A stretch of 64,000 nucleotides of DNA from Stenotrophomonas maltophilia. GTDB taxonomy: Bacteria; Pseudomonadota; Gammaproteobacteria; Xanthomonadales; Xanthomonadaceae. A program made the translations under genes and the position numbers. Under the pieces are notes generated by a model. It saw only the letters and a list, made by a program, of their open reading frames with translations. It did no database searches and had not been told where the DNA came from. The stretch is from positions 186,001 to 250,000 of the forward strand of contig NZ_QFHO01000003.1 of assembly GCF_004920835.1 (NCBI RefSeq), written 5' to 3'. This document shows positions 1 to 64,000 of the stretch, one piece after another. The number at the start of each line of letters is the position of its first letter. Position 1 is the first letter of the stretch.

Positions 1-30
1 CTCGAATGGGATGTTCTCGGCAGCTCCCAT
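1..30 (-). CDS. Partial phage gene, N-terminus only
   Basis: Only the first ten codons are visible (MGAAENIPFE); the gene runs off the left edge. The ATG at 30-28 follows a near-ideal ribosome binding site, AGGAGGA at 40-34 on the minus strand, which overlaps the stop codon of the preceding gene. This makes it a well-translated member of the leftward early operon, where recombination or nuclease genes usually sit. The product cannot be assigned from ten residues. Confidence 0.6.
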   Translation of the reverse strand, partial: MGAAENIPFE

Positions 31-40
31 AATTCCTCCT

Positions 41-349
41 TCAGATCGACGCCAGCGCCGCGCGCTGGGTCTTGGGTTTGCGCTCGGCCAGGCCGAGCTG
101 GAACTGCAGGACGTTGTCGACCGATGCAGGCACCGCTGCCGGCCGCGCGCTGCGCGCGGGACGGTTGAGCCTGCGCCATGCAGCAATGGCCGCGTCGGAC
201 TCCGCGTGCTTGCTGGTCGACCTACAGGCGCACTCGACCAGGTGACCACCGCCGGCGGACGCGCAGCGCTTGTCGTGGATGTGGCGCGCGCGGTGGCCGG
301 CGGCGCAGTTCGGCAACCCTTCCGGGTGGCTGATATGTTCCTGGGTCAT
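41..349 (-). CDS. Small Cys/His-rich phage protein
   Basis: About 102 residues. Start chosen at 349 because its ATGA overlaps the stop of the upstream gene. The N-terminal half has well-spaced metal-ligand candidates (C and H in 'CAAGHRARH', then 'HLVECACRSTSKH'), suggesting a small zinc-binding domain, followed by a tryptophan-containing helix and a proline/alanine-rich tail. It lies near the distal end of the pL operon. Function unknown; a role in host takeover or recombination is only an inference from position. Confidence 0.75.
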   Translation of the reverse strand: MTQEHISHPEGLPNCAAGHRARHIHDKRCASAGGGHLVECACRSTSKHAESDAAIAAWRRLNRPARSARPAAVPASVDNVLQFQLGLAERKPKTQRAALASI

Positions 350-933
350 GGCTTGTTGCACTCCTCGATGTGGGCTTCGAGCTTTTCGATGAGGAAGGTT
401 GCTTCGGTGGCCCGTCGGCGGCGTTCGTGCGTGCTGACCGGCGCGGGACCGGCGTCCCGGATCCACCTCAGCGGTTCAAGGAGCCAGCTCGCCTCAACCG
501 GGAGCCTGGTGCGCGGGTCGACTTTCTGGATCAGCGGCTCACAATCCGGCCCGGCCCAATCCTCGCTGTCACCGCAGCGGACGCACACGCGCCCCCGGAA
601 CTCGTGCAGCTTCTCCGGCTGGATTACGCGAGGTGTCTCGAATAGGGCGCGGACAACGAGCCCACGCCGGTGGGCGGCGTACACGTGCCCTGCATCGGCC
701 TGGACCCAACAGCCTGGCGCGAAGTCGTCCTTGCGCCGGTACTCCCAGCGCACAGGCTGCGCGCTGTAGAGCGCTTTCAGGAGGGTGTCGGCCCAAGCGT
801 GCACCTGGTTGGCGGCAACGGCGCCGCCGGCGGGATCGACACGCCGCATGGCAGCGACGACCGCAGCGACAGGCGACGACGCTTTGGTGGCCTCGACAAC
901 GGTGGCCGGGGAAATGGGAAGTGGTGCGGTCAT
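346..933 (-). CDS. Phage hypothetical protein with a zinc-ribbon-like knuckle
   Basis: 195 residues. The N-terminal third is helical (an alanine-rich segment and 'NQVHAWADTLLKAL'). The middle carries 'CVRCGDSEDW' with a further Cys downstream ('GPDC'), a possible half zinc ribbon. The C-terminus is charged and helical ('ERRRRATEATFLIEKLEAH'). It is joined to both neighbours by 4-bp ATGA overlaps, so translation is probably coupled along the operon. I do not recognise the family. Confidence 0.8.
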   Translation of the reverse strand: MTAPLPISPATVVEATKASSPVAAVVAAMRRVDPAGGAVAANQVHAWADTLLKALYSAQPVRWEYRRKDDFAPGCWVQADAGHVYAAHRRGLVVRALFETPRVIQPEKLHEFRGRVCVRCGDSEDWAGPDCEPLIQKVDPRTRLPVEASWLLEPLRWIRDAGPAPVSTHERRRRATEATFLIEKLEAHIEECNKP

Positions 934-1214
934 ACGAACAGGTCCAGTTGGGCCGGCAGTGCCGGCGGTGGCGCGGGTTCACCACGCAGTAGGTCTGCCA
1001 TGCGGAACGTCACGGCCCACGCGTCGGTATGTCGGATCAGGTACTGGTTTTCCTGGCACACCGAGATCTTTCCAGCGGAAATCAGGTAGCCGGCGTGCGC
1101 AGGCCCCGTGAATCCTTCGTACTCGATTCGCAGGATTTGGTCCCGACGCCACCCGGCGCGCAGCTTGCGGTCCAAGATCGAACGGGCGAAGGCTCGAAGC
1201 TGATCAGGGCTCAT
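930..1214 (-). CDS. Phage hypothetical protein
   Basis: 94 residues from the ATG at 1214, which lies 11 bp inside the upstream gene. Begins MSPDQLRAFARSIL, a basic amphipathic helix, followed by a small alpha/beta stretch ('QILRIEYEGFTGPAHAGYLI'); it ends in a Pro/Ala-rich tail. No enzyme or nucleic-acid-binding motif is recognisable. Overlap with both neighbours places it in the pL operon. Confidence 0.7.
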   Translation of the reverse strand: MSPDQLRAFARSILDRKLRAGWRRDQILRIEYEGFTGPAHAGYLISAGKISVCQENQYLIRHTDAWAVTFRMADLLRGEPAPPPALPAQLDLFV

Positions 1215-1527
1215 CGCGGCTTTCCTTGGGCGGAATCGGCCCGGTGTGGCGGTAATCGCGCAGCGGGTCGACGACGAACTTGCCGTTGTCCTGGCGCCGC
1301 ACGGTGTATTCGGGGAATGCATCTGCTGGCAGGTGCGAGTGCGCCTCTTTCATCAGCGCCACGAACTGCTGCTGCCATTCCAGTGGCATGGATTGCAGAG
1401 TTCGGCGAGGGACGACGAGATAAGACGCACGGGTGAGCCCGAAAGCGTCCCACACTGGGCCGTGGTAGTAGGGGCACTCGACGGGCTCGGATGGGTCCTG
1501 TGCAGCGGTGAGCAGCTGGTCAGCCAT
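1204..1527 (-). CDS. Phage hypothetical protein
   Basis: 107 residues, acidic at the N-terminus, with a conserved-looking centre 'YLVVPRRTLQSMPLEWQQQF' and a C-terminal strand segment 'EYTVRRQDNGKFVVDPLRDY'. The latter resembles the small host-interaction proteins common in Xanthomonadaceae siphophages. Overlaps the genes on both sides (8 bp upstream, 11 bp downstream), so it is part of the same transcript. No function assigned. Confidence 0.78.
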   Translation of the reverse strand: MADQLLTAAQDPSEPVECPYYHGPVWDAFGLTRASYLVVPRRTLQSMPLEWQQQFVALMKEAHSHLPADAFPEYTVRRQDNGKFVVDPLRDYRHTGPIPPKESRDEP

Positions 1528-1747
1528 TGCGCACCGCCGTGTCGGTGGTGATCGCCTTGATGGACGCCACGCCCACGATGCGAACGCCTTCCTTTTCCAA
1601 GACGCGACTCAGCTTGCCGAGCGCGCTTGCGGCCGCCTGCCGATACACCTGGTCCAGCTGGCAGCCCTCGCCCCACGAACCGGCGCGAACCTCCACGGTC
1701 ACCTGTACGAGGGCGGATGTGGACGTGCGGATGGTCGGTTTAGCCAT
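1520..1747 (-). CDS. Small phage hypothetical protein
   Basis: 75 residues from the ATG at 1747, chosen because it overlaps the TAA of the preceding gene by 8 bp. Pattern of a beta strand, then a helix ('DQVYRQAAASALGKLSRVL'), then a strand ('GVRIVGVASIKAITT'), giving a compact alpha/beta fold with no cysteines. Family not recognised. Confidence 0.68.
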   Translation of the reverse strand: MAKPTIRTSTSALVQVTVEVRAGSWGEGCQLDQVYRQAAASALGKLSRVLEKEGVRIVGVASIKAITTDTAVRNG

Positions 1748-2012
1748 TGCCCACCGCCTTTGCTTCGCGAGCGGCGAGTCGTCCATGCAGTTCCTTGACG
1801 AACCTTGCGGACACGTCAGCCCACCCGCAGGTAGCGATAGCAGACAGCGCCGCCATGGCCAGGTCGTCGGAACTGGCCAGCGGCGCGCCCGGCACCACAG
1901 TGACCACGCTGGCGGGATCATCCGCCTCGACAGCGACGATCCCGGCCTCGGCCATGCGTTTGCGGTCTGCGGCGGTCAGCTGCCCGCGCGGGAAGACGAT
2001 GATCTGGCTCAT
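1740..2012 (-). CDS. Small phage hypothetical protein
   Basis: 90 residues: MSQIIVFPRGQLTAADRKRM followed by an Ala-rich acidic segment and a C-terminal helix 'ARFVKELHGRLAAREA'. The N-terminal part ('LTAADRKRMAEAGIVAVEADD') is a strand-helix-strand unit seen in many short phage early proteins. ATG overlaps the TGA of the upstream gene (2012-2009). Function unknown. Confidence 0.75.
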   Translation of the reverse strand: MSQIIVFPRGQLTAADRKRMAEAGIVAVEADDPASVVTVVPGAPLASSDDLAMAALSAIATCGWADVSARFVKELHGRLAAREAKAVGNG

Positions 2013-2881
2013 TTGCCCACCGCCTGGCTGTCGAGAACGCGCCGCGCAGCCTGCAGGTCCACGTCGTTTGCTTCCATCACATCGACCGGATCGCAGGTGC
2101 CGCCAAGGTCGATGATGCGATCCCGGCCAGATTCCAACAGGCGGACGTAGGCGCGATATAGGGCCTTGAAGTCGCCCAGGTCCACGGCCTGCACTGTCTG
2201 GCCGATCAATGCCACCGCTTCTTCCATGACGGCGATCCCCTCGCGGTAGATACGCACATCGTTGTTATAGTCGTGCTCGCCATTGGTCTCGATCTCACGG
2301 GTTCCAGGTGCGCCCGGATCGGCGGGCAGGTGCGAGCGCCAATGCTCAATCCGTCGCTGCAACAGTGCATGCACCGCACCCAGGTCCACGGCCTGCGCGG
2401 GCGGGGCGGCGTAGAGCTTGGAGCCAGGACGTAGGCCGTTCCGCTCCACCAGCGGAGCAATCGGACCGGAGCCGATCCAGAACAGGTCGAAGTCGGCGCC
2501 GACGACGGCCACCGGCTCCCCCACCGGCTGGCGGTCGGCGAGTGCGGCGTTCCATGCCTCCATCCAGTGAGCCAGCTTGGTCGCCTTTTCACGTTCAAGC
2601 GCGACTTCTTCATCGCGTGCCAGCTTGACGCCTTCGACGTTGGCCGTGTACTTGGCCCAGAACACCTCGAACTGCGCACGCGCATCCTGACCACCCGGGG
2701 AGGGCTGGGCGGAGAGGGCGGCGCGGGCGTAGTCCCGCATCTGCTGGGCGGTGTAGCCCTGAACCCGTACGCTGGCGTGGTTTGTAGTGTTGATGCCAAA
2801 CTCAGGCAGCAGCGGTAGCCCATCCCCCAGCCTCACCCTCCCACCGGGCTTCACGTCGGCCAGGGTCTTGTCAGTGCTCAT
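2009..2881 (-). CDS. Phage hypothetical protein, largest gene of the leftward operon
   Basis: 290 residues from the ATG at 2881 (ATGA overlap with the upstream stop). It appears modular. An N-terminal segment ends in 'TAQQMRDYARAALSAQPS'; then comes a charged helical part (residues about 70-125, 'FWAKYTANVEGVKLARDEE'). Two similar segments follow, each beginning 'QAVDLG' ('QAVDLGAVHALLQRRIEHW' and 'QAVDLGDFKALYRAYVRLL'), which suggests an internal duplication. Similar composite proteins with 'YAAP' linkers occur in Stenotrophomonas and Xanthomonas phages. No catalytic motif seen. Confidence 0.8.
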   Translation of the reverse strand: MSTDKTLADVKPGGRVRLGDGLPLLPEFGINTTNHASVRVQGYTAQQMRDYARAALSAQPSPGGQDARAQFEVFWAKYTANVEGVKLARDEEVALEREKATKLAHWMEAWNAALADRQPVGEPVAVVGADFDLFWIGSGPIAPLVERNGLRPGSKLYAAPPAQAVDLGAVHALLQRRIEHWRSHLPADPGAPGTREIETNGEHDYNNDVRIYREGIAVMEEAVALIGQTVQAVDLGDFKALYRAYVRLLESGRDRIIDLGGTCDPVDVMEANDVDLQAARRVLDSQAVGK

Positions 2882-3165
2882 GCTGATTCTCCTTTGACGC
2901 GGGATACTGCCGAACCAAGTCGATCCCACATATCGGATCGGTCTATCAGCGACGTATCGTTATGGTCTACTGCCACGTAGTCGCTGAACTCCATCGCGAT
3001 CTGGATCAGCTCGGCGACTGCGGCGCGGGCAGCCTGAGCATCTTCAATGTCAAGAAGGTGGTCTTCTTCCGACCGGGCTTCTCGATTGAGGCTCATGTAG
3101 GTTTCAATCGCACTATCCATAACCGCCAGCACATCGACAGCCAGGGTCTTGTTGTCGGTGGTCAT
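2878..3165 (-). CDS. Small acidic phage protein
   Basis: 95 residues, strongly acidic and predicted all-helical ('REARSEEDHLLDIEDAQAA'). Coupled to its neighbours by ATGA overlaps. Its composition is somewhat like the acidic protein at 3855-4091, and both end in 'RxKG(E/G)SA', so the two may be distant paralogues. Function unknown; small acidic early proteins can act as DNA mimics or inhibitors, but nothing specific supports that here. Confidence 0.75.
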   Translation of the reverse strand: MTTDNKTLAVDVLAVMDSAIETYMSLNREARSEEDHLLDIEDAQAARAAVAELIQIAMEFSDYVAVDHNDTSLIDRSDMWDRLGSAVSRVKGESA

Positions 3166-3374
3166 GCGTGTTGCTCCTTGCGTTCGGTGGTGGCGCGCGC
3201 GCTGTGCGCGGCGAGGTTGTCCCAGCGTTCGGCCTCGCCGAGGTAGTGAGCGGCACGGGCCTCTCGCTCTGCCTCGGTGAACTGCACGTCGTGCAGCGCG
3301 TGGTCAGCAGCGGCTCGATTGGCCGCTGCCATGCGAGCTGGGTCGTGATCGAAGCTGTCGAGCTGGTTACGCAC
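3162..3374 (-). CDS. Small phage protein, GTG start
   Basis: 70 residues, starting with GTG at 3374 preceded by AGGAG on the minus strand; stop overlaps the next gene (ATGA). Almost entirely helical and rich in Ala, Glu, Arg and His ('REARAAHYLGEAERWDNLAAH'). The 77 bp upstream (3375-3451) has no gene, only GC-rich dyads. Function unknown. Confidence 0.72.
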   Translation of the reverse strand: MRNQLDSFDHDPARMAAANRAAADHALHDVQFTEAEREARAAHYLGEAERWDNLAAHSARATTERKEQHA

Positions 3375-3451
3375 GCTGGACTCCTGGAATGGGTTACCGG
3401 CGAGTGGAAGTCCGGCCGGCGCGGAGCCCGGTCACCCGGGCGGGCGGTTGC

Positions 3452-3694
3452 TCAGTGGGTGTCGTCAGCGGCCAGCGGTACGCGCTGCCGCTCATCGCGG
3501 CGGCGCTGCATCTCGGCCTTGAAGGCTGGCCAGCTGGTCTGGAGGTCTTCCCAGCAGCGCCATGCGAAGAACACGGCGCCGATGGCGCAGGCGAGGGCGA
3601 CGGGTTCGACCTGGTTGCGCAGCGCCCAAGAGAGCGTGGCGAGGAGCAGGCCGACGACGACGGCGCAGAAGAAGGGCAGGGCCAGGTGGCGCAT
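3452..3694 (-). CDS. Small two-helix membrane protein
   Basis: 80 residues from the ATG at 3694, sharing bases with the upstream stop (TGATG). Two hydrophobic segments ('LALPFFCAVVVGLLLATLSWAL' region and 'VALACAIGAVFFAWRCW') are separated by a short 'RNQVEP' loop, then a basic tail. The topology resembles a class II holin, but its place in the early operon argues for an early membrane function such as superinfection exclusion. No family assigned. Confidence 0.72.
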   Translation of the reverse strand: MRHLALPFFCAVVVGLLLATLSWALRNQVEPVALACAIGAVFFAWRCWEDLQTSWPAFKAEMQRRRDERQRVPLAADDTH

Positions 3695-3858
3695 CAGGCG
3701 GCTCCGTGTTGCTTCAGGGCGTGCTCGACTGCTTCGCAGTCGTCGCATACCTGGTGGTTTTCGTGATCGCACTCGCAGCGGTGCGCTGCTGGCGCCTGGG
3801 GCGGGGTGATGGTCGGGATGCCGACGGCCATGGCGGCGAAGAAGTCGTTGTCGGTCAC
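3694..3858 (-). CDS. Very small Cys/His-rich protein, GTG start
   Basis: 54 residues, read from GTG at 3858; the GTGA overlaps the stop of the gene at 3855. The second half has ligand pairs 'HRCECDH' and 'CDDCE', enough to bind one zinc ion, followed by a short helix ending 'HGAA'. The stop shares its last base with the ATG of the membrane protein downstream. Easily missed because of its size and start codon, but overlaps on both sides support it. Confidence 0.65.
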   Translation of the reverse strand: MTDNDFFAAMAVGIPTITPPQAPAAHRCECDHENHQVCDDCEAVEHALKQHGAA

Positions 3859-4091
3859 GCGGAACCGCCTTTGATGCGGAGGAGCGCGGCATCAAGTTCG
3901 GCAGAACGTGCGTGGATGATCGAATCCGGTCCACGCATGTGCTGCAGGGACGTGCGTGTTGCCTGAGCCGCCTCGATCAGATCGGCAAGCGCGTCCGCGA
4001 CCTCCCGCAGCTCCTCAGTGCCGAAGCCTTCCTCTTCCAGGTCTGAAATCGCGACCCGGATCGCCTGTTGTGCGTCTACGAAGAAGCTCAT
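3855..4091 (-). CDS. Small acidic helical phage protein
   Basis: 78 residues, acidic, predicted as two long helices ('EELREVADALADLIEAAQAT' and 'IIHARSAELDAALLRIKG'). ATGA overlap upstream and GTGA overlap downstream. It resembles the protein at 2878-3165 in composition and C-terminus. Function unknown. Confidence 0.74.
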   Translation of the reverse strand: MSFFVDAQQAIRVAISDLEEEGFGTEELREVADALADLIEAAQATRTSLQHMRGPDSIIHARSAELDAALLRIKGGSA

Positions 4092-4423
4092 TCGGCACCA
4101 CCTTTGACGCGGATGCTGGGCTTGCCGTCGACTTCGACCGAGGGATAGAAAACTCGGTACTTGCCGGTTTTCAGGTTCTTCGTGCGCACATTGATTGACG
4201 CCCAGGGCTTTCCGTTGACGGTGAGGTGCAGGTGGACAGTGGTGCCAACGATCAATGCCTCGCGCTCGACCGCTGGGTGGCCATAGCGCTGCGAGCGAAC
4301 GATGCAGTGCGCACCTGGCGGGTATGCGTCCCAGCCGGCGTCAAACGCGTCCATTGCCGCGCCTTCCAGAGCCGAGAGACGAGCGTCCAGAGCCGGGTGA
4401 TCGTCGCGATACTGACGGCTCAT
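4088..4423 (-). CDS. Phage hypothetical protein
   Basis: 111 residues from the ATG at 4423 (ATGA overlap). The N-terminus is helical ('HPALDARLSALEGAAMDAF'). The rest looks like a beta-rich domain ('HCIVRSQRYGHPAV', 'LIVGTTVHLHLTVNG', 'YRVFYPSVEVDGKPSIRVKG'). The ending 'RVKGGAE' recalls the tails of neighbouring small proteins. Family not recognised. Confidence 0.75.
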   Translation of the reverse strand: MSRQYRDDHPALDARLSALEGAAMDAFDAGWDAYPPGAHCIVRSQRYGHPAVEREALIVGTTVHLHLTVNGKPWASINVRTKNLKTGKYRVFYPSVEVDGKPSIRVKGGAE

Positions 4424-4659
4424 GCAGCACCGCCTTTGGTGCGCATGTGGCGTGCGGCCTCGTTCAACGCCTCGACCATGTCGCTGATGGCGCGTGCAGC
4501 GCTGCAACGGCCCTGGAGGAAGTCGCGGCGGGCGATGATTGCTACGAAGTCGGCGTTGTGCGGGTGAAATCCTAGGCGAAGGGCGGCCAGGCGGACGGCC
4601 TGGGCGACAGCGGCGGCACGCACACGGCGGGTAGGGAAGTAGAGGATGACGGCGCTCAC
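4420..4659 (-). CDS. Small basic phage protein, GTG start
   Basis: 79 residues from GTG at 4659 (GTGA overlap). It begins VSAVILYFPTRRVRAAAV, a short strand plus a basic segment, followed by a helix-rich domain. A longer upstream extension would be an arginine-rich out-of-context sequence and is rejected. Net positive charge suggests nucleic acid binding, unproven. Confidence 0.68.
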   Translation of the reverse strand: MSAVILYFPTRRVRAAAVAQAVRLAALRLGFHPHNADFVAIIARRDFLQGRCSAARAISDMVEALNEAARHMRTKGGAA

Positions 4660-4892
4660 GCGGCCACCGCCTGCTGGAGGGCCAGCGGCTTGCTTCGACC
4701 GATGGTGGCGACTTCGGTCGCGCCTTCGTCGATTGCGTCGGCGCATTCGGCCAAGTGTTCGGACAGTTCGCGCGCCTCGGCCGAGGTCAGGCTGAGTAGG
4801 GAGGCTTCGCCTACCTGGACGACGATAGTTCCGGCGCGGGGCCGGGATTCGACGCGGGCAGCGCCGCGGCTGGTGGTGGTGATCGCGGCCAT
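4656..4892 (-). CDS. Small phage hypothetical protein
   Basis: 78 residues; a Thr/Arg-rich N-terminus, a beta strand ('GTIVVQVGEASLLSL') and a helix ('SAEARELSEHLAECADAID'). Separated by 3 bp (TGAGCCATG) from the preceding mini-gene. Function unknown. Confidence 0.75.
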   Translation of the reverse strand: MAAITTTSRGAARVESRPRAGTIVVQVGEASLLSLTSAEARELSEHLAECADAIDEGATEVATIGRSKPLALQQAVAA

Positions 4893-4895
4893 GGC

Positions 4896-5006
4896 TCAGG
4901 CCTTCCTGCTGCTGACGCAGCTGCTGAAGGCCTCGCCGAACGCGGCAGCGAAGGCGGCGGCGATCGGGCGGAGGGTGGCCCAGAGGGGCCGGGTCGAGGT
5001 GCGCAT
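4896..5006 (-). CDS. First, 36-residue gene of the leftward operon
   Basis: A 36-codon reading frame (MRTSTRPLWATLRPIAAAFA...) begins at 5006 behind GGAGA and ends 3 bp before the next start. It is the first possible gene after pL, about 47 nt from the predicted transcription start. It is hydrophobic and Ala/Phe-rich with one Cys, so it could be a leader peptide or a tiny membrane protein. Below the size most annotation pipelines keep. Confidence 0.5.
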   Translation of the reverse strand: MRTSTRPLWATLRPIAAAFAAAFGEAFSSCVSSRKA

Positions 5007-5059
5007 GCTGGTCTCCGGCGCCCTGCCTCTGCAGGGAGGCTTCGTGGGCGGCTGACCAC

Positions 5060-5088
5060 AGTAAAGCGGCGCTTTAGTCCAATGTCAA
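5060..5088 (-). promoter_or_regulatory. pL, leftward early promoter
   Basis: On the minus strand: a perfect -35 TTGACA (5088-5083), a 17-bp spacer and -10 TTTACT (5065-5060). Transcription would start near 5053. Both promoter boxes are flanked and overlapped by CI-type operators, so the lysogen should shut it off. Confidence 0.8.
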
Positions 5089-5099
5089 GCGATGCTTTA
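5062..5099. promoter_or_regulatory. Left operator pair
   Basis: Two copies of the phage operator: 5062-5076 (TAAAGC-N3-GCTTTA, perfect 6-bp arms) and 5085-5099 (TCAAGC-N3-GCTTTA). Centres are 23 bp apart, about two helical turns, matching the 23-bp spacing of the pR-side pair and suggesting cooperative repressor binding. Confidence 0.85.
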
Positions 5100-5121
5100 G
5101 GTCAATTTTCACGCTCCCACG

Positions 5122-5145
5122 AAAAAGCCCCGCGAAGCGGGGCTT
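5122..5145 (-). terminator. Intrinsic terminator of the cI transcript
   Basis: Hairpin with 9-bp arms (AAGCCCCGC 5125-5133 and GCGGGGCTT 5137-5145) and a 3-nt loop. On the minus strand it is followed by a run of five U. It lies 26 bp after the stop of the zinc-ribbon gene and closes the cI unit before pL. Confidence 0.85.
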
Positions 5146-5170
5146 ATCTGCAGTGACGGGAGGAGGCGAC

Positions 5171-6055
5171 TCAGGGGTTCTTGAGGCGGTTTGGATCAAA
5201 TCCGCTTACGTCGAACTCCCATGCCGGAGAGCCTTGTCTAAACACATTTGCCTGGATCCGGACAACGTCCACGTCCTTCATGCGCCTTGCGAAATCTGAA
5301 TAGCCTTGGATGAAGATCGTCTCACTTGAGTTATCCGCTGGCCCAAGAGCGTGGTATCGCTTTGGCTCGCCATCGCCGAACCGTACTAGTACATCACAGC
5401 CCGAGTAGCTACTGCATTGCAGTTGCCCCCTCTCGATTCGCATGAACACATCGTTTCCGTGCTGCGGATGCCTCCGCAACGATAGGGTGGCGTGTTGAGC
5501 GCCTGCGTAAGGAAAATCGAACGTGTGGGTATTGCTGCTCTGCACGTCGGCGCCAATAGACATCTTGCCCGTCATCGAATCGTTGTCCGACCAGTATCGC
5601 CACTGCCTGCCGAGGTTTGCCTTCCGGATCTTTTCTTCTAGCGCCGCGGCAAGCGCCGCTGCGTGCTTGCCAGCCTCGCTGCTCCCATTGAAGGCCACCA
5701 GTTGCTTCGCGGCCGCGAGCCTCGCCTCGTCCGTGCGCTGTTCATCGTTTACTTCGGCCAATAGGCGAGCCTGCTTCTGCTCCGCGCTTTCTGCTGGCAT
5801 GTCCTGAGCGCCAGGGCTGGTGCCGCCCGAGTTGCCACTGTCCCGGGTGGGCATGCAGGTGGCCACGACAGCCAGGATTACCACCAGGAGAATGATCAGC
5901 GCACACCCGGTGTTGGTCTTCGATGCAGGCTTAGGTTGGTATGCGGGAACAACTGGGGGAGTGGCCTTAGCTCGGATCGGATGGCCGCAGTTCGGGCACG
6001 CCTCCGCTTGGTCGCTGACCTGCCGGCCACATTCCACACACGCAATCAAGGCCAT
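5171..6055 (-). CDS. Zinc-ribbon, single-pass membrane protein next to cI
   Basis: 294 residues from the ATG at 6055, chosen for the GGGGGGAAT Shine-Dalgarno. Residues 1-30 form a zinc ribbon (CVECG...CPNCG). A linker follows, then one transmembrane helix ('CALIILLVVILAVVATCM', about residues 50-68), a charged helical region ('AEQKQARLLAEVNDEQRTDE') and a C-terminal beta-rich domain that may be periplasmic. It is co-directional with cI, starts just inside cI's 3' end region and ends at a terminator, so it should be made in the lysogen. That position fits a superinfection-exclusion or lysogenic-conversion protein; this is inference. Confidence 0.82.
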   Translation of the reverse strand: MALIACVECGRQVSDQAEACPNCGHPIRAKATPPVVPAYQPKPASKTNTGCALIILLVVILAVVATCMPTRDSGNSGGTSPGAQDMPAESAEQKQARLLAEVNDEQRTDEARLAAAKQLVAFNGSSEAGKHAAALAAALEEKIRKANLGRQWRYWSDNDSMTGKMSIGADVQSSNTHTFDFPYAGAQHATLSLRRHPQHGNDVFMRIERGQLQCSSYSGCDVLVRFGDGEPKRYHALGPADNSSETIFIQGYSDFARRMKDVDVVRIQANVFRQGSPAWEFDVSGFDPNRLKNP

Positions 6056-6080
6056 ATTCCCCCCCTGCCTGTCTGTTCCA

Positions 6081-6767
6081 TCAGTTGAGTCGGTCAATCC
6101 TGTTTCGCAAGTACACCTTGCCGCCGATCAAAGTATTTCGTGGCATTGCAAAAGCGGGATACAGCCCGGCATTGGCGCTGACCACGTACACAGCATCGCC
6201 ACGATCTTGGAGAGCCTTTACTTGCTGCCCGTTACCCGTGTTGATCAGGTAAATGCCATCACCATCGAAGGACGTTACCCCTGTGTCGACCATCAGTGAC
6301 TCGCCCGGGTTGATAACGGGAATCATGGAGTCCCCGCGCCCGGTGACCAGTACCAATCGGCCGGGGGCTGGCACGTAGCCAACGATTGACCTTATGTAGG
6401 TGGGAGCGAAGTCCATGGCCCTAACGATATCGGGGAAGTCATCATTGATCCGTCCATCTCCCATATCCGCCTCTCCATCTAGCTGTTGGACGCGAACATA
6501 GCTGCGGTTAGTCGCAGAACTAGAGACGACCTCTACTGCCTCTCCCATCCCGAAGTGGGACAGGGGCTTGCCGGTGAGTTGTGCCAGCTTCGGCAGCTTG
6601 CGCTTATCCACCTTCCCCGTGCGAAGCCAGCCCGAGACAGCCTGCTCGGTTACTCCAAAGGCATCGGCAATCCCCTTCTGGGTGAGCGAGGAGTCTTCAA
6701 TGGCCGAACGAATGGCGGCCGCCATGGCTGAATTGTCAAGCATTGCTTGATTGTCCATTGGCGTCAT
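6081..6767 (-). CDS. cI: CI-type repressor, S24/LexA-like
   Basis: 228 residues from the first ATG. An N-terminal HTH lies at about residues 17-65 ('GIADAFGVTEQAVSGWL'). The C-terminal S24 peptidase domain has Ser147 ('GRGDSM') and Lys184 ('QQVKAL'), the catalytic dyad used for RecA-stimulated self-cleavage, so SOS induction is expected. Alternative starts are M4, M9 and M15; M15 would remove a short tail that overlaps one operator. The predicted promoter places the transcript start at or within two bases of the first ATG, so the mRNA may be leaderless, as for lambda cI. Confidence 0.93.
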   Translation of the reverse strand: MTPMDNQAMLDNSAMAAAIRSAIEDSSLTQKGIADAFGVTEQAVSGWLRTGKVDKRKLPKLAQLTGKPLSHFGMGEAVEVVSSSATNRSYVRVQQLDGEADMGDGRINDDFPDIVRAMDFAPTYIRSIVGYVPAPGRLVLVTGRGDSMIPVINPGESLMVDTGVTSFDGDGIYLINTGNGQQVKALQDRGDAVYVVSANAGLYPAFAMPRNTLIGGKVYLRNRIDRLN

Positions 6768-6816
6768 CGCGATTGTAAGAAAGCATCGCTTGACTATGAA
6801 CTAAAGCGACGCTTAA
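6736..6816. promoter_or_regulatory. Right operators, three copies
   Basis: Three sites match the left operators: 6736-6750 (TCAAGC-N3-GCTTGA, perfect arms, inside the first codons of cI), 6779-6793 (GAAAGC-N3-GCTTGA) and 6802-6816 (TAAAGC-N3-GCTTAA). Centre spacings are 43 and 23 bp. The middle site sits between the pRM -10 and -35 boxes and covers the start of the pR -35. The site inside cI could mediate autorepression. Confidence 0.85.
6772..6800 (-). promoter_or_regulatory. pRM-like promoter for cI
   Basis: Minus strand: -35 TTCATA (6800-6795), 17-bp spacer, -10 TACAAT (6777-6772). The predicted start falls at about 6765-6767, the cI start codon. Confidence 0.6.
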
Positions 6817-6818
6817 GC
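6790..6818 (+). promoter_or_regulatory. pR, rightward early promoter (position tentative)
   Basis: By symmetry with pL, a -35 TTGACT (6790-6795) follows an operator and a weak -10 TTAAGC (6813-6818) overlaps the next one, 17 bp on. A second possibility is TTGTCC (6751-6756) with TGTAAG (6774-6779), also 17 bp apart, which would leave a 40-nt leader. Mapping the 5' end is needed to choose. Confidence 0.5.
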
Positions 6819-6825
6819 TGGGGGC

Positions 6826-7296
6826 ATGAACGCTATCGCGACCGCAGTTCAGAAGTACGGATCCGGCCAGGCGGGCTTGGCCCGCCTGCTTGGCGTCACC
6901 CCGCAGGCCGTAAACCAGTGGGTGAGCGGCAATCGGCCAGTGCCATCCCGACATGTCCTGGGGATCGAGTCTGCCACCGGCGTCTCCCGCCATCTGCTCA
7001 GGCCAGACGTGTTTGGCAGTGCCGATGGGGATATGCCGATCGCTCGCATTGGTCCCGAGATCGATTGCCGCATGAGCAAGCGCGCGCTGCGCGCCCGGCT
7101 TGGCCTGTCGACGGACAAGCAGCTGGCAAAGGTGCTGAAGCTGCCGACCGAGCAGGTTGAGGGCTGGCCGGAAGAGGGCGTTCTGCCGGCGCTGCCGCAG
7201 ATCCATCGCCTGCTGGGCTTCCAGGAACAAACGCAGGCGCAGCCCGCGCCGCACGACCCCGACGAGAACCGTTACGCCCCCCTGGAGGTGGCCTGA
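6826..7296 (+). CDS. Cro/YdaS-like regulator with two HTH-like domains
   Basis: 156 residues behind a GGGGG ribosome site. Residues 1-55 are a YdaS/Cro-type HTH ('GLARLLGVTPQAVNQWVSG'). Residues 80-130 ('KRALRARLGLSTDKQLAKVL') form a second, different HTH-like unit, so the protein is about twice the length of a lambda Cro. It is the first rightward gene and transcribed against cI from the shared operator region, the position of Cro. The second domain may add a binding site or a dimer interface. Confidence 0.82.
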   Translation: MNAIATAVQKYGSGQAGLARLLGVTPQAVNQWVSGNRPVPSRHVLGIESATGVSRHLLRPDVFGSADGDMPIARIGPEIDCRMSKRALRARLGLSTDKQLAKVLKLPTEQVEGWPEEGVLPALPQIHRLLGFQEQTQAQPAPHDPDENRYAPLEVA

Positions 7297-7297
7297 G

Positions 7298-7672
7298 ATG
7301 CGCGCGCTGTCCGACAAGTGGAATCCGCGGCTGTGGCTGCGTGATTGGCTGGCCAAGCCTTCCGAAGAGGAGGTGAGGCAGGCGGAGCGAATCAAAGCCG
7401 GCATGCGAGAAGCCACCAGGATTTGGCATGCGAATCGCAATCGATCTGACGAACTCGCCCGAAGGATGATCGAGTCCAACCTGGACAGTTTTCTCAGTCC
7501 TGTGGCAGCACGCTCCGAGCGTAATCCATCCATCCCTGAGCCTTCTGATCGAACTTCGTGTGGGCAATGCGGCCCATCAGATCTGTCGCCCTTGTCGAGC
7601 TCAGTGAGCGAAGCAGTCCCAACTGCTGCTCCATCTCCGAAAGAAGTTTCTCCGGCTCTGGGTGCGCCCTGA
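7298..7672 (+). CDS. Phage hypothetical protein whose end runs antisense to the next gene
   Basis: 124 residues from an ATG 1 bp after the Cro-like stop, with GGAGG at 7284-7288. The first 65 residues look like a real charged helical protein ('KPSEEEVRQAERIKAGMREA'). From about 7494 the frame continues opposite a convincing minus-strand gene, and its residues become Ser/Pro-rich low complexity. The natural gene may have been shorter and extended by insertion of the opposite gene. Function unknown. Confidence 0.55.
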   Translation: MRALSDKWNPRLWLRDWLAKPSEEEVRQAERIKAGMREATRIWHANRNRSDELARRMIESNLDSFLSPVAARSERNPSIPEPSDRTSCGQCGPSDLSPLSSSVSEAVPTAAPSPKEVSPALGAP

Positions 7673-7751
7673 TGGCAGCCATACAGACCATCTCCAGCAC
7701 TTGTACCTGCGCGAACAGGTCGGCGAAAGCCGGGTTGTCCTTGAGTTCCAT
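7494..7751 (-). CDS. Antisense-oriented small protein inside the rightward operon
   Basis: 85 residues on the minus strand with an excellent ribosome site (AAGGAGGG, 7 nt from the ATG at 7751). Well-formed helical protein ('FADLFAQVQVLEMVCMAAI', 'PEKLLSEMEQQLGLLRSL'). It opposes the pR transcript and overlaps the 3' end of the rightward gene by 179 bp, as expected of a self-contained moron. A candidate promoter would lie in 7752-7893. Function unknown. Confidence 0.65.
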   Translation of the reverse strand: MELKDNPAFADLFAQVQVLEMVCMAAIRAHPEPEKLLSEMEQQLGLLRSLSSTRATDLMGRIAHTKFDQKAQGWMDYARSVLPQD

Positions 7752-7893
7752 GTCGCCCTCCTTGCGGGCTGCTCGTGTGGAAACGCCAGCGTAGCGCAGG
7801 GAGGGCGACGCCCGTCGTCCGTGAGTTGTTGATGTCCATGGCGCACATGTTGCGCCGCAGTAGTGCCCACGTATCCATTCGAGTCCCTATCCC
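7752..7893. promoter_or_regulatory. 142-bp intergenic region with inverted repeats
   Basis: No gene. It contains a 10-bp inverted repeat pair (7752-7761 and 7800-7809, GTCGCCCTCC and its complement), one copy covering the ribosome site of the minus gene. A tight dyad GGCGCA-N5-TGCGCC lies at 7840-7856. It separates the leftward small gene from the rightward CII-like gene, so it may hold promoters for both. Confidence 0.35.
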
Positions 7894-8337
7894 ATGAATG
7901 TCACCGATGCCGCTTACGACACGGTCCACCAGTACCCCGGTGGCAGTGAGGCTTTGGCGCCCAGGCTGGGCATGTCGGCCGCGGTCCTTCGCGGCAAGGT
8001 CAATCCGAACACCGACCGCAACCTGCTGAGCCTGCAGGAAGCGGACGCGCTGATGGCGCGCACCGGTGACTTCCGCATCCTGCACGCGCTGTGTGCGCAG
8101 CACGGCTTCGTGGCGCAGCGCAGCGATGCCCCGGAATCTGGCTCGCTGATCAGCGCACTGCTGCAGGCGGCTGCTGCGAAGGGCGATTTGGCCGAGTTGG
8201 TTTCGTCAGCGCTGGATGACGGGCGGATCTCGCCGAACGAGGCAGGCGCGATCGCACGCGGATGCGCGGCGGTGATGTCCAGGCTGGTGCAGGTGAGCCA
8301 GCACGCCGAGGCTGCGGCCGAGCGGGGTGCGGCATGA
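7894..8337 (+). CDS. Phage CII-family regulatory protein
   Basis: 147 residues. The N-terminal 70 ('DAAYDTVHQYPGGSEALAPRL' region through 'LLSLQEADALMARTGDFRIL') match the phage regulatory CII/CP76-type family: a degenerate HTH followed by a helix that meets an 'LHALC' segment. The C-terminus is helical and probably mediates oligomerisation. Located between Cro and replication genes, as lambda cII is. It would activate lysogeny promoters, but its target sites are not recognisable here. Confidence 0.78.
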   Translation: MNVTDAAYDTVHQYPGGSEALAPRLGMSAAVLRGKVNPNTDRNLLSLQEADALMARTGDFRILHALCAQHGFVAQRSDAPESGSLISALLQAAAAKGDLAELVSSALDDGRISPNEAGAIARGCAAVMSRLVQVSQHAEAAAERGAA

Positions 8338-8654
8338 GCGCCATCAACCATCCGGCCAGGGCGAACGACCTGAGCACCAGCCACGACGCGGCGCACTACG
8401 TGGTCGCCAGCGGCCTGCAGGCGCATCAGCACGACCAGAGCGCCAAGGCTGTGACGGACAACCCGGGCATGACCAGCAAGGAGCTGGCGCAGGCCACCGG
8501 GCTGGACCGATACATGCTGGCGCGCCGACTTCCTGAGCTGATCAAGGAAGGTCGCGTGTACCGCGGCCAGAGCAGGCGCTGCAAGGTCAGTGACCGTTCG
8601 GCGTGCACCTGGTGGCCGGTGGCCCCGGGTCAGAACCTGTCGCTGGGGATCTGA
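8334..8654 (+). CDS. Winged-helix phage protein
   Basis: 106 residues from ATGA overlapping the CII-like stop. Residues 40-85 form a winged helix ('KAVTDNPGMTSKELAQATGL', 'RRLPELIKEGRVYRGQSRRC') like MarR/IclR-type small DNA-binding domains. It precedes the replication initiator and may regulate it. Specific role unknown. Confidence 0.75.
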   Translation: MSAINHPARANDLSTSHDAAHYVVASGLQAHQHDQSAKAVTDNPGMTSKELAQATGLDRYMLARRLPELIKEGRVYRGQSRRCKVSDRSACTWWPVAPGQNLSLGI

Positions 8655-8655
8655 C

Positions 8656-9603
8656 GTGGCAGCACGAATGACAGGCATGGTGTTCGAGCGCTACCCGTGT
8701 GGTGGCGGCGAGCTGTTGCTGGCTCTAGCCCTTGCCGACAACGCTCACGACGATGGCACCCGCATCTTCCCGTCGGTCGCCACGCTGGCCGTGAAGTCCA
8801 GGCAGTCAGAGCGCTCGGTGCAGTACCAGCTCCGGAAGATGGAGCGCATTGGCTGGCTGGAGGTCGTCAGCGAGGGCGGTGGTCGCATGAAGGGCTACAA
8901 GTCCGGCGGCCGTCCGCGTGAGTACCGGATCAGCCCGTACTGGATCGCCGGTGGTGATCTGGCCATGGATGGGGACGCTGGAGAACAGCCCGAAAATTCA
9001 AAGGGTGCAAATTCTGCACCCTTTGCAAAGGGTGCAAAACAGAGTCGGAAAGGGTGCAAAACGACGCAGGAAAGGGTGCAACCAGACGTCGAAAAGGGTG
9101 CAACAGCTATTGCACCCGAACCTAAAGCAACCAAAAGCAACCAAGAGCAACCCTCACACCGCGAGTGTGAGCGCGAGGCCGATCCGCTGGCGTTGACCGC
9201 TGAGCAGGTCGACCGCGAGCTGGCCGGATTCGGTAGCACGCCACACGGCATCGACCGCGAGCAGCTGGCCCGGTTCGTCCGACACCGCTCCGCGATCCGC
9301 CGCCCGCTGTCGGTCCAGGGCTGGCTGCAGGTCCGCCAGCAGCTGGTCGACCTGATGGCCGCCGGCCATGACCCGAACCAGTCCCTGATGCAGACGATGG
9401 CCGCCGGCCTGTCGCTGCCCGTGATCCCTGTCGCCCAGCAATCCGTAGGAGCAACCCATGCAAGCCCTCAACACGGTTCTGCCGACCGCACCGAACAGCT
9501 CGAGCAGCAGTTCTACGCCGCACGCGGAGGCGGTGGCCACGGTGGAGGCGCTGGGTTCGAGCTTGGCGATGTCGTCGACGCCGAGTTTGCCGTCGTCGGC
9601 TGA
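8656..9603 (+). CDS. O-like replication initiator with HTH domain
   Basis: 315 residues if GTG 8656 (2 bp after the previous stop) is used; ATG 8668 is also possible. The N-terminal 95 residues are a winged-helix domain of the phage replication/helix-turn-helix family ('IFPSVATLAVKSRQSERSV', 'GWLEVVSEGGGRMKGYKSGG'). The central part is low-complexity because it contains the iteron array. The C-terminus contains 'LTAEQVDRELAGFG...' and ends Gly-rich. This arrangement (initiator with the origin inside its own gene) is that of lambda O. The last 146 bp overlap the P-like gene in another frame. Confidence 0.82.
   Translation: MAARMTGMVFERYPCGGGELLLALALADNAHDDGTRIFPSVATLAVKSRQSERSVQYQLRKMERIGWLEVVSEGGGRMKGYKSGGRPREYRISPYWIAGGDLAMDGDAGEQPENSKGANSAPFAKGAKQSRKGCKTTQERVQPDVEKGATAIAPEPKATKSNQEQPSHRECEREADPLALTAEQVDRELAGFGSTPHGIDREQLARFVRHRSAIRRPLSVQGWLQVRQQLVDLMAAGHDPNQSLMQTMAAGLSLPVIPVAQQSVGATHASPQHGSADRTEQLEQQFYAARGGGGHGGGAGFELGDVVDAEFAVVG
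9000..9150 (+). repeat. Iteron array and A-rich repeats, predicted phage origin
   Basis: Direct copies of AAAGGGTGCAA begin at 9000, 9027, 9049, 9071 and 9093, the last four exactly 22 bp apart. Inverted copies lie at 9015-9024 and, partial, at 9110-9117. Three tandem 10-mers of the type CCAAAAGCAA follow at 9121-9150, an A-rich stretch suited to unwinding. A CTCACAC/GTGTGAG dyad lies at 9153-9171. The copies are read in all three protein frames (KGAK, KGCK, ERVQ), so the DNA rather than the peptide is conserved. Confidence 0.88.
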
Positions 9604-10174
9604 GCCGGTGAGCGACCACGCCACGGCCTACCTGTGGGAGTTTTGGAAGCAGATGACGGCGATGTTCCCGGGCAAGTGGGAGCGCGAGAACGGCGCGGCG
9701 CCGGTGAAGAGGGACGGCAGCCTGACCATCGCGGCCGGCACGTGGTTCCAGGTGTTGAAGGGCCGCAGCCGGGCGCAGCACGCGCGTGGCATGGCCTGCT
9801 GCCTGACCGAAGGCCGGGAGTGGCCGCCGAACCCGCCACGGTTCCTGACGATGTGCCTGGACATTCCGGTCATGGCAGCGGTGGAGCGGGAGATGGCGCC
9901 GGGCCGGCCGCAGAGCGGATTCACGGTGCTGGTGCGTTCGCTGCTGGACCTGCACGTCTACGCCACGGCAGAGAACGGGTTCCAGCAGCGCCGAATGCTG
10001 GAGGAGGCCTACACGCGCGCTGTCCAGCACGTTGTCGACGGGAATCCGCTGCCGCAGCCGGTGCTGACGATCGAGCAGGAGAAGCACGGCGTGCACCCGG
10101 TGCGCGATCGCGAGGCCGCACGCGCGGCCATGGCGCGCGCTGCAGTAGACCTTGGGTTTGGGGAGGGCGCGTGA
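9458..10174 (+). CDS. P-like replication protein (helicase loader type)
   Basis: 238 residues. ATG 9458 has AGGAG 7 nt upstream but lies 146 bp inside the O-like gene; GTG 9608 just after that gene's stop is an alternative that would drop a Ser-rich tail. The core ('YLWEFWKQMTAMFPGKWERE', 'LTIAAGTWFQVLKGRSRAQ', 'REWPPNPPRFLTMC') matches replication P-family proteins, which deliver the host DnaB helicase to the O-bound origin. Position directly after O supports this. Confidence 0.75.
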   Translation: MQALNTVLPTAPNSSSSSSTPHAEAVATVEALGSSLAMSSTPSLPSSAEPVSDHATAYLWEFWKQMTAMFPGKWERENGAAPVKRDGSLTIAAGTWFQVLKGRSRAQHARGMACCLTEGREWPPNPPRFLTMCLDIPVMAAVEREMAPGRPQSGFTVLVRSLLDLHVYATAENGFQQRRMLEEAYTRAVQHVVDGNPLPQPVLTIEQEKHGVHPVRDREAARAAMARAAVDLGFGEGA

Positions 10175-10305
10175 GCAAGCACGACACGGTTCGACTGCTG
10201 TACGCCGAGCGCTGCAGCGTTGCGGAGATCGCTCTGGCGGTGAACTGGCGCCCCTGCAACGTCCGCTGGTTCATCCGGAACTGGATCGACACCGATGGTG
10301 ACTGA
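10171..10305 (+). CDS. 44-residue HTH-like phage protein, GTG start
   Basis: GTG 10171 overlaps the previous stop (GTGA). The whole protein is one HTH unit ('LLYAERCSVAEIALAVNWRP' then 'NVRWFIRNW'). Too short for most annotation filters but embedded in a run of overlapping genes. Likely DNA-binding. Confidence 0.6.
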   Translation: MSKHDTVRLLYAERCSVAEIALAVNWRPCNVRWFIRNWIDTDGD

Positions 10306-10495
10306 GGCCGAGCTGGCCCAAGCGGAGCAGGCCGGGCGCTGGGCGCGCGACTCCTGCCGCAGTCGGGAATCGGCACCGCGGTACGAGATGGGGCAGGACG
10401 GTGTGAGGCGGCGCCGCCGCTGGCAGGCCGGGTGGGACAAGCGGGACCAGGAACTGAGCGCGGCACGCCGCAGCACCACGAGGAACAGACGCTGA
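10295..10495 (+). CDS. Small basic phage protein
   Basis: 66 residues, strongly basic and helical ('EQAGRWARDSCRSRE', 'RRRRRWQAGWDKRD'). Overlaps the previous gene by 11 bp and shares a base with the next start (TGATG). 'W..GW..R' motifs of this kind occur in small phage proteins of unknown role. Confidence 0.62.
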   Translation: MVTEAELAQAEQAGRWARDSCRSRESAPRYEMGQDGVRRRRRWQAGWDKRDQELSAARRSTTRNRR

Positions 10496-10713
10496 TGGAC
10501 TTCACCAAGTACAGCACACGCAGCAAGTTCTCCAAGGAGATCAACGCCGGCTACTCGGCGCGGCTGAACGGCCAGCTCCTGAGCGACAACCCGCACCTGG
10601 TCTGGATCGAATGCGAGGCCGAGGACGGCGCCAACCGCAGGGCGGGACCGCTGAGCGAGAAGGCGGAAGCCTGGCAGCACGGCTGGTGGCTGGCCGACCA
10701 GGGCGCGCGCTGA
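10495..10713 (+). CDS. Small phage hypothetical protein
   Basis: 72 residues. Ends in 'EKAEAWQHGWWLADQG', a motif echoing the 'WQAGWDK' of the gene before it. Linked by TGATG at both ends, so translation is coupled. Function unknown. Confidence 0.7.
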   Translation: MDFTKYSTRSKFSKEINAGYSARLNGQLLSDNPHLVWIECEAEDGANRRAGPLSEKAEAWQHGWWLADQGAR

Positions 10714-11003
10714 TGAAGGGGAGGGCACTGCTTCAGCAGTTCACGACTGACGAGCTTCTAGAGGAGCTTGTTCGCCGGCGGACGCAGAAGACCAAGAACC
10801 TTGAGGGCGTGCCGAGCTGCGAGGACTGCAAGCACTTCAAGTTCTGGACCAACACGGGCGATGCACCCCGGTCCTACAACCCCTGCGCCAAGAAGATGCA
10901 GATGAGCTTCGACATGCCGGAAGAGTGGGAGGGGCCACATGCCGGCATCGGCTACTACCGCCGGGTTTGCCAGCACCGAGCAGCGGTAGAGGAGGCGCGC
11001 TGA
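10713..11003 (+). CDS. Small zinc-binding phage protein
   Basis: 96 residues. After a helical N-terminus ('TTDELLEELVRRRTQKTKN') comes 'CEDCKHFKFW', then 'NPCAKKM' and 'RRVCQH', a plausible four-cysteine zinc site spread across a small domain. Similar CxxCxxF proteins lie in early regions of many phages. Coupled to neighbours by TGATG. Confidence 0.72.
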   Translation: MKGRALLQQFTTDELLEELVRRRTQKTKNLEGVPSCEDCKHFKFWTNTGDAPRSYNPCAKKMQMSFDMPEEWEGPHAGIGYYRRVCQHRAAVEEAR

Positions 11004-11377
11004 TGTGGTCGAAGGCACCGCCGCCGACGAAGGAAGAGGGCGTCCGTATCCAGTTGGCCAAGACAGGGCCGTGCATGGCCTGCCTGGTGCTGCTGGAGCA
11101 GCAGCTGCTGGAGCCGGAGCTAGTGGTCTATGGCTGCGACTACAACCACGCGAAGAGCGGGAACCTGCGGCGCGGCCACATGTTCGGCTACGCGCTCTGC
11201 AAGTGGCACCACATGCGGCATCCGCTGGAGGGCAACACCTTCGCGACGATGCGCCAGATCTACGGCCCGAGCCTGATGGATGGCTCGCGGACCTTCCACG
11301 AGACGTACGGCTCGGATGACGAGCTGATTGCGAACCAGACGTACATCAACGAACTGAGGAATGGCACCAATGGCTAA
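11003..11377 (+). CDS. Ref-family RecA-dependent nuclease
   Basis: 124 residues. The pattern 'CMACL ... DYNHAKSG ... CKWHHMR ... GPSLMDGSRTFHETYGSDDE' fits the C-terminal nuclease domain of phage P1 Ref (recombination enhancement function), a zinc-containing HNH-type enzyme. That enzyme cleaves within RecA-made D-loops. The basic N-terminal arm of P1 Ref is missing, so this is the core domain only. It sits where lambda carries nin-region recombination genes, near the RusA gene. Confidence 0.78.
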   Translation: MWSKAPPPTKEEGVRIQLAKTGPCMACLVLLEQQLLEPELVVYGCDYNHAKSGNLRRGHMFGYALCKWHHMRHPLEGNTFATMRQIYGPSLMDGSRTFHETYGSDDELIANQTYINELRNGTNG

Positions 11378-11870
11378 CACCGGAATGGCAGACAGGGTGC
11401 GCGGCGTGTTCGAGACGCGCAAAGCTGAAGCGATTGGCCACGCGCAGCTGTTTGAGGTGCTGGGGCTGTCCGCCGCGTGCCTTAGCGCCGAGCGAAACGC
11501 CGTGCGGGACCAGCTGAAACACCTGGTGAATTGCGGCTATCTGACGAAGACGGGACACCGGTCGACGGCAGCGTATCGATACAGCGGACAGGGCATGCGT
11601 TTCCAGAAGGCAACGGCAGAAGAACTTCGCGAGCGGCGCCTCGAGCGTGGCCGCGCCTACCGAGCAAAGAATGCCGCACAGCCGAAGGCGCCGCGGGTGG
11701 ACAAGATGACCATCAACCGGTCGCGTGTGGCGCTGCTGGCGGACCTGGCGCCGGCCAAGCCGTGGGGCAAGGAGAAGGACGGCCAGCGGCCGGCCGAGAC
11801 GGTGGAGCAGTTCGAGGCACGCGGCGGGCAGGTGCAGCGCCTGACGGCCAGCTGGGAGCAAGCAGCATGA
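11370..11870 (+). CDS. Phage hypothetical protein with winged-helix-like N-terminus
   Basis: 166 residues from the ATG at 11370; GAGGA at 11356-11360 gives proper spacing to it, whereas the in-frame ATG at 11361 directly abuts that site. Residues 10-70 ('RVRGVFETRKAEAIGHAQLF', 'RDQLKHLVNCGYLTKTG') look like a winged helix. The rest is basic and ends with 'ETVEQFEARGGQVQRLTASW', seen in other small phage regulatory proteins. Function not known. Confidence 0.72.
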   Translation: MANTGMADRVRGVFETRKAEAIGHAQLFEVLGLSAACLSAERNAVRDQLKHLVNCGYLTKTGHRSTAAYRYSGQGMRFQKATAEELRERRLERGRAYRAKNAAQPKAPRVDKMTINRSRVALLADLAPAKPWGKEKDGQRPAETVEQFEARGGQVQRLTASWEQAA

Positions 11871-12211
11871 ACTCGCCAACGTTGAAACCATGCCCTTTCT
11901 GCGGTGCACCTGGCCAGATGCTCGGCAGCGCCGACAAAGGTTGGCACGTCTGGTGCACGGGTGATGAAGAGGCTTGCAGCCCTAGCCCGATGACGCATAT
12001 CGCTTGGTCTCCGACCGCAGCCGCCGAGTACTGGAACAAGCGGGTGGCAGCCACAGTGGACTGGAGGCCGATCGCGGACGCTCCGCAGGACGGCACGCGC
12101 CTGATGCTGTGGGACTCGGTGAGCAAGCGGCCGGTGTTCGGGAGCTGGCGGGGTGACAACCCGGCGATCACGCACTATGCGGCCCAGCCGGCCGGCCCGG
12201 GGGTCCCATGA
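11867..12211 (+). CDS. Lar-like restriction alleviation protein fused to a second domain
   Basis: 114 residues. Residues 5-60 have the Lar zinc-finger pattern ('LKPCPFCGAPGQ ... WCTGDEEAC ... EYWNKR'). Rac-prophage Lar counteracts type I restriction. The second half ('DWRPIADAPQDGTRLMLWD', 'GSWRGD') resembles the DUF551-like segment often joined to such fingers in phages. ATGA overlap upstream. Actual anti-restriction activity is untested. Confidence 0.78.
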   Translation: MNSPTLKPCPFCGAPGQMLGSADKGWHVWCTGDEEACSPSPMTHIAWSPTAAAEYWNKRVAATVDWRPIADAPQDGTRLMLWDSVSKRPVFGSWRGDNPAITHYAAQPAGPGVP

Positions 12212-12441
12212 GTCAGCAACCCGCCGATCACCACCACAACCGCGAGCCCGGCTGGCCGGCTTGGGGCCGGCAGAACCTCACGCTTACTGCCGCGCTGCGG
12301 ATGGTCCGCATGTACGGGGACCGCATTCCGTCGGTTGCACAGCTGCGCGCGGACTTCGGCGTCAGCCGTGCGACGGCATTCCGTTGGCGCGCGGCCTTCC
12401 GCGATGCTATCGAGCAGAACGAGGCCGCCCATGCAGGCTGA
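12208..12441 (+). CDS. Small HTH phage protein
   Basis: 77 residues. Residues 28-65 ('[20 protein letters not shown]', '[15 protein letters not shown]') are a clear HTH. It overlaps both neighbours (ATGA upstream, 11 bp downstream). Probably a DNA-binding regulator of the early-to-late switch; target unknown. Confidence 0.78.
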
Positions 12442-12844
12442 CAGCGCGCTGGAGTTGGTGCTTCCCTGGCCGAGCAAGGATCTTTCGCCGAACGCTCGCG
12501 TGCACTTCCTGGTAAAGGCCCGGGCTACGAAGCTGGCCCGGCAGACGGCGGCGGTGCTGGCGAACGAGGCGGGCTGGCGCGGAATGGTGCTCCCGCCAGG
12601 CCGGCTGCACCTGTGGATCGACTGCTACCAGGCGCCGGGCAAGAAGCTGCCTGACGACGACAACATGACCGGCCGCTGCAAGCCATACCGCGACGGAATC
12701 GCCCAGCTGCTCGGGATCGATGACGGGCGGTTCCAAGGGCATCTGTCCGTGCATGAAGAACGGCGGCCTCGCGGTCAGGTCGTGGTGCGGATTACGGGCG
12801 GGCCGGCGGCGGCCGGCCACTCAACGACAGGGGAACGGGCATGA
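12431..12844 (+). CDS. rusA: RusA-family Holliday junction resolvase
   Basis: 137 residues. It begins with the family's '[13 protein letters not shown]' and has the acidic metal-binding cluster '[18 protein letters not shown]' plus 'IDDGRF', the D-x-DN/D pattern of RusA. The enzyme resolves branched DNA before packaging. It sits immediately before the Q gene, as in many lambdoid phages. Confidence 0.88.
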
Positions 12845-13548
12845 ATCCACGAGAGACGATGGCGCGGCTGGGGCCAACCACGGTGAAGTTCGACATCGGC
12901 CGGGGAGGCGGGAAGCCCGACCTGACGAACCAGGACATCGCCGCTGCGCTTGGGATGGTGCCGGCCGGGCTGGGCCGAGAGCTGCTGGAGGCTTGCTGGT
13001 GGCCGGATGGCGCTGCGCTGCGCCGGCACAAACTGCGGGACGCGGTGATCGCGCTGGTGACGCCGGAGCTGCAGCGACAGCAGCGCCGGCTGGCTGAGGC
13101 CCGGACGGATGTCGGCCTGGCCGAGGTGTGCATGGGGTGGGGCGGCGCGGCGACGGCGGAGCAGCGGGCCAACCGCGACGCTGCCCAGCAGCGGCTCGGC
13201 CGGGTGAAGGCGCAATGCTGGCCGATCAGCACCTTGGAGTCTCTGCCGACCCTGGCGGCGGCGGTGATCAGCGAGATTGCCAAGCGGCCGCATTGCGCGG
13301 CCTGCGAGGGCAGGGGCCAGGCGATGCTTGGGGAACTGCTGGTGCCGTGCAAGGTGTGCGGCGGGTCGGGGCTCGGACAGGTCAGCGATCGCCGCCGAGC
13401 GGCCGCTATCGGCCGGGATGAGTCCACCTACCGAGCGAAGTGGCGCGGCGTCTACGAGTGGCTGCTGCAAAAGATGACCGAGGCGGAGCAGGAGGCCGCC
13501 TGGGCGCTTATGATTGCTCTCGACAGGGGGGATGGAGCTGCAGCCTGA
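12841..13548 (+). CDS. Q-type late antitermination protein
   Basis: 235 residues. Residues about 158-190 hold two zinc-finger repeats ('CAACEGRGQ' and '[10 protein letters not shown]'), followed by a helical DNA-binding segment ending '[17 protein letters not shown]', as in phage 82-type Q proteins. It would load onto RNA polymerase at the late promoter and let it pass the terminators at 14397-14482, 24762 and 31213. ATGA overlap with RusA. Confidence 0.82.
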
Positions 13549-14396
13549 TGGATACCAGGATTAACCGCCGCAGCTTGGCGGTGTTCATGCTTACCGGGGC
13601 CATGTGGGTCTTTGTCAGGAGGCCGATCGTGGTCTTGACGGCTGCGATCTTGTGCTATCTGAACTGGCAGCACTGGTTCGGGGTTAGGCCATTGCGGCTC
13701 TATGAACTGCTGGATGTATTGGGGAGCAAGACGGAGGCTACTATCGCGGCGGCTGGTCTCCTGGTTGCAATCGCATCGATAACCGCTTTCCGTCATGTAA
13801 AACGCCTCGACCTCGAGCTTGCTGCAGCTGCAGCCATTACGGCGATAATCCGCGATGCCTCCGCCGTCTTCTCGAGGATTAGGCTCTATTGTGATGCTCT
13901 AGTGGAGGCCAAAGAGGCCTATCTGGAAGTGGTCGATGCGACTGGAAAGACGCCCATCCAGTCGCAGCGCGACCGCGAGAAACTTAACTTGGCGTGGGCG
14001 ATGGTCATGAAGCGTGTCGAGAAGATGCGTGAGGATCAGGAAGCGGTGTGGGAGATCGCTCGCCGCTTGATCGATATGAACGACCAGCATGGCGCGATTA
14101 TTCGGACAAAGGTCCTCACGCCTTGGTTGCTGGAACGCGCGCTGTATCATGCGGAGACGCTGGCTAGTGGGATGGTGTTTCCAATGCCAAACCAGGGCGA
14201 GTCAGCGCGGACCTTTATTCCCTCGTATTTTTTGATCGGCGCCAAGCAGGTCGCGGATTACATCGCGTTGGATGAGAAGCACCGCATGAGGCTGTTGGGC
14301 TTCTTAGGGGGTGCATCAGCCATAGGTTCCTCTTCAGTAGCGCCGGTATCTCTGATAACGGCCCTTCGAACTGCGGGCCAGCTATGGCGATTGTGA
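13548..14396 (+). CDS. Membrane protein of unknown function, possible moron
   Basis: 282 residues; ATG 13548 shares its A with the Q stop (TGATG). Two N-terminal hydrophobic segments (about residues 8-40 and 60-80, the second 'ATIAAAGLLVAIASITAF') are followed by a long cytoplasmic helical region ('KLNLAWAMVMKRVEKMREDQ') and a C-terminal domain with a weak hydrophobic stretch. Base composition is visibly lower in GC than the neighbours. It stands between Q and the late terminators, a classic position for cargo genes. No family recognised; exclusion, defence or host modification are all possible. Confidence 0.75.
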   Translation: MDTRINRRSLAVFMLTGAMWVFVRRPIVVLTAAILCYLNWQHWFGVRPLRLYELLDVLGSKTEATIAAAGLLVAIASITAFRHVKRLDLELAAAAAITAIIRDASAVFSRIRLYCDALVEAKEAYLEVVDATGKTPIQSQRDREKLNLAWAMVMKRVEKMREDQEAVWEIARRLIDMNDQHGAIIRTKVLTPWLLERALYHAETLASGMVFPMPNQGESARTFIPSYFLIGAKQVADYIALDEKHRMRLLGFLGGASAIGSSSVAPVSLITALRTAGQLWRL

Positions 14397-14423
14397 GTGC
14401 GGGATTGCTACTCCCGCACTTTT
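14397..14423 (+). terminator. Intrinsic terminator after the early operon
   Basis: Perfect 8-bp stem GTGCGGGA/TCCCGCAC (14397-14404, 14412-14419) with a 7-nt loop and four T. It starts at the base after the stop codon of the membrane protein. Confidence 0.8.
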
Positions 14424-14457
14424 GAGGCTAGATTCACTACCATCGCGCACGACCCGA

Positions 14458-14482
14458 CCCCGGCTACCCAGCTGGGGTTTTT
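14458..14482 (+). terminator. Second tandem terminator, before the lysis genes
   Basis: 7-bp stem (14458-14464 and 14471-14477, one G-U pair) followed by TTTTT. With the hairpin at 14397 it forms a double block that late transcription must read through, as expected of a Q-dependent tR'. Confidence 0.75.
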
Positions 14483-14498
14483 CATTTCCGGACCCGCC

Positions 14499-15164
14499 AT
14501 GATCCTGACCGCCTTGACAATCCAGCAGGCGGTCGGCTGCAGTGCCGCCGTCGCCGCCCAGTGGGCGCAGCCCCTGACCGACGCCTGCACGGCGTTCGGC
14601 ATCAGCACCCCGAAGCGAGTGGCAGCGTTCCTGGCGCAGGTCGGGCACGAGTCGGCGAGCCTGACCAGGACCGTCGAGAACCTGAACTATGGTGCGCAGG
14701 GCATGGCCGACACTTGGCCGAGCCGCTACGCCGTCGACCCCAAGGCCAAGCCGAGGAAGCCGAACGACCTAGCGCGCGCGCTGGAGCGGAAGCCGGTCGC
14801 GATCGGCAACAACGCGTATGCCAACCGGCTGGGCAATGGCTCGGAGGCGAGCGGCGATGGCTACCGTTACAGGGGCCGTGGTCCGATCCAGAACACTGGC
14901 CGCGCCAACTACGCGGCGATCCGTGATGCGCTTCGCGCCATGGGCATCAATGGCGTGCCTGACTTCGAGGCCCAGCCTGAAGCGCTGGAGCAGCCGAAGT
15001 GGGGTGCCTTGGCAGCAGCGACGTTCTGGGATTCTCGGAACCTCAACAGGCTGGCGGATGCCGGCCGATTCGACGAGATCACGGCCCGGGTGAACGGTGG
15101 CCAGGTTGGAGCGGCGGACCGGCGTTCGCGGTACTACCGCGCGCTGAAGGTGCTTGGGGCATGA
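14499..15164 (+). CDS. Endolysin, glycoside hydrolase family 19
   Basis: 221 residues. The GH19 (chitinase/lysozyme-like) core is clear: catalytic Glu in 'QVGHESASLTRTVENLNY', the 'GDGYRYRGRGPIQNTGRANY' loop, and 'ARVNGGQVGAADRRSRYY' at the end. It degrades host peptidoglycan for lysis. No signal peptide, so it needs the holin to reach the wall. First gene of the lysis cassette. Confidence 0.92.
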   Translation: MILTALTIQQAVGCSAAVAAQWAQPLTDACTAFGISTPKRVAAFLAQVGHESASLTRTVENLNYGAQGMADTWPSRYAVDPKAKPRKPNDLARALERKPVAIGNNAYANRLGNGSEASGDGYRYRGRGPIQNTGRANYAAIRDALRAMGINGVPDFEAQPEALEQPKWGALAAATFWDSRNLNRLADAGRFDEITARVNGGQVGAADRRSRYYRALKVLGA

Positions 15165-15478
15165 CGATGGAAGCCCAGCCGAGCCAGGACGGCCGCACCA
15201 AGATCTCCCTGGGACCGGTGGAGCGCTGGATTGCACTGGTCATCGCCGGTGCCATCGTCAGCATCGGTTACTGGCTGGTGGGTTCAATGCAGTCTGTTCT
15301 AACCCAGCAGCAGGTAACGAACCAGCAGATCACCGGGCTGCAGCAGCAGCTGCAAATCATGAACACCCAGTTGGCGGACGTGCCGGCGCTGAAGCTGGAG
15401 TTGGCCAAGCAGGCCGTGCAGGTAGAGCAGAACAAGGCAGACATCCGCGAGCTGAAGCAGCTCAGGGGGCTGAAGTGA
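15161..15478 (+). CDS. Lysis-cassette membrane/coiled-coil protein
   Basis: 105 residues, ATGA overlap with the endolysin. One transmembrane helix (about residues 22-45, 'RWIALVIAGAIVSIGYWLVG') is followed by a long Gln-rich coiled coil ('QQVTNQQITGLQQQLQIM'). The topology suits a holin partner or antiholin. It is not the spanin, which follows separately. Confidence 0.72.
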   Translation: MTMEAQPSQDGRTKISLGPVERWIALVIAGAIVSIGYWLVGSMQSVLTQQQVTNQQITGLQQQLQIMNTQLADVPALKLELAKQAVQVEQNKADIRELKQLRGLK

Positions 15479-15750
15479 AGAACGTGAAACTCACCAGCGA
15501 CCGGCGCCATTTCTGGCGATTCTGGTCGGTTCGTCTGTCGCTGCTGGCCGGCATCATCAGCGCCACCGCGCTGGGCATCATCGGCGCCTATGTGCTGCTG
15601 CCTGCGGATTGGCTGCCGGTGGTGCACGACGGGTTCAAGCAGGCCGTGGCTTATTCCGCCCTGGCATCGGCCGGCGTCACCTCGTTCCTGGCTGCGGTGT
15701 CCCGCATCTTCGTGCAGCCCAAGCTGAGCAACGGCGATGCTGATCCCTGA
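15475..15750 (+). CDS. Probable holin
   Basis: 91 residues from GTG 15475 (GTGA overlap). Two hydrophobic helices ('LLAGIISATALGIIGAYVLL' and 'AYSALASAGVTSFLAAVSRIF') separated by a short loop, with charged ends: class II holin topology, like the small holin family common in Xanthomonadaceae phages. Its position between endolysin and spanins supports the assignment. Confidence 0.78.
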   Translation: MKNVKLTSDRRHFWRFWSVRLSLLAGIISATALGIIGAYVLLPADWLPVVHDGFKQAVAYSALASAGVTSFLAAVSRIFVQPKLSNGDADP

Positions 15751-16171
15751 CCCGCTGCGGCCCTACGTGGGCCTGATCCGCGTGGCGCTGTGGGTTGCCG
15801 CACTGGGCGCTGTCCTGCTGATGGGCGCCCGGCTCGGGTCGGACTACCGGGCCAAGAAGGACCAGGCCATGATCGCTTCCGCCGAGAGGCAGCGCGACAA
15901 GGCCCAGGCCGATGCCGACGAGAACCTGCGCGCAGCCAACGCCTGCGGCCAGCTGCTGCAGGAGGTCAACCGCCAGACCCAGCGAGCGATCGACGAGGCC
16001 ACCCGCCAGCAGCAGGCAGCCAAGGAGGCCGCACGCCTGGCCGAGGCTGCAGCAGCACAGAGCAAGCGCCGCGCCACCCAAGCCGAGCAGACCCTGCAGG
16101 CGGCCAAGAACCAGCCGGGTTGCCGGCAGCAGTTGGAGCAGACCCTATGCGACGCCATTCCGTTGCTGTGA
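15737..16171 (+). CDS. Rz-like inner-membrane spanin
   Basis: 144 residues: an N-terminal transmembrane anchor ('LIRVALWVAALGAVLLMG') followed by a long Ala/Gln-rich coiled coil in the periplasm and a Cys-containing end ('PGCRQQLEQTLC'). This is the i-spanin architecture. Its 3' end overlaps the Rz1-like gene by 25 bp. Confidence 0.85.
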   Translation: MLIPDPLRPYVGLIRVALWVAALGAVLLMGARLGSDYRAKKDQAMIASAERQRDKAQADADENLRAANACGQLLQEVNRQTQRAIDEATRQQQAAKEAARLAEAAAAQSKRRATQAEQTLQAAKNQPGCRQQLEQTLCDAIPLL

Positions 16172-16449
16172 TCGTGGCCACGGCCTTGCCGCTGTGCGGG
16201 TTCGGCAGCTGTAGCAAGGTCCAGAAGGCGGACATCCCGCAGACCGTGTACGTCACCGTCGAGCGCACCGTGGCTGTGCCGGCGGCGCTGACCGCCCGCT
16301 GCCCTGTGAAGCGCGCAACGCAACGCACCATCGAGAGCGTGGTGTCGGCCTACAACGCCAACGTGGCCAGCCTGGAGCAATGCAACGGGCAGCTGGGTGC
16401 CATCGAGAAGCTGGCGCCTGCCGGTGACCAGCAGCGGGTGAAGCCATGA
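16147..16449 (+). CDS. Rz1-like outer-membrane spanin lipoprotein
   Basis: 100 residues, starting inside the Rz-like gene in another frame. The signal sequence 'VAVIVATALPLCGFGSC' carries a lipobox-like Cys (C17 or C22), and the mature part begins with a short valine/proline-containing segment. It would bridge to Rz and fuse the membranes at the last step of lysis. Confidence 0.82.
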   Translation: MRRHSVAVIVATALPLCGFGSCSKVQKADIPQTVYVTVERTVAVPAALTARCPVKRATQRTIESVVSAYNANVASLEQCNGQLGAIEKLAPAGDQQRVKP

Positions 16450-16625
16450 GCATTCGGCCTTGGAATCCTGAGTCGGCCGCCCGGCTGATGCGTGTTGAAG
16501 AAAAACTGGACTCCCTCATCGATGCGCTGGCCGCCGAGGGTGAGGAAGAGCAGGACGAGCCGCTCCGCAGCCTGGACGGTGAGCTGGTGCCCGGTGAGCG
16601 CGACCAGTCGCAGAGCCTCGGCTGA
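16446..16625 (+). CDS. Small acidic phage protein
   Basis: 59 residues. ATGA overlap upstream and TGATG downstream. Acidic helical protein ('LMRVEEKLDSLIDALAAEGE'), a short coiled-coil candidate. Lies between spanins and the packaging region; function unknown. Small enough to be missed by default gene finders. Confidence 0.68.
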   Translation: MSIRPWNPESAARLMRVEEKLDSLIDALAAEGEEEQDEPLRSLDGELVPGERDQSQSLG

Positions 16626-16840
16626 TGGGCACGCGCGAGCACATTCACTGCCGAGACGATGGCCGAGGCCGGCGCAGGGTGCTGGTAGACGGTCAGGTTG
16701 TGGAGCAGGCGTTCTACGCGGATACCCGCAAGGGTGTGGTGCGCTACTACGTGAAGCCCCTGCGTGTGCACAAGCACGGCAAGCGAGCCATCAGCAGGAC
16801 CCTTCGCGGCAAGGTCGAAGTGGAGTTCCCTGATGGCTAG
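16625..16840 (+). CDS. Small basic phage protein
   Basis: 71 residues, beta-rich and basic ('GRRRVLVDGQVVEQAFYADT', 'VRYYVKPLRVHKHGKRAIS'). Such proteins commonly precede HNH genes in cos-type phages. Joined to neighbours by TGATG and an 8-bp overlap. Function unknown. Confidence 0.75.
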   Translation: MGTREHIHCRDDGRGRRRVLVDGQVVEQAFYADTRKGVVRYYVKPLRVHKHGKRAISRTLRGKVEVEFPDG

Positions 16841-17174
16841 GTTCCCAGGTCGCCACCGGCCGATGCCCCAGTTGGCGCCGGTGCATGTGGCTCAGTCCGC
16901 GCCTGAGAACTATGGCAAAGGACGCGGCGGTCGGCCCTGGCGTCGCAAGCGTGAGGCGGTGATGGCGCGAGACTTGTACCTGTGCCAGCCGTGTCGCGCC
17001 GCCGGTCGCATCCGTCAGGCGGAAGAGGTCGACCACGTTGTGCCGCAGGCAGAAGGCGGCACGGATGCGTTGGACAACCTGCAGGCGATCTGCTGCGAAT
17101 GCCACGGCACGAAGACCAAGGCAGAGGCAGCACGAGGCGCGAATCGTTCTCATCCATTCCTCTCGAAGCGATGA
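16833..17174 (+). CDS. HNH endonuclease of the packaging module
   Basis: 113 residues. ββα-metal HNH motif: 'CQPCRAAGRIRQAEEVDHVV', 'DALDNLQAICCECHGTKTKA', with paired cysteines holding zinc. In HK97-like phages the HNH protein next to the terminase stimulates specific cos cleavage by TerL. A GC-rich candidate cos region lies just downstream. Confidence 0.9.
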   Translation: MARFPGRHRPMPQLAPVHVAQSAPENYGKGRGGRPWRRKREAVMARDLYLCQPCRAAGRIRQAEEVDHVVPQAEGGTDALDNLQAICCECHGTKTKAEAARGANRSHPFLSKR

Positions 17175-17302
17175 ATGCGAGCGATTCGCATCGCATACCC
17201 CGGGGGGAGGGGAAAAAGTTCGAAGCGTTCCCCTCGGACACCGGCCGCTCAGTCGTTTTTTTGCACCGTCAATTCAGAAAATTCAGTTTTTGAGGCCTGT
17301 CT
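17175..17302. other. Candidate cos region between HNH and small terminase
   Basis: 128 bp without a gene. It holds an ATGCGA-N5-TCGCAT dyad (17175-17191), a CCCCGGGG palindrome (17198-17205) merging into a G-rich run to 17212, and T-rich and A-rich stretches before the terS start. HNH-cos-terS is the usual order in phages with P27-type small terminases. The exact nicking position cannot be read from sequence alone. Confidence 0.5.
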
Positions 17303-17728
17303 ATGTCCCGCCCCCGCAAGCCGACAGCGCTGAAGGTGGTGGCCGGCACAGACCGGCCGGACCGAGAAGCGCCAGCCGCGGCTGAACTCCCCCTGGTGTC
17401 CGACGTTCCACCGGCACCGGACTGGTTGCCCAACGCACACGCACACAAGGAATGGGAGCGACTTGCACCAATCCTCCATGCAAACAAGCTGCTGACCGAG
17501 GCCGGCCTGTCTGCACTCGGCCAGCTCTGCGCCCTCCATGGGAAGACTGTCCAGCTGTACGCCGCCGGCGAGGCACCGGTTGCATCGATGGTTGCCCAGC
17601 TGCGCGGGCTGATGAATGACTTTGGCCTGACGCCGGTGGCGCAGGGAAAGGTGAAACCGAATGGCGACACGGCAAAGCCGAGCAACGCGTTCGCCGCGCT
17701 CGGAAAGCCCCGCGCCGCCGGAAAATGA
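17303..17728 (+). CDS. terS: Terminase small subunit, P27 family
   Basis: 141 residues. The opening 'MSRPRKPTALKVVAGTDRPD' and the following 'PDWLPNAHAHKEWERLAPIL' helical block are diagnostic of P27-type TerS. It recognises the packaging site and recruits TerL. The C-terminus ('PSNAFAALG') fits the family. Its last 68 bp overlap the terL start in another frame. Confidence 0.92.
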   Translation: MSRPRKPTALKVVAGTDRPDREAPAAAELPLVSDVPPAPDWLPNAHAHKEWERLAPILHANKLLTEAGLSALGQLCALHGKTVQLYAAGEAPVASMVAQLRGLMNDFGLTPVAQGKVKPNGDTAKPSNAFAALGKPRAAGK

Positions 17729-19409
17729 CTACGTCGATGTCGCAATCGCGTATGCGAAGGCGGCTGCCGCAGATAGGGGAGGCAGGTTCGGCAGGCTGAT
17801 TAAGCTGGCTGCGAAGCGATTCCTGGACGATCTGAAGCGCGCCAAGAGGAAGGGGGCACCGTTCACTTTCTCGCGCGATCACGCCAATCACGCCTGCAGC
17901 TGGATCGAACTGCTCCCACACGTGGAGGGCAAGTGGGAGACGCCGGAAATCCGGCTTCACCCGTCCCACGTGTGGTTCGTGGTTCAGTTGTTCGGGTTCC
18001 GCAAGCCGGATGGAACACGCCGATTCACGTCTGCACTGTTTGCAGTCGCGCGCAAGAACGCGAAGTCGACGCTGTCGGCAGCCATCCTGCTGTACTGCGA
18101 GTGCTGTGAGGAGGAAGAGGGCGCTCAGGTCATTTCGGCAGCTACCACTGGCAGCCAGGCGCGGATCATCTTCAACGTGGCCAAGCGAATGGCCGAGAAG
18201 AAGGCGGACCTACGGGAAGCCTACGGGCTTGAGTGCTGGGCCAATGCGATCAGTCGCGTCGAGACCGGTGCGACGTTCAAGCCGATCAACGCCAAGGCGT
18301 CGACGCAGGACGGCCTGAATCCGTCCCACGTTGGTCTCGACGAGATCCACGCGCACAAGACGCCCGATCTGCTGAACGTCTTGCAGTCGGCGGCCGGCGC
18401 GCGCCGGAATCCTCTCTGGTTGTTCACGACCACAGAGGGTTACGCGAACCCCGGTCCATGGTCGGAAATACGGCAGTTCGCCACACAGTTGTTGGAGGGC
18501 GTGTTCGGCGACGCCGCCGATCACTTCCTGGCCATCTTCTTCGCGGTGGACAAGGACGACCGCGACTTTGACGAGAAGGCTTGGCACAAGGCCAATCCGT
18601 TGATGGACGTGAACCCCCATCTGCTGGCGGCGATCAGGAAGGAGTCGATCGAAGCCAAGGCGATGCCTTCGAAGCTCGCCGAGTTCCAGATCAAGCGGCT
18701 GAACCGTCCAGCTGCGGCAGCGAATGGCTTCATCCTGCTGCCGAAGTGGAACGCATGCCACGGCGTGGTCGATCTGGACGCGCTGAAGGACGTTCCCTGC
18801 TGGGGTGGGCTTGACTTGGCCAGCACGCGCGACCTTGCATCGCTGCGGTTGGTCTGGCGCTTGGACGACAAGATCATCACTTGGGGCCGCCGCTGGGTGC
18901 CTGAGTCGGCAGTGGCGCAGCGCACCGAGCGCGGCACTGTCCCGTATGCGGGCTGGGTCGCGGCCGGGTTGCTGGAGCAGACCGGGGGCGAGGTCACCGA
19001 CTACGCGGTGATAGAGCAGGCGGTTCTGGACGTGCACGAGCGCTTCAACCTGCAGTCGCTTGCGTTCGATCGCTGGAATGCGACTGAGATGGTCAGCCGG
19101 CTGGTAACTGCAGAGGTTCCGCTGGTTGAGTTCATCCAGGGCACGAAGTCCTACCACCCGGCAATGGTGGAGCTGGAGCGCGCCTATATCGCCAAGCGGT
19201 TGGTGCACGACGGTGACCCTGTGCTGGCCTGGTGCGCGGCCAACTTGGTCGCTCGCAAAGACGTGAACTTGAACATGGCGCCGGACAAGCGCCGGTCCGC
19301 GGACAAGATCGATGACATGACCGCGTTGCTGATGGCCCTCGGTGTGAGTCTTACCACCAGCACTGAGCAGCCGATTGACGATTTCCTAAATAGCCCGGTG
19401 ATCGGATGA
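17661..19409 (+). CDS. terL: Terminase large subunit
   Basis: 582 residues. The ATPase has an adenine/Walker A-like 'VARKNAKSTLSAAILLY' near residue 125 and Walker B 'VGLDEIHAH' near 225. The C-terminal nuclease region includes 'GGLDLASTRDLASL', with the first catalytic Asp, and 'NLNMAPDKRRSADKIDDMTA'. It cuts and translocates the concatemer into proheads. Standard length for HK97-type TerL. The start could lie slightly downstream, since the first 20 residues are basic and unconserved. Confidence 0.95.
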   Translation: MATRQSRATRSPRSESPAPPENDYVDVAIAYAKAAAADRGGRFGRLIKLAAKRFLDDLKRAKRKGAPFTFSRDHANHACSWIELLPHVEGKWETPEIRLHPSHVWFVVQLFGFRKPDGTRRFTSALFAVARKNAKSTLSAAILLYCECCEEEEGAQVISAATTGSQARIIFNVAKRMAEKKADLREAYGLECWANAISRVETGATFKPINAKASTQDGLNPSHVGLDEIHAHKTPDLLNVLQSAAGARRNPLWLFTTTEGYANPGPWSEIRQFATQLLEGVFGDAADHFLAIFFAVDKDDRDFDEKAWHKANPLMDVNPHLLAAIRKESIEAKAMPSKLAEFQIKRLNRPAAAANGFILLPKWNACHGVVDLDALKDVPCWGGLDLASTRDLASLRLVWRLDDKIITWGRRWVPESAVAQRTERGTVPYAGWVAAGLLEQTGGEVTDYAVIEQAVLDVHERFNLQSLAFDRWNATEMVSRLVTAEVPLVEFIQGTKSYHPAMVELERAYIAKRLVHDGDPVLAWCAANLVARKDVNLNMAPDKRRSADKIDDMTALLMALGVSLTTSTEQPIDDFLNSPVIG

Positions 19410-20695
19410 AAATGACGAAGAAGCCAGGGCGCCTGCGCGCTGCTGCGCTCAAGTGGCTCGGCGTTCCGATCCACCTCACTGATGGCGACTTCTGGGCTGA
19501 GTTCTTTGGATCGAGCTCGGCGGCCGGTGTGGCGGTGAATCATCAGACCGTGCTGAAGCTTTCGGCCGTATGGTCATGCGTTCGGCTGATCTCGGAGACT
19601 ATTTCGACGCTTCCGCTCTCGATGTACGAGAAGACGAGTAGCGGTAAGCGAGTGGCCAGCCAACACCCTCTGCAGTTCATCTTGCACGATCAGCCCAATG
19701 CAGACACGACCGCTGCTGTCCACTGGGAGGCGAGCGTGGCGGCCATGTTGCTGCGCGGTAACGCGCGCTGCGAAAAGCTGATGATTGGTGGCCGGTTGGT
19801 GGGCCTGCAGTTTCTGCATCCGGACCGGCTGACCTGGTTCCGGCGCGACGGGGTCAAAGTATGGAGGTACACCGACGAGAACGGCCGACAACGGGAGATC
19901 CCGAACGAACGCGTTTGGGGCATTCCGGGGTTCTCCCTGGACGGTAAGGAGGGCGTCTCAGTCATTGGCTACGGTGCAGAGGTATTCGGCGCCGCCATCG
20001 GCGCTGACATGGCGGCAAGCTCAACGTTCTCCAAGGGGTTGATGCCGACCACGGCCATTTCCTACCCGAGCACGCTTAAGCCCGAACAGCGAAAAGAGGC
20101 GAGGGAAACGCTGGAAACGCTGAGCGGGGCCGTGAATGCTGGGCGACCAGTCATTCTGGAAGCGGGGTCTGATATCAAGACGATTGGTATCAACCCGGCC
20201 GACGCCCAGCTGCTCGAATCACGTGCGTTCTCGGTAGAGGAGATCTGTCGCTGGTTCCGTGTTCCTCCGTTCATGGTTGGTCACGCCGAGAAGTCGACCA
20301 GTTGGGGCACCGGAATCGAGCAGCAGATGATCGGCTTTCTGACATTCACGCTTGGCCCTTGGCTCCGCCGGATTGAGCAGGCGATTAGCAAGGACCTTTT
20401 GACACCCTCAGAGCGCACCCGGTACTACCCGAAGTTCGCAGTCGAAGGGCTTCTGCGCTCCGACAGCGCTGGGCGCGCTTCCTTCTACGCGGCCATGGTC
20501 AACAACGGGATCCTGACGCGCGACGAAGTCCGCGAGTTGGAGGATCGTGAGCCGATGGGTGGCAATGCTGCGGTGCTGACGGTGCAGACCGCCTTGGCGC
20601 CGCTGGACAAGCTGGGGCAGGCCGAAGACGGCAACGCAGCACGCGCGTCGATGCGCGCCTTTCTTGGCGTCTCCGACGCCACCACCAAGGAGTAA
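19406..20695 (+). CDS. Portal protein, HK97 type
   Basis: 429 residues. 'VLKLSAVWSCVRLISETIST' near the N-terminus, the 'GNARCEKLMIGGRLVGLQFL' segment and 'FRVPPFMVGHAEKSTSWGTG' are signatures of the HK97-type portal. It forms the dodecameric DNA channel at the head vertex. ATGA overlap with terL. Confidence 0.95.
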   Translation: MKMTKKPGRLRAAALKWLGVPIHLTDGDFWAEFFGSSSAAGVAVNHQTVLKLSAVWSCVRLISETISTLPLSMYEKTSSGKRVASQHPLQFILHDQPNADTTAAVHWEASVAAMLLRGNARCEKLMIGGRLVGLQFLHPDRLTWFRRDGVKVWRYTDENGRQREIPNERVWGIPGFSLDGKEGVSVIGYGAEVFGAAIGADMAASSTFSKGLMPTTAISYPSTLKPEQRKEARETLETLSGAVNAGRPVILEAGSDIKTIGINPADAQLLESRAFSVEEICRWFRVPPFMVGHAEKSTSWGTGIEQQMIGFLTFTLGPWLRRIEQAISKDLLTPSERTRYYPKFAVEGLLRSDSAGRASFYAAMVNNGILTRDEVRELEDREPMGGNAAVLTVQTALAPLDKLGQAEDGNAARASMRAFLGVSDATTKE

Positions 20696-20698
20696 CCG

Positions 20699-21565
20699 AT
20701 GACCATCCGTGCAACCCCGGGCGTTCCAAGCGGACGGCCGCAGATGGATGTGCGCAGCTATATCGCACCCTCCGCGTTTGAGCGCTGGGATTCCAGCATC
20801 CGCGCTGCGGCCGACGATCAGGAAGACCGGACTATCGGCATCTACGACGTGATCGGTGAGGACTGGTGGACCGGCGGCGGCTTCACTGCGAAGCGTATGT
20901 CTGCGGCACTGCGCTCGCTGGGCAAGGGGCCGGTCACCGTTGCCATCAACTCTCCGGGCGGCGACATGTTCGAAGGCTTGGCGATGTACTCGATGCTCCG
21001 TGAGCACCCCGGAGAGGTAACCGTAAAGGTGATGGGCATTGCCGCCTCAGCTGCTTCTATCGTCGGCATGGCCGGCGACAAGATTCAAATCGCCAGGGCT
21101 GGATTCCTGATGATCCACAACTGCTGGCTTCTTGCGGCCGGGAACCGTCACGAGCTGCGCGAAATCGCTGACCAGCTCGAGCCGTTCGATCAGGCGATGG
21201 CCGACGTGTACGCGGCCAGGACTGGCGAAGACGTCAAGGCCATGCAAAAGCTCATGGATCGCGAGTCCTACATCGGCGGCAGTGCTGCTGTTTCCCAAGG
21301 CTTCGCCGATTCGCTGCTCGATTCCGACGAGATCGGAAAGGCCGACGACAGCAAGAACGCATCTGCCGTCCGCCGCATGGAAGCCGCGCTGCGGGCCTCT
21401 GGAATGCCCAAGTCGGAGGCCATGCGGCTGATCAGCCAGTTCAAGTCCAGCGCGGGTGATCCCGCTGGCAGCGGTGAGGGCGAGCCCACCGAACACGGTC
21501 AGCGTGACGCTGCCGGCTTCACGACCACTGCGGCATTGGCCGCCAACCTCACCACCATCCTGTAA
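20699..21565 (+). CDS. ClpP-like prohead protease (S14)
   Basis: 288 residues. ClpP-fold motifs: 'VAINSPGGDMFEGLAMYSML', then the nucleophile Ser in 'GIAASAASIVGMAGD', and the catalytic His in 'MIHNCW'. It processes the capsid protein's N-terminal delta domain during maturation. The C-terminal 70 residues are low-complexity, possibly a scaffold-type tail. Confidence 0.93.
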   Translation: MTIRATPGVPSGRPQMDVRSYIAPSAFERWDSSIRAAADDQEDRTIGIYDVIGEDWWTGGGFTAKRMSAALRSLGKGPVTVAINSPGGDMFEGLAMYSMLREHPGEVTVKVMGIAASAASIVGMAGDKIQIARAGFLMIHNCWLLAAGNRHELREIADQLEPFDQAMADVYAARTGEDVKAMQKLMDRESYIGGSAAVSQGFADSLLDSDEIGKADDSKNASAVRRMEAALRASGMPKSEAMRLISQFKSSAGDPAGSGEGEPTEHGQRDAAGFTTTAALAANLTTIL

Positions 21566-21576
21566 GGAGAGCCTCC

Positions 21577-22788
21577 ATGGCCCAGATCGACGACGACATC
21601 AAGAACATCAACGCCAGCCTCGGGCAGGTGAACGAGCAGCTGAAGAAGCACGCCGAGCAGGCGAAGGCCGATATCAACGCCCACGCGCAGCTGTCCGAAG
21701 AAACCAAGGCCAAGGTCGACCAGCTGCTGGTCTCCCAGGGTGAGCTGCAGGCCAATCTGCAGGCCGCCCAGCAGGTCATCGCCAAGCTGGAGCAGGGCGG
21801 CGGCGTCCCAGCCAAGGCCCTGACCATCGGCGAAGTGGTTGCCTCGTCCGATGCCTGCAAGAGCTTCAACCCGGGTATGCAGGGCAGCTTCACCGTCAAA
21901 GCAGCCATCACCCGCGACGACGCGTCGGCCGGCACGCTGATCCAGCCGCAGCGCGTTCCGGGCATCGTGGCGACCCCGAACCAGCGCCTGTTCCTGCGCG
22001 ACCTGCTGACCTGGGGCACCACCACCTCGGACAGCATCGAATACGTCCGGGAGACCGGCTTCACCAACAACGCGGACGTGGTGGCCGAGAACCCGACCAA
22101 TCCGAAGCCGGAGTCGGATCTGGCGTTCGAGCTGGACTCGGCCAAGATCACCACCATCGCCCACTGGATCCGCGCGTCCAAGCAGGTGCTGCGTGATGCC
22201 GGCCAGCTGCAGGCCTACATCAATGGCCGTCTGATGTACGGCCTGAAGCTGAAGGAAGAAGCGCAGCTGCTGAAGGGTTCGGGCGTCGGTTTGAACATCA
22301 ACGGCCTCTACACCCAGGCCACGACCTATGCGAACCCGGGTGTGACCGTGCAGAACGAGACGGCCATCGATCGTCTGCGCATCGCCATGCTGCAGGTAAC
22401 CCTGGCCGAGTACGAAGCCGATGGCATCGTGCTGAACCCGATCGACTGGACCACCATCGAGCTGTCGAAGACCACCGAGAACGCCTACCTGTTCGCCACC
22501 CCGCGTGGCCTGGCCGTCCCCGGCCTGTGGGCGCGCCCGGTGGTGGCCACCAAGGCCATGGATCTGGGCGACTTCCTGACCGGTGCCTTCAAGATGGGTG
22601 CTCAGGGCTGGGACCGCGAGCAGGCGAACATCACCGTCTCCAACCAGGACCGCGACAACTTCGTCAAGAACATGGTCACCATCCTCTGCGAAGAGGACGT
22701 GGGCCTGACCGTGTTCCGTCCCGAGGCCTTCGTGAAGGGTGGCTTTGACGGCCTGCCTGTCACCGATGGCGCTGGTGCCGGCGGCTGA
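21577..22788 (+). CDS. Major capsid protein, HK97 fold
   Basis: 403 residues with an optimal AAGGAGA ribosome site. Residues 1-80 form a helical delta/scaffold domain ('QLKKHAEQAKADINAHAQLS'), cut off after assembly. The remainder has HK97 hallmarks: 'TLIQPQRVPGIVA', 'SDLAFELDSAKITTIAHWIR', 'DGIVLNPIDWTTIE', 'DNFVKNMVTILCEEDVGLTV'. Highly codon-biased, as expected for the most abundant virion protein. Confidence 0.96.
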   Translation: MAQIDDDIKNINASLGQVNEQLKKHAEQAKADINAHAQLSEETKAKVDQLLVSQGELQANLQAAQQVIAKLEQGGGVPAKALTIGEVVASSDACKSFNPGMQGSFTVKAAITRDDASAGTLIQPQRVPGIVATPNQRLFLRDLLTWGTTTSDSIEYVRETGFTNNADVVAENPTNPKPESDLAFELDSAKITTIAHWIRASKQVLRDAGQLQAYINGRLMYGLKLKEEAQLLKGSGVGLNINGLYTQATTYANPGVTVQNETAIDRLRIAMLQVTLAEYEADGIVLNPIDWTTIELSKTTENAYLFATPRGLAVPGLWARPVVATKAMDLGDFLTGAFKMGAQGWDREQANITVSNQDRDNFVKNMVTILCEEDVGLTVFRPEAFVKGGFDGLPVTDGAGAGG

Positions 22789-22797
22789 TACCACGCG

Positions 22798-22818
22798 GCG
22801 CCCGGTACAACCGGGCGC
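22798..22818 (+). other. Strong hairpin after the capsid gene, no U-tract
   Basis: Perfect 9-bp stem GCGCCCGGT/ACCGGGCGC with a 3-nt loop, not followed by T. More likely an mRNA-processing or stability element that raises capsid yield than a terminator. Confidence 0.5.
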
Positions 22819-22842
22819 TGCCCCTGACGAAGGATTCAGATA

Positions 22843-23202
22843 ATGGCCAAGGTCATTGCGCTCACCTCGTTTGAACACCACGGGAGCCGCGGACGCGGCG
22901 CGGAGTTCGGTGTATCCACCCAACACGCGGACTTGCTGGTCAAGCGCGGACTCGTGAAGCTGGCTGGACAGGCCGCGGCTGCCGGCGGTGACTCGACCGC
23001 GGCGACTGGCAGGACCAGCGAAGGCGCTCAGCTCGTCCGCCAGAAGGCTGCCGATGCGATCGCGGCGATCGCGGCGGTGACCGACCTCGAACTGCTGGCC
23101 GCTGCCCTGAAGGCGGAGACTACCAAGGGTGATAAGGCCCGCGCTACGGTGGTCGAAGCGATCGAAACTGGCATCAATGCCGCCACGCTGGCGCAGGCCT
23201 GA
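22843..23202 (+). CDS. Head-associated protein of unknown role
   Basis: 119 residues. N-terminal beta segment ('VIALTSFEHHGSRGRGAEFG'), an Ala/Gly-rich linker and a C-terminal helix pair ('AVTDLELLAAALKAETTKGD') that could be a HeH/LEM-like DNA-binding or docking unit. Position between capsid and connector genes implies a decoration or head-completion function. Not assigned. Confidence 0.72.
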   Translation: MAKVIALTSFEHHGSRGRGAEFGVSTQHADLLVKRGLVKLAGQAAAAGGDSTAATGRTSEGAQLVRQKAADAIAAIAAVTDLELLAAALKAETTKGDKARATVVEAIETGINAATLAQA

Positions 23203-23205
23203 GCC

Positions 23206-23550
23206 ATGCAGTTGATCACCATTGAGCAGGCCCGGCAGCACTGCCGGGCCGATAGCGCCGACGACGCGATGCTGGAGTTGTATGGTGGCGCAGCCGAGGG
23301 CGCTGCACAGCAGTTCCTCAACCGTTCTGTTTTCCCTGACGCAGGCTCCATGGCCGCTGCCGTTCTAGCCGGCACCGCTGGGATCGATCCCATCCTAGTA
23401 AACGATTCTATCCGCGCCGCCATTCTTCTGATGCTGGGGCACTTGTACCGGACAAGGGAAGACGTGCAGGGCGGTGATGGGGCGACGATCCAGGTCCCGA
23501 TGGGCGCGCACAGCCTGCTATGGCCGTATCGCATCGGACTCGGGGTCTGA
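23206..23550 (+). CDS. Head-tail connector protein, gp6-like
   Basis: 114 residues; 'ITIEQARQHCRADSADDAML' followed by 'AAEGAAQQFLNRSV' and 'IRAAILLMLGHLYRTREDV' is the pattern of HK97 gp6/SPP1 gp15-like adaptors that bind beneath the portal. Confidence 0.88.
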   Translation: MQLITIEQARQHCRADSADDAMLELYGGAAEGAAQQFLNRSVFPDAGSMAAAVLAGTAGIDPILVNDSIRAAILLMLGHLYRTREDVQGGDGATIQVPMGAHSLLWPYRIGLGV

Positions 23551-23551
23551 C

Positions 23552-23890
23552 ATGAGCCTGGCAGCGGGAAAGCTCCGCCACCGCGTGCTGATCCAGCAGC
23601 AGGTGACCACCAAGGACGAAGACGGCGTGCAGACCACGACGTGGGTCGACGTGGCCACGGTGTGGGCTTCGGTTGAGCCGCTCTCGGCCCGCGAATTCAT
23701 CCAGTCCGGGCAGACCCAATCGGCGGTCACGGCGCGCATCACCATGCGCCACCGCGATGGGCTGCTGCCGTCGATGCGCCTGATCCACCGCGGCGACATC
23801 TTCAACATTGCGGGCCTGCTGCCTGACAAGGCGTCTGGGCTGGAGTACATCACGATCCCGGTTTCGGCCGGCGTCAACGACGGGCAGTAG
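23552..23890 (+). CDS. Head closure protein
   Basis: 112 residues. 'GKLRHRVLIQQQVTTKDEDG', 'VATVWASVEPLSAREFIQSG' and 'RLIHRGDIFNIAGLLPD' match the SPP1 gp16/HK97 gp7-like head-closure family. Starts 1 bp after the connector gene's stop. Confidence 0.9.
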   Translation: MSLAAGKLRHRVLIQQQVTTKDEDGVQTTTWVDVATVWASVEPLSAREFIQSGQTQSAVTARITMRHRDGLLPSMRLIHRGDIFNIAGLLPDKASGLEYITIPVSAGVNDGQ

Positions 23891-23895
23891 TCGAC

Positions 23896-24384
23896 ATGAA
23901 GGTCGAGTTCAACATCACCGGCATACCCGGCATCATCCGCACGCTGAGCAGCCTGCCGGCCGAGGTCGTGAGCAAGAAGGGCGGGCCGGTGAAGCTGGCG
24001 CTTGCCAAAGGAGCGCGATTCCTGCGCGACAAGGAGCGCCAGAACCTTCAGGCGGTGCTGGAGCCCGGCGACGAGTCCACCGGACTGCTGGCACAGAACA
24101 TCATCGCCACGCGCGGCAAAGCGCCCAGCGACGGCAACGGTGAGCGCTACCTGGTCCGGATCAAGCGGAGGATGTATCCGGGCCGAAAGGGTGAGCAGGT
24201 CAGCACGCTGAAGTCGGCGCAGCTGAAGGAGTATGGCTCGGTGCGCCAGCCTGCGCGCTCATTCATCCGTCGAACGGTGAACGAGCGTGGCGAGGAAACG
24301 ATCAACCTCGTGGTCGGCGACCTGACCGTAAGGATTGACCGACTGGTGGCGAAGTTGGCCCAGCAGAATCGGGGAGGCCGCTGA
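23896..24384 (+). CDS. HK97 gp10-like neck protein
   Basis: 162 residues, basic. 'FNITGIPGIIRTLSSLP', 'LAKGARFLRDKERQNL' and 'EYGSVRQPARSFIRRTVNER' are typical of the gp10 family that joins head and tail. TGATG coupling to the next gene. Confidence 0.88.
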   Translation: MKVEFNITGIPGIIRTLSSLPAEVVSKKGGPVKLALAKGARFLRDKERQNLQAVLEPGDESTGLLAQNIIATRGKAPSDGNGERYLVRIKRRMYPGRKGEQVSTLKSAQLKEYGSVRQPARSFIRRTVNERGEETINLVVGDLTVRIDRLVAKLAQQNRGGR

Positions 24385-24737
24385 TGTTCCCGAAGGTGTT
24401 TCGGACCATTCACACAACTTCCGTAGCCGGAATTGTCGGGGATCGCATCGGTCGCCACGGCTTTGTGGCACAGACCGAGAGTCGACCCTACATCACCTGG
24501 CAGATCATCAGCGGCCAGCCCTACGACAACCTCAGCAGCGCACCTGGTGGCGACGTCACCACAGTGCAGCTGGACTGCTACCACTCGACTGATGCCGGCG
24601 CCGAGCTGCTGGCGCTGGCTGTGCGCGAGGCGCTGGACGCCGGCCTGATCTGCAACCGGGTCGTGCTGAACAGCCGCGATTCTGAAACCAAGCTCTACCG
24701 GGTCGGCATGGAAGCCGACTTCATCGACCAGCGCTGA
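24384..24737 (+). CDS. Tail completion protein, DUF3168 type
   Basis: 117 residues. 'YITWQIISGQPYDNLSSAPG', 'VQLDCYHSTDAGAELLALAV' and 'YRVGMEADFIDQR' fit the DUF3168/gp11-like tail terminator that caps the tail tube. Confidence 0.88.
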   Translation: MFPKVFRTIHTTSVAGIVGDRIGRHGFVAQTESRPYITWQIISGQPYDNLSSAPGGDVTTVQLDCYHSTDAGAELLALAVREALDAGLICNRVVLNSRDSETKLYRVGMEADFIDQR

Positions 24738-24761
24738 GCCGCTGGCACCACCCCCAACCAG

Positions 24762-24780
24762 CCGCCGCAAGGCGGTTTTT
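24762..24780 (+). terminator. Internal intrinsic terminator before the tail genes
   Basis: CCGCC-GCAA-GGCGG stem (24762-24775) followed by TTTTT, in the 64-bp gap before the tube gene. It would attenuate tail expression unless Q-modified polymerase reads through. Confidence 0.65.
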
Positions 24781-24801
24781 CTTTGACCAGAGGACTTTGC
24801 A

Positions 24802-25305
24802 ATGACCGATGGCGTCATCAAAACCCAGGGGTCCGAGCTCTTCACCGTGGACAAGCTGAGTGCCAGCACCGCCTCGGTCCTGAAGTTCGAGTGCCCGACT
24901 GGCATCACCGGCCTGGGCGGCGCAGCCGACCAGATTGAATCCACCTGCCTGAGCACTGTCGGCGACAAAGAGTATGAGGGCGGGCTGGGCAATCCCGGCC
25001 AGGTCAGCGTGCCGTTCAACTTCATCCCGCGCAGCGGATCCCATCAGATCCTGTTCGATCTCAAGGAATCGCGAGAGGTCATTCCGTGGCTGATCGGTCT
25101 GAGCGACGGCGTTGCTGCCCCAACTCTTGGGACGAATGACGCCCTGGTGGCCCCGGCATCGCCGACGCGCACGTCCATCGGATTCGCTGGCTACGTGGCG
25201 GATCTGAACATCGACATCGCCACGAACGAGATCGTGCGCGGGACGCTGACCATCCAGCGCAGCGGCAGTGTCACTCCCCACTGGAACGGGCCGTACTCGG
25301 CCTGA
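24802..25305 (+). CDS. Tail tube protein
   Basis: 167 residues. The sequence around 'KLSASTASVLKFECPTGITG', 'QVSVPFNFIPRSGSHQILF' and 'YVADLNIDIATNEIVRGTLT' is that of lambda gpV/HK97 gp13-like tube subunits of non-contractile tails. It polymerises around the tape measure. Confidence 0.88.
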   Translation: MTDGVIKTQGSELFTVDKLSASTASVLKFECPTGITGLGGAADQIESTCLSTVGDKEYEGGLGNPGQVSVPFNFIPRSGSHQILFDLKESREVIPWLIGLSDGVAAPTLGTNDALVAPASPTRTSIGFAGYVADLNIDIATNEIVRGTLTIQRSGSVTPHWNGPYSA

Positions 25306-25388
25306 CGGCTCACACGTACACCTTTGGGGTGCCCGGCTCTGCGCGCCCAGCCGTCGCGTACCCGGCCCCCACCTACTGAGAACGGCTG

Positions 25389-25745
25389 ATGGACAAGAGC
25401 AAGATCCTGACGAGCAATGCCCCCGTCGCGCGCGAGGTGAAGTTCAGCGACGGCACCACCGAGACCGTGCACTTCCGCCAGGTCAGCGCTGGCCAGATGC
25501 GCCGCTGGCGCGCAGCGGAAGCTTCCGGCAACGAGGACGAAACCTGCTTTGCCATGCAGCGCCTGGTGGCGGCCAGCCTGTGCGACGCTGACGGGAAGCT
25601 GGTGCTGAGCGAGGCTGAGTCGCAGAACCTGACGGCAAACGGCCTCACCGACCTTTTCCCCCACGTCATGGCTGTGGCCGGCATCGGTGATGACGCAAAA
25701 AAGTCCTCGCCGAGCGTGGACGCGAATACTTCGCCTGCATCCTAG
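25389..25745 (+). CDS. G: Tail assembly chaperone G
   Basis: 118 residues; the zero-frame product of the G/GT pair. Features 'VREVKFSDGTTETVHFRQVS' type N-terminus and the typical 'AAEASGNEDETCFAMQRLVA' helix. It coats the tape measure during assembly. A slippery heptamer at 25697 lets some ribosomes enter the -1 frame to make GT. Confidence 0.88.
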   Translation: MDKSKILTSNAPVAREVKFSDGTTETVHFRQVSAGQMRRWRAAEASGNEDETCFAMQRLVAASLCDADGKLVLSEAESQNLTANGLTDLFPHVMAVAGIGDDAKKSSPSVDANTSPAS

Positions 25746-26005
25746 GCCTCGCGCTCGGCAAGACGCTGGGGGAGATCGATGATCTCCCTGAGCCAGAGTT
25801 CCAACGGTGGCTGGCCTTCTACCAGCTCTATCCCTTCGATGACCTTCACCGCTATCACCGACCTGCGGCACTGATCGGCGCCAGCTTCGGCGGATCGTTC
25901 CAGAAGAACCTCGACTTCCTGCAGCCGGCGCCGGTTGCCCATGAATTCCCCGACGCCGACCTGCGCACCCTCGCAGCGTTCGGCTTGAAACCCCCGAGAG
26001 GCTGA
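25389..26005 (+). CDS. GT: Tail assembly chaperone GT, made by -1 frameshift
   Basis: join(25389..25703,25703..26005), about 205 residues. After the slip at A-AAA-AAG the -1 frame continues open: 'KVLAERGREYFACILGLALG', 'ALIGASFGGSFQKNLDFLQ' and so on to a TGA at 26003-26005, five bases before the tape-measure start. The T extension has no start codon or ribosome site of its own. It recruits the tail tube, as in lambda. The long open -1 frame in a region otherwise empty of genes is strong evidence. Confidence 0.88.
25697..25703 (+). other. Slippery heptamer for programmed -1 frameshift
   Basis: AAAAAAG read as A-AAA-AAG in the zero frame, the most efficient bacterial -1 site (as in dnaX). 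It lies 43 nt before the zero-frame stop. Confidence 0.88.
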
Positions 26006-26009
26006 TCAC

Positions 26010-28175
26010 ATGGCAACTGCCGGCTCCATCGTCATCGACCTGCTGATGAAAACCGGGTCGTTCGTGACGGACACCCAGCGGGCCGAGAAGTCCATGAAGT
26101 CGATGGAGCGGACTGCGGCTGGCGTCAGCAAGGGCATCGTTGCGGGTTTCACTGCCATCGGTAGCGTGATCGGCGGAGCCCTCGCGGCGTTCGCAAGTGT
26201 GGACGCCGCAATCACTGGCCTGAGCAATGCAATCAACGCGGCCGACCGCATCGACGAGCTGTCGGCCCGGTTCAGTATCTCGACGGAGACGCTGTCAGGG
26301 TGGGGCTACGCCGCCAAAATGACCGGGTCGGACCTGGAAAGTCTGGTTGGCATCATTCCGAAGTTCAGTAAGAACATCGCGGATGCCTCGAAGGCTGGCA
26401 GCGACGCGGACAAGACCTTCAAGGCACTCGGGATCTCGGTCAAGGACCAGGCCGGGAACCTTCGGAGCTTCGAGGACCTGCTGCCCGAGGTGCAGAATCG
26501 CTTCGCTGGGATCAGCAACGAGACCACGAAGACGGCGCTGGCCATGCAGTTGTTCGGCAAGTCCGGTGCCGAGTTCCTGGAGTTCCTGAGCCTTGGCGCC
26601 GATGGTATGCGCTCCATGGAGGAGCGTGCGCGCTCCCTGGGGATCGTAATCGACTCGGACACTGCCGGAGCTGCGGCCGAGTTCAATGACCGCCTGGATG
26701 ACCTGCGCGCGGCAACGCAGGGCTGGTTCACCCAGTTGGCCAGCGAGCTGCTACCGACGCTTACGGACCTGACCTCGCAGCTCGTTGAAGTGGCCAAGGA
26801 AGGCGGCGGTGTTCGTGACGTGGCGCATGGCATCGCCTCGGCCTTCCGCGAGATCGGAAAGGCGGCAGAGATCTTCGGGGTGGTCGAGAACTGGCTGGAC
26901 CGCCTGCGCGGCGGCTTGGTGGCCGTCGAGAAGCAGGGTAATGCGGTCATCAAGCTGGCCACCGGCCAGTACAGCGGACTGTTCGGCTCGCAGGGCGGTG
27001 GCTGGGATGCGTTCGCCAAGGATTACCTGGCTGGAACAGCCTATGCCGACAGAGGCTGGGCTGCGATGCAGGGTGGCGGATCCGGCATCCCGGATGGTGC
27101 AAGGAGCGGCCCCCGCGGTCGACGCACGCAGGCAACAGCGGAAGAGATCCAGGCCACCAAGGACCAGACAGAGCAGCTACGCCGGGCAGCAGAGTGGGAA
27201 TCTAAGCTGCAGGCTACTTGGGCCGAGGGGGAGAAGAAGAGGGCTGCTGGCGCGTCCCGGCAGGACAAGCAGGCGAAGAAGCTGCAGGATTCCTACCGCT
27301 CAACCAACGATCAGCTGGAGCGACAGATAGCGCTGTTCGGCGACAGCTCGGAACTGGGCCGCGTCAATTACGAGATCCAGTCCGGCGGCCTGAAGGGCAT
27401 CGATGCCGCAGCGCAGGCCGCGATCCGTTCCAGCGCCTCGCTGCTGGACATGCTCGGCAACATCGACGAAGCCGAGTCGATCATGGCCGAGAGCGCTCAG
27501 AAGTTCGCCGATGCCTTCGATGGCATGTTCGGGATCGACGACGACTCCAGCTCGGTCGTCGAGGACAAGTTCAGCCAATGGACCGCCTACGCTGACCAGG
27601 CTGCCCGCAACATGCAGGACTCGTTTGCCGACTTTCTCTTCGATCCATTCGCCGATGGCCTGGGCGGCATGGCTGCGAACTTCGCCAAGACGCTCCAGAA
27701 GATGGCCGCGCAGGTGGCAGCGTCGAAGGTGTTCCAGCTGGTGGGGAGTTGGGCCAATGGTTACACCGGCGCGGGATCCAGTTGGATCAACGCGTTGGGC
27801 GGAATCATAGGAGGCACATCAGGCGGTCGCGCAGGCGGCGGCCCTGTGGCTGCCGGCAGCATGTACAGGGTGGGCGAGGGCGGCCGGCCTGAACTATTCG
27901 ATCAGGGCGGGAAGACGTACCTGATTCCTGGCGATGCTGGCTCTGTGCGGCCGATCACGGCAGGGCTTCCGACTTCCTCGGTCGCTGGTGGTGGCACCTC
28001 TGGAAACATCTTCAACACCACGCTCAACGTCACTTCGGATGGCACCAGCACCAGCCAGCAGGGTGCCGGGGCGCAGGGTCAGCAGATCCAGCAGGCTTTC
28101 AGCCAGATGATCAACCAATGGGCGGTGCAGCAGTCGCGTGATGGCGGGCTGCTGAACAGGCGAGGGGGCCGCTGA
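26010..28175 (+). CDS. H: Tape measure protein
   Basis: 721 residues. 'IVIDLLMKTGSFVTDTQRAE' then Ala/Gly-rich hydrophobic helices ('GIVAGFTAIGSVIGGALAAF'), a long helical middle and a C-terminal 'QQAFSQMINQWAVQQSRDGG', as in lambda gpH. It sets tail length and passes into the host envelope at DNA injection. Length predicts a roughly lambda-like but slightly shorter tail (lambda gpH is about 850 residues). Confidence 0.93.
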   Translation: MATAGSIVIDLLMKTGSFVTDTQRAEKSMKSMERTAAGVSKGIVAGFTAIGSVIGGALAAFASVDAAITGLSNAINAADRIDELSARFSISTETLSGWGYAAKMTGSDLESLVGIIPKFSKNIADASKAGSDADKTFKALGISVKDQAGNLRSFEDLLPEVQNRFAGISNETTKTALAMQLFGKSGAEFLEFLSLGADGMRSMEERARSLGIVIDSDTAGAAAEFNDRLDDLRAATQGWFTQLASELLPTLTDLTSQLVEVAKEGGGVRDVAHGIASAFREIGKAAEIFGVVENWLDRLRGGLVAVEKQGNAVIKLATGQYSGLFGSQGGGWDAFAKDYLAGTAYADRGWAAMQGGGSGIPDGARSGPRGRRTQATAEEIQATKDQTEQLRRAAEWESKLQATWAEGEKKRAAGASRQDKQAKKLQDSYRSTNDQLERQIALFGDSSELGRVNYEIQSGGLKGIDAAAQAAIRSSASLLDMLGNIDEAESIMAESAQKFADAFDGMFGIDDDSSSVVEDKFSQWTAYADQAARNMQDSFADFLFDPFADGLGGMAANFAKTLQKMAAQVAASKVFQLVGSWANGYTGAGSSWINALGGIIGGTSGGRAGGGPVAAGSMYRVGEGGRPELFDQGGKTYLIPGDAGSVRPITAGLPTSSVAGGGTSGNIFNTTLNVTSDGTSTSQQGAGAQGQQIQQAFSQMINQWAVQQSRDGGLLNRRGGR

Positions 28176-28510
28176 TGGCCGACGTATTCACCTGGTGCGT
28201 ACGCACCGAAATCACCGGCACCGGTGACTTCCTGGTCAAGGAGGCTCGATTCGGCGATGGCTATCGGCAGACATCTGCTGACGGCCTCAACAACGAGAGC
28301 CAGCAGTGGCCGATCTCGATCGTTGGCCGTGAGTCCAAGGTTGGGCCGGCGCTTGCATTCTTGCGAGCGCGACAGGGTGCGGTGTCGTTCCTGTGGACAC
28401 CTCCGCTTGGTGTCCAGGGCTACTACCTCTGCAAGACCTACACCTTGACCCCGCACGGCAATGGCGTCTACACGCTCGCCGCCACCTTCGAACAAACGTT
28501 CCAGCCGTAA
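28175..28510 (+). CDS. M: Minor tail protein M
   Basis: 111 residues; 'FTWCVRTEITGTGDFLVKEA' and 'FLWTPPLGVQGYYLCKTYTL' match the lambda gpM family of tail-tip proteins. TGATG coupling to the tape measure. Confidence 0.88.
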   Translation: MADVFTWCVRTEITGTGDFLVKEARFGDGYRQTSADGLNNESQQWPISIVGRESKVGPALAFLRARQGAVSFLWTPPLGVQGYYLCKTYTLTPHGNGVYTLAATFEQTFQP

Positions 28511-28519
28511 GGAGAGCCG

Positions 28520-29464
28520 ATGGCCCGCCAGATCATCGATATCGACACCGTCCAGCCGAACGGCAAGAAGGGCGACCCGGCGCGACTGATGTCGCAGAAG
28601 GTGAATGGGAACTTCGCGGAGCTATACGGCTTGCTTGGTGGTTTGGCTGCAGTCGGTGGCGTCAACATGCTCATCAACTGCGGCTTGCCGATCAACCAGC
28701 GGGTGTTCGCGGGGGGCGCGCTCGCCGCGGGTGCATATGGGTACGACCGGTGGAAGGCCGGTGCCGGCGGTTGCAACGTCACGATCAACGCGACCACCGG
28801 CGTGTTCACGCACACCAGTGGCTCGCTGCAGCAGATCGTGGAGGCGCCCGTGCTGGCCTGGGGGCAGCCGCTGACGATCAGTGTGGAGAACCCCAGCGGC
28901 AGCATCACGGTAAGCGTAGGCGGGGCCACTGGCACGATCACCTCTGGCACTGGGCGGCGCGGCGTTACCGTGACGCCCTCGGGCAGCGGCAACATGACGG
29001 TCCAGCTGACCGCGACCGGGGTCAGCTACAGCCGTCCGCAGTTGGAACGCGGCAGTGCTGCAACAGCATTCGACGCCCGGCCAGCAGCGCTCGAGCTTCT
29101 GCTGTGCCAGCGGTACTACGAAACCAGCTTCGAGGATGGAGTCGCCCCATCGCTCGGAGCCGCCAGCGGCTTGTCCATGCAGTCGACTGGATACACATCT
29201 GGCCGCGTCCGTCTGGCGTTCGTGCCTTTCAAGGTCAGGAAGCGTGCAGCCCCGGCGATGACGGCGTTCACCGATAGCCTGGCGAATCCACCGCGTGCTG
29301 GCGGGTTCGCCATTTACAACGCGTCCAACTATCCGTCGGCGGCTATCGCCTGGGTGGACGTGAACCAAACCGGCTGTGGTGGATTCCTCGACTACAGCTC
29401 GGGTATTACGGTGGGCCAGTCGTATTGGACCCGAGGCAATTGGACTGCGGACGCGGAGCTTTGA
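28520..29464 (+). CDS. Fibre-like protein with a carbohydrate-binding-type domain, between M and L
   Basis: 314 residues with a strong GGAGA ribosome site. After a short N-terminus ('KGDPARLMSQKVNGNFAELY', a common fibre attachment motif) comes a beta-sandwich of the type 'NMLINCGLPINQRVF ... YGYDRWKAG', ending 'SYSRPQLERGSAATAF', found in phage fibre and carbohydrate-binding modules. In lambda M is followed directly by L, so this is an insertion into the tail-tip cluster. It may add a receptor contact. Confidence 0.72.
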   Translation: MARQIIDIDTVQPNGKKGDPARLMSQKVNGNFAELYGLLGGLAAVGGVNMLINCGLPINQRVFAGGALAAGAYGYDRWKAGAGGCNVTINATTGVFTHTSGSLQQIVEAPVLAWGQPLTISVENPSGSITVSVGGATGTITSGTGRRGVTVTPSGSGNMTVQLTATGVSYSRPQLERGSAATAFDARPAALELLLCQRYYETSFEDGVAPSLGAASGLSMQSTGYTSGRVRLAFVPFKVRKRAAPAMTAFTDSLANPPRAGGFAIYNASNYPSAAIAWVDVNQTGCGGFLDYSSGITVGQSYWTRGNWTADAEL

Positions 29465-29465
29465 C

Positions 29466-29936
29466 ATGTACCAGCTGACCAATGACCCTGACCGGGTGAT
29501 CTGCCTGGACACGATGGCTGATATCCCGCGTGGCCACTATTTGTGGGACGCCTATGAGGGATGGATGGCGGAAGGGAACACACCGGCACCCGTACCACCT
29601 CCCTACGTCCTTCATAGCCCGCAGCACTACCAAGCGATTCGCTCGGCGGCGTGGGAGTGGATGACCGCGTGGGTGAAGGAGCGTCGCTACGACACTATCG
29701 AGACGTGCTGCAGCTACTTCAACAGCAGCGTGCCGCGCTATCGCGACGAAGCCCGGGCGATGGTCGCCTGGCGCGACGCGGTGAATCAGGAGCTGGAAGC
29801 GATGGTGCTGACTGCGCCCGCCGGTATCGAGACCTGGGAACAGGTCCGGGCACTGCTGCCGCAGCCGGAGACATTCGACTGGCCGGGTGAGGTTTCCCTG
29901 CCGCTGGGCACCGGTGAAACGGCGGTGCTGGAATGA
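29466..29936 (+). CDS. Tail fibre-associated or assembly protein
   Basis: 156 residues. 'VICLDTMADIPRGHYLWDAY', 'WMAEGNTPAPVPPP', then 'WEWMTAWVKERRYDTIETCC' resemble the short proteins downstream of phage fibres (assembly chaperone or hub type). It follows the fibre-like gene by 1 bp, so the two probably act as a pair. Family assignment is tentative. Confidence 0.68.
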   Translation: MYQLTNDPDRVICLDTMADIPRGHYLWDAYEGWMAEGNTPAPVPPPYVLHSPQHYQAIRSAAWEWMTAWVKERRYDTIETCCSYFNSSVPRYRDEARAMVAWRDAVNQELEAMVLTAPAGIETWEQVRALLPQPETFDWPGEVSLPLGTGETAVLE

Positions 29937-31183
29937 TCACCGCGGATGCCCAGCAGCTGGAGCCGGGTGGCCGGGTGACACTGTTCGAGCTGGACGCCAG
30001 CAGCGTCGGCGCCGATCAGCTGTACTTTCACCAGCACCTGCAGACCGGCGTTATCTGGTGGCAGGGCCAGCAGTACGGCGCGTGGCCGATTGAGGCGACC
30101 GGCTTCGCCAGGACCAGCGACCAGCAACCCGCACCGCGGCTGAGGGTGAGCAACATCGACGGCCGCATTGGCGTCATGTGCCAGCTGTACGGCGACCTGG
30201 TCGGCGCGCGGATCATCCGCCGGCAGACGCTGGTGAAGTACCTGGACGCGGCCAATTTTCCTCCACTGAGGAACATGGTTCGAAACAGCAGTTTTGAAGC
30301 AAGCGCCAATGCCACATCCATCCCGACAGGCTGGAACCTAGAGCGCATTCGCAGTGACGTTGGCGGTGCTATTTCCTACGTGCCGTCGCCATTACCAGGG
30401 GGAGGCCGCGCGGTTCGCCTGGAGTGGAACGCGTTGAACGCCAAGGATTGGGCAGGCATTAACTTGGCGGGGCCGGGCGCAAACTATATCCGTGTGGAGG
30501 CGAATGCGGATTACGTCAATTCCTCCTATGTGCGTGGCACACCAGGCTCGAAAGCGCAGATCTACGTGCAATGGCTGAATTCGACCGGGGGAACGGTGCT
30601 TGGCACTGTGACCCTGCCGGAAGTGACCATGGACGGCAATTGGATCCGCTTGATCCTTCCCGCCCGCTCTCGGGGCGATGCCGTACTCGGCCGCGTCTAC
30701 GTTGGGCGGCAGTTTGCCCAATCTGCAGGCTCTCACTTCATCGAAATCGACAACGTGCAGTTCGAACAGGGCACGTCACCAACCGAGTACCAGTTGACAG
30801 GCCTTGATCTGGACGCAAGCCGTAACCCGACTGCAGACCCCAACGAGCACTTCCCGGACGAAATCTGGTTCATCGAGCGCAAGGTGGCCGAGACCAAGGA
30901 GATGGTTGAGTTCGAGCTGGCCACGGCCATCGACCTCAACGGCGAGGTGCTTCCGGGCCGGCAGATCATGTCCAACGTGTGCACCTGGCTGCTGCGGGGC
31001 GGCTACCGCGGCCCCTACTGCAGCTACACCGGATCGGCCTATTTCGACATCAACGACAACCCGGTGGATGACCCGGGGCAGGACGTGTGCGCCGGGCTGG
31101 TTCGCAGCTGCAAGCGCCGGTTCGGCGAAAACAACGAGCTGCCCTATGGCGGGTTCCCGGCAGCAGGCTTGGTCCGAACCTGA
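29933..31183 (+). CDS. L: Minor tail protein L with a large inserted domain
   Basis: 416 residues. The N-terminal about 100 residues ('DAQQLEPGGRVTLFELDASS', 'RQTLVKYLDAANFP') and the C-terminal about 125 ('NPTADPNEHFPDEIWFIERK', 'VCTWLLRGGYRGPYC', four Cys that may hold a cluster) are gpL. Between them (residues about 105-290) is a beta-sandwich-like insert beginning 'RNMVRNSSFEASANATSIPT' and ending 'IDNVQFEQGTSPTEYQL', typical of carbohydrate-binding modules. Ordinary gpL is about 230 residues without it. ATGA overlap upstream. Confidence 0.85.
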   Translation: MITADAQQLEPGGRVTLFELDASSVGADQLYFHQHLQTGVIWWQGQQYGAWPIEATGFARTSDQQPAPRLRVSNIDGRIGVMCQLYGDLVGARIIRRQTLVKYLDAANFPPLRNMVRNSSFEASANATSIPTGWNLERIRSDVGGAISYVPSPLPGGGRAVRLEWNALNAKDWAGINLAGPGANYIRVEANADYVNSSYVRGTPGSKAQIYVQWLNSTGGTVLGTVTLPEVTMDGNWIRLILPARSRGDAVLGRVYVGRQFAQSAGSHFIEIDNVQFEQGTSPTEYQLTGLDLDASRNPTADPNEHFPDEIWFIERKVAETKEMVEFELATAIDLNGEVLPGRQIMSNVCTWLLRGGYRGPYCSYTGSAYFDINDNPVDDPGQDVCAGLVRSCKRRFGENNELPYGGFPAAGLVRT

Positions 31184-31212
31184 TCCCGGCAGCACATCGA
31201 TAGCATCCCCAC

Positions 31213-31235
31213 AGCCCGCCTCGCGCGGGCTTTTT
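31213..31235 (+). terminator. Internal intrinsic terminator between L and K
   Basis: AGCCCGC-CTCGC-GCGGGCT stem (31213-31231) followed by a T-run to 31235, within the only sizeable gap of the tail-tip genes. Again requires antitermination. Confidence 0.72.
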
Positions 31236-31247
31236 CGTGAGCGAACC

Positions 31248-31988
31248 ATGGAACAGAGCACCCTGCAGGCCATCCAGGCGCACGCCATGGCCGAGTACCC
31301 GCGAGAGTGCTGCGGCCTGATCGTAGCCACCGCTGCCGGTGAGGTCTACGTCCCCTGCGCCAACACCGCGGCCAAGCCCTCGGACCAGTTCCGCATGCCA
31401 GCCGAGGACTATGCCGCCGCCGAGGACCGGGGCGCCTTGCTGGCAGTGGTGCACAGCCACCCGAACGCGTCCGCCGCTGCATCGGATGCCGATCGCGTCA
31501 TGTGCGAGGCCAGCGGCCTGCCATGGCACATCGTCAGCGTGGGGCAGGTGGTGGGAGAGGATCCGGCCTGCCACGACATCCAGACCATCGCGCCGTGCGG
31601 CTATCTGGCGCCGCTGGAGGGCCGCCACTTCGCCCACGGCATCCTCGACTGCTACAGCCTGGTGCGGGACTTCTATGCGCGCGAGCTGGGCATCACGCTC
31701 AGCCAGTACGAGCGCGACGACAACTGGTGGGACAACGGACAGGATCTCTACAGCCTGGACCGCCTGCGCGCTGAGGGCTTCGAACTGATCGACGGCGATC
31801 CCCAGCGCGGGGACATGATTCTGATGCAGGTTCGTTCGCCCGTGCCAAACCATGCCGGCGTCTACCTGGGCGATGACCTGATGCTGCATCACCTGTATGG
31901 CCGGCTCTCCGAGAAAGCCGTCTATGGCGGCATGTGGGCGGAGCGCACCCGGTACATTGTTCGGCATCGCGAGGCACGCCGTGACTGA
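31248..31988 (+). CDS. K: Tail protein K: JAB/MPN plus NlpC/P60 peptidase
   Basis: 246 residues. N-terminal JAMM metalloprotease motif: 'ECCGLIV' and H-x-H-x7-S-x2-D in 'HSHPNASAAASDAD'. The C-terminal NlpC/P60 cysteine peptidase has the nucleophile in 'DCYSLVRDFYARELG' and His in 'NHAGVYLG'. Same two-domain plan as lambda gpK, needed for tail-tip assembly and perhaps local wall cleavage. Confidence 0.93.
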   Translation: MEQSTLQAIQAHAMAEYPRECCGLIVATAAGEVYVPCANTAAKPSDQFRMPAEDYAAAEDRGALLAVVHSHPNASAAASDADRVMCEASGLPWHIVSVGQVVGEDPACHDIQTIAPCGYLAPLEGRHFAHGILDCYSLVRDFYARELGITLSQYERDDNWWDNGQDLYSLDRLRAEGFELIDGDPQRGDMILMQVRSPVPNHAGVYLGDDLMLHHLYGRLSEKAVYGGMWAERTRYIVRHREARRD

Positions 31989-32592
31989 CCGCCTGCGAAA
32001 GATCCGGCTTTATGGCCAGCTGGGCAAGCGCTTCGGCCGCGAGCATCTGCTGGCCGTGGCCAACGTCGCTGAGGCCGTGCGTGCGCTCGGGGTCCTGTTC
32101 GATGGGTTCCAGCAGTACCTGCTGGAGGCCGAAGGGAAGGGCGTTCGGTTCGCGATCTTCCTCGGTCCGGAGAACCTGAGCCGCGACCAGCTGCTGGACC
32201 CGCCTGGCGATGAGGTGATCCGAATTGCGCCGATCCTGATGGGCGCCAAGAGCGGCGCACTGCAGACCATCGTTGGCGGCGTGCTGTGGGGCGTGGCCAC
32301 CTTCATGAGCATCGGCGCGACAGGCTTCGCGCTGGCTGCGTGGTCGGCGGCAGCAAACGTCGGCATGGCCCTGACGCTCGGGGGTGTATCGCAGATGCTC
32401 GCGCCGCCACCGAAGACCGTGGGCAGCAAAGAAAAGCCCGAGAACACCCCGAACTACAGCATGAACGGCACCGTCAACACGCAGGCCGCTGGCGGTCCTG
32501 TGCCACTGGCCTACGGCGGCCACGACACCAAGGGCCTGATGGTGGGTTCGGCAATCATCAGCGGCGGCATCTACGCAGAGGACCAGATGTGA
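31981..32592 (+). CDS. I: Tail assembly protein I
   Basis: 203 residues from GTG 31981, overlapping K by 8 bp. 'RKIRLYGQLGKRFGREHLLA' and a central hydrophobic Gly/Ala segment ('GVLWGVATFMSIGATGFALA'), then 'APPPKTVGSKEKPENTPNYS', are typical of gpI. It acts in tip assembly but is usually absent from virions. Confidence 0.9.
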   Translation: MTDRLRKIRLYGQLGKRFGREHLLAVANVAEAVRALGVLFDGFQQYLLEAEGKGVRFAIFLGPENLSRDQLLDPPGDEVIRIAPILMGAKSGALQTIVGGVLWGVATFMSIGATGFALAAWSAAANVGMALTLGGVSQMLAPPPKTVGSKEKPENTPNYSMNGTVNTQAAGGPVPLAYGGHDTKGLMVGSAIISGGIYAEDQM

Positions 32593-35500
32593 CCATGACC
32601 AATCCAAGTGCGGCGGTCATGCGCCAGCTGCCCATCGTCGGTGCCGTGCGGCGTGAGCTGGCCCTGGTCGGCGGCACCGCCGTGGCGCTGGCCGGTGCAA
32701 AGAAGGGCCAGAGCAAGTCGCGCGAGCCGGTCGAAGGCCCTGACACCCTGCGATCGCGTTCCTTCGCGCGCGTGCTCGACCTGATCAGCGAGGGCGAGAT
32801 CCGTGGTCTGGTCGCGGGCAACCAGTCGATCTACCTGGACCAGGTGCCGATCCAGAACGCCGACGGCACGCTTAACTTCCAAGGTGTCAGCGTCGAGACC
32901 CGGTCAGGCACGCAGGACCAACCCCACATTGCCGGGTTCCCCTCGGTGGAGAACGAGGTGGGCGTTGGCGTGGAGCTGCGCAGCAACACGCCAGTGACCC
33001 GCACTGTCTCTGGGTCGAGCCTGTCGGCTGTGCGGGTGCGCCTCGCCGTGCCGCAGCTCCAGAAGGTGAACACCGACAACGGCGACACCGAGGGCTACAG
33101 CGTCAGCTATGCCATTGACCTGTCGACGGACAACGGCCCGTTCAACACGGTTCTGACCACTGCCTTCTCGGGCAAGACCACGACCGAGTACCAGCGCAGC
33201 CACCGCATCGACCTGCCGGCGGGCAATCAGTGGCAGACGCGCATCCGGCGCCTGACCCCGAACGCCAACAGCGCGACCATCGCCGATACCACGAATGTCC
33301 TGTCTATCACTGAGGTTATCGACGCGAAGCTGCGCTATCCGAACTGCGCGCTCGCAGCGATTCAGGTAGATGGCAGCCAGTTCCAGAGCAAGCCGAGCAC
33401 GGCCTATCGCATCTGGGGCCGCATCATCCGCGTGCCGGCGAACTATGACCCGCTGACCCGAGCCTACTCCGGGGTGTGGGATGGCACGTTCAAGTCGGCA
33501 TGGACCAACAACCCGGCATGGGTGTTCTACGACATCGTGACCAACGATCGGTTCGGCCTTGGCCACCGGATCCCGCAGGCCTACGTCGACAAGTGGAACC
33601 TCTACGCGATCGCGCGGTATTGCGACCAGCTGGTGAGCGACGGCGTGGGCGGCATGGAACCGCGGTTCACCTGCAGCCTGTACCTGCAGACCGAGGCTGA
33701 GGCCTTCCGGGTGCTGCAGGACATGGCTTCCATCTTCCGCGGCATCAGCTTCTACGCCGCCGGCCAGGTGATCGCCTCGGCAGACATGCCCAAGGACCCG
33801 ACGTTCACCTACACCCAGGCCAATGTGGTGGAGGGGCGTTTCACCTACGAGGGCACCGGACGCAAGGCGCGCCACACCGTTGCCCAGGTGTCGTGGACCG
33901 ACCCGGACGACTTCGGCCGGCAGAAGGTGGAGACCGTACAGCTGCGCAGCGGCATCGCCCGCTACGGCATCAACAGCACCAGCGTGACCGCCTTCGGCTG
34001 CGACCGTCGCAGCCAGGCCCAGCGCATGGGCAACCACATCCTCTACAGCGAGAACCTGGAGACGGAGACTGTTGCCTTCGCAGTGGGTCTGGACGCGCTG
34101 CGCGTCACGGTCGGGGACATCATCCGGGTAGCGGATCCGGATCGGGCAGGGCGCCGCATGGGCGGCCGCATCCGCAGTGCCACGGCCAGTGCGCTGGTGC
34201 TGGACCGGGTGCCGGAGGCCACCGCCGCCGGCCAGACGATCCATGCCACGTTGCCCAGCGGCGTTACCGAGACCCGCACCATTCAGTCGGTCACCGGCAA
34301 CGAGGTGCGTGTGACCGTGCCGTGGTCGACCGTGCCGGTTGCGCAGTCGGTGTGGGCTACCGAGTCGAGTGAACTGGCGCTGCAGCTGTTCCGGGTGATG
34401 TCGATCACCGAGCGCCCGATCACCGGTGAGGACGGCATCACCTACGACGTGGTGGGCCTAAAGCACGTGCCGGGCAAGTTCGCTGCGATCGATGACGGCA
34501 CCCGGATCGAGCAGCCGCCGATCAGCATCATCCCGCCCAGCGTGCAGCCGCCGCCGGCCAACGTGCATCTGTCGTCTCACTCGGTGATCGACCAGGGCAT
34601 TGCCACCCATGTGCTGACCATCGCGTGGGACCAGGCCGACAAGGCCATCGCCTACGACGTGGAGTGGAAGCGGGGCGACCTGGACTGGGTGCGCGCGGGC
34701 CGCGTGTCGACGCAGAGCATCGAAGTGCGCGGTATCTACGCCGGTGAGTACTTGGCGCGCGTGCGGGCGATCAATGCCGTGGGGGCGGTGTCCCAGCCGG
34801 CGCTGAGCCCGCTGACCAGCATCGAGGGCAAGACCACACCACCGCCTGCGCTGACCTCGCTGACGACCACGCCGCTGCCGTTCGCCATCGCGCTGGCTTG
34901 GGGCTTCCCGCCGGGCGCTACCGACACCCAGCGCACCGAGATCTGGCGCAGCATGGGCCCGAACAGGGAGAACGCGGTGAAGCTGGGCGATTACGCCTAT
35001 CCGCAGAACCGGCTGCAGCTGGATGGCTTGGCGGCGGGTGCACGGTTCTACTTCTGGGGCCGGCTGGTCGATCGCAGCGGCAACATCGGCCCGTGGTATC
35101 CGGCCGGCACCGGTGTGATGGGCGAATCCAGCACGAACCAGTCGGACTACGACGCGTATTTCTTGGGCAAGATCAGCGAGAGCGCGCTGGGCCAGAGCCT
35201 GCAGACCAAGATCAATAGCATCAGCTCGCTGGTGCCGTTGGTCTGGACTGCCGGCGCGACTTACGAGCCAGGCCAGACGGTGGTCTACAACGGGCGCATC
35301 TGGCAGTGGAAGGGGCCGGGCAACGGCAACGAGACGCCGCCGGGCACAAAGTGGGTGGACGTTGGCCAGGCCGTGACCGAGGCAGGCGCGCTGGTTGGCC
35401 AGGTGAATCAGCTGCAGCTGGACGTGCAGGAGGTGGACGGCAAGGTCACTGCGGTGGGCCAGCAGGTCAACGGCCTAGTGGCGCAGTACAGCGCAGAGCA

Positions 35501-36119
35501 TGCCGGCGATGAGGATTGGAACGCCGGTGACGAAACCTCCTTCGCGGGCACCATCACCACGCTGTCGGTCATCGCCACTGGTGACTACGCACTGTCGGAA
35601 CGGGTGGAAAATACCGAGGCATCGGTGGGGGAAACCCAAGCGATCGTGCAGCAGACCTCGCAGGCCGTGGTCGATATGAACGGCCGGATCAGCGCGTCGT
35701 GGAGCTTGAAGCTGCAGGTTGCGGCCAACGGCCAGTACTACGCGGCCGGCATGGGCATCGGCATCGAGAACCAGCCGGACGGCAGCTACCAGAGCCAGAT
35801 CCTGTTCCAGGCGGACCGGTTCGCGGTGATCAATGTGGTCAACGGCCAGGTGACGTCACCGTTCGTGATCCAGGGCGGCCAGACCTTCATCAGCCAGGCG
35901 CTGATCGGCACTGGCTGGATCCAGAACGCGATGATTGGTGACGTGATCCAGTCGAATGCAACAGGCGTTGGTGGACAGCCGCGCTGGAAGCTGGACAAGA
36001 ACGGAACACTCACGATGACCGGCGCGAACAGCGGCGGCTACCTTACGATCAACGATCGTGTCATTCAGGTGTACGACGGCAATGGCACGCTGCGTGTTCG
36101 CCTTGGAATCTGGTCGTGA
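32589..36119 (+). CDS. J: Tip attachment / host-specificity protein J
   Basis: 1176 residues from GTG 32589, which has GAGGA at a 7-nt spacing; ATG 32595 is an alternative. The order is that of lambda gpJ. The N-terminal hub domains ('GPDTLRSRSFARVLDLISEG', 'IYLDQVPIQNADGTLNFQGV') lead to the 'VFYDIVTNDRFGLGHRIP' region and fibronectin type III repeats (about residues 660-870). Then comes a 'WTAGATYEPGQTVVYNGRIW' carbohydrate-binding-like segment and a DUF1983-type helical end ('EAIVQQTSQAVVDMNGRI'). The C-terminal part determines receptor choice. Confidence 0.95.
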   Translation: MTMTNPSAAVMRQLPIVGAVRRELALVGGTAVALAGAKKGQSKSREPVEGPDTLRSRSFARVLDLISEGEIRGLVAGNQSIYLDQVPIQNADGTLNFQGVSVETRSGTQDQPHIAGFPSVENEVGVGVELRSNTPVTRTVSGSSLSAVRVRLAVPQLQKVNTDNGDTEGYSVSYAIDLSTDNGPFNTVLTTAFSGKTTTEYQRSHRIDLPAGNQWQTRIRRLTPNANSATIADTTNVLSITEVIDAKLRYPNCALAAIQVDGSQFQSKPSTAYRIWGRIIRVPANYDPLTRAYSGVWDGTFKSAWTNNPAWVFYDIVTNDRFGLGHRIPQAYVDKWNLYAIARYCDQLVSDGVGGMEPRFTCSLYLQTEAEAFRVLQDMASIFRGISFYAAGQVIASADMPKDPTFTYTQANVVEGRFTYEGTGRKARHTVAQVSWTDPDDFGRQKVETVQLRSGIARYGINSTSVTAFGCDRRSQAQRMGNHILYSENLETETVAFAVGLDALRVTVGDIIRVADPDRAGRRMGGRIRSATASALVLDRVPEATAAGQTIHATLPSGVTETRTIQSVTGNEVRVTVPWSTVPVAQSVWATESSELALQLFRVMSITERPITGEDGITYDVVGLKHVPGKFAAIDDGTRIEQPPISIIPPSVQPPPANVHLSSHSVIDQGIATHVLTIAWDQADKAIAYDVEWKRGDLDWVRAGRVSTQSIEVRGIYAGEYLARVRAINAVGAVSQPALSPLTSIEGKTTPPPALTSLTTTPLPFAIALAWGFPPGATDTQRTEIWRSMGPNRENAVKLGDYAYPQNRLQLDGLAAGARFYFWGRLVDRSGNIGPWYPAGTGVMGESSTNQSDYDAYFLGKISESALGQSLQTKINSISSLVPLVWTAGATYEPGQTVVYNGRIWQWKGPGNGNETPPGTKWVDVGQAVTEAGALVGQVNQLQLDVQEVDGKVTAVGQQVNGLVAQYSAEHAGDEDWNAGDETSFAGTITTLSVIATGDYALSERVENTEASVGETQAIVQQTSQAVVDMNGRISASWSLKLQVAANGQYYAAGMGIGIENQPDGSYQSQILFQADRFAVINVVNGQVTSPFVIQGGQTFISQALIGTGWIQNAMIGDVIQSNATGVGGQPRWKLDKNGTLTMTGANSGGYLTINDRVIQVYDGNGTLRVRLGIWS

Positions 36120-36412
36120 CGCAGGGTCTGCAGGTATGGGATCAGAATGGAGCGCTGGTGCTCGATGTCACCGATCGTCTGACCCGCCATGTCGTTTCAG
36201 GATCATACGTGGCGCCGGCCGGATCATGGCCAATCATCGCTTTCATCAGTGTTCCAGGGATGGTCAACGATGGAACTTGGCTCGCCGTAGCATCGTCGGG
36301 TCCAGGCGCTGGGAACCCTGTGACAATCATCAATGGCGGTTTCAACGTTCTGTGTAACGACGCCTTCGGCGGGGTCCGCAACACTAACTACTACTCGGTG
36401 TTTCGCATATGA
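36116..36412 (+). CDS. Small tail-tip protein after J
   Basis: 98 residues from GTG overlapping the J stop. It begins 'TQGLQVWDQNGALVLDVTDR', a motif shared with the next gene ('NAGLQVFNDDQILQIDSDYR'), and with phage fibre-tip proteins. Lower GC than J. Probably a receptor-binding accessory; ends 'NTNYYSVFRI'. Confidence 0.75.
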   Translation: MTQGLQVWDQNGALVLDVTDRLTRHVVSGSYVAPAGSWPIIAFISVPGMVNDGTWLAVASSGPGAGNPVTIINGGFNVLCNDAFGGVRNTNYYSVFRI

Positions 36413-37107
36413 ATGCAGGACTGCAGGTGTTCAATGACGATCAGATTCTGCAGATCGACAGTGACTATCGAAACCCGAGGTACGCGTTTGGTGGCTATTG
36501 CAACACCAAGGCCGTAGGCAGCAACAGCTACTTCGTGGATGTGGCGATGGATGCGACGACCAGCATCGCAACAGAGTGCCCAATGGTGATTATCAGACCG
36601 GAGTCTGCTGATCAGTACGTCGGGGGGTGCTTTGTCAACGCGCCCCATCCCGAGGTTGGCAGTTTCCCGGCAAGGCCAAACGGTGCGGTCCAGTTGTGGG
36701 GGCAGTGCCCGTTCGATTGGGCTGTGCTTTCAACACGTGTAGCGATCGGGTCAGGTGGGTCGCCATACGGATTGGACATCTTTGACGCGAGTGGCAACCT
36801 GGTATTTGCGTCTGCATACCGACAGTTGAGGATCACGCAAACGTTCGATGATCCAGACAGCCAGGGATGGCCTAAGACGTTCGCGCTCACGAAGGGTCAG
36901 AACAATCCGTGGATCTGGGCGAATCCGATGATCGGACTGGCTGGAGGCACCTGGGATGAGCAGTTTCCTGGCATCGTGGGACGCTTCAATTCCGCTCGCA
37001 ATCAGCTCACCGTCGCAGCACTCGATCTGGTGACGATGCAGCCGATCGTTGGTGGCGGTAACCCCTTCGCAGGCGTTCGCCGACTGTTTGGCACCGCGAG
37101 CTACTAA
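36409..37107 (+). CDS. Tail-tip or receptor-binding protein after J
   Basis: 232 residues, ATGA overlap. N-terminal 25 residues are homologous-looking to those of the previous gene, then a unique beta-rich body ('IASECPMV'-like strands, 'PYGLDIFDASGNLVFASAYR') and a C-terminal glycine-rich end. The pair looks like a duplicated attachment motif carrying different tips. It converges tail-to-tail with the minus gene, overlapping it by 4 bp. Confidence 0.75.
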   Translation: MNAGLQVFNDDQILQIDSDYRNPRYAFGGYCNTKAVGSNSYFVDVAMDATTSIATECPMVIIRPESADQYVGGCFVNAPHPEVGSFPARPNGAVQLWGQCPFDWAVLSTRVAIGSGGSPYGLDIFDASGNLVFASAYRQLRITQTFDDPDSQGWPKTFALTKGQNNPWIWANPMIGLAGGTWDEQFPGIVGRFNSARNQLTVAALDLVTMQPIVGGGNPFAGVRRLFGTASY

Positions 37108-37409
37108 TGCGCGTGAGCTGGGGCTGTCTTCCTGTTTTTCAGGATTGAATGCGGAATGGAGACCTCTTCCGGCAGCTTCATGGTCAGCTGGATAATCATG
37201 TGGCTACCGGTCTTCCATCGGAAGCGTCGCGCGCGAACCTGGAAGGGGAGTTTTTCTCCGCCTACATCGAGATCGACGAGATCGCCTGTCCCGGGCGTGA
37301 GGCCGTCCACTGGCAATAGGCCAGGAAGCGACACTGGGATGCCCTGCAAGCGATCGATGGTGTCCTGGGTGAACAGCAGATCGAAGGTTACGTTGAGGGC
37401 TTCGCTCAT
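37104..37409 (-). CDS. Small protein convergent to the tail operon
   Basis: 101 residues on the minus strand with a TGGAG ribosome site. Beta-rich ('VTFDLLFTQDTIDRLQGIPV', 'DLVDLDVGGEKLPFQVRARR') with a basic tail. Probably co-transcribed with the SRAP gene upstream (57-bp gap). No family recognised. Confidence 0.7.
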   Translation of the reverse strand: MSEALNVTFDLLFTQDTIDRLQGIPVSLPGLLPVDGLTPGTGDLVDLDVGGEKLPFQVRARRFRWKTGSHMIIQLTMKLPEEVSIPHSILKNRKTAPAHAH

Positions 37410-37466
37410 GGCTCCATTCCGTGGGTGCGAGGTTCGGGAAGTCTAATCCAAGCGGGCCAGCTGCCG

Positions 37467-38132
37467 CTAAGCCACTGGCGCCAGCAGATCCTCGCGGTTG
37501 TTCCGCGGCGTGTTGACTGCGCGGCTGACGCGGTAGGCCTCCATCGCCGGCGTCTCGCTGGCCAGCAGCATCGCCATAGCGTCGTCCGGGCCCGCTGCCA
37601 TCCACTCATCGATCTGGCCGGCATGCAGCCACACCGGCATGCGGTCGTGGATATCGGCAGAGACGCCGCTGCTGTCGCCGGTGATGATGGTGAAGGTGCC
37701 CAGGTTGCCGTCGGGCAGCAGAGGGCTGGTGTCCTCCCACAGGCCGGCGGCCAGTAGCGGCCCGGTGGCGTGGATGAACCACGGGTCCTTCTTCTCATCG
37801 ATCGGGCTGACCGACCACTCGTAGTAGCCGGCCATGGGGATGACACACCGGCGTTTCTTGAACGCCGACCGGAAGGCGGGCTTTGTGGCCACCGTCTCTA
37901 TCCGGGCGTTGATGGTCGAGCCCTGTAGGCCCTTGGCCTTGGCCCAGAACGGCAGCAGGCCCCACGCAAGCCGGGTTACCTGCCGGCCTTCGCCGCGATC
38001 GAGGATCACGGATGCGCGCTGCGTCGGCGCCAGGTTGTAGCTGGGCTGGATCTCGGCCAGGCCGGGGGCAAGGTCAGCCAGCCCCGGCTGGCCGAAGTCG
38101 ATCACGGGGAGCTGGACGAAGCGGCCGCACAT
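37467..38132 (-). CDS. SRAP-family protein (YedK/HMCES-like), phage-borne
   Basis: 221 residues. Cys2 ('MCGRF') is the residue that cross-links to abasic sites after Met removal; 'STINARIETVATKPAF', 'RRCVIPMAGYYEWS' with its Glu, and 'DIHDRMPV' complete the active site. It protects abasic sites in single-stranded DNA. In a phage it may shield replicating DNA or counter base-excision attack. The window contains a second, longer SRAP gene at 42161. Confidence 0.92.
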   Translation of the reverse strand: MCGRFVQLPVIDFGQPGLADLAPGLAEIQPSYNLAPTQRASVILDRGEGRQVTRLAWGLLPFWAKAKGLQGSTINARIETVATKPAFRSAFKKRRCVIPMAGYYEWSVSPIDEKKDPWFIHATGPLLAAGLWEDTSPLLPDGNLGTFTIITGDSSGVSADIHDRMPVWLHAGQIDEWMAAGPDDAMAMLLASETPAMEAYRVSRAVNTPRNNREDLLAPVA

Positions 38133-38184
38133 ACGTGTAAGACTGCATCTCGGCTCGTGAGAACGCTGTCAGGTATGCTCATTT

Positions 38185-38214
38185 TTGACGGGGCATTGCT
38201 AGGCTAGGTTCTAT
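38185..38214 (+). promoter_or_regulatory. Promoter candidate for the two-gene accessory unit
   Basis: TTGACG (38185-38190), an 18-bp spacer and TTCTAT (38209-38214), in the 128-bp AT-richer gap between the divergent SRAP gene and the nucleotidyltransferase gene. The -10 is weak. It means the unit can be expressed independently of the phage late operon. Confidence 0.4.
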
Positions 38215-38260
38215 AGCTTAACGTTCAGGTTTGTTCGCACTCGACACCGGACGTCCCCAC

Positions 38261-38818
38261 ATGACTGTGCCTGAATGGAACTCGGCAGGTTTGCTCCCAC
38301 CTCACGATCCAGAGGCTCCTGTCTCCCGGGAAAGATCTCCGTATCTGGTGACCGTCGCGGACCTCGTTGCCAAGCTGTCTACAACGCCTCAGCGTTGCGT
38401 CATTGCCGACGGATTTCTCCGCTACAGAGCAGATCTTCACGCTTTAGGGTTCACCTCTGGTTTCCAATGGGTGGACGGTAGCTTCTGTTCCGATGTTGAA
38501 ACGTTGGAAGGCCGGCCGCCCAGCGATATAGATGTTGTTACGTTTCTCGACGCACCTGCGGACGTGGATCACGAAGCGGCCTTTGTAGCAAAGCCTCAGT
38601 TGTTTTTGGACCCGAAGAAAGAATATTTCTGCGACGCCTATTTTGTGGAGCTGAATGGCACTAGCCCTGAATATTTGGTTGCCAACTCTGCGTACTGGTC
38701 AAGTGTGTGGGGGCATACCAGGGGAGGTGCGTGGAAAGGCTTCTTGCAGGTGAGTCTTGATCCCGCATTTGATGCGGCCGCTAGGGGCATGCTGCAAATG
38801 GCTGAGGTGGCTCAGTGA
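38261..38818 (+). CDS. Predicted nucleotidyltransferase-fold protein (DUF6932-like)
   Basis: 185 residues from ATG 38261. It opens 'PEWNSAGLLPPHDPEAP', a conserved start in this uncharacterised family. The nucleotidyltransferase signature is complete: Gly73-Ser74 in 'WVDGSF', Asp89 and Asp91 in 'SDIDVVTF', and a third acidic residue Asp125 in 'YFCDAYFVEL'. So catalysis (nucleotide transfer to protein, RNA or a small molecule) is plausible. GC is visibly lower than in the phage. It is translationally coupled to the next gene by GTGA. The function of this family is not known to me. Confidence 0.82.
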   Translation: MTVPEWNSAGLLPPHDPEAPVSRERSPYLVTVADLVAKLSTTPQRCVIADGFLRYRADLHALGFTSGFQWVDGSFCSDVETLEGRPPSDIDVVTFLDAPADVDHEAAFVAKPQLFLDPKKEYFCDAYFVELNGTSPEYLVANSAYWSSVWGHTRGGAWKGFLQVSLDPAFDAAARGMLQMAEVAQ

Positions 38819-39732
38819 GAATCTTCGAAAAAAATTCGCTCAAGAGTGAAATTGCTGAGGTTTCGAGGTTGCTTCGGCTGGCTGGTCCGAATGACGTTTT
38901 TACGCGCATCGGATTAGAGCGCAGGCTAAGAGAGCTCACTGCTCAACAAGACGAGGATCCTGGTAATCATTTCCAGTCGCGTGTGACTTTTAAAGGTGCA
39001 CCAGTCGTTGGAAGTTATGGGATTTCGGCATCTTTTGGTGCTAAAGCTATGACGGCTTTCTCAGACGCCGTCTCTGCGGTCGGTGCATCCTTGCGTGGAG
39101 TTCTCGCTCCTCGAGGGCCACTCCCTGATCGGCCTGATTTCGAAATGTTGATCACAGGAACGGCTGTGGGGTCGTTTGGTTTCGAGCTTGAAAGTCGGAA
39201 TAGGGAGCTGGTGGAAGGTGGCACCGTTTCTGAGGCAGTGGAGCGAGCACAGCTTTTGCTTGAGGCTGCATCTCAAGAGGAAGACGATGCTCTCGCAGAA
39301 GCTCTTGTTGATCTTGATAGGCGTGCCATAGCGACCGTTCGTTCATTTGTCGAAGTCCTTCATCAGCATGGCGCTCTGTGCACAGTAGCTACTGCACATA
39401 GGACATTCAGCTTCTCTAACAACATGGAAGTTGTGCGTAGCGTGGCCCGGCTTGAGGACGGGAACATTGAAGAGGATGAGGAAATACTGGATGGGGTCCT
39501 GATCGGTGTTCTTCCCGTAACTAGGACGCTCGAGTTCCGCTTGCCGGATGCAGTGGTTATCCGAGGGAAGGTAGATAGATCCGTTGGAGATCTTGAAACT
39601 GTCTATGAGGCGTTGCACCAACGGTCCACGGTCCGCGTCCGAACGACAAGAGTCGGCAACGGAAGGCCTAAGTATTTGTTTGTTAGCAAGCCAGAAGCCT
39701 TAGGCAATGGGGATAACGTTCTGAACCCATAA
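38815..39732 (+). CDS. Partner protein of unknown function
   Basis: 305 residues from GTG 38815 overlapping the previous stop. The N-terminus is helical ('LKSEIAEVSRLLRLAG'). The centre has 'VTFKGAPVVGSYGISASFGA' and a hydrophobic 'LITGTAVGSFGFELESRNR'. An acidic helical part contains R176-x6-H183, and the C-terminal beta part includes 'LPVTRTLEFRLPDAVVIRGK' and 'STVRVRTTRVGNGRPKYLF'. No transmembrane segment. The overlap and shared low GC show the two genes moved together. No known domain assigned. Confidence 0.8.
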   Translation: MRIFEKNSLKSEIAEVSRLLRLAGPNDVFTRIGLERRLRELTAQQDEDPGNHFQSRVTFKGAPVVGSYGISASFGAKAMTAFSDAVSAVGASLRGVLAPRGPLPDRPDFEMLITGTAVGSFGFELESRNRELVEGGTVSEAVERAQLLLEAASQEEDDALAEALVDLDRRAIATVRSFVEVLHQHGALCTVATAHRTFSFSNNMEVVRSVARLEDGNIEEDEEILDGVLIGVLPVTRTLEFRLPDAVVIRGKVDRSVGDLETVYEALHQRSTVRVRTTRVGNGRPKYLFVSKPEALGNGDNVLNP

Positions 39733-39978
39733 ATTCCTCCGAGCAAAGGATCAACATCCAGCGGGTGCGATCTCGTGCACGGAGCTTGTGTAGTTCGGCA
39801 AGACCATGTGTTGCCGCATGCCCCACGCTGGCCGCAGCTGCCAACCTGATGCGCCAAGGCCGGCCGTGCCCGGGGTGTGTAGGGCACGGCCGAACTGTGA
39901 CGCCGGTCAGGCGGCCTCTACACGGTACTTGCGGTGTCGGATCTACGCTCGGTCTCCCCCAGGAGCCTGGAGAGAGCC
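39733..39978. other. 246-bp gap, likely near the right prophage boundary
   Basis: No gene. GC rises back to the host level. A hairpin with perfect 10-bp arms GGCCGTGCCC/GGGCACGGCC (39862-39871, 39882-39891) lacks a T-run. The ribosome site GGAGAGAG of the BLUF gene is at the end. The attachment core may lie here but cannot be identified without the left end. Confidence 0.4.
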
Positions 39979-40407
39979 ATGCCTAACAGGGCTGTTGTAT
40001 TTGTCAGTGAAGCGGTCGGCGACCTGACCTCGGCCCACCTGTCCAAGATCATGGCGGACGCAGAGCGATTCAATCGCACTGCCGGAGTAACCGGGGTCAC
40101 GCTGTTTGATGGACAGAGGTTCCTCGCTTACATGGAGGGGCCGCCCGATGGCCTGGATGTGGCCTTTTCCAGAGCAGCGGGCGCCACCAGCCATTCAAGC
40201 CTGATCGAGATTGCGCGGGGGCGGGTCGGGCAGCGCAGGCTTCCGTACTGGCCAATGCGTTGCATCCCCCTGTCGCCGCCGGAGCTGGTGCAGCTGGTGC
40301 GGGCCGACTGGACTTCCTTCCTGCAGCGGGGAGGCGATCAAGCTGGCCAAGCCACCGCGATGGAGATGCTGGTGGCACTGGTCGAACCATTCGCCGAGGC
40401 TGCCTGA
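39979..40407 (+). CDS. BLUF-domain protein lacking the photoactive Tyr and Gln
   Basis: 142 residues. The fold is clear: 'VVFVSEAVGDLTSAHLSKIM', 'AERFNRTAGVTGVTLFDGQR', 'FLAYMEGPPDGLD', about 95 residues plus a short helical tail. BLUF photochemistry needs a Tyr and a Gln. At the equivalent positions, with the same spacing as Tyr21/Asn45/Gln63 of AppA, this protein has Phe8, Asn32 and Ala50. It may bind flavin without responding to blue light, or serve as a plain interaction domain. Confidence 0.85.
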   Translation: MPNRAVVFVSEAVGDLTSAHLSKIMADAERFNRTAGVTGVTLFDGQRFLAYMEGPPDGLDVAFSRAAGATSHSSLIEIARGRVGQRRLPYWPMRCIPLSPPELVQLVRADWTSFLQRGGDQAGQATAMEMLVALVEPFAEAA

Positions 40408-40663
40408 GCAAGATCTTCGACAACAAGCGGCATCCGTTCTACGAGAACGAGGCCGCGTGGGGAGAACCCCGAACGACGGTGGGTGGTTGCCCGATAGTGC
40501 CCAGCCGCCGGCGCTGGCATTCTGACTGTACCGGATCCGGGGCCGCAGGCAGCTCAACCCGGGGGCGCTTGAGCAGCGCCGTGCCGGCACTCATCCCGAA
40601 CGATTCAGCCAGGTCGCCGCCGCGTTCGCAGGATCTGCGACGGCCGGTCGTATCCTTCCGGCC
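40408..40663. other. 256-bp stretch without a supported gene
   Basis: Reading frames exist on both strands but none has a credible start with a ribosome site or recognisable protein. It could include the remnant of a disrupted gene at the phage-host junction. No repeat or strong hairpin noticed. Confidence 0.3.
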
Positions 40664-41161
40664 ATGCTTCCCATGCACGGCTACCAAGGCTTCCGCAGCG
40701 CCCCCGTTCCCACTGGCTGGGTCCAGCTGGGTGACAACTGGGTGCTGTGGTGGAGCGGTCGGCAGATCGCCCAGGTTTCCCCAGCCAAGGACCGTGGGGT
40801 GCGTGTGCACCTCGATGCCCGGAAGATGTGGCAGACCAAGGACGAATGGGCAGCCAGTCTCGCCCAGGGCAAGCGCTATGCCGAGCGCTGGTGCGCGGTC
40901 AGGCTGTACCCAGAGCTGCGCCTTCGCGCCGCCGTGGCCCGGCTGCTGGGCACCAAGCCGGCCGAACCGCTGCCCGGCCTGCCACCGACCCGCGAGCAGC
41001 AGCAACAAGCCCGGCGCCTGGCTGAGGCCACGGCTACCGCTACGGCGCGGGTCAAGGAAGCGCTGGAGCCGGCCAAGCCGCCGGCGACAAAGCCCCGTCC
41101 GAAGGACGCGCGCAAGGCGTGGGTGAGGGCAGGGCTGCAGCAGATGCGCCGCGGTGTGTAA
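40664..41161 (+). CDS. Hypothetical host-type protein
   Basis: 165 residues (ATG 40664; ATG 40673 also possible, neither with a good ribosome site). Residues 10-90 ('GWVQLGDNWVLWWSGRQIAQ', 'RVHLDARKMWQTKDEWAASL') form a compact basic domain. The remainder is an Ala/Pro/Lys-rich helical tail. Resembles small uncharacterised Xanthomonadaceae proteins. Function unknown. Confidence 0.65.
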   Translation: MLPMHGYQGFRSAPVPTGWVQLGDNWVLWWSGRQIAQVSPAKDRGVRVHLDARKMWQTKDEWAASLAQGKRYAERWCAVRLYPELRLRAAVARLLGTKPAEPLPGLPPTREQQQQARRLAEATATATARVKEALEPAKPPATKPRPKDARKAWVRAGLQQMRRGV

Positions 41162-41249
41162 CGAGAGGGGGAGTTAAAAAAGGCGGAGCCGGAAGATTCA
41201 CGACTCCATTACGCCATTTTCTTGGAAACCCTTATGCCGCTAGGGTCTT

Positions 41250-41335
41250 TGGTGCCGGTGAAAGGACTCGAACCTTCATGGGGTCACCCCCGGCTGATTT
41301 TGAGTCAGCTGCGTATACCATTCCGCCACACCGGC
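41250..41335 (-). tRNA. tRNA-Leu(CAA)
   Basis: 86 nt including encoded CCA (41252-41250). Acceptor stem GCCGGTG/CACCGGC, a long variable arm as in class II tRNAs, and anticodon stem GCTGA/TCAGC enclosing CTCAAAA, so anticodon CAA. Its 3' end faces the prophage, making it a possible integration target. Confidence 0.95.
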
Positions 41336-41467
41336 AGGCAGCGTGCGAGTGTAACCGAGGTCGGCAGGGCTTTCATAGGGGGAGAGGCGATCAGGGCGCT
41401 TCCTGTCGGCTTCGACCCCATGGTGGCTATACTGCGGCGGCATGTATCCCTCCAGGAGCGGTAGCCG

Positions 41468-41848
41468 ATGACAGTGTTGCAGGACCTGAGGGTGCTGGTG
41501 GTCGAGAACGACGAGATGAGTGCCGCCTTGCTGCAGATGCAGCTGGTGCATGCCGGCGCGACCGTGGTCGGGTTGGCGGCGGGCGTGGCCGAAGCGCTGC
41601 GCCTGCTGGAGGATTCGGCGCCGGACGTGGCCCTGCTCGATTATCGCCTTGCCCGCAATGAAACCAGCGAGCCGGTCGCAGCTGCGCTGTCGGCGCGTGG
41701 CGTACCGTTCGTGCTGGCCACGGGGATGCTGGCCGAGCAGCTGCCTGAGTCCATGCTGGCTGGTGTGCTGCTGGTCAAGCCGTACCTGTCGGCGGATCTG
41801 AGCCGGGCGCTGGCGCGCGCGGTGGGTCGTTCCAGCGCGAAGGCCTGA
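41468..41848 (+). CDS. Stand-alone receiver-domain protein
   Basis: 126 residues, a single REC domain: acidic pocket in 'VVENDEM', phospho-acceptor in 'VALLDYRLA' (about Asp57), the Thr switch in 'FVLATGM' and Lys in 'LLVKPYL'. No output domain. A ribosome site GGAGCGG lies upstream. Such lone receivers act as phosphate shuttles or sinks of two-component systems; no kinase is nearby. Confidence 0.88.
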   Translation: MTVLQDLRVLVVENDEMSAALLQMQLVHAGATVVGLAAGVAEALRLLEDSAPDVALLDYRLARNETSEPVAAALSARGVPFVLATGMLAEQLPESMLAGVLLVKPYLSADLSRALARAVGRSSAKA

Positions 41849-41917
41849 TTGGTCCTGATGGAATCGGCGGGCGTATGCTGCCCGGGCCTGAATGCTCAGG
41901 CCTACAAGGAGAGTGGC

Positions 41918-42115
41918 ATGAAGAAGTGGATCAAGCGCGTGGTTGCTGCGGGTGTCCTTTCGATGGCTGTCTTCGGTGGTACGGCCTCTGCCGCGTGGTG
42001 CGGCCAGCCTTGTTACCAGCTCTACAAGAGCTGCATTGCGCGGGGTGGCGAGGTTGAGCAGTGCCTGCAGGAGCAAGCGTTCTGCGAAGAGGCGATGTGC
42101 GGCGGCAACCCCTGA
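41918..42115 (+). CDS. Small secreted cysteine-rich protein
   Basis: 65 residues behind AAGGAGAG. Signal peptide 'WIKRVVAAGVLSMAVFGGTASAA' type with an ASA-like cleavage site near residue 25. The mature 40 residues carry six Cys ('WCGQPCYQLYKSC', 'CLQEQAFCEEAMC'), enough for three disulfides in the periplasm. Function unknown. Confidence 0.78.
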   Translation: MKKWIKRVVAAGVLSMAVFGGTASAAWCGQPCYQLYKSCIARGGEVEQCLQEQAFCEEAMCGGNP

Positions 42116-42121
42116 TCCAGG

Positions 42122-42144
42122 AACCCCGCCCAGGCGGGGTTTTT
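42122..42144 (+). terminator. Intrinsic terminator
   Basis: GC-rich stem ACCCCGCC/GGCGGGGT (inside 42122-42141) with TTTTT behind it, just after the Cys-rich protein and tail-to-tail with the SRAP gene. Confidence 0.8.
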
Positions 42145-42160
42145 CATTCGCGCGCCATGT

Positions 42161-43117
42161 TCAACCTGCTTCCTCATACATGTAGCGGATGTCCTCGCGG
42201 TCATCGAGAATTCGGTACTGCCGCGCCAGGTCGTCCGGATCGGGATTGAGCCAGGCATCGAGGTATTCCTTGCGGATAGGTACCACGCCGCGATCATGAC
42301 CAGCCGCAGCAACGTCGCCGGGCGGTGTGTCGGTGATGGTGGCGAATGACAGCAGGCGGCCCTCCGGGCCCTCCCATTCCGCCCACAGGCAGGCCAGCAG
42401 CAGGTCGCGCGGTGGATCGGGACGAAACTCCAGCACCGCGTCCTGTTCCTTTTCGTCTGCGCCGAGCGTGCGTCCCGCGATGGCATGGCGGGGCACGTGC
42501 TCGTAGAACGCCTGCACCACCACCACGCCGTGGCGCAGGCCGAACGCACCACGCCAGTAGCCTTCCAGACTGTCGCGTCGTGCGTTGTAGGTGCCGGGAT
42601 AAAGCACGTCGTTGCGTGCGGGCTTGTCAGGAAGCCGGCACTGGTAGCGCATCGGCTTGATCACCCGCTCACCGTTCTCGCTGATCATCACCGGCGCATA
42701 GGTGCCAGGGAAAATCCGGTTATCGCGTGGCAGCAACTGCACCCGGTGCAGGTCTTCAAGCCGGGCTTGCGCGCGCTCGATGCGGTTGCCGGCCACGCGC
42801 AGGTCATTGCGTGCTTTCTGGGTAGGGCGGGTCGCCAGCGTGGCGTTGGCGATATCACGCCGCTCGCACTGGCGGGCCAGGTCCGCTTCCAGTTCGCGTT
42901 GCTCCTGCGCATGCCACTGCTGGATCTTCGCCACGATGTCGCGCCCCAGCTCGGTGCGTGCAGCAGCGAAGCCGTCATCCATCGCCTTGGGTGTCTTCGG
43001 TCGCTTCTTGCCCGGATCGTGCGCGTACAGCTCCGCGAAATCTTCCAGCGACAGGATGGCGCCGAACTCGCGCACCAGCTTGGCGTAGTCGGCGCGGATC
43101 AGGGCGGAATAGCACAT
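42161..43117 (-). CDS. SRAP-family protein, long form
   Basis: 318 residues. Cys2 ('MCYSAL'), 'GTYNARRDSLEGYWRGAFGL', Glu in 'QAFYEHVP' and His in 'AAGHDRGVVPI' are the SRAP active-site elements. Between the N-terminus and the core is an insertion of about 120 helical residues ('AAARTELGRDIVAKIQQWHA', 'LEADLARQCERRDIANATLA') absent from the phage copy, a coiled-coil candidate. It presumably forms DNA-protein crosslinks at abasic sites. Confidence 0.88.
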   Translation of the reverse strand: MCYSALIRADYAKLVREFGAILSLEDFAELYAHDPGKKRPKTPKAMDDGFAAARTELGRDIVAKIQQWHAQEQRELEADLARQCERRDIANATLATRPTQKARNDLRVAGNRIERAQARLEDLHRVQLLPRDNRIFPGTYAPVMISENGERVIKPMRYQCRLPDKPARNDVLYPGTYNARRDSLEGYWRGAFGLRHGVVVVQAFYEHVPRHAIAGRTLGADEKEQDAVLEFRPDPPRDLLLACLWAEWEGPEGRLLSFATITDTPPGDVAAAGHDRGVVPIRKEYLDAWLNPDPDDLARQYRILDDREDIRYMYEEAG

Positions 43118-43194
43118 GGTAAATCTGCCGGGATGGATCGCAGCAACTGCGACGGGGATGAGGCAGGATAGCTCGACCTATAGGGAGATACCGC

Positions 43195-43611
43195 ATGAAT
43201 GATTCCGCCACCTGCCAGTTCCGCGAGACTGTGCCAACCGTCGAGGGCTACTGCCGGTTGCGTGTGCTGGCCGGTCTGAGTGCCAAGACCGAGGAGGCCG
43301 CGGCGCGTGCACTGCCCAATACCTTGTTCGGCGTGTGTGCCTACCAGGGCAACGAACTTGTGGCGATGGGACGGATCGTTGGTGATGGCGGATGTCACCT
43401 TCAGGTCTGCGATATCGCGGTGTTGCCGCGCCTGCAGGGGCAGGGTCTGGGCAAGGAAGTGATGCGGCGCCTGAGCGAGTGGATGCAGGGCAACCTGCCG
43501 CCGTCGGCCTATGTGAGCCTGTTGGCCGATGGCGAGGCGCATCGGCTGTACGCGCAGTTCGGTTTTGCACCGACGGCACCGGCATCGATCGGGATGTATC
43601 GGCGGTTCTGA
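43195..43611 (+). CDS. GNAT-family N-acetyltransferase
   Basis: 138 residues. Acetyl-CoA loop 'QGQGLGKEVMRRL' after 'VCDIAVLPRL', and the C-terminal 'YAQFGFAPTAPAS'. Substrate unknown. Followed by a SMAG repeat pair. Confidence 0.9.
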   Translation: MNDSATCQFRETVPTVEGYCRLRVLAGLSAKTEEAAARALPNTLFGVCAYQGNELVAMGRIVGDGGCHLQVCDIAVLPRLQGQGLGKEVMRRLSEWMQGNLPPSAYVSLLADGEAHRLYAQFGFAPTAPASIGMYRRF

Positions 43612-43630
43612 GGCGCGGTCCAGCGTTTTC

Positions 43631-43690
43631 CATCCACGCATGGCATGGATCTACTGCAGAGTCGGGGTAGATCCACGCCATGCGTGGATG
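43631..43690. repeat. SMAG (GTAG-type REP) inverted pair
   Basis: Two 24-bp units in opposite orientation, 43631-43654 and 43667-43690, the second reading GTAGATCCACGCCATG..., each a palindrome with the GTAG head of S. maltophilia SMAG elements. Downstream of the GNAT gene, where they may act as terminators or RNA-stability signals. Confidence 0.88.
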
Positions 43691-43718
43691 CGTTCCACCA
43701 GCAGATCGCAGGCAAAGA

Positions 43719-43744
43719 AAAACCCCGGTCGAAACCGGGGTTTT
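43719..43744 (-). terminator. Terminator of the tRNA array
   Basis: CCCCGG/CCGGGG stem (43723-43728, 43735-43740) flanked by AAAA and TTTT, giving a U-run on the minus strand after the last tRNA-Glu. Also usable on the plus strand. Confidence 0.82.
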
Positions 43745-43751
43745 CAAGAAT

Positions 43752-43827
43752 TGGCGTCCCCACGGGGATTCGAACCCCGGTCGCCACCGTGAAAGGGTGA
43801 TGTCCTAGGCCTCTAGACGATGGGGAC
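43752..43827 (-). tRNA. tRNA-Glu(TTC), copy 1
   Basis: 76 nt with encoded CCA; acceptor GTCCCCA/TGGGGAC, anticodon loop CTTTCAC (anticodon TTC). Most distal gene of the minus-strand array. Confidence 0.96.
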
Positions 43828-43874
43828 GCACGAAAACTTCAAGTTGTAGATTCTTCGACGGCCTAATGTCGAAG

Positions 43875-43950
43875 TGGTGGAGCCAAGCGGGATCGAACCG
43901 CTGACCTCCTGCATGCCATGCAGGCGCTCTCCCAGCTGAGCTATGGCCCC
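43875..43950 (-). tRNA. tRNA-Ala(GGC), copy 1
   Basis: 76 nt with encoded CCA; acceptor begins GGGGCCA, anticodon stem CCTGC/GCAGG with loop ATGGCAT (anticodon GGC). Confidence 0.96.
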
Positions 43951-43993
43951 ATGAAACGTCGGAATTCTGCTGGGAGCAGAGTCCGTTTGAAAC

Positions 43994-44069
43994 TGGCGTC
44001 CCCACGGGGATTCGAACCCCGGTCGCCACCGTGAAAGGGTGATGTCCTAGGCCTCTAGACGATGGGGAC
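43994..44069 (-). tRNA. tRNA-Glu(TTC), copy 2
   Basis: Identical to the other Glu copies over its visible length, with the same downstream spacer ('CACGAAAA...TTCAAGTTGTAGA') as copy 1. Confidence 0.96.
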
Positions 44070-44118
44070 GCACGAAAAACTTCAAGTTGTAGAACCTTCG
44101 ACGGCCTAATGTCGAAAG

Positions 44119-44194
44119 TGGTGGAGCCAAGCGGGATCGAACCGCTGACCTCCTGCATGCCATGCAGGCGCTCTCCCAGCTGAGCTATGGCCCC
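44119..44194 (-). tRNA. tRNA-Ala(GGC), copy 2
   Basis: 76 nt, same sequence as copy 1. The promoter candidate at 44212 lies just upstream of this copy. Confidence 0.96.
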
Positions 44195-44211
44195 GTGTTA
44201 CCGAGCCGCCC

Positions 44212-44217
44212 ATCATA
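44212..44217 (-). promoter_or_regulatory. Promoter candidate inside the tRNA array
   Basis: -10 TATGAT on the minus strand 18 bp upstream of tRNA-Ala copy 2, followed by a GC-rich discriminator (GGGCGGC) as in stringently controlled stable-RNA promoters. The -35 is poor (TTCCAC at 17 bp). Confidence 0.45.
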
Positions 44218-44334
44218 CCTGCGTGTTCACATTTGTGGAAGCTTTTTTTTAAGCTTTTTTCGTTCCGGATCAACCGCAGCCATGAGGGCAGGGGAACCGC
44301 AACGCCACAACCTGAATGCCGGTGGGCGGTGAAC

Positions 44335-44361
44335 AAAAAAGACCCGGTTATCGGCCGGGTC
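44335..44361 (-). terminator. Terminator within the tRNA array
   Basis: GACCCGG/CCGGGTC stem (44341-44347, 44355-44361) followed on the minus strand by six U. It splits the array into a proximal pair (copies 3) and a distal group with its own promoter. Confidence 0.75.
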
Positions 44362-44379
44362 CTCGTTGTTCATGATGAG

Positions 44380-44455
44380 TGGCGTCCCCACGGGGATTCG
44401 AACCCCGGTCGCCACCGTGAAAGGGTGATGTCCTAGGCCTCTAGACGATGGGGAC
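44380..44455 (-). tRNA. tRNA-Glu(TTC), copy 3
   Basis: 76 nt with CCA, anticodon TTC. Second gene from the array's main promoter. Confidence 0.96.
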
Positions 44456-44509
44456 GCAATTCTCATCAATGTTCTTTAGCGACCTTTCGACGGCCTAATG
44501 CCGAAAGAT

Positions 44510-44585
44510 TGGTGGAGCCAAGCGGGATCGAACCGCTGACCTCCTGCATGCCATGCAGGCGCTCTCCCAGCTGAGCTATGGCCCC
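44510..44585 (-). tRNA. tRNA-Ala(GGC), copy 3
   Basis: 76 nt with CCA, anticodon GGC; first gene after the array's main promoter. Confidence 0.96.
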
Positions 44586-44603
44586 ACGTCGCTGAGGAGC
44601 GAA

Positions 44604-44632
44604 ATAATAGCCTTGCCCCAGGGGGTTGGCAA
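44604..44632 (-). promoter_or_regulatory. Main promoter of the tRNA array
   Basis: -35 TTGCCA (44632-44627), 17-bp spacer, -10 TATTAT (44609-44604) on the minus strand, about 12 nt ahead of the expected start and 19 nt from tRNA-Ala copy 3. Confidence 0.72.
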
Positions 44633-44688
44633 GCATTTGTTGCACTTTTCTTCACGTCGATTGCGAGGTGGATCTCGCTCGCCTGGGC

Positions 44689-45087
44689 TCATGCAGTGTC
44701 GTCGGTCAGCGCGGCCAGGATCGGGCATTGATCCAGCGTGCCGTGCCCCGGGCAGGCATCGACCAGTTGTGACAGCGCGTTGTGCATGCGCTGCAGTTCG
44801 GCCATCCGCTGCGCGATATCCAGCAGGCGTGCCTGGGCCGTGTCGCGGACGCTGCCCATGTCCTGCTGGTGGCGATCACTGAGCGCGAGCAGCTCGCCGA
44901 TTTCTTCCAGGCTGAAGCCCAGTGATTTGGCCCGGCGGATGAAGCGCAGCCGGCGCAGGTCCCGCTCACCGAAGATGCGGTAGCCACCGGCCGAACGTGC
45001 GGCCGTGGGCAGCAGATGCTGGCGCTCGTAGTAGCGGACCGTATCGATGGGCACGCCAGCCTGGCGGGCCAGTTGTCCAATGTTCAT
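44689..45087 (-). CDS. MerR-family heavy-metal-type regulator
   Basis: 132 residues. MerR HTH ('MNIGQLARQAGVPIDTVRYY', 'GGYRIFGERDLRRLRFIRRA'), dimer helix, and a C-terminal metal loop with Cys112 and Cys121 in 'ACPGHGTLDQCPIL', as in CueR/ZntR/PbrR relatives. It twists a promoter with a long spacer to activate it on metal binding. No efflux gene is adjacent, so its target lies elsewhere or it acts on itself. Confidence 0.9.
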   Translation of the reverse strand: MNIGQLARQAGVPIDTVRYYERQHLLPTAARSAGGYRIFGERDLRRLRFIRRAKSLGFSLEEIGELLALSDRHQQDMGSVRDTAQARLLDIAQRMAELQRMHNALSQLVDACPGHGTLDQCPILAALTDDTA

Positions 45088-45124
45088 GGCGGATTCCTGC
45101 GGATGCTGCCGCGCATTGTGAAGC

Positions 45125-45147
45125 CTTGAGTCTGGTCAAGAGTCAAG
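45125..45147. promoter_or_regulatory. MerR-type operator
   Basis: Dyad CTTGAGTC-N7-GAGTCAAG, one mismatch, upstream of the MerR gene. On the minus strand a TTGACT -35 and CACAAT -10 are 20 bp apart, the overlong spacer typical of MerR-activated promoters, which suggests autoregulation. Confidence 0.6.
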
Positions 45148-45273
45148 ACTTTCTGCCGAGCCGCGTATTCAGCGCACTTTGCAACTTTCTTCATAGCCCT
45201 GCCGCTGGACCAGTTCCTACCCTTCGCCTGAACCGGCCATTCGATGGCCCGCAACGAACCGAGGAGGTGGTGT

Positions 45274-46341
45274 GTGGAAGGATTCAGGAACGAAGGATTC
45301 GTCGAGGTCGCGGTGGTCGAGTACCCGGGAGGCGATCCCTCGGCCGCCTCGGTGCTGGCAGAGATGGCGCACGTGGCCAATCGCCTGGCCCAGCAGCAGC
45401 GCCGGCCGTTCAAGCGCGTGTTGGTTACCCGCTGGATCGTGCCGGCCAGTCAGACCGGCGTGCATCGCATCGCCGGTGCGGAAATGCTCGATGCCGCCAT
45501 TCCCGCAGTGATCGCGGTGCCGGGCCAGATCAGCCCCGGAGCCTGCCTGCGTGCCGACGAGATCCTGCTGGACTGGCTGCGGGCTCATTACGACGGCGGC
45601 AGCCTTCTGGCGGCCGCCAGTGATGGCGTAAGCGTACTGGCACGCGCCGGATTGCTGGCCGGGCGCACCGTCAGTGGACCTGATCTGGCGCGGCATCCCG
45701 GGCTGCAGGCACAGGCTGCCAGCTGGGTGCCGAGTGAACGCGCACTGGTCGATGACGGCGACCTGTTGACCGTTGGCGGTTCGCAGGCCTGGCGCTTCCT
45801 GGCGCTGCGCCTGCTGTACCGGTTGCACGGGCAGGGCGTGGCCAGCGCGGTGGCACAGCAGTTGGGAATCACCGTGCCGGCGACGATCCAGCAGGATCTG
45901 GAGCGTTTCAGCGCCAACTTCGCCCATGGCGATCGCGATGTGCTGAAAGCGCAGCGTTGGTTGCATACCACAGCAGCACGCGGCGCTACTCTCGCCGCGA
46001 TCTGCGAGATTGCCGGGCTTGAGCCGCGGACGCTGCAGCGACGCTTCCTGCGGGCCACGGGGCTGCGCCCCATCGAGTACTGCCAGCGGCTGCGCATCGC
46101 CAAGGCGCAGACCCTGCTCCAGCAGGGGGCAGGCATCGATGAAGTGGCCTGGGGCGTGGGCTACGCGGATCAGAGTGCCTTCCGGCGTCTGTTCCTGCGC
46201 ATTGTCGGCATGACGCCGGCCAATTATCGCCGCCATGTCAACAGCAAGCGGCGTGAACGGCCGTTGATGCCATCGGTGGCGGGCAGCCTGCGCGGTCTGC
46301 AGGTCCCCTCGGCACTGCAGTTGGGACGCAGTGCGGCCTAG
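45274..46341 (+). CDS. GlxA-type AraC-family transcriptional regulator
   Basis: 355 residues from GTG 45274, which has GAGGAGG 6 nt upstream; the ATG at 45244 has none. N-terminal DJ-1/PfpI-like domain (residues 1-180, 'GACLRADEILLDWLRAHYDG', 'GSLLAAASDGVSVLARAGLL'). The C-terminal AraC double HTH (about 230-325) contains 'TLAAICEIAGLEPRTLQRRF' and 'IDEVAWGVGYADQSAFRRLF'. Regulates amino-acid/amine or stress genes in relatives; effector unknown. Confidence 0.9.
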   Translation: MEGFRNEGFVEVAVVEYPGGDPSAASVLAEMAHVANRLAQQQRRPFKRVLVTRWIVPASQTGVHRIAGAEMLDAAIPAVIAVPGQISPGACLRADEILLDWLRAHYDGGSLLAAASDGVSVLARAGLLAGRTVSGPDLARHPGLQAQAASWVPSERALVDDGDLLTVGGSQAWRFLALRLLYRLHGQGVASAVAQQLGITVPATIQQDLERFSANFAHGDRDVLKAQRWLHTTAARGATLAAICEIAGLEPRTLQRRFLRATGLRPIEYCQRLRIAKAQTLLQQGAGIDEVAWGVGYADQSAFRRLFLRIVGMTPANYRRHVNSKRRERPLMPSVAGSLRGLQVPSALQLGRSAA

Positions 46342-46422
46342 CGCATGATCAGATGTCGCGCTTGCAACGTGGGCGTGACCCTTCGACCATGCAGCCAGTG
46401 AACGAATGAGGCAGGTGGGCTG

Positions 46423-47226
46423 ATGTCGAGTGTTGGACCGGTGCCGATGCCGGTGGTATTGATTCTCGCGTGCGTGTTGCTGGCGATGGCCGTGGCCCAT
46501 TTATGGCCACGTCGGAAGGACGGGGGGCCGTTACCCTCGGCGGCAAGCATGGTGCTGGACATGTTGCTGATCGGCCTGCTCTTTGGCCGCATCAGTTTCG
46601 TTGCCTTGAACCTTGCCTTGTATCGCGAGGCACCCTGGAGCATTCTGCAGATCGCAGACGGCGGCTACCACCTGCCGGTAGTGCTTGTTGCCGGGCTGGC
46701 GTGGGGGCTGTGGCGATTGCGGCGTTGGCGCCCACTGCGCGCGCCGGTACTGGTCGGCGCGTTGATTGGTATGTTGCTATGGGCAGGTGGCAGTCAGCTG
46801 CTGTCAGCCTGGCAGGAACGGCAGATGCCGCTGCCGACGTTGCAGGTGGCTGATCTGCAGGGCGGGAAGGTTGATCTGCAGCAGTTCAAGGGTAAACCGC
46901 TGGTACTGAATCTCTGGGCGACCTGGTGCGGGCCCTGCCGGCGCGAGATGCCGGTGCTGGCGGCGGCACAGCAGGCACACGCGGATGTGCAGTTCGTATT
47001 CCTCAACCAGGGCGAAACCCTGGGCGAGGTCCAGGGTTTCATCGCCGGCGAGCGGCTCATACTCGGCAACGTGTTGCTCGACGATGACGCTGCAGCATCC
47101 ACCGTGCTCGGCGTGCAGGCCTACCCGTCGACCCTCTTCTTCGATGCCGAAGGACGCCTGCGCGAACTGCACCTCGGCGAACTGACCGCAGCCGGTCTTG
47201 AACACAAACTGCGCCGGCTGCGGTAG
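46423..47226 (+). CDS. Membrane-anchored TlpA-like thioredoxin
   Basis: 267 residues. Several N-terminal hydrophobic helices (residues about 8-120) with a Lgt-like pattern ('LLIGLLFGRISFVALNLALY') precede a thioredoxin domain with WCGPC in 'WATWCGPCRREMPVLAAA' and the cis-Pro in 'VQAYPSTLFFD'. A periplasmic thiol-disulfide enzyme. 30 bp from dsbG, so likely an operon supplying reducing power to it. Confidence 0.87.
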   Translation: MSSVGPVPMPVVLILACVLLAMAVAHLWPRRKDGGPLPSAASMVLDMLLIGLLFGRISFVALNLALYREAPWSILQIADGGYHLPVVLVAGLAWGLWRLRRWRPLRAPVLVGALIGMLLWAGGSQLLSAWQERQMPLPTLQVADLQGGKVDLQQFKGKPLVLNLWATWCGPCRREMPVLAAAQQAHADVQFVFLNQGETLGEVQGFIAGERLILGNVLLDDDAAASTVLGVQAYPSTLFFDAEGRLRELHLGELTAAGLEHKLRRLR

Positions 47227-47256
47227 CCTGCGCGGGCATCTCACTACGGAGTTCCC

Positions 47257-48099
47257 ATGTTGTCGACTTCCCTGCGCACCGTTCCTGCGGTGCTGTTGCT
47301 GCCGGTCATGCTGGCATTGGCCGCCTGCAGCCAGGCACAGACACCGCCGGGCAAGACCGCCGCGGCACCGGCAGCAAGTGCTGCGGCCTCCGCCGCCAAG
47401 GGCGACCGCCCCGCTGTGCTGAAGGGCATCGAGAAGCATGGCTTCGAGGTTGTTGCCGAATTCGACGCCCCCGGTGGCCTGCGTGGCTTTGCCGGCGTGG
47501 TCGGTGGCCAGCAGCCGGCCGCGGCTTACGTCACTGCCGATGGCAAGCATGTACTGGTTGGCAGCCTGTTCGATGCCGAGGGCAACGACGTGGCCGCCGA
47601 GGCCGTTGAGAAACTGGTTGCGCAGCCGATGTCGGCCAAAATGTGGACCAAGCTGGAGGCCAGCGCGTGGGTGCGCGATGGCAAGGCCGACGCGCCGCGG
47701 GTGGTCTACACCTTCAGCGATGCCAACTGCCCGTACTGCCACAAGTTCTGGGAAGCGGCGCGTCCGTGGGTCGATGCGGGCAAGGTCCAGCTGCGTCACA
47801 TCATGGTCGGTGTGATCCGCGAAGACAGTCCGGCCAAGGCGGCCGCCATCCTTGCTGCGCGTGATCCGAGTGCAGCGCTGCTGCAGAATGAGCATGAGTT
47901 CGATCGCGGTGGCATCAAAGCGCTGCCGAACATCAGTCGCGAGATCGCTGGCAAGCTCGACGCGAACCAGGTGCTGATGATCGAGATGGGCTTCCAGGGC
48001 ACGCCAGGCATCCTGTTCCAGGATGCGCAGGGCCAGGTGCAGCGTCGCGCCGGCCTGCCGCAGGGTGCCGACCTGCAGACGGTGCTGGGCCCGCGCTGA
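47257..48099 (+). CDS. dsbG: DsbG-like thiol:disulfide interchange lipoprotein
   Basis: 280 residues. A signal peptide with lipobox 'LALAACSQ' predicts anchoring, unusual for DsbG, which is normally soluble. An N-terminal dimerisation domain is followed by a thioredoxin fold with CPYC in 'FSDANCPYCHKFWEAA' and 'GTPGILFQDAQGQVQRRAGL'. DsbG protects single cysteines from over-oxidation and isomerises disulfides. Confidence 0.88.
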   Translation: MLSTSLRTVPAVLLLPVMLALAACSQAQTPPGKTAAAPAASAAASAAKGDRPAVLKGIEKHGFEVVAEFDAPGGLRGFAGVVGGQQPAAAYVTADGKHVLVGSLFDAEGNDVAAEAVEKLVAQPMSAKMWTKLEASAWVRDGKADAPRVVYTFSDANCPYCHKFWEAARPWVDAGKVQLRHIMVGVIREDSPAKAAAILAARDPSAALLQNEHEFDRGGIKALPNISREIAGKLDANQVLMIEMGFQGTPGILFQDAQGQVQRRAGLPQGADLQTVLGPR

Positions 48100-48128
48100 G
48101 CCGCGACTCTCATCGTGAATGACCCACG

Positions 48129-48163
48129 GGCCCGCATGGCAGCATGCGGGCCTGTTGCTTTTC
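48129..48163 (+). terminator. Intrinsic terminator after dsbG
   Basis: Perfect 10-bp stem GGCCCGCATG/CATGCGGGCC (48129-48138, 48143-48152) with a T-rich tail (TGTTGCTTTTC). Confidence 0.75.
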
Positions 48164-48241
48164 GTGATCAAAACCGACATTGCGGCCTGCGCATGACTTG
48201 TTCGTCATCACGTCTGAATAGTGACTGACATCAAGCCTCGC

Positions 48242-48261
48242 GCCTTGATTCCAATCAAGGC
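48242..48261 (+). promoter_or_regulatory. FNR/ANR-type box
   Basis: Perfect consensus TTGAT-N4-ATCAA (48245-48258), extended to 8-bp arms GCCTTGAT/ATCAAGGC. It lies 352 bp before the porin gene that heads the acid-resistance cluster, pointing to induction when oxygen is low. No clear -10 at the class II distance; a GGAATAC near 48295 is a possible extended -10. Confidence 0.78.
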
Positions 48262-48612
48262 CAAAAACGACAGGTGAATTAGCCTGTGACGCATGGAATA
48301 CAGCGTCAATGCGCGATGGATGCCGCGCTCGCCACGCCCTGATCAGGGTCGGCCGGCTCAGCCATTCACGACAACCTCACCCCGTGCTTGTTACCCAGAC
48401 CGCTGCGGCCGCCACCTCTCTGGCAGCGCGGCCTTGTTGGCGTCGACATTGGTGTGGGCAGGACAGTGTCATCGTCCTGTGGCCTGCGATGTGCAGGCTG
48501 ACTGGTGTCGTCAACGCAGTATCCGCATTTCCAGCAACGGTAACGTGAGGCCGGAGCGGCGCATGCGTGCGTCCCGCCATCGCGCTGCGAGTGTTTTTCC
48601 AGGGAGGATGCA
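48262..48612 (+). other. 351-bp region, probable long leader of the porin transcript
   Basis: No convincing gene: plus and minus frames lack credible starts and protein character. GC-rich dyads (e.g. AGGAC...GTCCT around 48459-48480) could fold in the 5' leader. GGGAGG precedes the porin start. Confidence 0.4.
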
Positions 48613-50046
48613 ATGCGCTTGGCGGTAGTGAGTCTGGCCTGTTTGACCGCGTTGGTGATCACACCGGCGTATGCGCAGCAGGATGACCGGGAGGACGCGC
48701 AGGCCCTGCGCCGTGAGATCGCGGCCATGCGGCAGGCACTTGAAGGCATGCAGCAGCGCTTGGACCGTCTCGAGCGGCACGATGGGGCTGCTGTACCCGC
48801 CAGCGCATCGCTGCCAGCTCCCGTGATCGCACCCACCGGTACCGCCAACCTGCTGCACCCTACCCAGGTGCCGGGCGTGGCGCCGCCGGTGCTGCCACTG
48901 CGCGAATCGGTGGCCGATCCGTCCACCGCTGCGTCGCGTCCCGACAGTGCTGCTGGTCCGACCGATCCCGATCTGAAGGGCTTCTTCGCTATTCCAGGTA
49001 CCGACACGGTGATCCGTATCGGCGGCTACGCCAAACTCGATGCCATCGCCGATTCGCGTGGAGCAGGTGACGAGGATCAGTTCATCCCCTCGTCGATGCC
49101 GGTGGGCGGCAATCATCGCGATGTCTCCAACTTCAACATCCACGCCAAGCAGACCCGTTTCAGCTTCGAGGCACGGCGCCCGACCACGCATGGCAACCTG
49201 CGCTTCTACCTGGAGAATGATTTCTTCGGCAGCAGCGATGGCTACCAATTCCGCCTGCGCCATGCCTATGGCCAGCTCGGCAATACCTACGCCGGCTATG
49301 GCTATTCCAGTTTCATGGATCCGGACAGCCTGCCCGATACGCTGGACTTTGCAGGGCCCGGCGGCGCCGGTTACCTGCTGGTGGCAGGCATCCATCACAG
49401 CTTTGCGATGGGCAAGGGCAACACCCTGACCGTCGCTGCAGAAGATCCGAAGACCGAACTTGCCGGTGCCAGCGATGAGCGCGCCGCCGTGAACCGGCTG
49501 CCGGATGTGACGTTGACCGCGCGCATGGAGCGCGATTGGGGCCACCTGCAGTTGGGCGCGGTGGCACGTAGCCTGGCCTACGACGGTGACGATGAGCGCG
49601 ACCGGCGCATGGCCGGTGGCCTGCAGCTGAGCGGCTCGGCATCGGTAGGCGAACGCGACCTGCTGCTGTTCGGCGCTTTGGGTGGGCGCGGCCTCAGCCG
49701 CTACACCGCTGACCTGACCGGCTCCGGACTGGACGCGGTGGTCGGTGCCGATGGCCACCTCGATGCACTGGATCTGCACGGCGGCTTTGTGGGTTACACC
49801 CACTACTGGTCCGAGTTGTGGCGTTCGAACCTGATCTTCGGCCAGCTGACCCTGGAGCGTAATGCTGCACTGGCGGCCGACGCGTTCCGGCAGAGCCGTT
49901 ACGGCGTGTTCAATCTGATCTGGAGCCCGGCACCGTCGTGGACGATGGGCATGGAGCTGCTGTACGGACGTCTGGAACAACAGGGCGGCGCGCGCGGCGA
50001 CACGGTCCGGGTGCAGGGCAGCCTGCAATACAACTTCATCAAATAG
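48613..50046 (+). CDS. DcaP-like trimeric outer-membrane porin
   Basis: 477 residues. Signal peptide ending 'ITPAYAQQ', then a periplasmic coiled coil ('LRREIAAMRQALEGMQQRLD') and a Pro/Ala linker. A 16-strand-type barrel follows, starting at 'IRIGGYAKLDAIADSRGAGD' and ending in the outer-membrane C-terminal Phe region 'SLQYNFIK'. DcaP-type porins take up negatively charged or dicarboxylic compounds. It heads the cluster with AdiC- and AdiA-like genes. Confidence 0.88.
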   Translation: MRLAVVSLACLTALVITPAYAQQDDREDAQALRREIAAMRQALEGMQQRLDRLERHDGAAVPASASLPAPVIAPTGTANLLHPTQVPGVAPPVLPLRESVADPSTAASRPDSAAGPTDPDLKGFFAIPGTDTVIRIGGYAKLDAIADSRGAGDEDQFIPSSMPVGGNHRDVSNFNIHAKQTRFSFEARRPTTHGNLRFYLENDFFGSSDGYQFRLRHAYGQLGNTYAGYGYSSFMDPDSLPDTLDFAGPGGAGYLLVAGIHHSFAMGKGNTLTVAAEDPKTELAGASDERAAVNRLPDVTLTARMERDWGHLQLGAVARSLAYDGDDERDRRMAGGLQLSGSASVGERDLLLFGALGGRGLSRYTADLTGSGLDAVVGADGHLDALDLHGGFVGYTHYWSELWRSNLIFGQLTLERNAALAADAFRQSRYGVFNLIWSPAPSWTMGMELLYGRLEQQGGARGDTVRVQGSLQYNFIK

Positions 50047-50122
50047 GCGCCAGCGGTCGTACGCCAGCGTAACCGTCCCCACGCCCGGTTGTACCGGGCT
50101 CATGCCAGTACAGGAGATTGTC

Positions 50123-51475
50123 ATGGCAGAAGCAAAGAAAATCGGGGTGGTCGGAGCCACCTTCCTCGTCGCCGGCAACATGATGGGCTCAGGCGTGTTC
50201 CTGCTGCCATCCAGCCTGGCCAAGATTGGTACCGCCTCTATCTGGGGCTGGCTGATCACCACCGCGGGCGCGCTGCTGCTGGCCTTCGTGTTCGCCAAGC
50301 TGGGCAAGCTGGCACCCAAGGCGGGCGGCCCCTACGCCTATGCGCGTGACTGGTTCGGGCCCTACATGGGCTTCCAGACCAACACCATCTACTGGTTCGC
50401 CAACTGGATCGGCAACGTCGCCATCCCGATCGCGGCGGTCGGCTACTTCAGCTACTTCTTCCCGATCCTGTCCGAGCCGCTGGTGCGCTGCATCGCGGTG
50501 CTGGTGCTGGTGTGGGCGCTGAGCTTCGCCAACATGATCGGCCCGGCATTCGTCAGCCGCGTGCAGACGGTCACCACCAGCTTCGCACTGGTGCCGATCC
50601 TGGGCATCGCCATCTTCGGCTGGTTCTTCTTCGATGCCGACATCTTCAAGGGCGCCTACAACGTGTCCGGCGAGTCGAACTTCGGCGCGATCTCCAGTGC
50701 CGCGGCACTGACCCTGTGGGCCTTCATTGGCGTCGAATCCGCTTCGGTCACCGCCGGTGTGGTGGAGAACCCGGAAAAGAACGTGGCCCGCGCCACCCTG
50801 GCCGGCGTGTTCCTCGCCGCCATCGCCTACATCGCAAGCTCCTCGGTGATCATGGGCATGGTCCCCAACGGTGAACTGCAGACCTCCGATGCACCGTTCG
50901 CGCTGGCTGCGGCCAAGGCGGTGGGCGGCTGGGGCGGGGCGCTGGTCAGCCTGTGTGCCTTCGTTGGTGCCGCCGGTTCGCTGGGTGGCTGGATCCTGCT
51001 GACCGCGCAGAGTGCCAAGGCAGCGTCCGACGATGGCCTGTTCCCGAGCATCTTCAGCAAGACCAACAAGGATGACGTGCCGGTCAAGGGCGTGCTGATC
51101 GTAGCGGTGCTGATGACCCTGGCGGTGCTGGTGACCTCCACCTCGAAGACCGCCTCGGCCCAGTTCGACGTGATCACTTCGGCGGCGGTGGTGCTGACGC
51201 TGCTGCCGTACATCTATTCGTGCGTGGCCTGCTACTTCGTGGTGGAGCGGTCGCACACGCTGGTGCACACCGGTGCGTTCTGGACCCTGACCAGCCTGAC
51301 GGTCGTGTACTGCCTGTGGGCGATCTACGGCTCGTCGGGAACGATCGTGCAGTACGCCTTCCTGTTCGTGCTGTTCATCACCGTGTTCTATCCCTTCTTC
51401 AGCGAGGAGCGTCGCCAACAGCGGCAGCGTTCCCGCGAGGCGGCGGCAATTTCGTCCGGCGCCCAGCGTTCCTGA
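50123..51475 (+). CDS. AdiC-like amino acid/amine antiporter
   Basis: 450 residues from ATG 50123 with AGGAG upstream. APC superfamily, 12 membrane helices. The substrate loop 'GNMMGSGVFLLPSSLAKIG' and 'WAFIGVESASVTAGVVENPE' match arginine:agmatine antiporters (AdiC; the Trp in 'WAFIGVES' is a substrate-stacking residue). Exchanges external amino acid for the decarboxylated amine, exporting one proton equivalent. 20 bp upstream of the decarboxylase. Confidence 0.9.
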   Translation: MAEAKKIGVVGATFLVAGNMMGSGVFLLPSSLAKIGTASIWGWLITTAGALLLAFVFAKLGKLAPKAGGPYAYARDWFGPYMGFQTNTIYWFANWIGNVAIPIAAVGYFSYFFPILSEPLVRCIAVLVLVWALSFANMIGPAFVSRVQTVTTSFALVPILGIAIFGWFFFDADIFKGAYNVSGESNFGAISSAAALTLWAFIGVESASVTAGVVENPEKNVARATLAGVFLAAIAYIASSSVIMGMVPNGELQTSDAPFALAAAKAVGGWGGALVSLCAFVGAAGSLGGWILLTAQSAKAASDDGLFPSIFSKTNKDDVPVKGVLIVAVLMTLAVLVTSTSKTASAQFDVITSAAVVLTLLPYIYSCVACYFVVERSHTLVHTGAFWTLTSLTVVYCLWAIYGSSGTIVQYAFLFVLFITVFYPFFSEERRQQRQRSREAAAISSGAQRS

Positions 51476-51495
51476 GTTAGACAAGGAGAATCAAC

Positions 51496-53784
51496 GTGTA
51501 TTTCAAGTCTCTGGATTATCCGGTCATCGTCATTGACGGTGACTACGACTCGCCGCGCATCGGCGGCATCCTCATCCGTGCGCTGGTGGAAGAGCTACGC
51601 AGCAATGACCAGCGCGTGCTGTGCGGCCTGAACCTGGATGACGCCCGTGCCGGCGCCCGCACCTATGTGGCTGCTTCGGCGGTGCTGATCTCGATCGACG
51701 GCAGCGAGGAGGTCGATGGCGAGTTCCAGCGCCTGACCGCCTTCCTGCGCGAGCAGAGTGCGCGCCGGGCCAACCTGCCGGTATTCCTGTACGGCGAGCG
51801 CCGTACCATCGAGAAGGTGCCGAGCAAGCTGCTCAAGTACATCCATGGCTTCATCTTCCTGTTCGAAGACACCAAGAGCTTCATCTCGCGTCAGGTGATG
51901 CGTGCGGCCGAAGACTACATGCAGAACCTGCTGCCGCCGTTCTTCAAGGCGCTGATCCACCACGCGGCGGAGTCGAACTATTCCTGGCATACGCCTGGCC
52001 ATGCCGGTGGCGTGGCCTTCACCAAGTCACCGGTCGGGCGCGCCTTCCACCAGTTCTACGGTGAGAACACGCTGCGCAGCGATCTGTCGATTTCGGTGCC
52101 GGAGCTGGGCTCGCTGCTGGACCACACCGGCCCGATCAAGGAGGCCGAGGACGAGGCCGCGCGCAACTTCGGCGCCGACCACACCTTCTTCGTCACCAAC
52201 GGTACGTCGACGGCCAACAAGATCGTGTGGCACGGTACCGTGGCCCGTGGCGACGTGGTGTTCGTCGACCGCAACTGCCACAAGTCGCTGCTGCATTCGC
52301 TGATCATGACCGGCGCGGTACCGGTGTATTTCACGCCCAGCCGCAATGCGCACGGCATCATCGGCCCGATCAGCCTGGACCAATTCACCCCGGAATCCCT
52401 GCAGCAGAGCATCGCGGCCAATCCGCTGGCCAGCCAGGCCTACCAGGCCGGTTCCAAGCCGCGTATCGCGGTGGTGACCAACTCGACCTACGACGGCCTG
52501 TGCTACAACGCCGAGAAAATCGCGGAGGAGATCGGCAGCGCGGTCGACTTCCTGCATTTCGACGAGGCCTGGTACGCCTATGCCGCGTTCCATCCGTTCT
52601 ACGAGAACCACTACGGCATGGCCAAGGGCAAGCCGCGCGAGCAGGATGCGATCATCTTCACCACTCATTCCACGCACAAGCTGTTGGCTGCGTTCTCGCA
52701 GGCCTCGATGATCCACGTGCGCAATTCGGCCAGCCGCGACCTGGACGCTGAACGCTTCAACGAATCGTTCATGATGCATACCTCGACCAGCCCGCATTAC
52801 GGCGTGATCGCGGCGTGTGATGTTGCCTCGAAGATGATGGAAGGCGATGCGGGTCGTTCGCTGGTACAGGAAATGCACGACGAGGCCATCGCCTTCCGCC
52901 GCGCGATGCTGCACGTGCGCGATGACCTCGGTCGCGACGACTGGTGGTTCAGCGTGTGGCAGCCGACCCAGGTCGAGCGCAGCCTGGACAAGGGCGATAC
53001 GCCGGCACCGCTGGTGGCCAAGCGCGAGGAGTGGTACCTGCAGCCGGACGCGCACTGGCACGGTTTCGAGAACCTGGTCGACGACTACGTGCTGATCGAC
53101 CCGATCAAGGTGACCCTGCTGACCCCGGGCCTGGCGATGGACGGCAGCATGGGCAAGCTGGGCATCCCGGCGGCGGTGCTGAGCAAGTTCCTGTGGGGCC
53201 GCGGCATCACCGTGGAGAAGACCAACCTGTACTCGGTGCTGTTCCTGTTCTCGATGGGCATCACCAAGGGCAAGTGGAGCACCCTGGTCACCGAACTGAT
53301 GGCGTTCAAGGAGCTGTACGACCGAAACGCGCCGCTGACCCAGGCGCTGCCGACGCTGGCCGCCGATTACCCGGTGGCTTACGCCGGCTGGGGCCTGCGC
53401 GACCTGTGCGATGCGCTGCATGCGTTCAACCAGGAGTTCGCGGTGGCTAAGGTGATGCGTGAGATGTACGTGGATCTGCCGACGCCGGTGATGACCCCGG
53501 CCGATGCCTACAACCACTTGGTGAAGGGCGAGATCGAGCGGGTCGACATCGAGCAGATCAGCGGCCGCATTGCCGCGACCATGCTCGTACCGTACCCGCC
53601 GGGCATTCCGACCATCATGCCGGGCGAGCGCTTCGGTGACAGCGACGAGCCGATCATCCAGTCGCTGCGCATCGCCCGCGAGCAGAACGCGCGCTTCCCC
53701 GGCTTCGAGTCGGACGTGCACGGGCTCATCATCGAGCAGGAGGATGGTGCGGTTTCGTACAAGGTGGAGGTGTTGAAGGCCTGA
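51496..53784 (+). CDS. Biodegradative Orn/Lys/Arg decarboxylase (PLP)
   Basis: 762 residues from GTG 51496 with AAGGAGA. Wing domain (1-130), PLP core with the Schiff-base Lys in 'FTTHSTHKLLAAFSQ', His stacking segment 'SWHTPGHAGGVAF', and C-terminal domain ending 'GAVSYKVEVLKA'. Length and motifs fit AdiA/LdcC/SpeF decamers. Consumes a cytoplasmic proton per reaction. Pairing with an AdiC-like antiporter favours arginine, but lysine or ornithine cannot be excluded from sequence alone. Confidence 0.9.
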   Translation: MYFKSLDYPVIVIDGDYDSPRIGGILIRALVEELRSNDQRVLCGLNLDDARAGARTYVAASAVLISIDGSEEVDGEFQRLTAFLREQSARRANLPVFLYGERRTIEKVPSKLLKYIHGFIFLFEDTKSFISRQVMRAAEDYMQNLLPPFFKALIHHAAESNYSWHTPGHAGGVAFTKSPVGRAFHQFYGENTLRSDLSISVPELGSLLDHTGPIKEAEDEAARNFGADHTFFVTNGTSTANKIVWHGTVARGDVVFVDRNCHKSLLHSLIMTGAVPVYFTPSRNAHGIIGPISLDQFTPESLQQSIAANPLASQAYQAGSKPRIAVVTNSTYDGLCYNAEKIAEEIGSAVDFLHFDEAWYAYAAFHPFYENHYGMAKGKPREQDAIIFTTHSTHKLLAAFSQASMIHVRNSASRDLDAERFNESFMMHTSTSPHYGVIAACDVASKMMEGDAGRSLVQEMHDEAIAFRRAMLHVRDDLGRDDWWFSVWQPTQVERSLDKGDTPAPLVAKREEWYLQPDAHWHGFENLVDDYVLIDPIKVTLLTPGLAMDGSMGKLGIPAAVLSKFLWGRGITVEKTNLYSVLFLFSMGITKGKWSTLVTELMAFKELYDRNAPLTQALPTLAADYPVAYAGWGLRDLCDALHAFNQEFAVAKVMREMYVDLPTPVMTPADAYNHLVKGEIERVDIEQISGRIAATMLVPYPPGIPTIMPGERFGDSDEPIIQSLRIAREQNARFPGFESDVHGLIIEQEDGAVSYKVEVLKA

Positions 53785-53812
53785 CCGGCAACGGTCGGCC
53801 CTTCGACGACCG

Positions 53813-54715
53813 ATGGATACCGCGCGCGAGCAACGCATCCTGACGTTCTCGATCGGGGTCACCCTTGCGGTGAGCGCGGTTGGTTTCAGTGGTGGCCTGC
53901 TGGTGGGATCGCAGGCCATCCTGTTCGACGGCGTGTACAGCCTGGTCGACGTTGCCCTGACCCTGGTGTCGTTGTCGGTGTTGCGGCTGGTGGCGCGGGA
54001 ACAGAGCCCACGCTTCCAGTACGGCTATTGGCACCTGGAGCCGATGGTCGAGGCGCTGGGCGGTGTGATCCTGTCGCTGGCCTGCGTGTACGCGCTGGCC
54101 AACGCCGTGATCGGCCTGACCACGGGCGGGCACGAAGTGAAATTCGGGCCCGCGCTGTGGTGGGCAGCGTTGCTAAGTGCCAGCAACCTGGCGATGGCGG
54201 CGTTCGTCGCGCAGCGGGCGCGGCATCTGCGCTCGGCGCTGCTGTGGCTGGACGTGCGTGGCTGGCTGTTGGGTGGGTTGATGAGCCTGGCGGTGGTACT
54301 GGCCTTCGTGCTGGCACTGGCGCTGCATGGCGGTGAGTGGCACCACTGGGTGCCGTACCTGGATTCGATCGTGCTGGCCTTGATCAGCCTGGCGGTGCTG
54401 CCGGTGCCGGCACGCAGTGCATGGAAGGCCATGCGCGAAGTGCTGCAGGTAGCGCCGGATGATCTGGACGGTCGCGTGCAGCAGGTGATGCAGGCCTTCG
54501 TGGCCGAACGTGGCTATACAGGCTTCACCAGCCACGTGGCGAAGATGGGGCGGATGCGCTTCATCGAGATCCATGTGCTGGCCGACCCGGCCACGCCATT
54601 GGGTTCGGTCGGTGATGTCGACGCGATGCGAGATGAGATCGCGGTGCGATTGGATGCCCGTGCCAGCACGTTCTGGCTGACCATTGATTTTACTGCCGAC
54701 CCGGCGTGGACGTGA
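53813..54715 (+). CDS. Cation diffusion facilitator transporter
   Basis: 300 residues. Six membrane helices, the DxxxD metal site of TM2 ('FDGVYSLVDVALTLVSLSVL'), 'SPRFQYGYWHLEPMVEALGG' and the TM5 Asp in 'YLDSIVLALISL'. A C-terminal cytoplasmic domain ('VAKMGRMRFIEIHVLADPAT') follows. Exports divalent metals (Zn, Fe, Mn) by proton exchange; the metal is not predictable. 28 bp after the decarboxylase, so possibly co-transcribed. Confidence 0.88.
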   Translation: MDTAREQRILTFSIGVTLAVSAVGFSGGLLVGSQAILFDGVYSLVDVALTLVSLSVLRLVAREQSPRFQYGYWHLEPMVEALGGVILSLACVYALANAVIGLTTGGHEVKFGPALWWAALLSASNLAMAAFVAQRARHLRSALLWLDVRGWLLGGLMSLAVVLAFVLALALHGGEWHHWVPYLDSIVLALISLAVLPVPARSAWKAMREVLQVAPDDLDGRVQQVMQAFVAERGYTGFTSHVAKMGRMRFIEIHVLADPATPLGSVGDVDAMRDEIAVRLDARASTFWLTIDFTADPAWT

Positions 54716-54725
54716 CCCCGGAACT

Positions 54726-54790
54726 GTAGAGCCGGGCCCATGCTCGGCTGCTCCACGCGAACGGCAGCCGAGCATGGGCTCGGCTCTGCA
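54726..54790. repeat. SMAG inverted pair
   Basis: GTAGAGCCGGGCCCATG... (54726-54751) and its inverted partner (54764-54790) form a large dyad after the CDF gene. Same family as 43631 and 61041 but a different stem sequence. Confidence 0.85.
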
Positions 54791-54841
54791 GGTGGACGCA
54801 ATCGTTGCGCATGGCGGACTACTCTGTTGCGCCAGTTCCAT

Positions 54842-54872
54842 TTGACCTCAACCAGAGTTGAGGTTGCAGACT
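54842..54872 (+). promoter_or_regulatory. SoxR-type (MerR-family) promoter without an obvious gene
   Basis: CCTCAA-N6-TTGAGG dyad (54846-54863) inside a promoter with -35 TTGACC (54842-54847), a 19-bp spacer and CAGACT as -10 (54867-54872). Dyad, spacing and the overlapping TTGACCTCAA match redox-sensing SoxR boxes. Transcription would run rightward into the 3' end of the convergent tonB-like gene, where no start codon with good context exists on the plus strand. Confidence 0.6.
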
Positions 54873-54912
54873 GCCTCGCAATCCCCGACATCAAGGCGGA
54901 GGCTTGGATCGT

Positions 54913-55626
54913 CTAGCGCAGGTAGTACTCCACCGGCACCACCAGTTCCTGCGGCGCCTTCAGCTCGGCGGGAATGGGCGGTAGCGGCTGCGCACGACGG
55001 AAGGTCTGCAGCGCGGCGTCATTCAGCATCGGCTGGCCACTGGACTGCTCCAGCCGCAGCGCCAGCAGGCGGCCCTCACGGTCGATGCTGGCCCTGACCC
55101 ACGCCGTACCCTGCTGGCGACGCGAGCGCGCGGCGGCGGGGTAATAGCGGTAACGCTCGAGCCGCGCCATCAGGCGGGCTTCCCACTGGTCGCTGGCGGC
55201 GCCGGCCTGGAAGTCTGCCGGTGGCGCGTCCGGAGCGGGCGGCGCGGCCGTGATCGATGCCGGTGCGGGACTTGCATCGGTCGCGGCCGCAGGCGGGGCG
55301 ACCGGCAGCGGTTGCCGGCCACGACCGCCGGTTTCACTGGCAGCCAGCTCGCCTTCGCGTGCGGCGGTGGGCGTGGGCGGCGGAGGCGACTTCGTGGCTT
55401 GTGACGCCCGTGCCTGTTGTGCCTGGCTGGGCGTATCGGCCTGGCGTTCCTCTACGGGCTGTGGCGGAGTGGCCGGTGCCAGCAGGCGCAGGCTGATGCG
55501 CACGTCCTGTTCCGGTGGCGGCAGCATGGGCGGCGTGGCGACCCAATGCACCAGCAGCAGCAAGGGCAGCAGGTGAAGCCCGATGGTGATCGCGATGGCC
55601 TGCCAGTGTTGGCCGCGCTCACTCAT
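54913..55626 (-). CDS. TonB-like energy transducer
   Basis: 237 residues from ATG 55626, overlapping the chaN stop by 8 bp. N-terminal membrane anchor ('IAITIGLHLLPLLLLVHWVA') with the transmembrane His, a Pro/Ala-rich periplasmic linker and a C-terminal TonB domain ('RLERYRYYPAAARSRRQQGT', 'RLLALRLEQSSGQPMLNDAA'). Couples the proton motive force to the receptor encoded in the same operon. Confidence 0.9.
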   Translation of the reverse strand: MSERGQHWQAIAITIGLHLLPLLLLVHWVATPPMLPPPEQDVRISLRLLAPATPPQPVEERQADTPSQAQQARASQATKSPPPPTPTAAREGELAASETGGRGRQPLPVAPPAAATDASPAPASITAAPPAPDAPPADFQAGAASDQWEARLMARLERYRYYPAAARSRRQQGTAWVRASIDREGRLLALRLEQSSGQPMLNDAALQTFRRAQPLPPIPAELKAPQELVVPVEYYLR

Positions 55627-56419
55627 CGTCCAGCACCCACAGCAGATCGGCATCGGCGGCGTCGACGGATTCGCCGGGTGACGCGAGTGCGATCACCAGG
55701 GACGGCGCCTCTGGCGGCAGGTAGCCCGGCACGCCGGTCCCGCGCAGTACATGCCAGCGGCCGGCAACCAGCACCGCCGGTGCTGGTGCACGGGTCAGCA
55801 CCTGCGCCATGCGGCTGTCGCGGGCCTGCTGCACGGCCAGCATGCCGTCCAGCATCGGCGCGGCCTCTGCATGCTGGGCCAGCACCACCGCCGAAAGGCG
55901 TTGCCGTGCAGTGGCAACCGGGAACCGGACTGCCTTGGTCGAAGCCAGCAGCGTGTTGACCTCGGCGCGCGACAGGTTGCCACCGAACAGGGCCGTACCC
56001 GCAGCGGTGGCGTCCTGTACCAGCCCGCCATAGGCCGTCCACGGCCAGCGCGCATCCCAGTCAAGCAACTCCTGCAGGCGCGTGCCGTCGGCGTGGTTGC
56101 CCTTGGCCAGCCAGCGCTGCACCCGCTGCAGGCGTGGCTGGCGCTCACTGGCGATCATCTCCAGCACCAGGGCAGCCTGCGGCCGCTGCTGCTGCAGGAC
56201 CTGCAGCAACCAGCGCTGGGCGGCATGGTCGCCGGCCAGGTCATGGCGCTCGCCCAGCAGCATCCGTTGGGCCGTGGCCGCGCGCTTCACGAACGCGGCC
56301 TCGTCCAGGGGCTGGCCACTGGCCAGGTCGATCACCGTGCCGGGCATCGGCTGCGCGCTGGTCACTGTCGCCAGCGCGAGCAGGCACACGGGCAGCCAGC
56401 GACGGCTAGAACGCCACAT
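55619..56419 (-). CDS. chaN: ChaN-family heme/iron-related lipoprotein-like protein
   Basis: 266 residues from ATG 56419, which overlaps the receptor's 3' end. A signal peptide ('VCLLALATVTSAQ') precedes the ChaN domain: 'MLLGERHDLAGDHAAQRWLL', 'ALVLEMIASERQPRLQRVQR', 'VLVAGRWHVLRGTGVPGYLP'. Campylobacter ChaN binds two heme groups. No lipobox is seen, so it may be periplasmic. Points to heme as the receptor's substrate. Confidence 0.85.
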   Translation of the reverse strand: MWRSSRRWLPVCLLALATVTSAQPMPGTVIDLASGQPLDEAAFVKRAATAQRMLLGERHDLAGDHAAQRWLLQVLQQQRPQAALVLEMIASERQPRLQRVQRWLAKGNHADGTRLQELLDWDARWPWTAYGGLVQDATAAGTALFGGNLSRAEVNTLLASTKAVRFPVATARQRLSAVVLAQHAEAAPMLDGMLAVQQARDSRMAQVLTRAPAPAVLVAGRWHVLRGTGVPGYLPPEAPSLVIALASPGESVDAADADLLWVLDDE

Positions 56420-58877
56420 TGATGCCCATCGAAACGGTGCGGCCACGGCCGTTGCCGCGGTCCAGGATCGGGCTGAAGATGCTGTCGATCGAGGCATTGT
56501 TGTTATAGGCCTTGTTCTGCAGGTTTTCGATGTTCAGCCACAGGGTGGTGTTGGCCTGGGGCTTGAAGCTGGCGTAGAAGTCCAGCAGCACGCCGGTGCC
56601 GCCGGTCTTGCGGGTCTGGAAGAAGTCGTAGCCTTCCTCGGTCGGCCCGGAGTACTCGGCACGCAGGCCGGCCTGCACGCGCTGCTGCCACCAGCGGCCA
56701 CCCACGTCCAGCGTCCAGTAGCGGTCGGGCAGCGCGGTGATGTCTTCCAGGTTGACGAACTCGATGGCCGGCGCGCTGGTGCGCGAGCGGGTCCAGCTGA
56801 GCGTGGCGTGGTAGTGCTCGCTGGCGTAGTGCGCCTCAAGCTCGATGCCGCGCATGCGCACGATGCCTGGGTGGTTCATCCAGCGCGTGGTGGTGCTGAA
56901 GTCGTCCACGTCCAGTGCATCGGTCCAGGCGTTGAGCTGCGGATCGCTGTCGATCGGCACCACGAACGGTTCCACTTCCGGCGGATGCACGATCAGCAGG
57001 TACTGCGGCTTGATGTAGTCGCGGATGCGGTTGTCGAAGCGGGTGATCCGCAGCTGTGCCAGGTCACCCTCGACGAGCAGTGAGTCGGTGCTGAGGTTGG
57101 CGCCGAACTGCAGGTTGCGCGAGCGCTCGCGGTGCAGGAACGGATTGGCACCTACGCCGTCGGCATCGCTCATGCCCTCCAGCGGAATCTTCTCGAAGAA
57201 CATCTCCTGCACCCGCGGCGGCCGCGAGGTGCGCGAGGCTTCGGCGAACAGCTGCAGCCAGTCGGTGGCCTGCAGCGAGACCGCCAGGCTGGGACTGAGT
57301 GCACGCTCGGTGCGACGCACGTCGATGTCGCCGCCATTGATCTCCGTGCATTGGCCCGGCACATCCGAGCACACCGGAATATGGCCGCGGATGCCGTAGC
57401 GGTCCTGGCGCAGGCCGGCGGTCAGGGCATAGATGTCGTACTGCAGTTCCAGCGTACTGAAGACGCTGTCGAGCTGGCTGCGGCCCTGCGGATTGGCGCC
57501 GCGCAGGGTGGGAGTGTCGGCGACGTAGATGTCCGACTGGTGCTTGATGCCGGTATTCCAGCGCGCCCGCAGCGCACCGATGTCGAAGTGGCTGGTGTTG
57601 TCTACGGTCCAGCTGCTCAGGCTGCTGTGTGTGCGGCGGCCGATGTAGCTGGAATCCTCCACCGGCGGATAGAACAGCCGGGTCTTGTTGCTGGCGAAGG
57701 TCGCGCGCAGGTCGATCCACGGCGAATAGGGCGTGTAGTGGTAGCTGGCCCGCTGGTTGCGCGCGGAAATCTGCCACGGGTAGTTGTGGTAGAAGTCGTT
57801 TTCGTAATGCATGTGGCTCAGGTCGAGCCGATGCTGGTCACTCGGCTGCAGGCGCGCTTTCAACAGCCAGCTGCTGGGCTGCTGGCTGCCGGGGTCGGCA
57901 CTGTTCTTCTGCCCGCGTGCGGTGGCGTACTCGTTGCTGCGGCTGCTGCTGGCAGCGGCCAGCAGGCCGAACTGGCGGTCACCGCCGTCCTCGCTGTGGC
58001 GCCACGCACCGGCGAAGGTGCGGCCGCTGCCATAGCCGTTGTTGCCATGGCGATAGCCCGCACGCAGGCCCCAGTCGCGGCCTTCGCCGAGCAGATCCTC
58101 GATATCCAGCGTGCGGAAATTGGCACTGCCGGTCAGCGTACCGGCGCCATCACCGCCGGCAACCGCGCCGCGCTGCACGTCCACGCCGGCCAGCAGGAAC
58201 GGGTCGACATAGGCGAACGGGCCACCCGAGCCATGCCCGGCGTTGTTGCGGAAGGTCTGGGTGACTCCGTCGATCATGGTGTTGACCCGGCCGGCGCCGG
58301 TCATGCCGCGGATGTTGACCTGCAGGCCAGGTTGGCTGCGCGAATGGAAGCTGTGGGTGCCGGGCATCGAACGCAGCAGGCTGTTGCCTTCCTGGCGTTC
58401 GGCAACCGCCACACGCTCGCTGCCGACCGTGGGCGCGAAACCATCACGGGTGGCCGGTACGTACTGGCTGGCGCCGGCGCCCGGTGCATGGCCGTGCGCG
58501 GTATCGCCCTGCACCCGCAGCGGCCCGGTGCGGCGGCTGCCATCACCCCGTTCGGCGGGTGCCGGTTCCAGGGTGGCGCGGCGTGCATCGATGAAGCGCG
58601 GGCGCAGGCCGCTGCCTGTGAGCAGATGGGACAATGCCTGGGCGTCGTCGAAATCACCGCGCAGGGCAGGGGCGGCATGGCCGGCGGGCAGCGCCGCACC
58701 GATCACCAGATCGACGCCGCTCAGGCGGCTGTAGGCATCCAGTGCGGCAGCCAGTGGCTGTGCGGGCAGATCGTAGTGGCGGGTGGCCGCCTGCGCCTGC
58801 GCACTGGCAGGCAGCAGTGGAATCGCGCTGGCACAGGCCAGCGACAGGGCGAGGACAAGGGGGCGGTGGCACAGCAT
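56406..58877 (-). CDS. TonB-dependent receptor with signalling (STN) domain
   Basis: 823 residues from ATG 58877 with GGAG upstream; the ATG at 58952 would put the signal peptide inside. Signal peptide ends 'PASAQAQAA'. An N-terminal STN domain (about 30-105, 'RHYDLPAQPLAAALDAYSRL') talks to FecR. Plug (about 150-270, 'GLQVNIRGMTGAGRVNTMID') and 22-strand barrel follow, ending in '...SMGINVAF'. 'RTSRPPRVQEMF' and 'NPFLHRERSRNLQFG' resemble the FRAP/NPNL region of heme/hemoglobin receptors. Confidence 0.92.
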   Translation of the reverse strand: MLCHRPLVLALSLACASAIPLLPASAQAQAATRHYDLPAQPLAAALDAYSRLSGVDLVIGAALPAGHAAPALRGDFDDAQALSHLLTGSGLRPRFIDARRATLEPAPAERGDGSRRTGPLRVQGDTAHGHAPGAGASQYVPATRDGFAPTVGSERVAVAERQEGNSLLRSMPGTHSFHSRSQPGLQVNIRGMTGAGRVNTMIDGVTQTFRNNAGHGSGGPFAYVDPFLLAGVDVQRGAVAGGDGAGTLTGSANFRTLDIEDLLGEGRDWGLRAGYRHGNNGYGSGRTFAGAWRHSEDGGDRQFGLLAAASSSRSNEYATARGQKNSADPGSQQPSSWLLKARLQPSDQHRLDLSHMHYENDFYHNYPWQISARNQRASYHYTPYSPWIDLRATFASNKTRLFYPPVEDSSYIGRRTHSSLSSWTVDNTSHFDIGALRARWNTGIKHQSDIYVADTPTLRGANPQGRSQLDSVFSTLELQYDIYALTAGLRQDRYGIRGHIPVCSDVPGQCTEINGGDIDVRRTERALSPSLAVSLQATDWLQLFAEASRTSRPPRVQEMFFEKIPLEGMSDADGVGANPFLHRERSRNLQFGANLSTDSLLVEGDLAQLRITRFDNRIRDYIKPQYLLIVHPPEVEPFVVPIDSDPQLNAWTDALDVDDFSTTTRWMNHPGIVRMRGIELEAHYASEHYHATLSWTRSRTSAPAIEFVNLEDITALPDRYWTLDVGGRWWQQRVQAGLRAEYSGPTEEGYDFFQTRKTGGTGVLLDFYASFKPQANTTLWLNIENLQNKAYNNNASIDSIFSPILDRGNGRGRTVSMGINVAF

Positions 58878-58941
58878 CGGGGGCTCCAGGAGGTGACGCA
58901 GAGCGTCGTCATCCTGGGTAGACGCGGCCGCGGACCGGATG

Positions 58942-59868
58942 TCAGGGTGCATCACGCTGTTCCCTGCGCGGCGGCAGCCACACCTGTATGCCTGCACCGA
59001 AGTGCAGCACGCGCACCTGCAGCTGGGTGGCCAGCTGGTCGCGGTTGCTGGCCGCACCATCGGCCCTGCCGAGCAGGGTGACCGGCTGCTGGCGCAGGCG
59101 CTCGCCGACGACCCATGTGTGCCCGCCATGCCAACGGTCCAGACCCTGGGCGACTTCAGCCAGGGGGGCCGACACCCAGTGCAGGCGCCGTTCGCGCCAG
59201 GCCAGGACACTGCTGTCTGCGTCTGTCGCGATCGCCGGTGTGTTTCCATTGAAGCGCAGCTGCTGACCCTCGCTGGCCTGCACGCTGCTGGCGCCGCTTT
59301 CCACGCGGACGCTGTGTTCGGTGACTGTGACCACGCTGCTGCCGCCCTGCACGGCCAGATCAAATGCGGTTCCCAGTGCGGTGACGGTGCCCTGTGGGGT
59401 GTGTACCTGGAATGGCCGCTCGGCATCGGCGGCGACCTTGAACCAGGCTTGCCCTCGCTGCAGCTGCAGCTGGCGGCGCTGTGCGTCGACGCGCACATGC
59501 ACTTCGCTGCCCGGCGACAACAGCACATGCGAGCCGTCCGGCAGGGCTTCATCACGGATCTCGCCAGCGGCGGTGCGCAGTACCTGAGCAGCAGGCGGCG
59601 AGGCGTGGCGGCTGTACAGACCGAGCGCGCACAGCAAAAGGACCGCAATGCCGGCTTCGCGGAGGCGGCGGCGTTGCCTGCGTTGCTGGTGCCGCTGCAA
59701 GCTCGGCAACGCTGCACCGGCCTGCCACAGCTGCTGCAGATGCTGGTAATGCGCGGCATGTCGCGGATCGGCCTGGTACCACTGTTCGAACGCGCTCTCG
59801 TCGCGGTCACCGTCGTGCCCGTCCAGCCACCAGCGTGCGGCTTCGCGCGCGATCGCGTCCTGGCTCAT
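58942..59868 (-). CDS. fecR: FecR-family anti-sigma regulator
   Basis: 308 residues. Cytoplasmic N-terminus ('ARWWLDGHDGDRDESAFEQW') that binds the sigma factor, one transmembrane helix ('AGIAVLLLCALGLYS', about residues 70-86), and a periplasmic FecR domain ('GEIRDEALPDGSHVLLSPGS', 'RPFQVHTPQGTVTALGTAFD'). Relays the signal from the receptor's STN domain to FecI. 64 bp before the receptor start. Confidence 0.92.
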   Translation of the reverse strand: MSQDAIAREAARWWLDGHDGDRDESAFEQWYQADPRHAAHYQHLQQLWQAGAALPSLQRHQQRRQRRRLREAGIAVLLLCALGLYSRHASPPAAQVLRTAAGEIRDEALPDGSHVLLSPGSEVHVRVDAQRRQLQLQRGQAWFKVAADAERPFQVHTPQGTVTALGTAFDLAVQGGSSVVTVTEHSVRVESGASSVQASEGQQLRFNGNTPAIATDADSSVLAWRERRLHWVSAPLAEVAQGLDRWHGGHTWVVGERLRQQPVTLLGRADGAASNRDQLATQLQVRVLHFGAGIQVWLPPRREQRDAP

Positions 59869-60374
59869 GCGCCCGGTACCTGCTGCAGGGCGACCAGAGC
59901 ACGCAGCAGATGGCCATGCGCGGTCTGCCGGCTGATGCCGAGCTGGCGGCCGATCTCGGCCAGTGCCAACTGCTCCACCCGGGCCAGCAGGAACACCTGG
60001 CGTGATCGCGGCGGCAGCGCGGCGATGATTGCATCGAGATGGCGCAGCTGTTCGGCGTCGAGCAGGCGTTGCTCCGGCAGCGGTGCAGGATCGGCGATGG
60101 CGTGCAGCTGCGCGTCATCCAGCGCCTCTTCGCGACGGCGCTGGCGTTGCCGGTAGTGGTCGGCGATCAGGTTGTGGGCAACGCGGTACAGATAGGCGCG
60201 GCCATTGTTCAGCAGGCCGCTGGTGGCGACCTTGACGACACGCAGCCAGGTTTCCTGGACGACGTCATCGGCGTCGCTGCGTTGCGGGAGTTTGCGGCGG
60301 ACATGGGCGTGCAGCGGCCGGTAATGGGCCGCGCACAGATGCGCGACATCCGTCGGTTCGACAGGCGTGGACAC
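59865..60374 (-). CDS. fecI: FecI-type ECF sigma factor
   Basis: 169 residues from GTG 60374. Region 2 ('SDADDVVQETWLRVVKVATS', 'AYLYRVAHNLIADHYRQRQR') and region 4 ('LPPRSRQVFLLARVEQLALA', 'IGRQLGISRQTAHGHLLRAL'). ATGA overlap with fecR. Directs RNA polymerase to the receptor operon when the ligand is bound; transcription controlled by the Fur box upstream. Confidence 0.93.
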   Translation of the reverse strand: MSTPVEPTDVAHLCAAHYRPLHAHVRRKLPQRSDADDVVQETWLRVVKVATSGLLNNGRAYLYRVAHNLIADHYRQRQRRREEALDDAQLHAIADPAPLPEQRLLDAEQLRHLDAIIAALPPRSRQVFLLARVEQLALAEIGRQLGISRQTAHGHLLRALVALQQVPGA

Positions 60375-60438
60375 GGGGCGGGCGACAACTGGGAAAGGGA
60401 ACAGCCCGCGGCGGCAAGGGCAGCGGCTGCACCTTACA

Positions 60439-60457
60439 GCAAAAGAGAATCATTTGC
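60439..60457 (-). promoter_or_regulatory. Fur box upstream of fecI
   Basis: 19-bp site GCAAAAGAGAATCATTTGC, arms GCAAA/TTTGC with the central ATGATTCTC core on the minus strand. Matches the iron-regulated Fur consensus well, 65 bp from the fecI start. Confidence 0.72.
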
Positions 60458-60501
60458 ATCAACGAGTGCGGGCGGTGAACGACGCACGGCCGCCGGTGGG
60501 G

Positions 60502-61008
60502 TTACCGTGGTGGGTAATCGCAGTGGATCTGCAACGATTCGGTCGGGTTGTGATGCAGCACGAATCCGCAGTGCTGCAGGCTGCGCTTCACCCGCGTGAC
60601 CGCCTCGGCATGGCGGGCGACGCGACGGCGTTGCCAGCGCAGCGGAGTAAATACGCCCAGGGGCAGCAGTCGTAGCCGCTTGCCGCGCAGTACCAGTGAG
60701 ACATCGACATGGCAGCCATCGATGTCGTGACCATTGGCCCCGAAGATAGCGTCGACCTCATCGTGACGCTGAGGGTAGCAGGTGCGGAAGAGGGTGATGC
60801 CGAACCGCCGCACCAGGCGGCGGAAACCACCGAGGCGGCTGTGGCTGGGTTCGAAGCCTCGGGTGAGCAGCAGGCGCAGTTCGGCAGGTAGCAGCGACTG
60901 TGCATCGAGCAGGCGCTGCAGCACCTCTGTTTCGATCTGGATATGGGTAGAGGGCCAGCGCGGGGCGATGAGCAGCCCGTGGTGGCTGCCGCGTTGCAGG
61001 GTCAACAT
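60502..61008 (-). CDS. Conserved hypothetical protein
   Basis: 168 residues. 'GFEPSHSRLGGFRRLVRRFG' and 'HDIDGCHVDVSLVLRGKRLR' suggest a compact alpha/beta domain with an H-x-D pair ('GCHVDVSL') recalling metal-binding of M15-type dipeptidases, but the full motif is not present. Function not assigned. Separate from the fec operon (convergence and Fur box intervene). Confidence 0.75.
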   Translation of the reverse strand: MLTLQRGSHHGLLIAPRWPSTHIQIETEVLQRLLDAQSLLPAELRLLLTRGFEPSHSRLGGFRRLVRRFGITLFRTCYPQRHDEVDAIFGANGHDIDGCHVDVSLVLRGKRLRLLPLGVFTPLRWQRRRVARHAEAVTRVKRSLQHCGFVLHHNPTESLQIHCDYPPR

Positions 61009-61040
61009 GGCGGAAGATTGACATGCCGGAATGCCGTCGG

Positions 61041-61067
61041 GTAGTGCCGGCCGCTGGCCGGCACTAC
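61041..61067. repeat. Single SMAG palindrome
   Basis: GTAGTGCCGGCC-GCT-GGCCGGCACTAC: perfect 12-bp arms with the GTAG head. Lies 10 bp beyond the 3' end of the small minus gene and can act as its transcription end. Confidence 0.88.
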
Positions 61068-61077
61068 CATCGTCGGG

Positions 61078-61302
61078 TCAGAGATCGCGGTACTGGATCT
61101 GTGAAGCCAGCACGCGCAGGCCGTCAGCATTGCTGGACAGGATGCGTTCTTCGCCGACACCTTTCTGCCGCTTCAACTGGAAGCCCTGATCCGCAGGCAG
61201 CTGTGCGGCGATGGCGTCCATGCGTTGCAGGGCATCAGGGCCGCTGCAGTCGAAGTGGCCCCAGTGGGCGCCATCGCGGTGGATCTGCAATCGGTAGTTC
61301 AT
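61078..61302 (-). CDS. Small hypothetical protein linked to the amidotransferase
   Basis: 74 residues, ATGA overlap with the amidotransferase gene. 'YRLQIHRDGAHWGHFDCSGP' and 'FQLKRQKGVGEERILSSNAD' give a small alpha/beta protein. Function unknown, but translational coupling implies a related job. Confidence 0.78.
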   Translation of the reverse strand: MNYRLQIHRDGAHWGHFDCSGPDALQRMDAIAAQLPADQGFQLKRQKGVGEERILSSNADGLRVLASQIQYRDL

Positions 61303-62000
61303 CGCGGCATCTCCGGCAGGTCCTGTAGCCAATGGTCGAACATCGCGGTGGCGGCAGCGGCCAGTGGTGCACCGTAGCGGCGTGCCTGCGCGCGCATATC
61401 GTTCGGATCGATGCCGGCCTGGGCCAGCTCCAGGGTGTGGCCGATCAGCCAGCGCTCGAACTGGCGCGCGTCCAGTTCCGGATGGCATTGCAGGGCCAGT
61501 GCGTGGCTGCCGATGGCGAAGGCCTGGTGACGGCAGGCCGGCGTGCTGGCCAGGCGGCGTGCACCGGCCGGAAGTTCGAACGCCTCGCCATGCCAATGCA
61601 GTACCGGAATGCCCTGCAGGGCCTGCAGCGGGGAACGCTGGCCTTCATCGGTCAGCAGCAGCGGTGCAAAACCGATCTCTTTGCCACCACTGGGAGCGAC
61701 GCTGGCACCAAGCGCGTGGGCCATCAACTGCGCGCCGAGGCAGATGCCCAGGGTCGGCCGCTGCTGCTGCAGGCGACGCTGCAGCACAGTGATACTCTCG
61801 GCCAGGAACGGATAGGTATCCACATCGTTGACACTGATCGGCCCACCAAGCACTACCAGCAGGTCGGCAGAGTCGACCGGATCGAGCGCATCGATACCGG
61901 CCTGCAGCACCTGCAACTGCCAACCCTGCGTCAGCAGCAGCGGCTGCAGGGTGCCGAGGTCTTCGAAGGCGACGTGTTGCAGAACGACTGCGTGCTTCAT
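61299..62000 (-). CDS. Class I glutamine amidotransferase (GMP synthase-like)
   Basis: 233 residues, a lone GATase domain. Nucleophile Cys87 in 'LGICLGAQL', with His173 and Glu175 in 'QCHPELDA' completing the triad; 'VVLGGPISVN' oxyanion region. No synthetase domain, so the acceptor is unknown. ATGA overlap with yggS upstream. Confidence 0.9.
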   Translation of the reverse strand: MKHAVVLQHVAFEDLGTLQPLLLTQGWQLQVLQAGIDALDPVDSADLLVVLGGPISVNDVDTYPFLAESITVLQRRLQQQRPTLGICLGAQLMAHALGASVAPSGGKEIGFAPLLLTDEGQRSPLQALQGIPVLHWHGEAFELPAGARRLASTPACRHQAFAIGSHALALQCHPELDARQFERWLIGHTLELAQAGIDPNDMRAQARRYGAPLAAAATAMFDHWLQDLPEMPR

Positions 62001-62770
62001 GCCGGGGCTCCGCTGTTCGGCCAGTAGAAGCTGTCCGGGGTGGCGCGGGCGCCGAAGATGGCTTGGCCGACACGAACCACGGTGGCGCCTTCCTCGATGG
62101 CGACTTCGAAATCGCCGGACATGCCCATCGACAGCTGCGACAGGTCGAGACCGGGCGGGGCGGTGTGTTGCAGTTGGTCGCGCAGTTCGCGCAGGCGCAC
62201 AAAGCAGGCGCGCACGCGCTCGACGTCGGGGGTGAAGATGGCCAGGGTCATCAGGCCGCGCACGCGCAGGCGATCGAAGGCCGGCAACTGCTGCACGAAG
62301 GCCTCGACCGCGTCGGGTTCCAGTCCGTACTTGCTCGGCTCGGCCGAGGTGTTGACCTGCACGAACACATCCAGCGTGCGGTCTTCCAGCTGCAGGCGCT
62401 GCTGCAGGGCCTCGGCCACGCGCAGGCTGTCCAGCGCCTGGAACTCGCTGGCAAAGCGCGCCACGTAGCGCGCCTTGTTGGTCTGCAGATGGCCGATCAC
62501 CGACCAGTGCACGCCAAGGTCGGCCATTGTTTCGGCCTTGCGCTGTGCTTCCTGCACCTTGTTCTCGCCCAGTTCCTGGCAGCCGGCGGCCACCGCCATG
62601 CGGATGCGGGCGTCATCGACGGTCTTGCTGACCGGAAGCAGGCGCACGCTGGCCGGATCCCGGCCGACACGCGCGCAGGCATTGGCGATGCGTTGGCGCA
62701 CCGTGACCAGGTTGTCGGCGATCTGTTCAACGGACTGGGCGACGGGCCAGTCGGCAGCGGCAAGGGGCAT
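61997..62770 (-). CDS. yggS: PLP homeostasis protein, YggS/PLPBP family
   Basis: 257 residues. 'RLLPVSKTVDDARI' holds the PLP-binding Lys, then 'GENKVQEAQRKAETM', 'VHWSVIGHLQTNKARYVA' and 'GMSGDFEVAIEEGATVVRVG' are family hallmarks. It buffers free pyridoxal phosphate and affects amino-acid balance. Divergent from a MocR regulator, which supports a B6-linked role. The start at 62770 gives about 20 residues more than the usual length. Confidence 0.93.
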   Translation of the reverse strand: MPLAAADWPVAQSVEQIADNLVTVRQRIANACARVGRDPASVRLLPVSKTVDDARIRMAVAAGCQELGENKVQEAQRKAETMADLGVHWSVIGHLQTNKARYVARFASEFQALDSLRVAEALQQRLQLEDRTLDVFVQVNTSAEPSKYGLEPDAVEAFVQQLPAFDRLRVRGLMTLAIFTPDVERVRACFVRLRELRDQLQHTAPPGLDLSQLSMGMSGDFEVAIEEGATVVRVGQAIFGARATPDSFYWPNSGAPA

Positions 62771-62810
62771 GCGGGCACCTCCAATGCAGGGTGGCCAGGG
62801 TGGGATACAC

Positions 62811-62847
62811 TGGCACAGGACAAGAGATATTTTGGCATAGGACAAAA
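62811..62847 (+). promoter_or_regulatory. Direct-repeat operator between yggS and the MocR gene
   Basis: Two imperfect 15-bp direct repeats, TGGCACAGGACAAGA at 62811 and TGGCATAGGACAAAA at 62833, 13 of 15 identical and 22 bp apart (two helical turns). Direct repeats at this spacing are the binding sites of PdxR/MocR dimers. The second copy reaches the start codon, so it would block or pace the regulator's own transcription. Confidence 0.75.
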
Positions 62848-64000
62848 TGAAAATCACCGGGCATAGCGCCGAGTCGATCTTCGACAGCATCCGCGACGGC
62901 ATCGGCAAGGGCCGCCTGCCGGCCGGCAGCGTGCTGCCGCCGGTGCGTGAATTGGCCGAGCAGCTGGGCGTGAACCGCAACACCGTGGCCGCTGCCTACA
63001 AGCGCCTGGATGCGGCGGGCCTGGCCAGCACGGCGGGCCGCCGTGGCACGGTGGTGCGCGGATTGCCGCCGACGCTGGCGCGCGAGGGCAGTACGCCGGG
63101 GCTGGCGCTGCAGGACCTGGCCGGCGGCAACCCGGATCCTCGCCTGTTGCCGAACCTGCGCCTGGCCCCGGCGGCGCCGCGCTTGTACGGCGTGGGCACG
63201 GTCGACCCGAGGTTACAGGCGCTGGCACGGGCCTCGCTGGATGCGGACTGCCCCGAAGGCTATGCGCTGGAGCTGACCCATGGCGCGGTCGATGGCATCG
63301 AGCGCCTGCTGGCGGCGTGGCTGCTGCCGGGCGATCGCATCGCGGTGGAAGATCCGTGTTTCCTCGGCAGCCTCAACGTGCTCAACGCGGTGGGTCACGC
63401 GCCGTTGCCGGTGGCGATGGACGCGCACGGCATGCAGGTCGAATCGCTGCGGCAGGCGCTGGGGGCCGGTGCACGCGCGGTGCTGCTGACCCCGCGGGCA
63501 CACAACCCGACCGGGGCCAGCCTGGATGCGAAGCGGGCGCGGGCGTTGCGCCAGCTGCTGGCGGCCTATCCGCAGGTGGCGGTGCTGATCGATGATCACT
63601 ACGCGCTGCTCTCGCAGCAGGCCTATCACTCGGTGCTGCCGCTGGATGGTCGTCGCTGGGCTGTGCTGCGCTCGTTGTCCAAGCCACTCGGTCCCGATCT
63701 GCGGCTGGCGTGGTTGGCCTGCGATGAAGAGACCGCGTCGCGGTTACGGTTGCGGTTGGCGTCCGGTACCGGCTGGGTCAGCCACCTGCTGCAGGATGCG
63801 GCGACTTCGGTGCTGGCATCGGCGACGCAGCAGGCGAAGATCGCGTCGGCAGGTGAGCGCTACCAGCAGCGGTTGCAGTCGCTGCAGGAACTGCTGCGTG
63901 CACGTGGCGTGCCGACACCGCAGCCGATGGAAGGATTGAACCTGTGGCTGCCGTTGCTGGCGGACAGCCATCCGCAGGTGCTGGCGCTGGCTTCGCGCGG
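62847..64000 (+). CDS. MocR-type GntR regulator fused to aminotransferase domain, partial
   Basis: At least 384 residues; runs off the right edge. Residues 1-75 are a GntR winged helix ('IFDSIRDGIGKGRLPAGSVL', 'ELAEQLGVNRNTVAAAYKRL'). The rest is a fold-type I PLP aminotransferase-like domain ('YALELTHGAVDGIERLLAAW', 'AVLLTPRAHNPTGASLDAKR'). The PLP Lys is in 'LRSLSKPLGPDLRLAWL'. Such regulators sense PLP or amino acids rather than catalyse. Divergent from yggS, so a B6-homeostasis regulator is a reasonable guess. Confidence 0.9.
   Translation, partial: MKITGHSAESIFDSIRDGIGKGRLPAGSVLPPVRELAEQLGVNRNTVAAAYKRLDAAGLASTAGRRGTVVRGLPPTLAREGSTPGLALQDLAGGNPDPRLLPNLRLAPAAPRLYGVGTVDPRLQALARASLDADCPEGYALELTHGAVDGIERLLAAWLLPGDRIAVEDPCFLGSLNVLNAVGHAPLPVAMDAHGMQVESLRQALGAGARAVLLTPRAHNPTGASLDAKRARALRQLLAAYPQVAVLIDDHYALLSQQAYHSVLPLDGRRWAVLRSLSKPLGPDLRLAWLACDEETASRLRLRLASGTGWVSHLLQDAATSVLASATQQAKIASAGERYQQRLQSLQELLRARGVPTPQPMEGLNLWLPLLADSHPQVLALASR

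Follow-up and report, generated by a model that had tools for sequence, protein, structure and literature searches.

A nucleotidyltransferase and its OB-fold partner in a Stenotrophomonas maltophilia prophage, a possible phage-defence module and apparent divergent sister of the candidate system PDC-M63

What might be the role of two overlapping genes of low GC content that follow the tail genes of a lambda-like prophage in Stenotrophomonas maltophilia? We addressed this question in a 64,000-nucleotide stretch of contig NZ_QFHO01000003.1, hereafter the window. Gene 1 (38261–38818; 185 residues, ATG start) and gene 2 (38815–39732; 305 residues, GTG start) are complete open reading frames on the plus strand and, as the initial annotation had described, overlap by the sequence GTGA (38815–38818, plus strand), which forms the stop of the first gene and the start of the second. 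This overlap would be expected to couple their translation, and overlap or near-abutment of the two genes is the rule among relatives. The lower GC content remarked on earlier was borne out, the pair having a GC fraction of 0.529 and the whole window one of 0.647; only 42 of 62,529 segments of 1,472 bp were as AT-rich as the pair, with start positions from 38129 to 38349. GC at third codon positions was 0.559 in gene 1 and 0.471 in gene 2, compared with 0.792 in the tape-measure gene and 0.801 in the terminase gene, and was lowish (0.665) also in a nearby tail gene (36409–37107).

Matches to PHROGs families for terminase, portal, major head, tape measure and tail fibre J identified the lambda-like prophage, consistent with the location first proposed, and the head and tail set (terminase to tail fibre J) lies upstream of the pair. 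The further claim that the pair marks the right end of this prophage could not be substantiated: we found no direct repeats of at least 16 bp between positions 1–20000 and 36000–64000, and no integrase was identified within the 64-kb window. The partner encoded by gene 2 occurs once in the source genome. Directly before the pair lies a gene for an SOS-response-associated peptidase (SRAP; 37467–38132, minus strand), and directly after it a gene for a BLUF blue-light sensor (39934–40407); the BLUF stretch had no DNA match in relatives L002, L016, L018 and L006. SRAP genes recur near the pair: a second one is present in the window (42161–43117, minus strand), its homologue lies upstream of the pair in L016 (3864–4805, plus strand), and another is annotated upstream of the pair on a Bradyrhizobium plasmid (L008; 2733–3473, minus strand). 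The minus strand of the window also carries three tandem tRNA-Glu(TTC)/tRNA-Ala(GGC) repeats at 43752–44585.

The non-coding stretch upstream of gene 1 (38133–38260, plus strand) contains two short blocks, 38217–38226 and 38243–38251, that are identical in four relatives with diverged surroundings. These blocks are not an extension of gene 1, because in L006 and L018 the reading frame is disrupted by small gaps ahead of the ATG. They are probably expression signals, possibly an operator or a ribosome-binding signal. The promoter previously suggested for the pair was not recovered, as a sigma-70 scan of 38100–40000 returned no sites (0.8 expected from shuffles), though the conserved non-coding block does precede the ATG. 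No terminators were found in the same interval, and Rfam gave no match in 37000–42500 except a tRNA.

The product of gene 1 matches DUF6932 (PF22014) over model positions 1–141 of 142 (E = 3.4e-29; 102.5 bits against a gathering score of 27), which confirms the DUF6932-like frame suspected at the outset. It also belongs to phrog_9194 (E = 1.2e-29) and matches the PADLOC model PDC-M63A (PDLC04744; E = 1.2e-9). We aligned 47 nucleotidyltransferases (NTases), the window's own included, after dropping the truncated or split L072 copy and copies at least 90% alike. Active-site residues G73, S74, D89 and D91 were kept in all 47 sequences and D125, the third carboxylate, in 46, the remaining one having Glu; the complete NTase signature read from the single sequence is thus conserved beyond chance. 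H152 and W158-K159-G160 were likewise kept in 47/47 and R154 in 40/47, and 14 residues separate S74 from D89 (GS-x14-DxD).

Structure prediction for the NTase, proposed in the initial annotation as a check of its pocket, yielded a confident model of a single 185-residue domain (pLDDT 94.6) but only weak matches to solved NTases. The best Foldseek row was HI0073, an MNT protein (E = 0.011), followed at ranks 2 and 3 by unrelated dehydrogenases. Among the best 16 VIA rows, 15 were nucleotidyltransferases, several being the same protein and one being Tam41, which we take to belong to this class; their Z values were low (at most 5.3, where Z below 8 may reflect merely a common arrangement), as for AadA (Z 5.3, 4.2 Å over 111 residues). 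CCA-adding enzymes were also present among these weak matches. Because the structural Z values lie below 8, assignment to the pol-beta type draws mainly on the motif, and by its residues gene 1 is predicted to encode a catalytic pol-beta-type NTase. A PDB sequence search with the NTase profile returned nothing. For MenT and AbiEii, previously cited as precedents, the NTase had no Pfam or NCBIfam match and neither appeared among the structural matches listed, a result that excludes neither.

The partner protein belongs to phrog_18731 (E = 8.8e-63) and had no match in Pfam, NCBIfam or PADLOC, the last searched at E ≤ 10. Its predicted model (pLDDT 91.1) is composed of a helical hairpin (residues 3–45), an alpha/beta core (54–212) with an invariant G119-S120-x-G122 and a C-terminal OB fold (218–297). 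The OB fold resembles the SSB, RPA, IF1 and anticodon-binding type, and the rows for SilF, SSB, RPA and IF1 reached a best Z of 9.0 (2.4 Å over 70 residues). OB folds are common, so this match identifies a fold and no function. The PDB matches listed mostly concern the OB domain and barely cover the remainder of the protein; among these OB-dominated matches there was no row with a HEPN fold. Foldseek against the PDB gave a best E of 0.014, with none under 0.001, and a PDB sequence search returned weak unrelated rows alone (best E = 0.041). In a viral structure library, two matches fell under 0.001, namely a DUF6575 phage protein (E = 8.8e-12 over 287 columns, at a TM-score of merely 0.36) and a Leptospira phage protein (E = 8.1e-7). 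In the partner alignment, from which the truncated or split L020, L065 and L072 copies and those at least 90% alike were dropped, residues conserved in at least 85% of sequences consist largely of Gly, Phe and further small or hydrophobic ones, plus R37, T114, S120, R170, R237 and E240. We recognised no obvious catalytic set or enzyme signature in this sequence. The R-x6-H motif highlighted earlier proved not to be conserved: the sole R-x4..6-H of the partner is R176…H183, with the arginine present in 19/46 and the histidine in 4/46 aligned sequences.

The initial annotation had envisaged that the two families might not co-occur elsewhere; we found that they do. Scanning viral contigs with a profile of the NTase revealed 67 loci, each with the partner next door (67/67); the L065 partner is frameshifted, and that of L020 runs off the end of its contig. 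When two partner profiles, both built from the NTase-found viral loci plus the window, were used instead, 73 loci (L072 and L116–L187) were identified on 54 contigs counted by hand, with an NTase at 73/73. These two tests overlap strongly, since 51 of the 54 contigs were already known from the NTase scan and 3 had been missed by it. The partner was further present in 3 of 72,556 plasmid records, all three with the NTase, and in 10 of 398 genomes at the phylum level, with the NTase directly upstream in each. At the family level, 4 of 297 genomes matched the partner, three of which carry the pair; the fourth (G196, locus L012) was dropped as a chance match in a 767-residue frame (E = 7e-4, no NTase), as was L005, where the match spanned 33 residues (E = 3e-4) and no NTase was present. 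phrog_18731 was found in 3 of 101 near relatives. A tblastn search of both proteins against 50,697 phage records gave no match, though PHROGs has both families. Pairing of the NTase and the partner is therefore near-obligate, and the occurrence of the pair in prophages, three plasmids and chromosomes supports the earlier view of a mobile unit. On the Bradyrhizobium plasmid, a multiubiquitin/ThiF/DUF6527 cluster (L008, 6940–9772) adjoins the pair; this cluster resembles bacterial ubiquitin-like defence operons.

The few decayed copies point both ways. An open NTase frame stands beside a frameshifted partner in viral contig L065 and lacks an intact partner in genome L104, where a 69-residue open reading frame (E = 0.007) may be a remnant. 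Conversely, the draft genome G519 (77% complete; locus L089) has an open partner frame with merely the last 53 NTase residues recognisable. In G527, a TAG lies near the start of the NTase match. Across 45 loci, NTase and partner distances were correlated (Pearson 0.88, Spearman 0.73; 0 of 2000 permutations as high), a result that co-inheritance alone would likewise yield.

DUF6932 was found at 17 places in 16 of the 398 phylum genomes, and its partners fall into several classes. The window-type partner accounted for nine places, the window's own included, and PDC-M63B for three (L093, L107 and L108; best E = 1.5e-154, 8.9e-44 and 8.5e-61, respectively). At four places (L094, L098, L099 and L105) an XRE plus ImmA/IrrE-type protein lies downstream; L094 and L099 have both domains according to Pfam, the PADLOC matches of L105 cover mainly the HTH part, and L098 was classed by its likeness to L094. 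The remaining place, L104, has no intact partner. We rejected the N-terminal hairpin as a docking element common to all DUF6932 partners, as window-type and PDC-M63B N-termini, aligned together and compared with the XRE-ImmA N-termini, gave a probability of 1.0 on a scale of 0–100.

Profile–profile comparison of the window partner with PDC-M63B, the latter represented by three sequences, gave a probability of 97.4 (E = 9.2e-12) and was collinear over 285 columns. The two systems also share their organisation, with a DUF6932-type NTase first and a directly adjoining partner of about 305–310 residues second, whereas the NTase loop of the window (GS-x14-DxD) is longer than that of L093 and L107 (GS-x9-DxD). 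The PADLOC model of PDC-M63B itself missed the window partner, and among seven relatives' partners it gave no better than E = 0.017 for L066 and E = 0.041 for L077, with L019 matching PDC-M32A instead (E = 2.8e-4); the same model had no matches in 274 genomes of the class, which is uninformative. Based on the collinear homology of the partners, we regard the window pair as a divergent sister of PDC-M63AB and not a member by PADLOC's models; in sequence terms it appears to be a new divergent branch of this known candidate system. The initial statement that the pair has no assigned function therefore holds for its biochemistry but not entirely otherwise, since gene 1 matches PDC-M63A and a deletion of PDC-M63AB has been published; this deletion, the one found in the searched open-access literature and made in E. 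coli NILS69, changed nothing for any of 10 phages (PMC12409345). The same literature contained no paper on DUF6932 and one each on PDC-M63, DUF6575 and PD-T4-10.

The partner's core and OB fold also have relatives outside the NTase loci. A DUF6575 protein was found in 1 of 121 genomes of the order (L110), and its C-terminal half matches both regions; with plasmid relatives L112 and L113 included, the comparison with the partner gave a probability of 98.2 (E = 3.7e-14 over 230 columns). By these profiles, the alpha/beta core and OB fold of the partner appear to recur behind DUF6575 in all three proteins. PDC-M63B is likewise matched by L110 (E = 3.4e-14), whose N-terminal part weakly matches PD-T4-10_B (E = 1.9e-4). 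The gene upstream of L110 weakly matches PD-T4-10_A (E = 7.8e-5) and scored a probability of 0.3 against the NTase profile. No NTase was seen beside the DUF6575 protein at L110, and none is annotated at L112 or L113. We had considered Ser120 of the GS hairpin as a target of the NTase; this idea is unsupported, because GSFG is kept in 2 of the 3 DUF6575 proteins, which have no NTase seen nearby.

In a study of systems from an E. coli defence selection (PMC9519451), DUF6575 is among the domains found, PD-T4-10 and PD-lambda-2 each have a toxic second gene that the first neutralises, and defence by PD-T4-10 is of the abortive-infection type. The PD-T4-10_B model matched 1 of 229 genomes. The C-terminal half of PD-T4-10_B (L111), tried as a homologue of the partner, was not detectably related, so this precedent is indirect, through DUF6575 alone; the window itself has neither DUF6575 nor PD-T4-10_A. 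PD-lambda-2 is connected to DUF6932 through the XRE plus ImmA/IrrE-type partner class, which includes PD-Lambda-2_B matches (strong for L099, E = 1e-75; weak for L094, E = 2.2e-7). However, PD-lambda-2 has a HigB-like first gene and three components (PMC9519451), and the window partner has no XRE or ImmA/IrrE-type domain.

The pair further resembles HEPN/MNT (HepT/MntA, type VII toxin–antitoxin) in having a small single-domain pol-beta-type NTase that adjoins a partner, and HI0073 and MNT chains are among the weak structural matches of the NTase. The window NTase nevertheless has GS-x14-DxD instead of the GSX10DXD given in PMC7641770, and RX4HXY is absent from the partner. With R-x6-H not conserved and the MNT and HEPN signatures absent, we discarded a HEPN/MNT reading of the pair. 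In HepT/MntA, the NTase keeps its partner silent by transferring AMP to it (PMC7641770). Clover (CloA/CloB) is similarly a two-gene system in which a pol-beta-type NTase beside an effector acts as a restraint, by making p3diT that restrains the toxic effector (PMC12265719); its CloA is an HD-domain dGTPase, whereas the window partner has no Pfam match. These likenesses to reported systems support the resemblance to toxin–antitoxin and anti-phage modules suggested in the initial annotation.

Taking these observations together, we tentatively favour the possibility that the pair is a prophage-borne two-gene phage-defence module, of the superinfection-exclusion or abortive-infection kind, in which the NTase restrains the partner. 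As a single-domain enzyme without an acceptor-binding domain of its own, the NTase would act on or for the partner, and in a healthy lysogen it would keep the OB-fold protein silent, either by transferring NMP onto it, as MntA does on HepT, or by supplying it with a short nucleotide ligand of its own making, in the way CloB restrains CloA. Upon infection this restraint would be lifted, and the released partner would stop phage or host growth through its OB fold. We judge the NTase most likely to be the brake because it has this role in HepT/MntA and Clover and is here a single domain beside an OB-fold partner. A defence role is further favoured by active-site conservation, pairing seen from both sides, the distance correlation, placement near repressors (see below), the PDC-M63A match, the PDC-M63B homology and the recurrence of the core and OB fold in DUF6575 proteins. 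The negative result of the PDC-M63AB deletion with 10 phages in E. coli NILS69 (PMC12409345) argues against it, as does the window's own copy, which is not beside a repressor. Moreover, L089 keeps an open partner frame with an NTase remnant, which speaks against an unrestrained partner being lethal; the partner has no enzyme signature that would explain a killing activity, and the toxin-second gene order would be one borrowed by analogy from cousin systems.

The opposite division of labour, which we consider rather unlikely, would make the NTase the effector: upon infection it would append nucleotides to the end of an RNA, such as a tRNA in the manner of MenT, with the partner serving as sensor, substrate-delivering subunit or antitoxin. 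That only the NTase of the two has conserved catalytic residues, that CCA-adding enzymes are among its weak structural matches and that the C-terminal OB fold of the partner resembles SSB, RPA, IF1 and anticodon-binding folds would all suit such a role. On the other hand, the open NTase frames without an intact partner in L104 and L065 speak against a toxic NTase left unrestrained, the enzyme is a single domain of 185 residues, and it is the first gene that neutralises in PD-T4-10 and PD-lambda-2 (PMC9519451).

Genomic placement bears on a third reading. A CI-like repressor (family seeded from L021) was present in 24 of 45 non-redundant viral loci and lay upstream on the same strand in 22 of them, at a distance of roughly 1 kb or less in 20; the distances were calculated with the NTase gene taken as 560 bp long, and the counts cover pair-bearing loci alone. 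Repressor families also headed the neighbour counts, with Peptidase_S24 in 17 and HTH_3 in 22 of 116 proteins scanned out of 169. A position downstream of the repressor is that of rexAB in lambda, and this rexAB-like place fits expression of the pair in the lysogen. The window's copy instead follows the tail genes, like those of close relatives L016 and L018. The same 22 loci would equally suit a module that serves lysogeny or a host function instead of defence, tuning how the prophage is maintained or induced, or the RNA metabolism of the host, and the lack of a phage phenotype in the test of the related E. coli pair (PMC12409345) points in that direction too. We nonetheless regard such a module as quite unlikely, given that the pair also resides on three plasmids, in L008 beside the multiubiquitin/ThiF/DUF6527 cluster, and that its sister modules resemble reported defence systems. 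Least probable, and in our view very unlikely, is a selfish toxin–antitoxin module that stabilises the prophage with no anti-phage benefit: two overlapping genes on mobile DNA and an NTase fold weakly like MNT antitoxins would fit it, but HEPN/MNT signatures are absent, and L065, L089 and L104 each lack one intact mate, so neither loss is visibly lethal.

Returning to the tentative defence reading, with the NTase as brake, we also considered a broader, somewhat doubtful generalisation, that DUF6932 is a general "guard" NTase coupled to at least three kinds of partner (OB-fold, PDC-M63B and XRE-ImmA/IrrE-type), each of which it would silence by a nucleotide mark or ligand. The window version would then be a new branch with an OB-fold effector that shares its core with DUF6575 proteins. 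DUF6932 and phrog_18731 are now linked to PDC-M63B and DUF6575 proteins, and hence can be tested jointly. If the proposal is true, a prophage gene pair annotated as "hypothetical" could be counted among the small number of immune systems under NTase control, and a single enzyme family would be seen to govern partners of several kinds.
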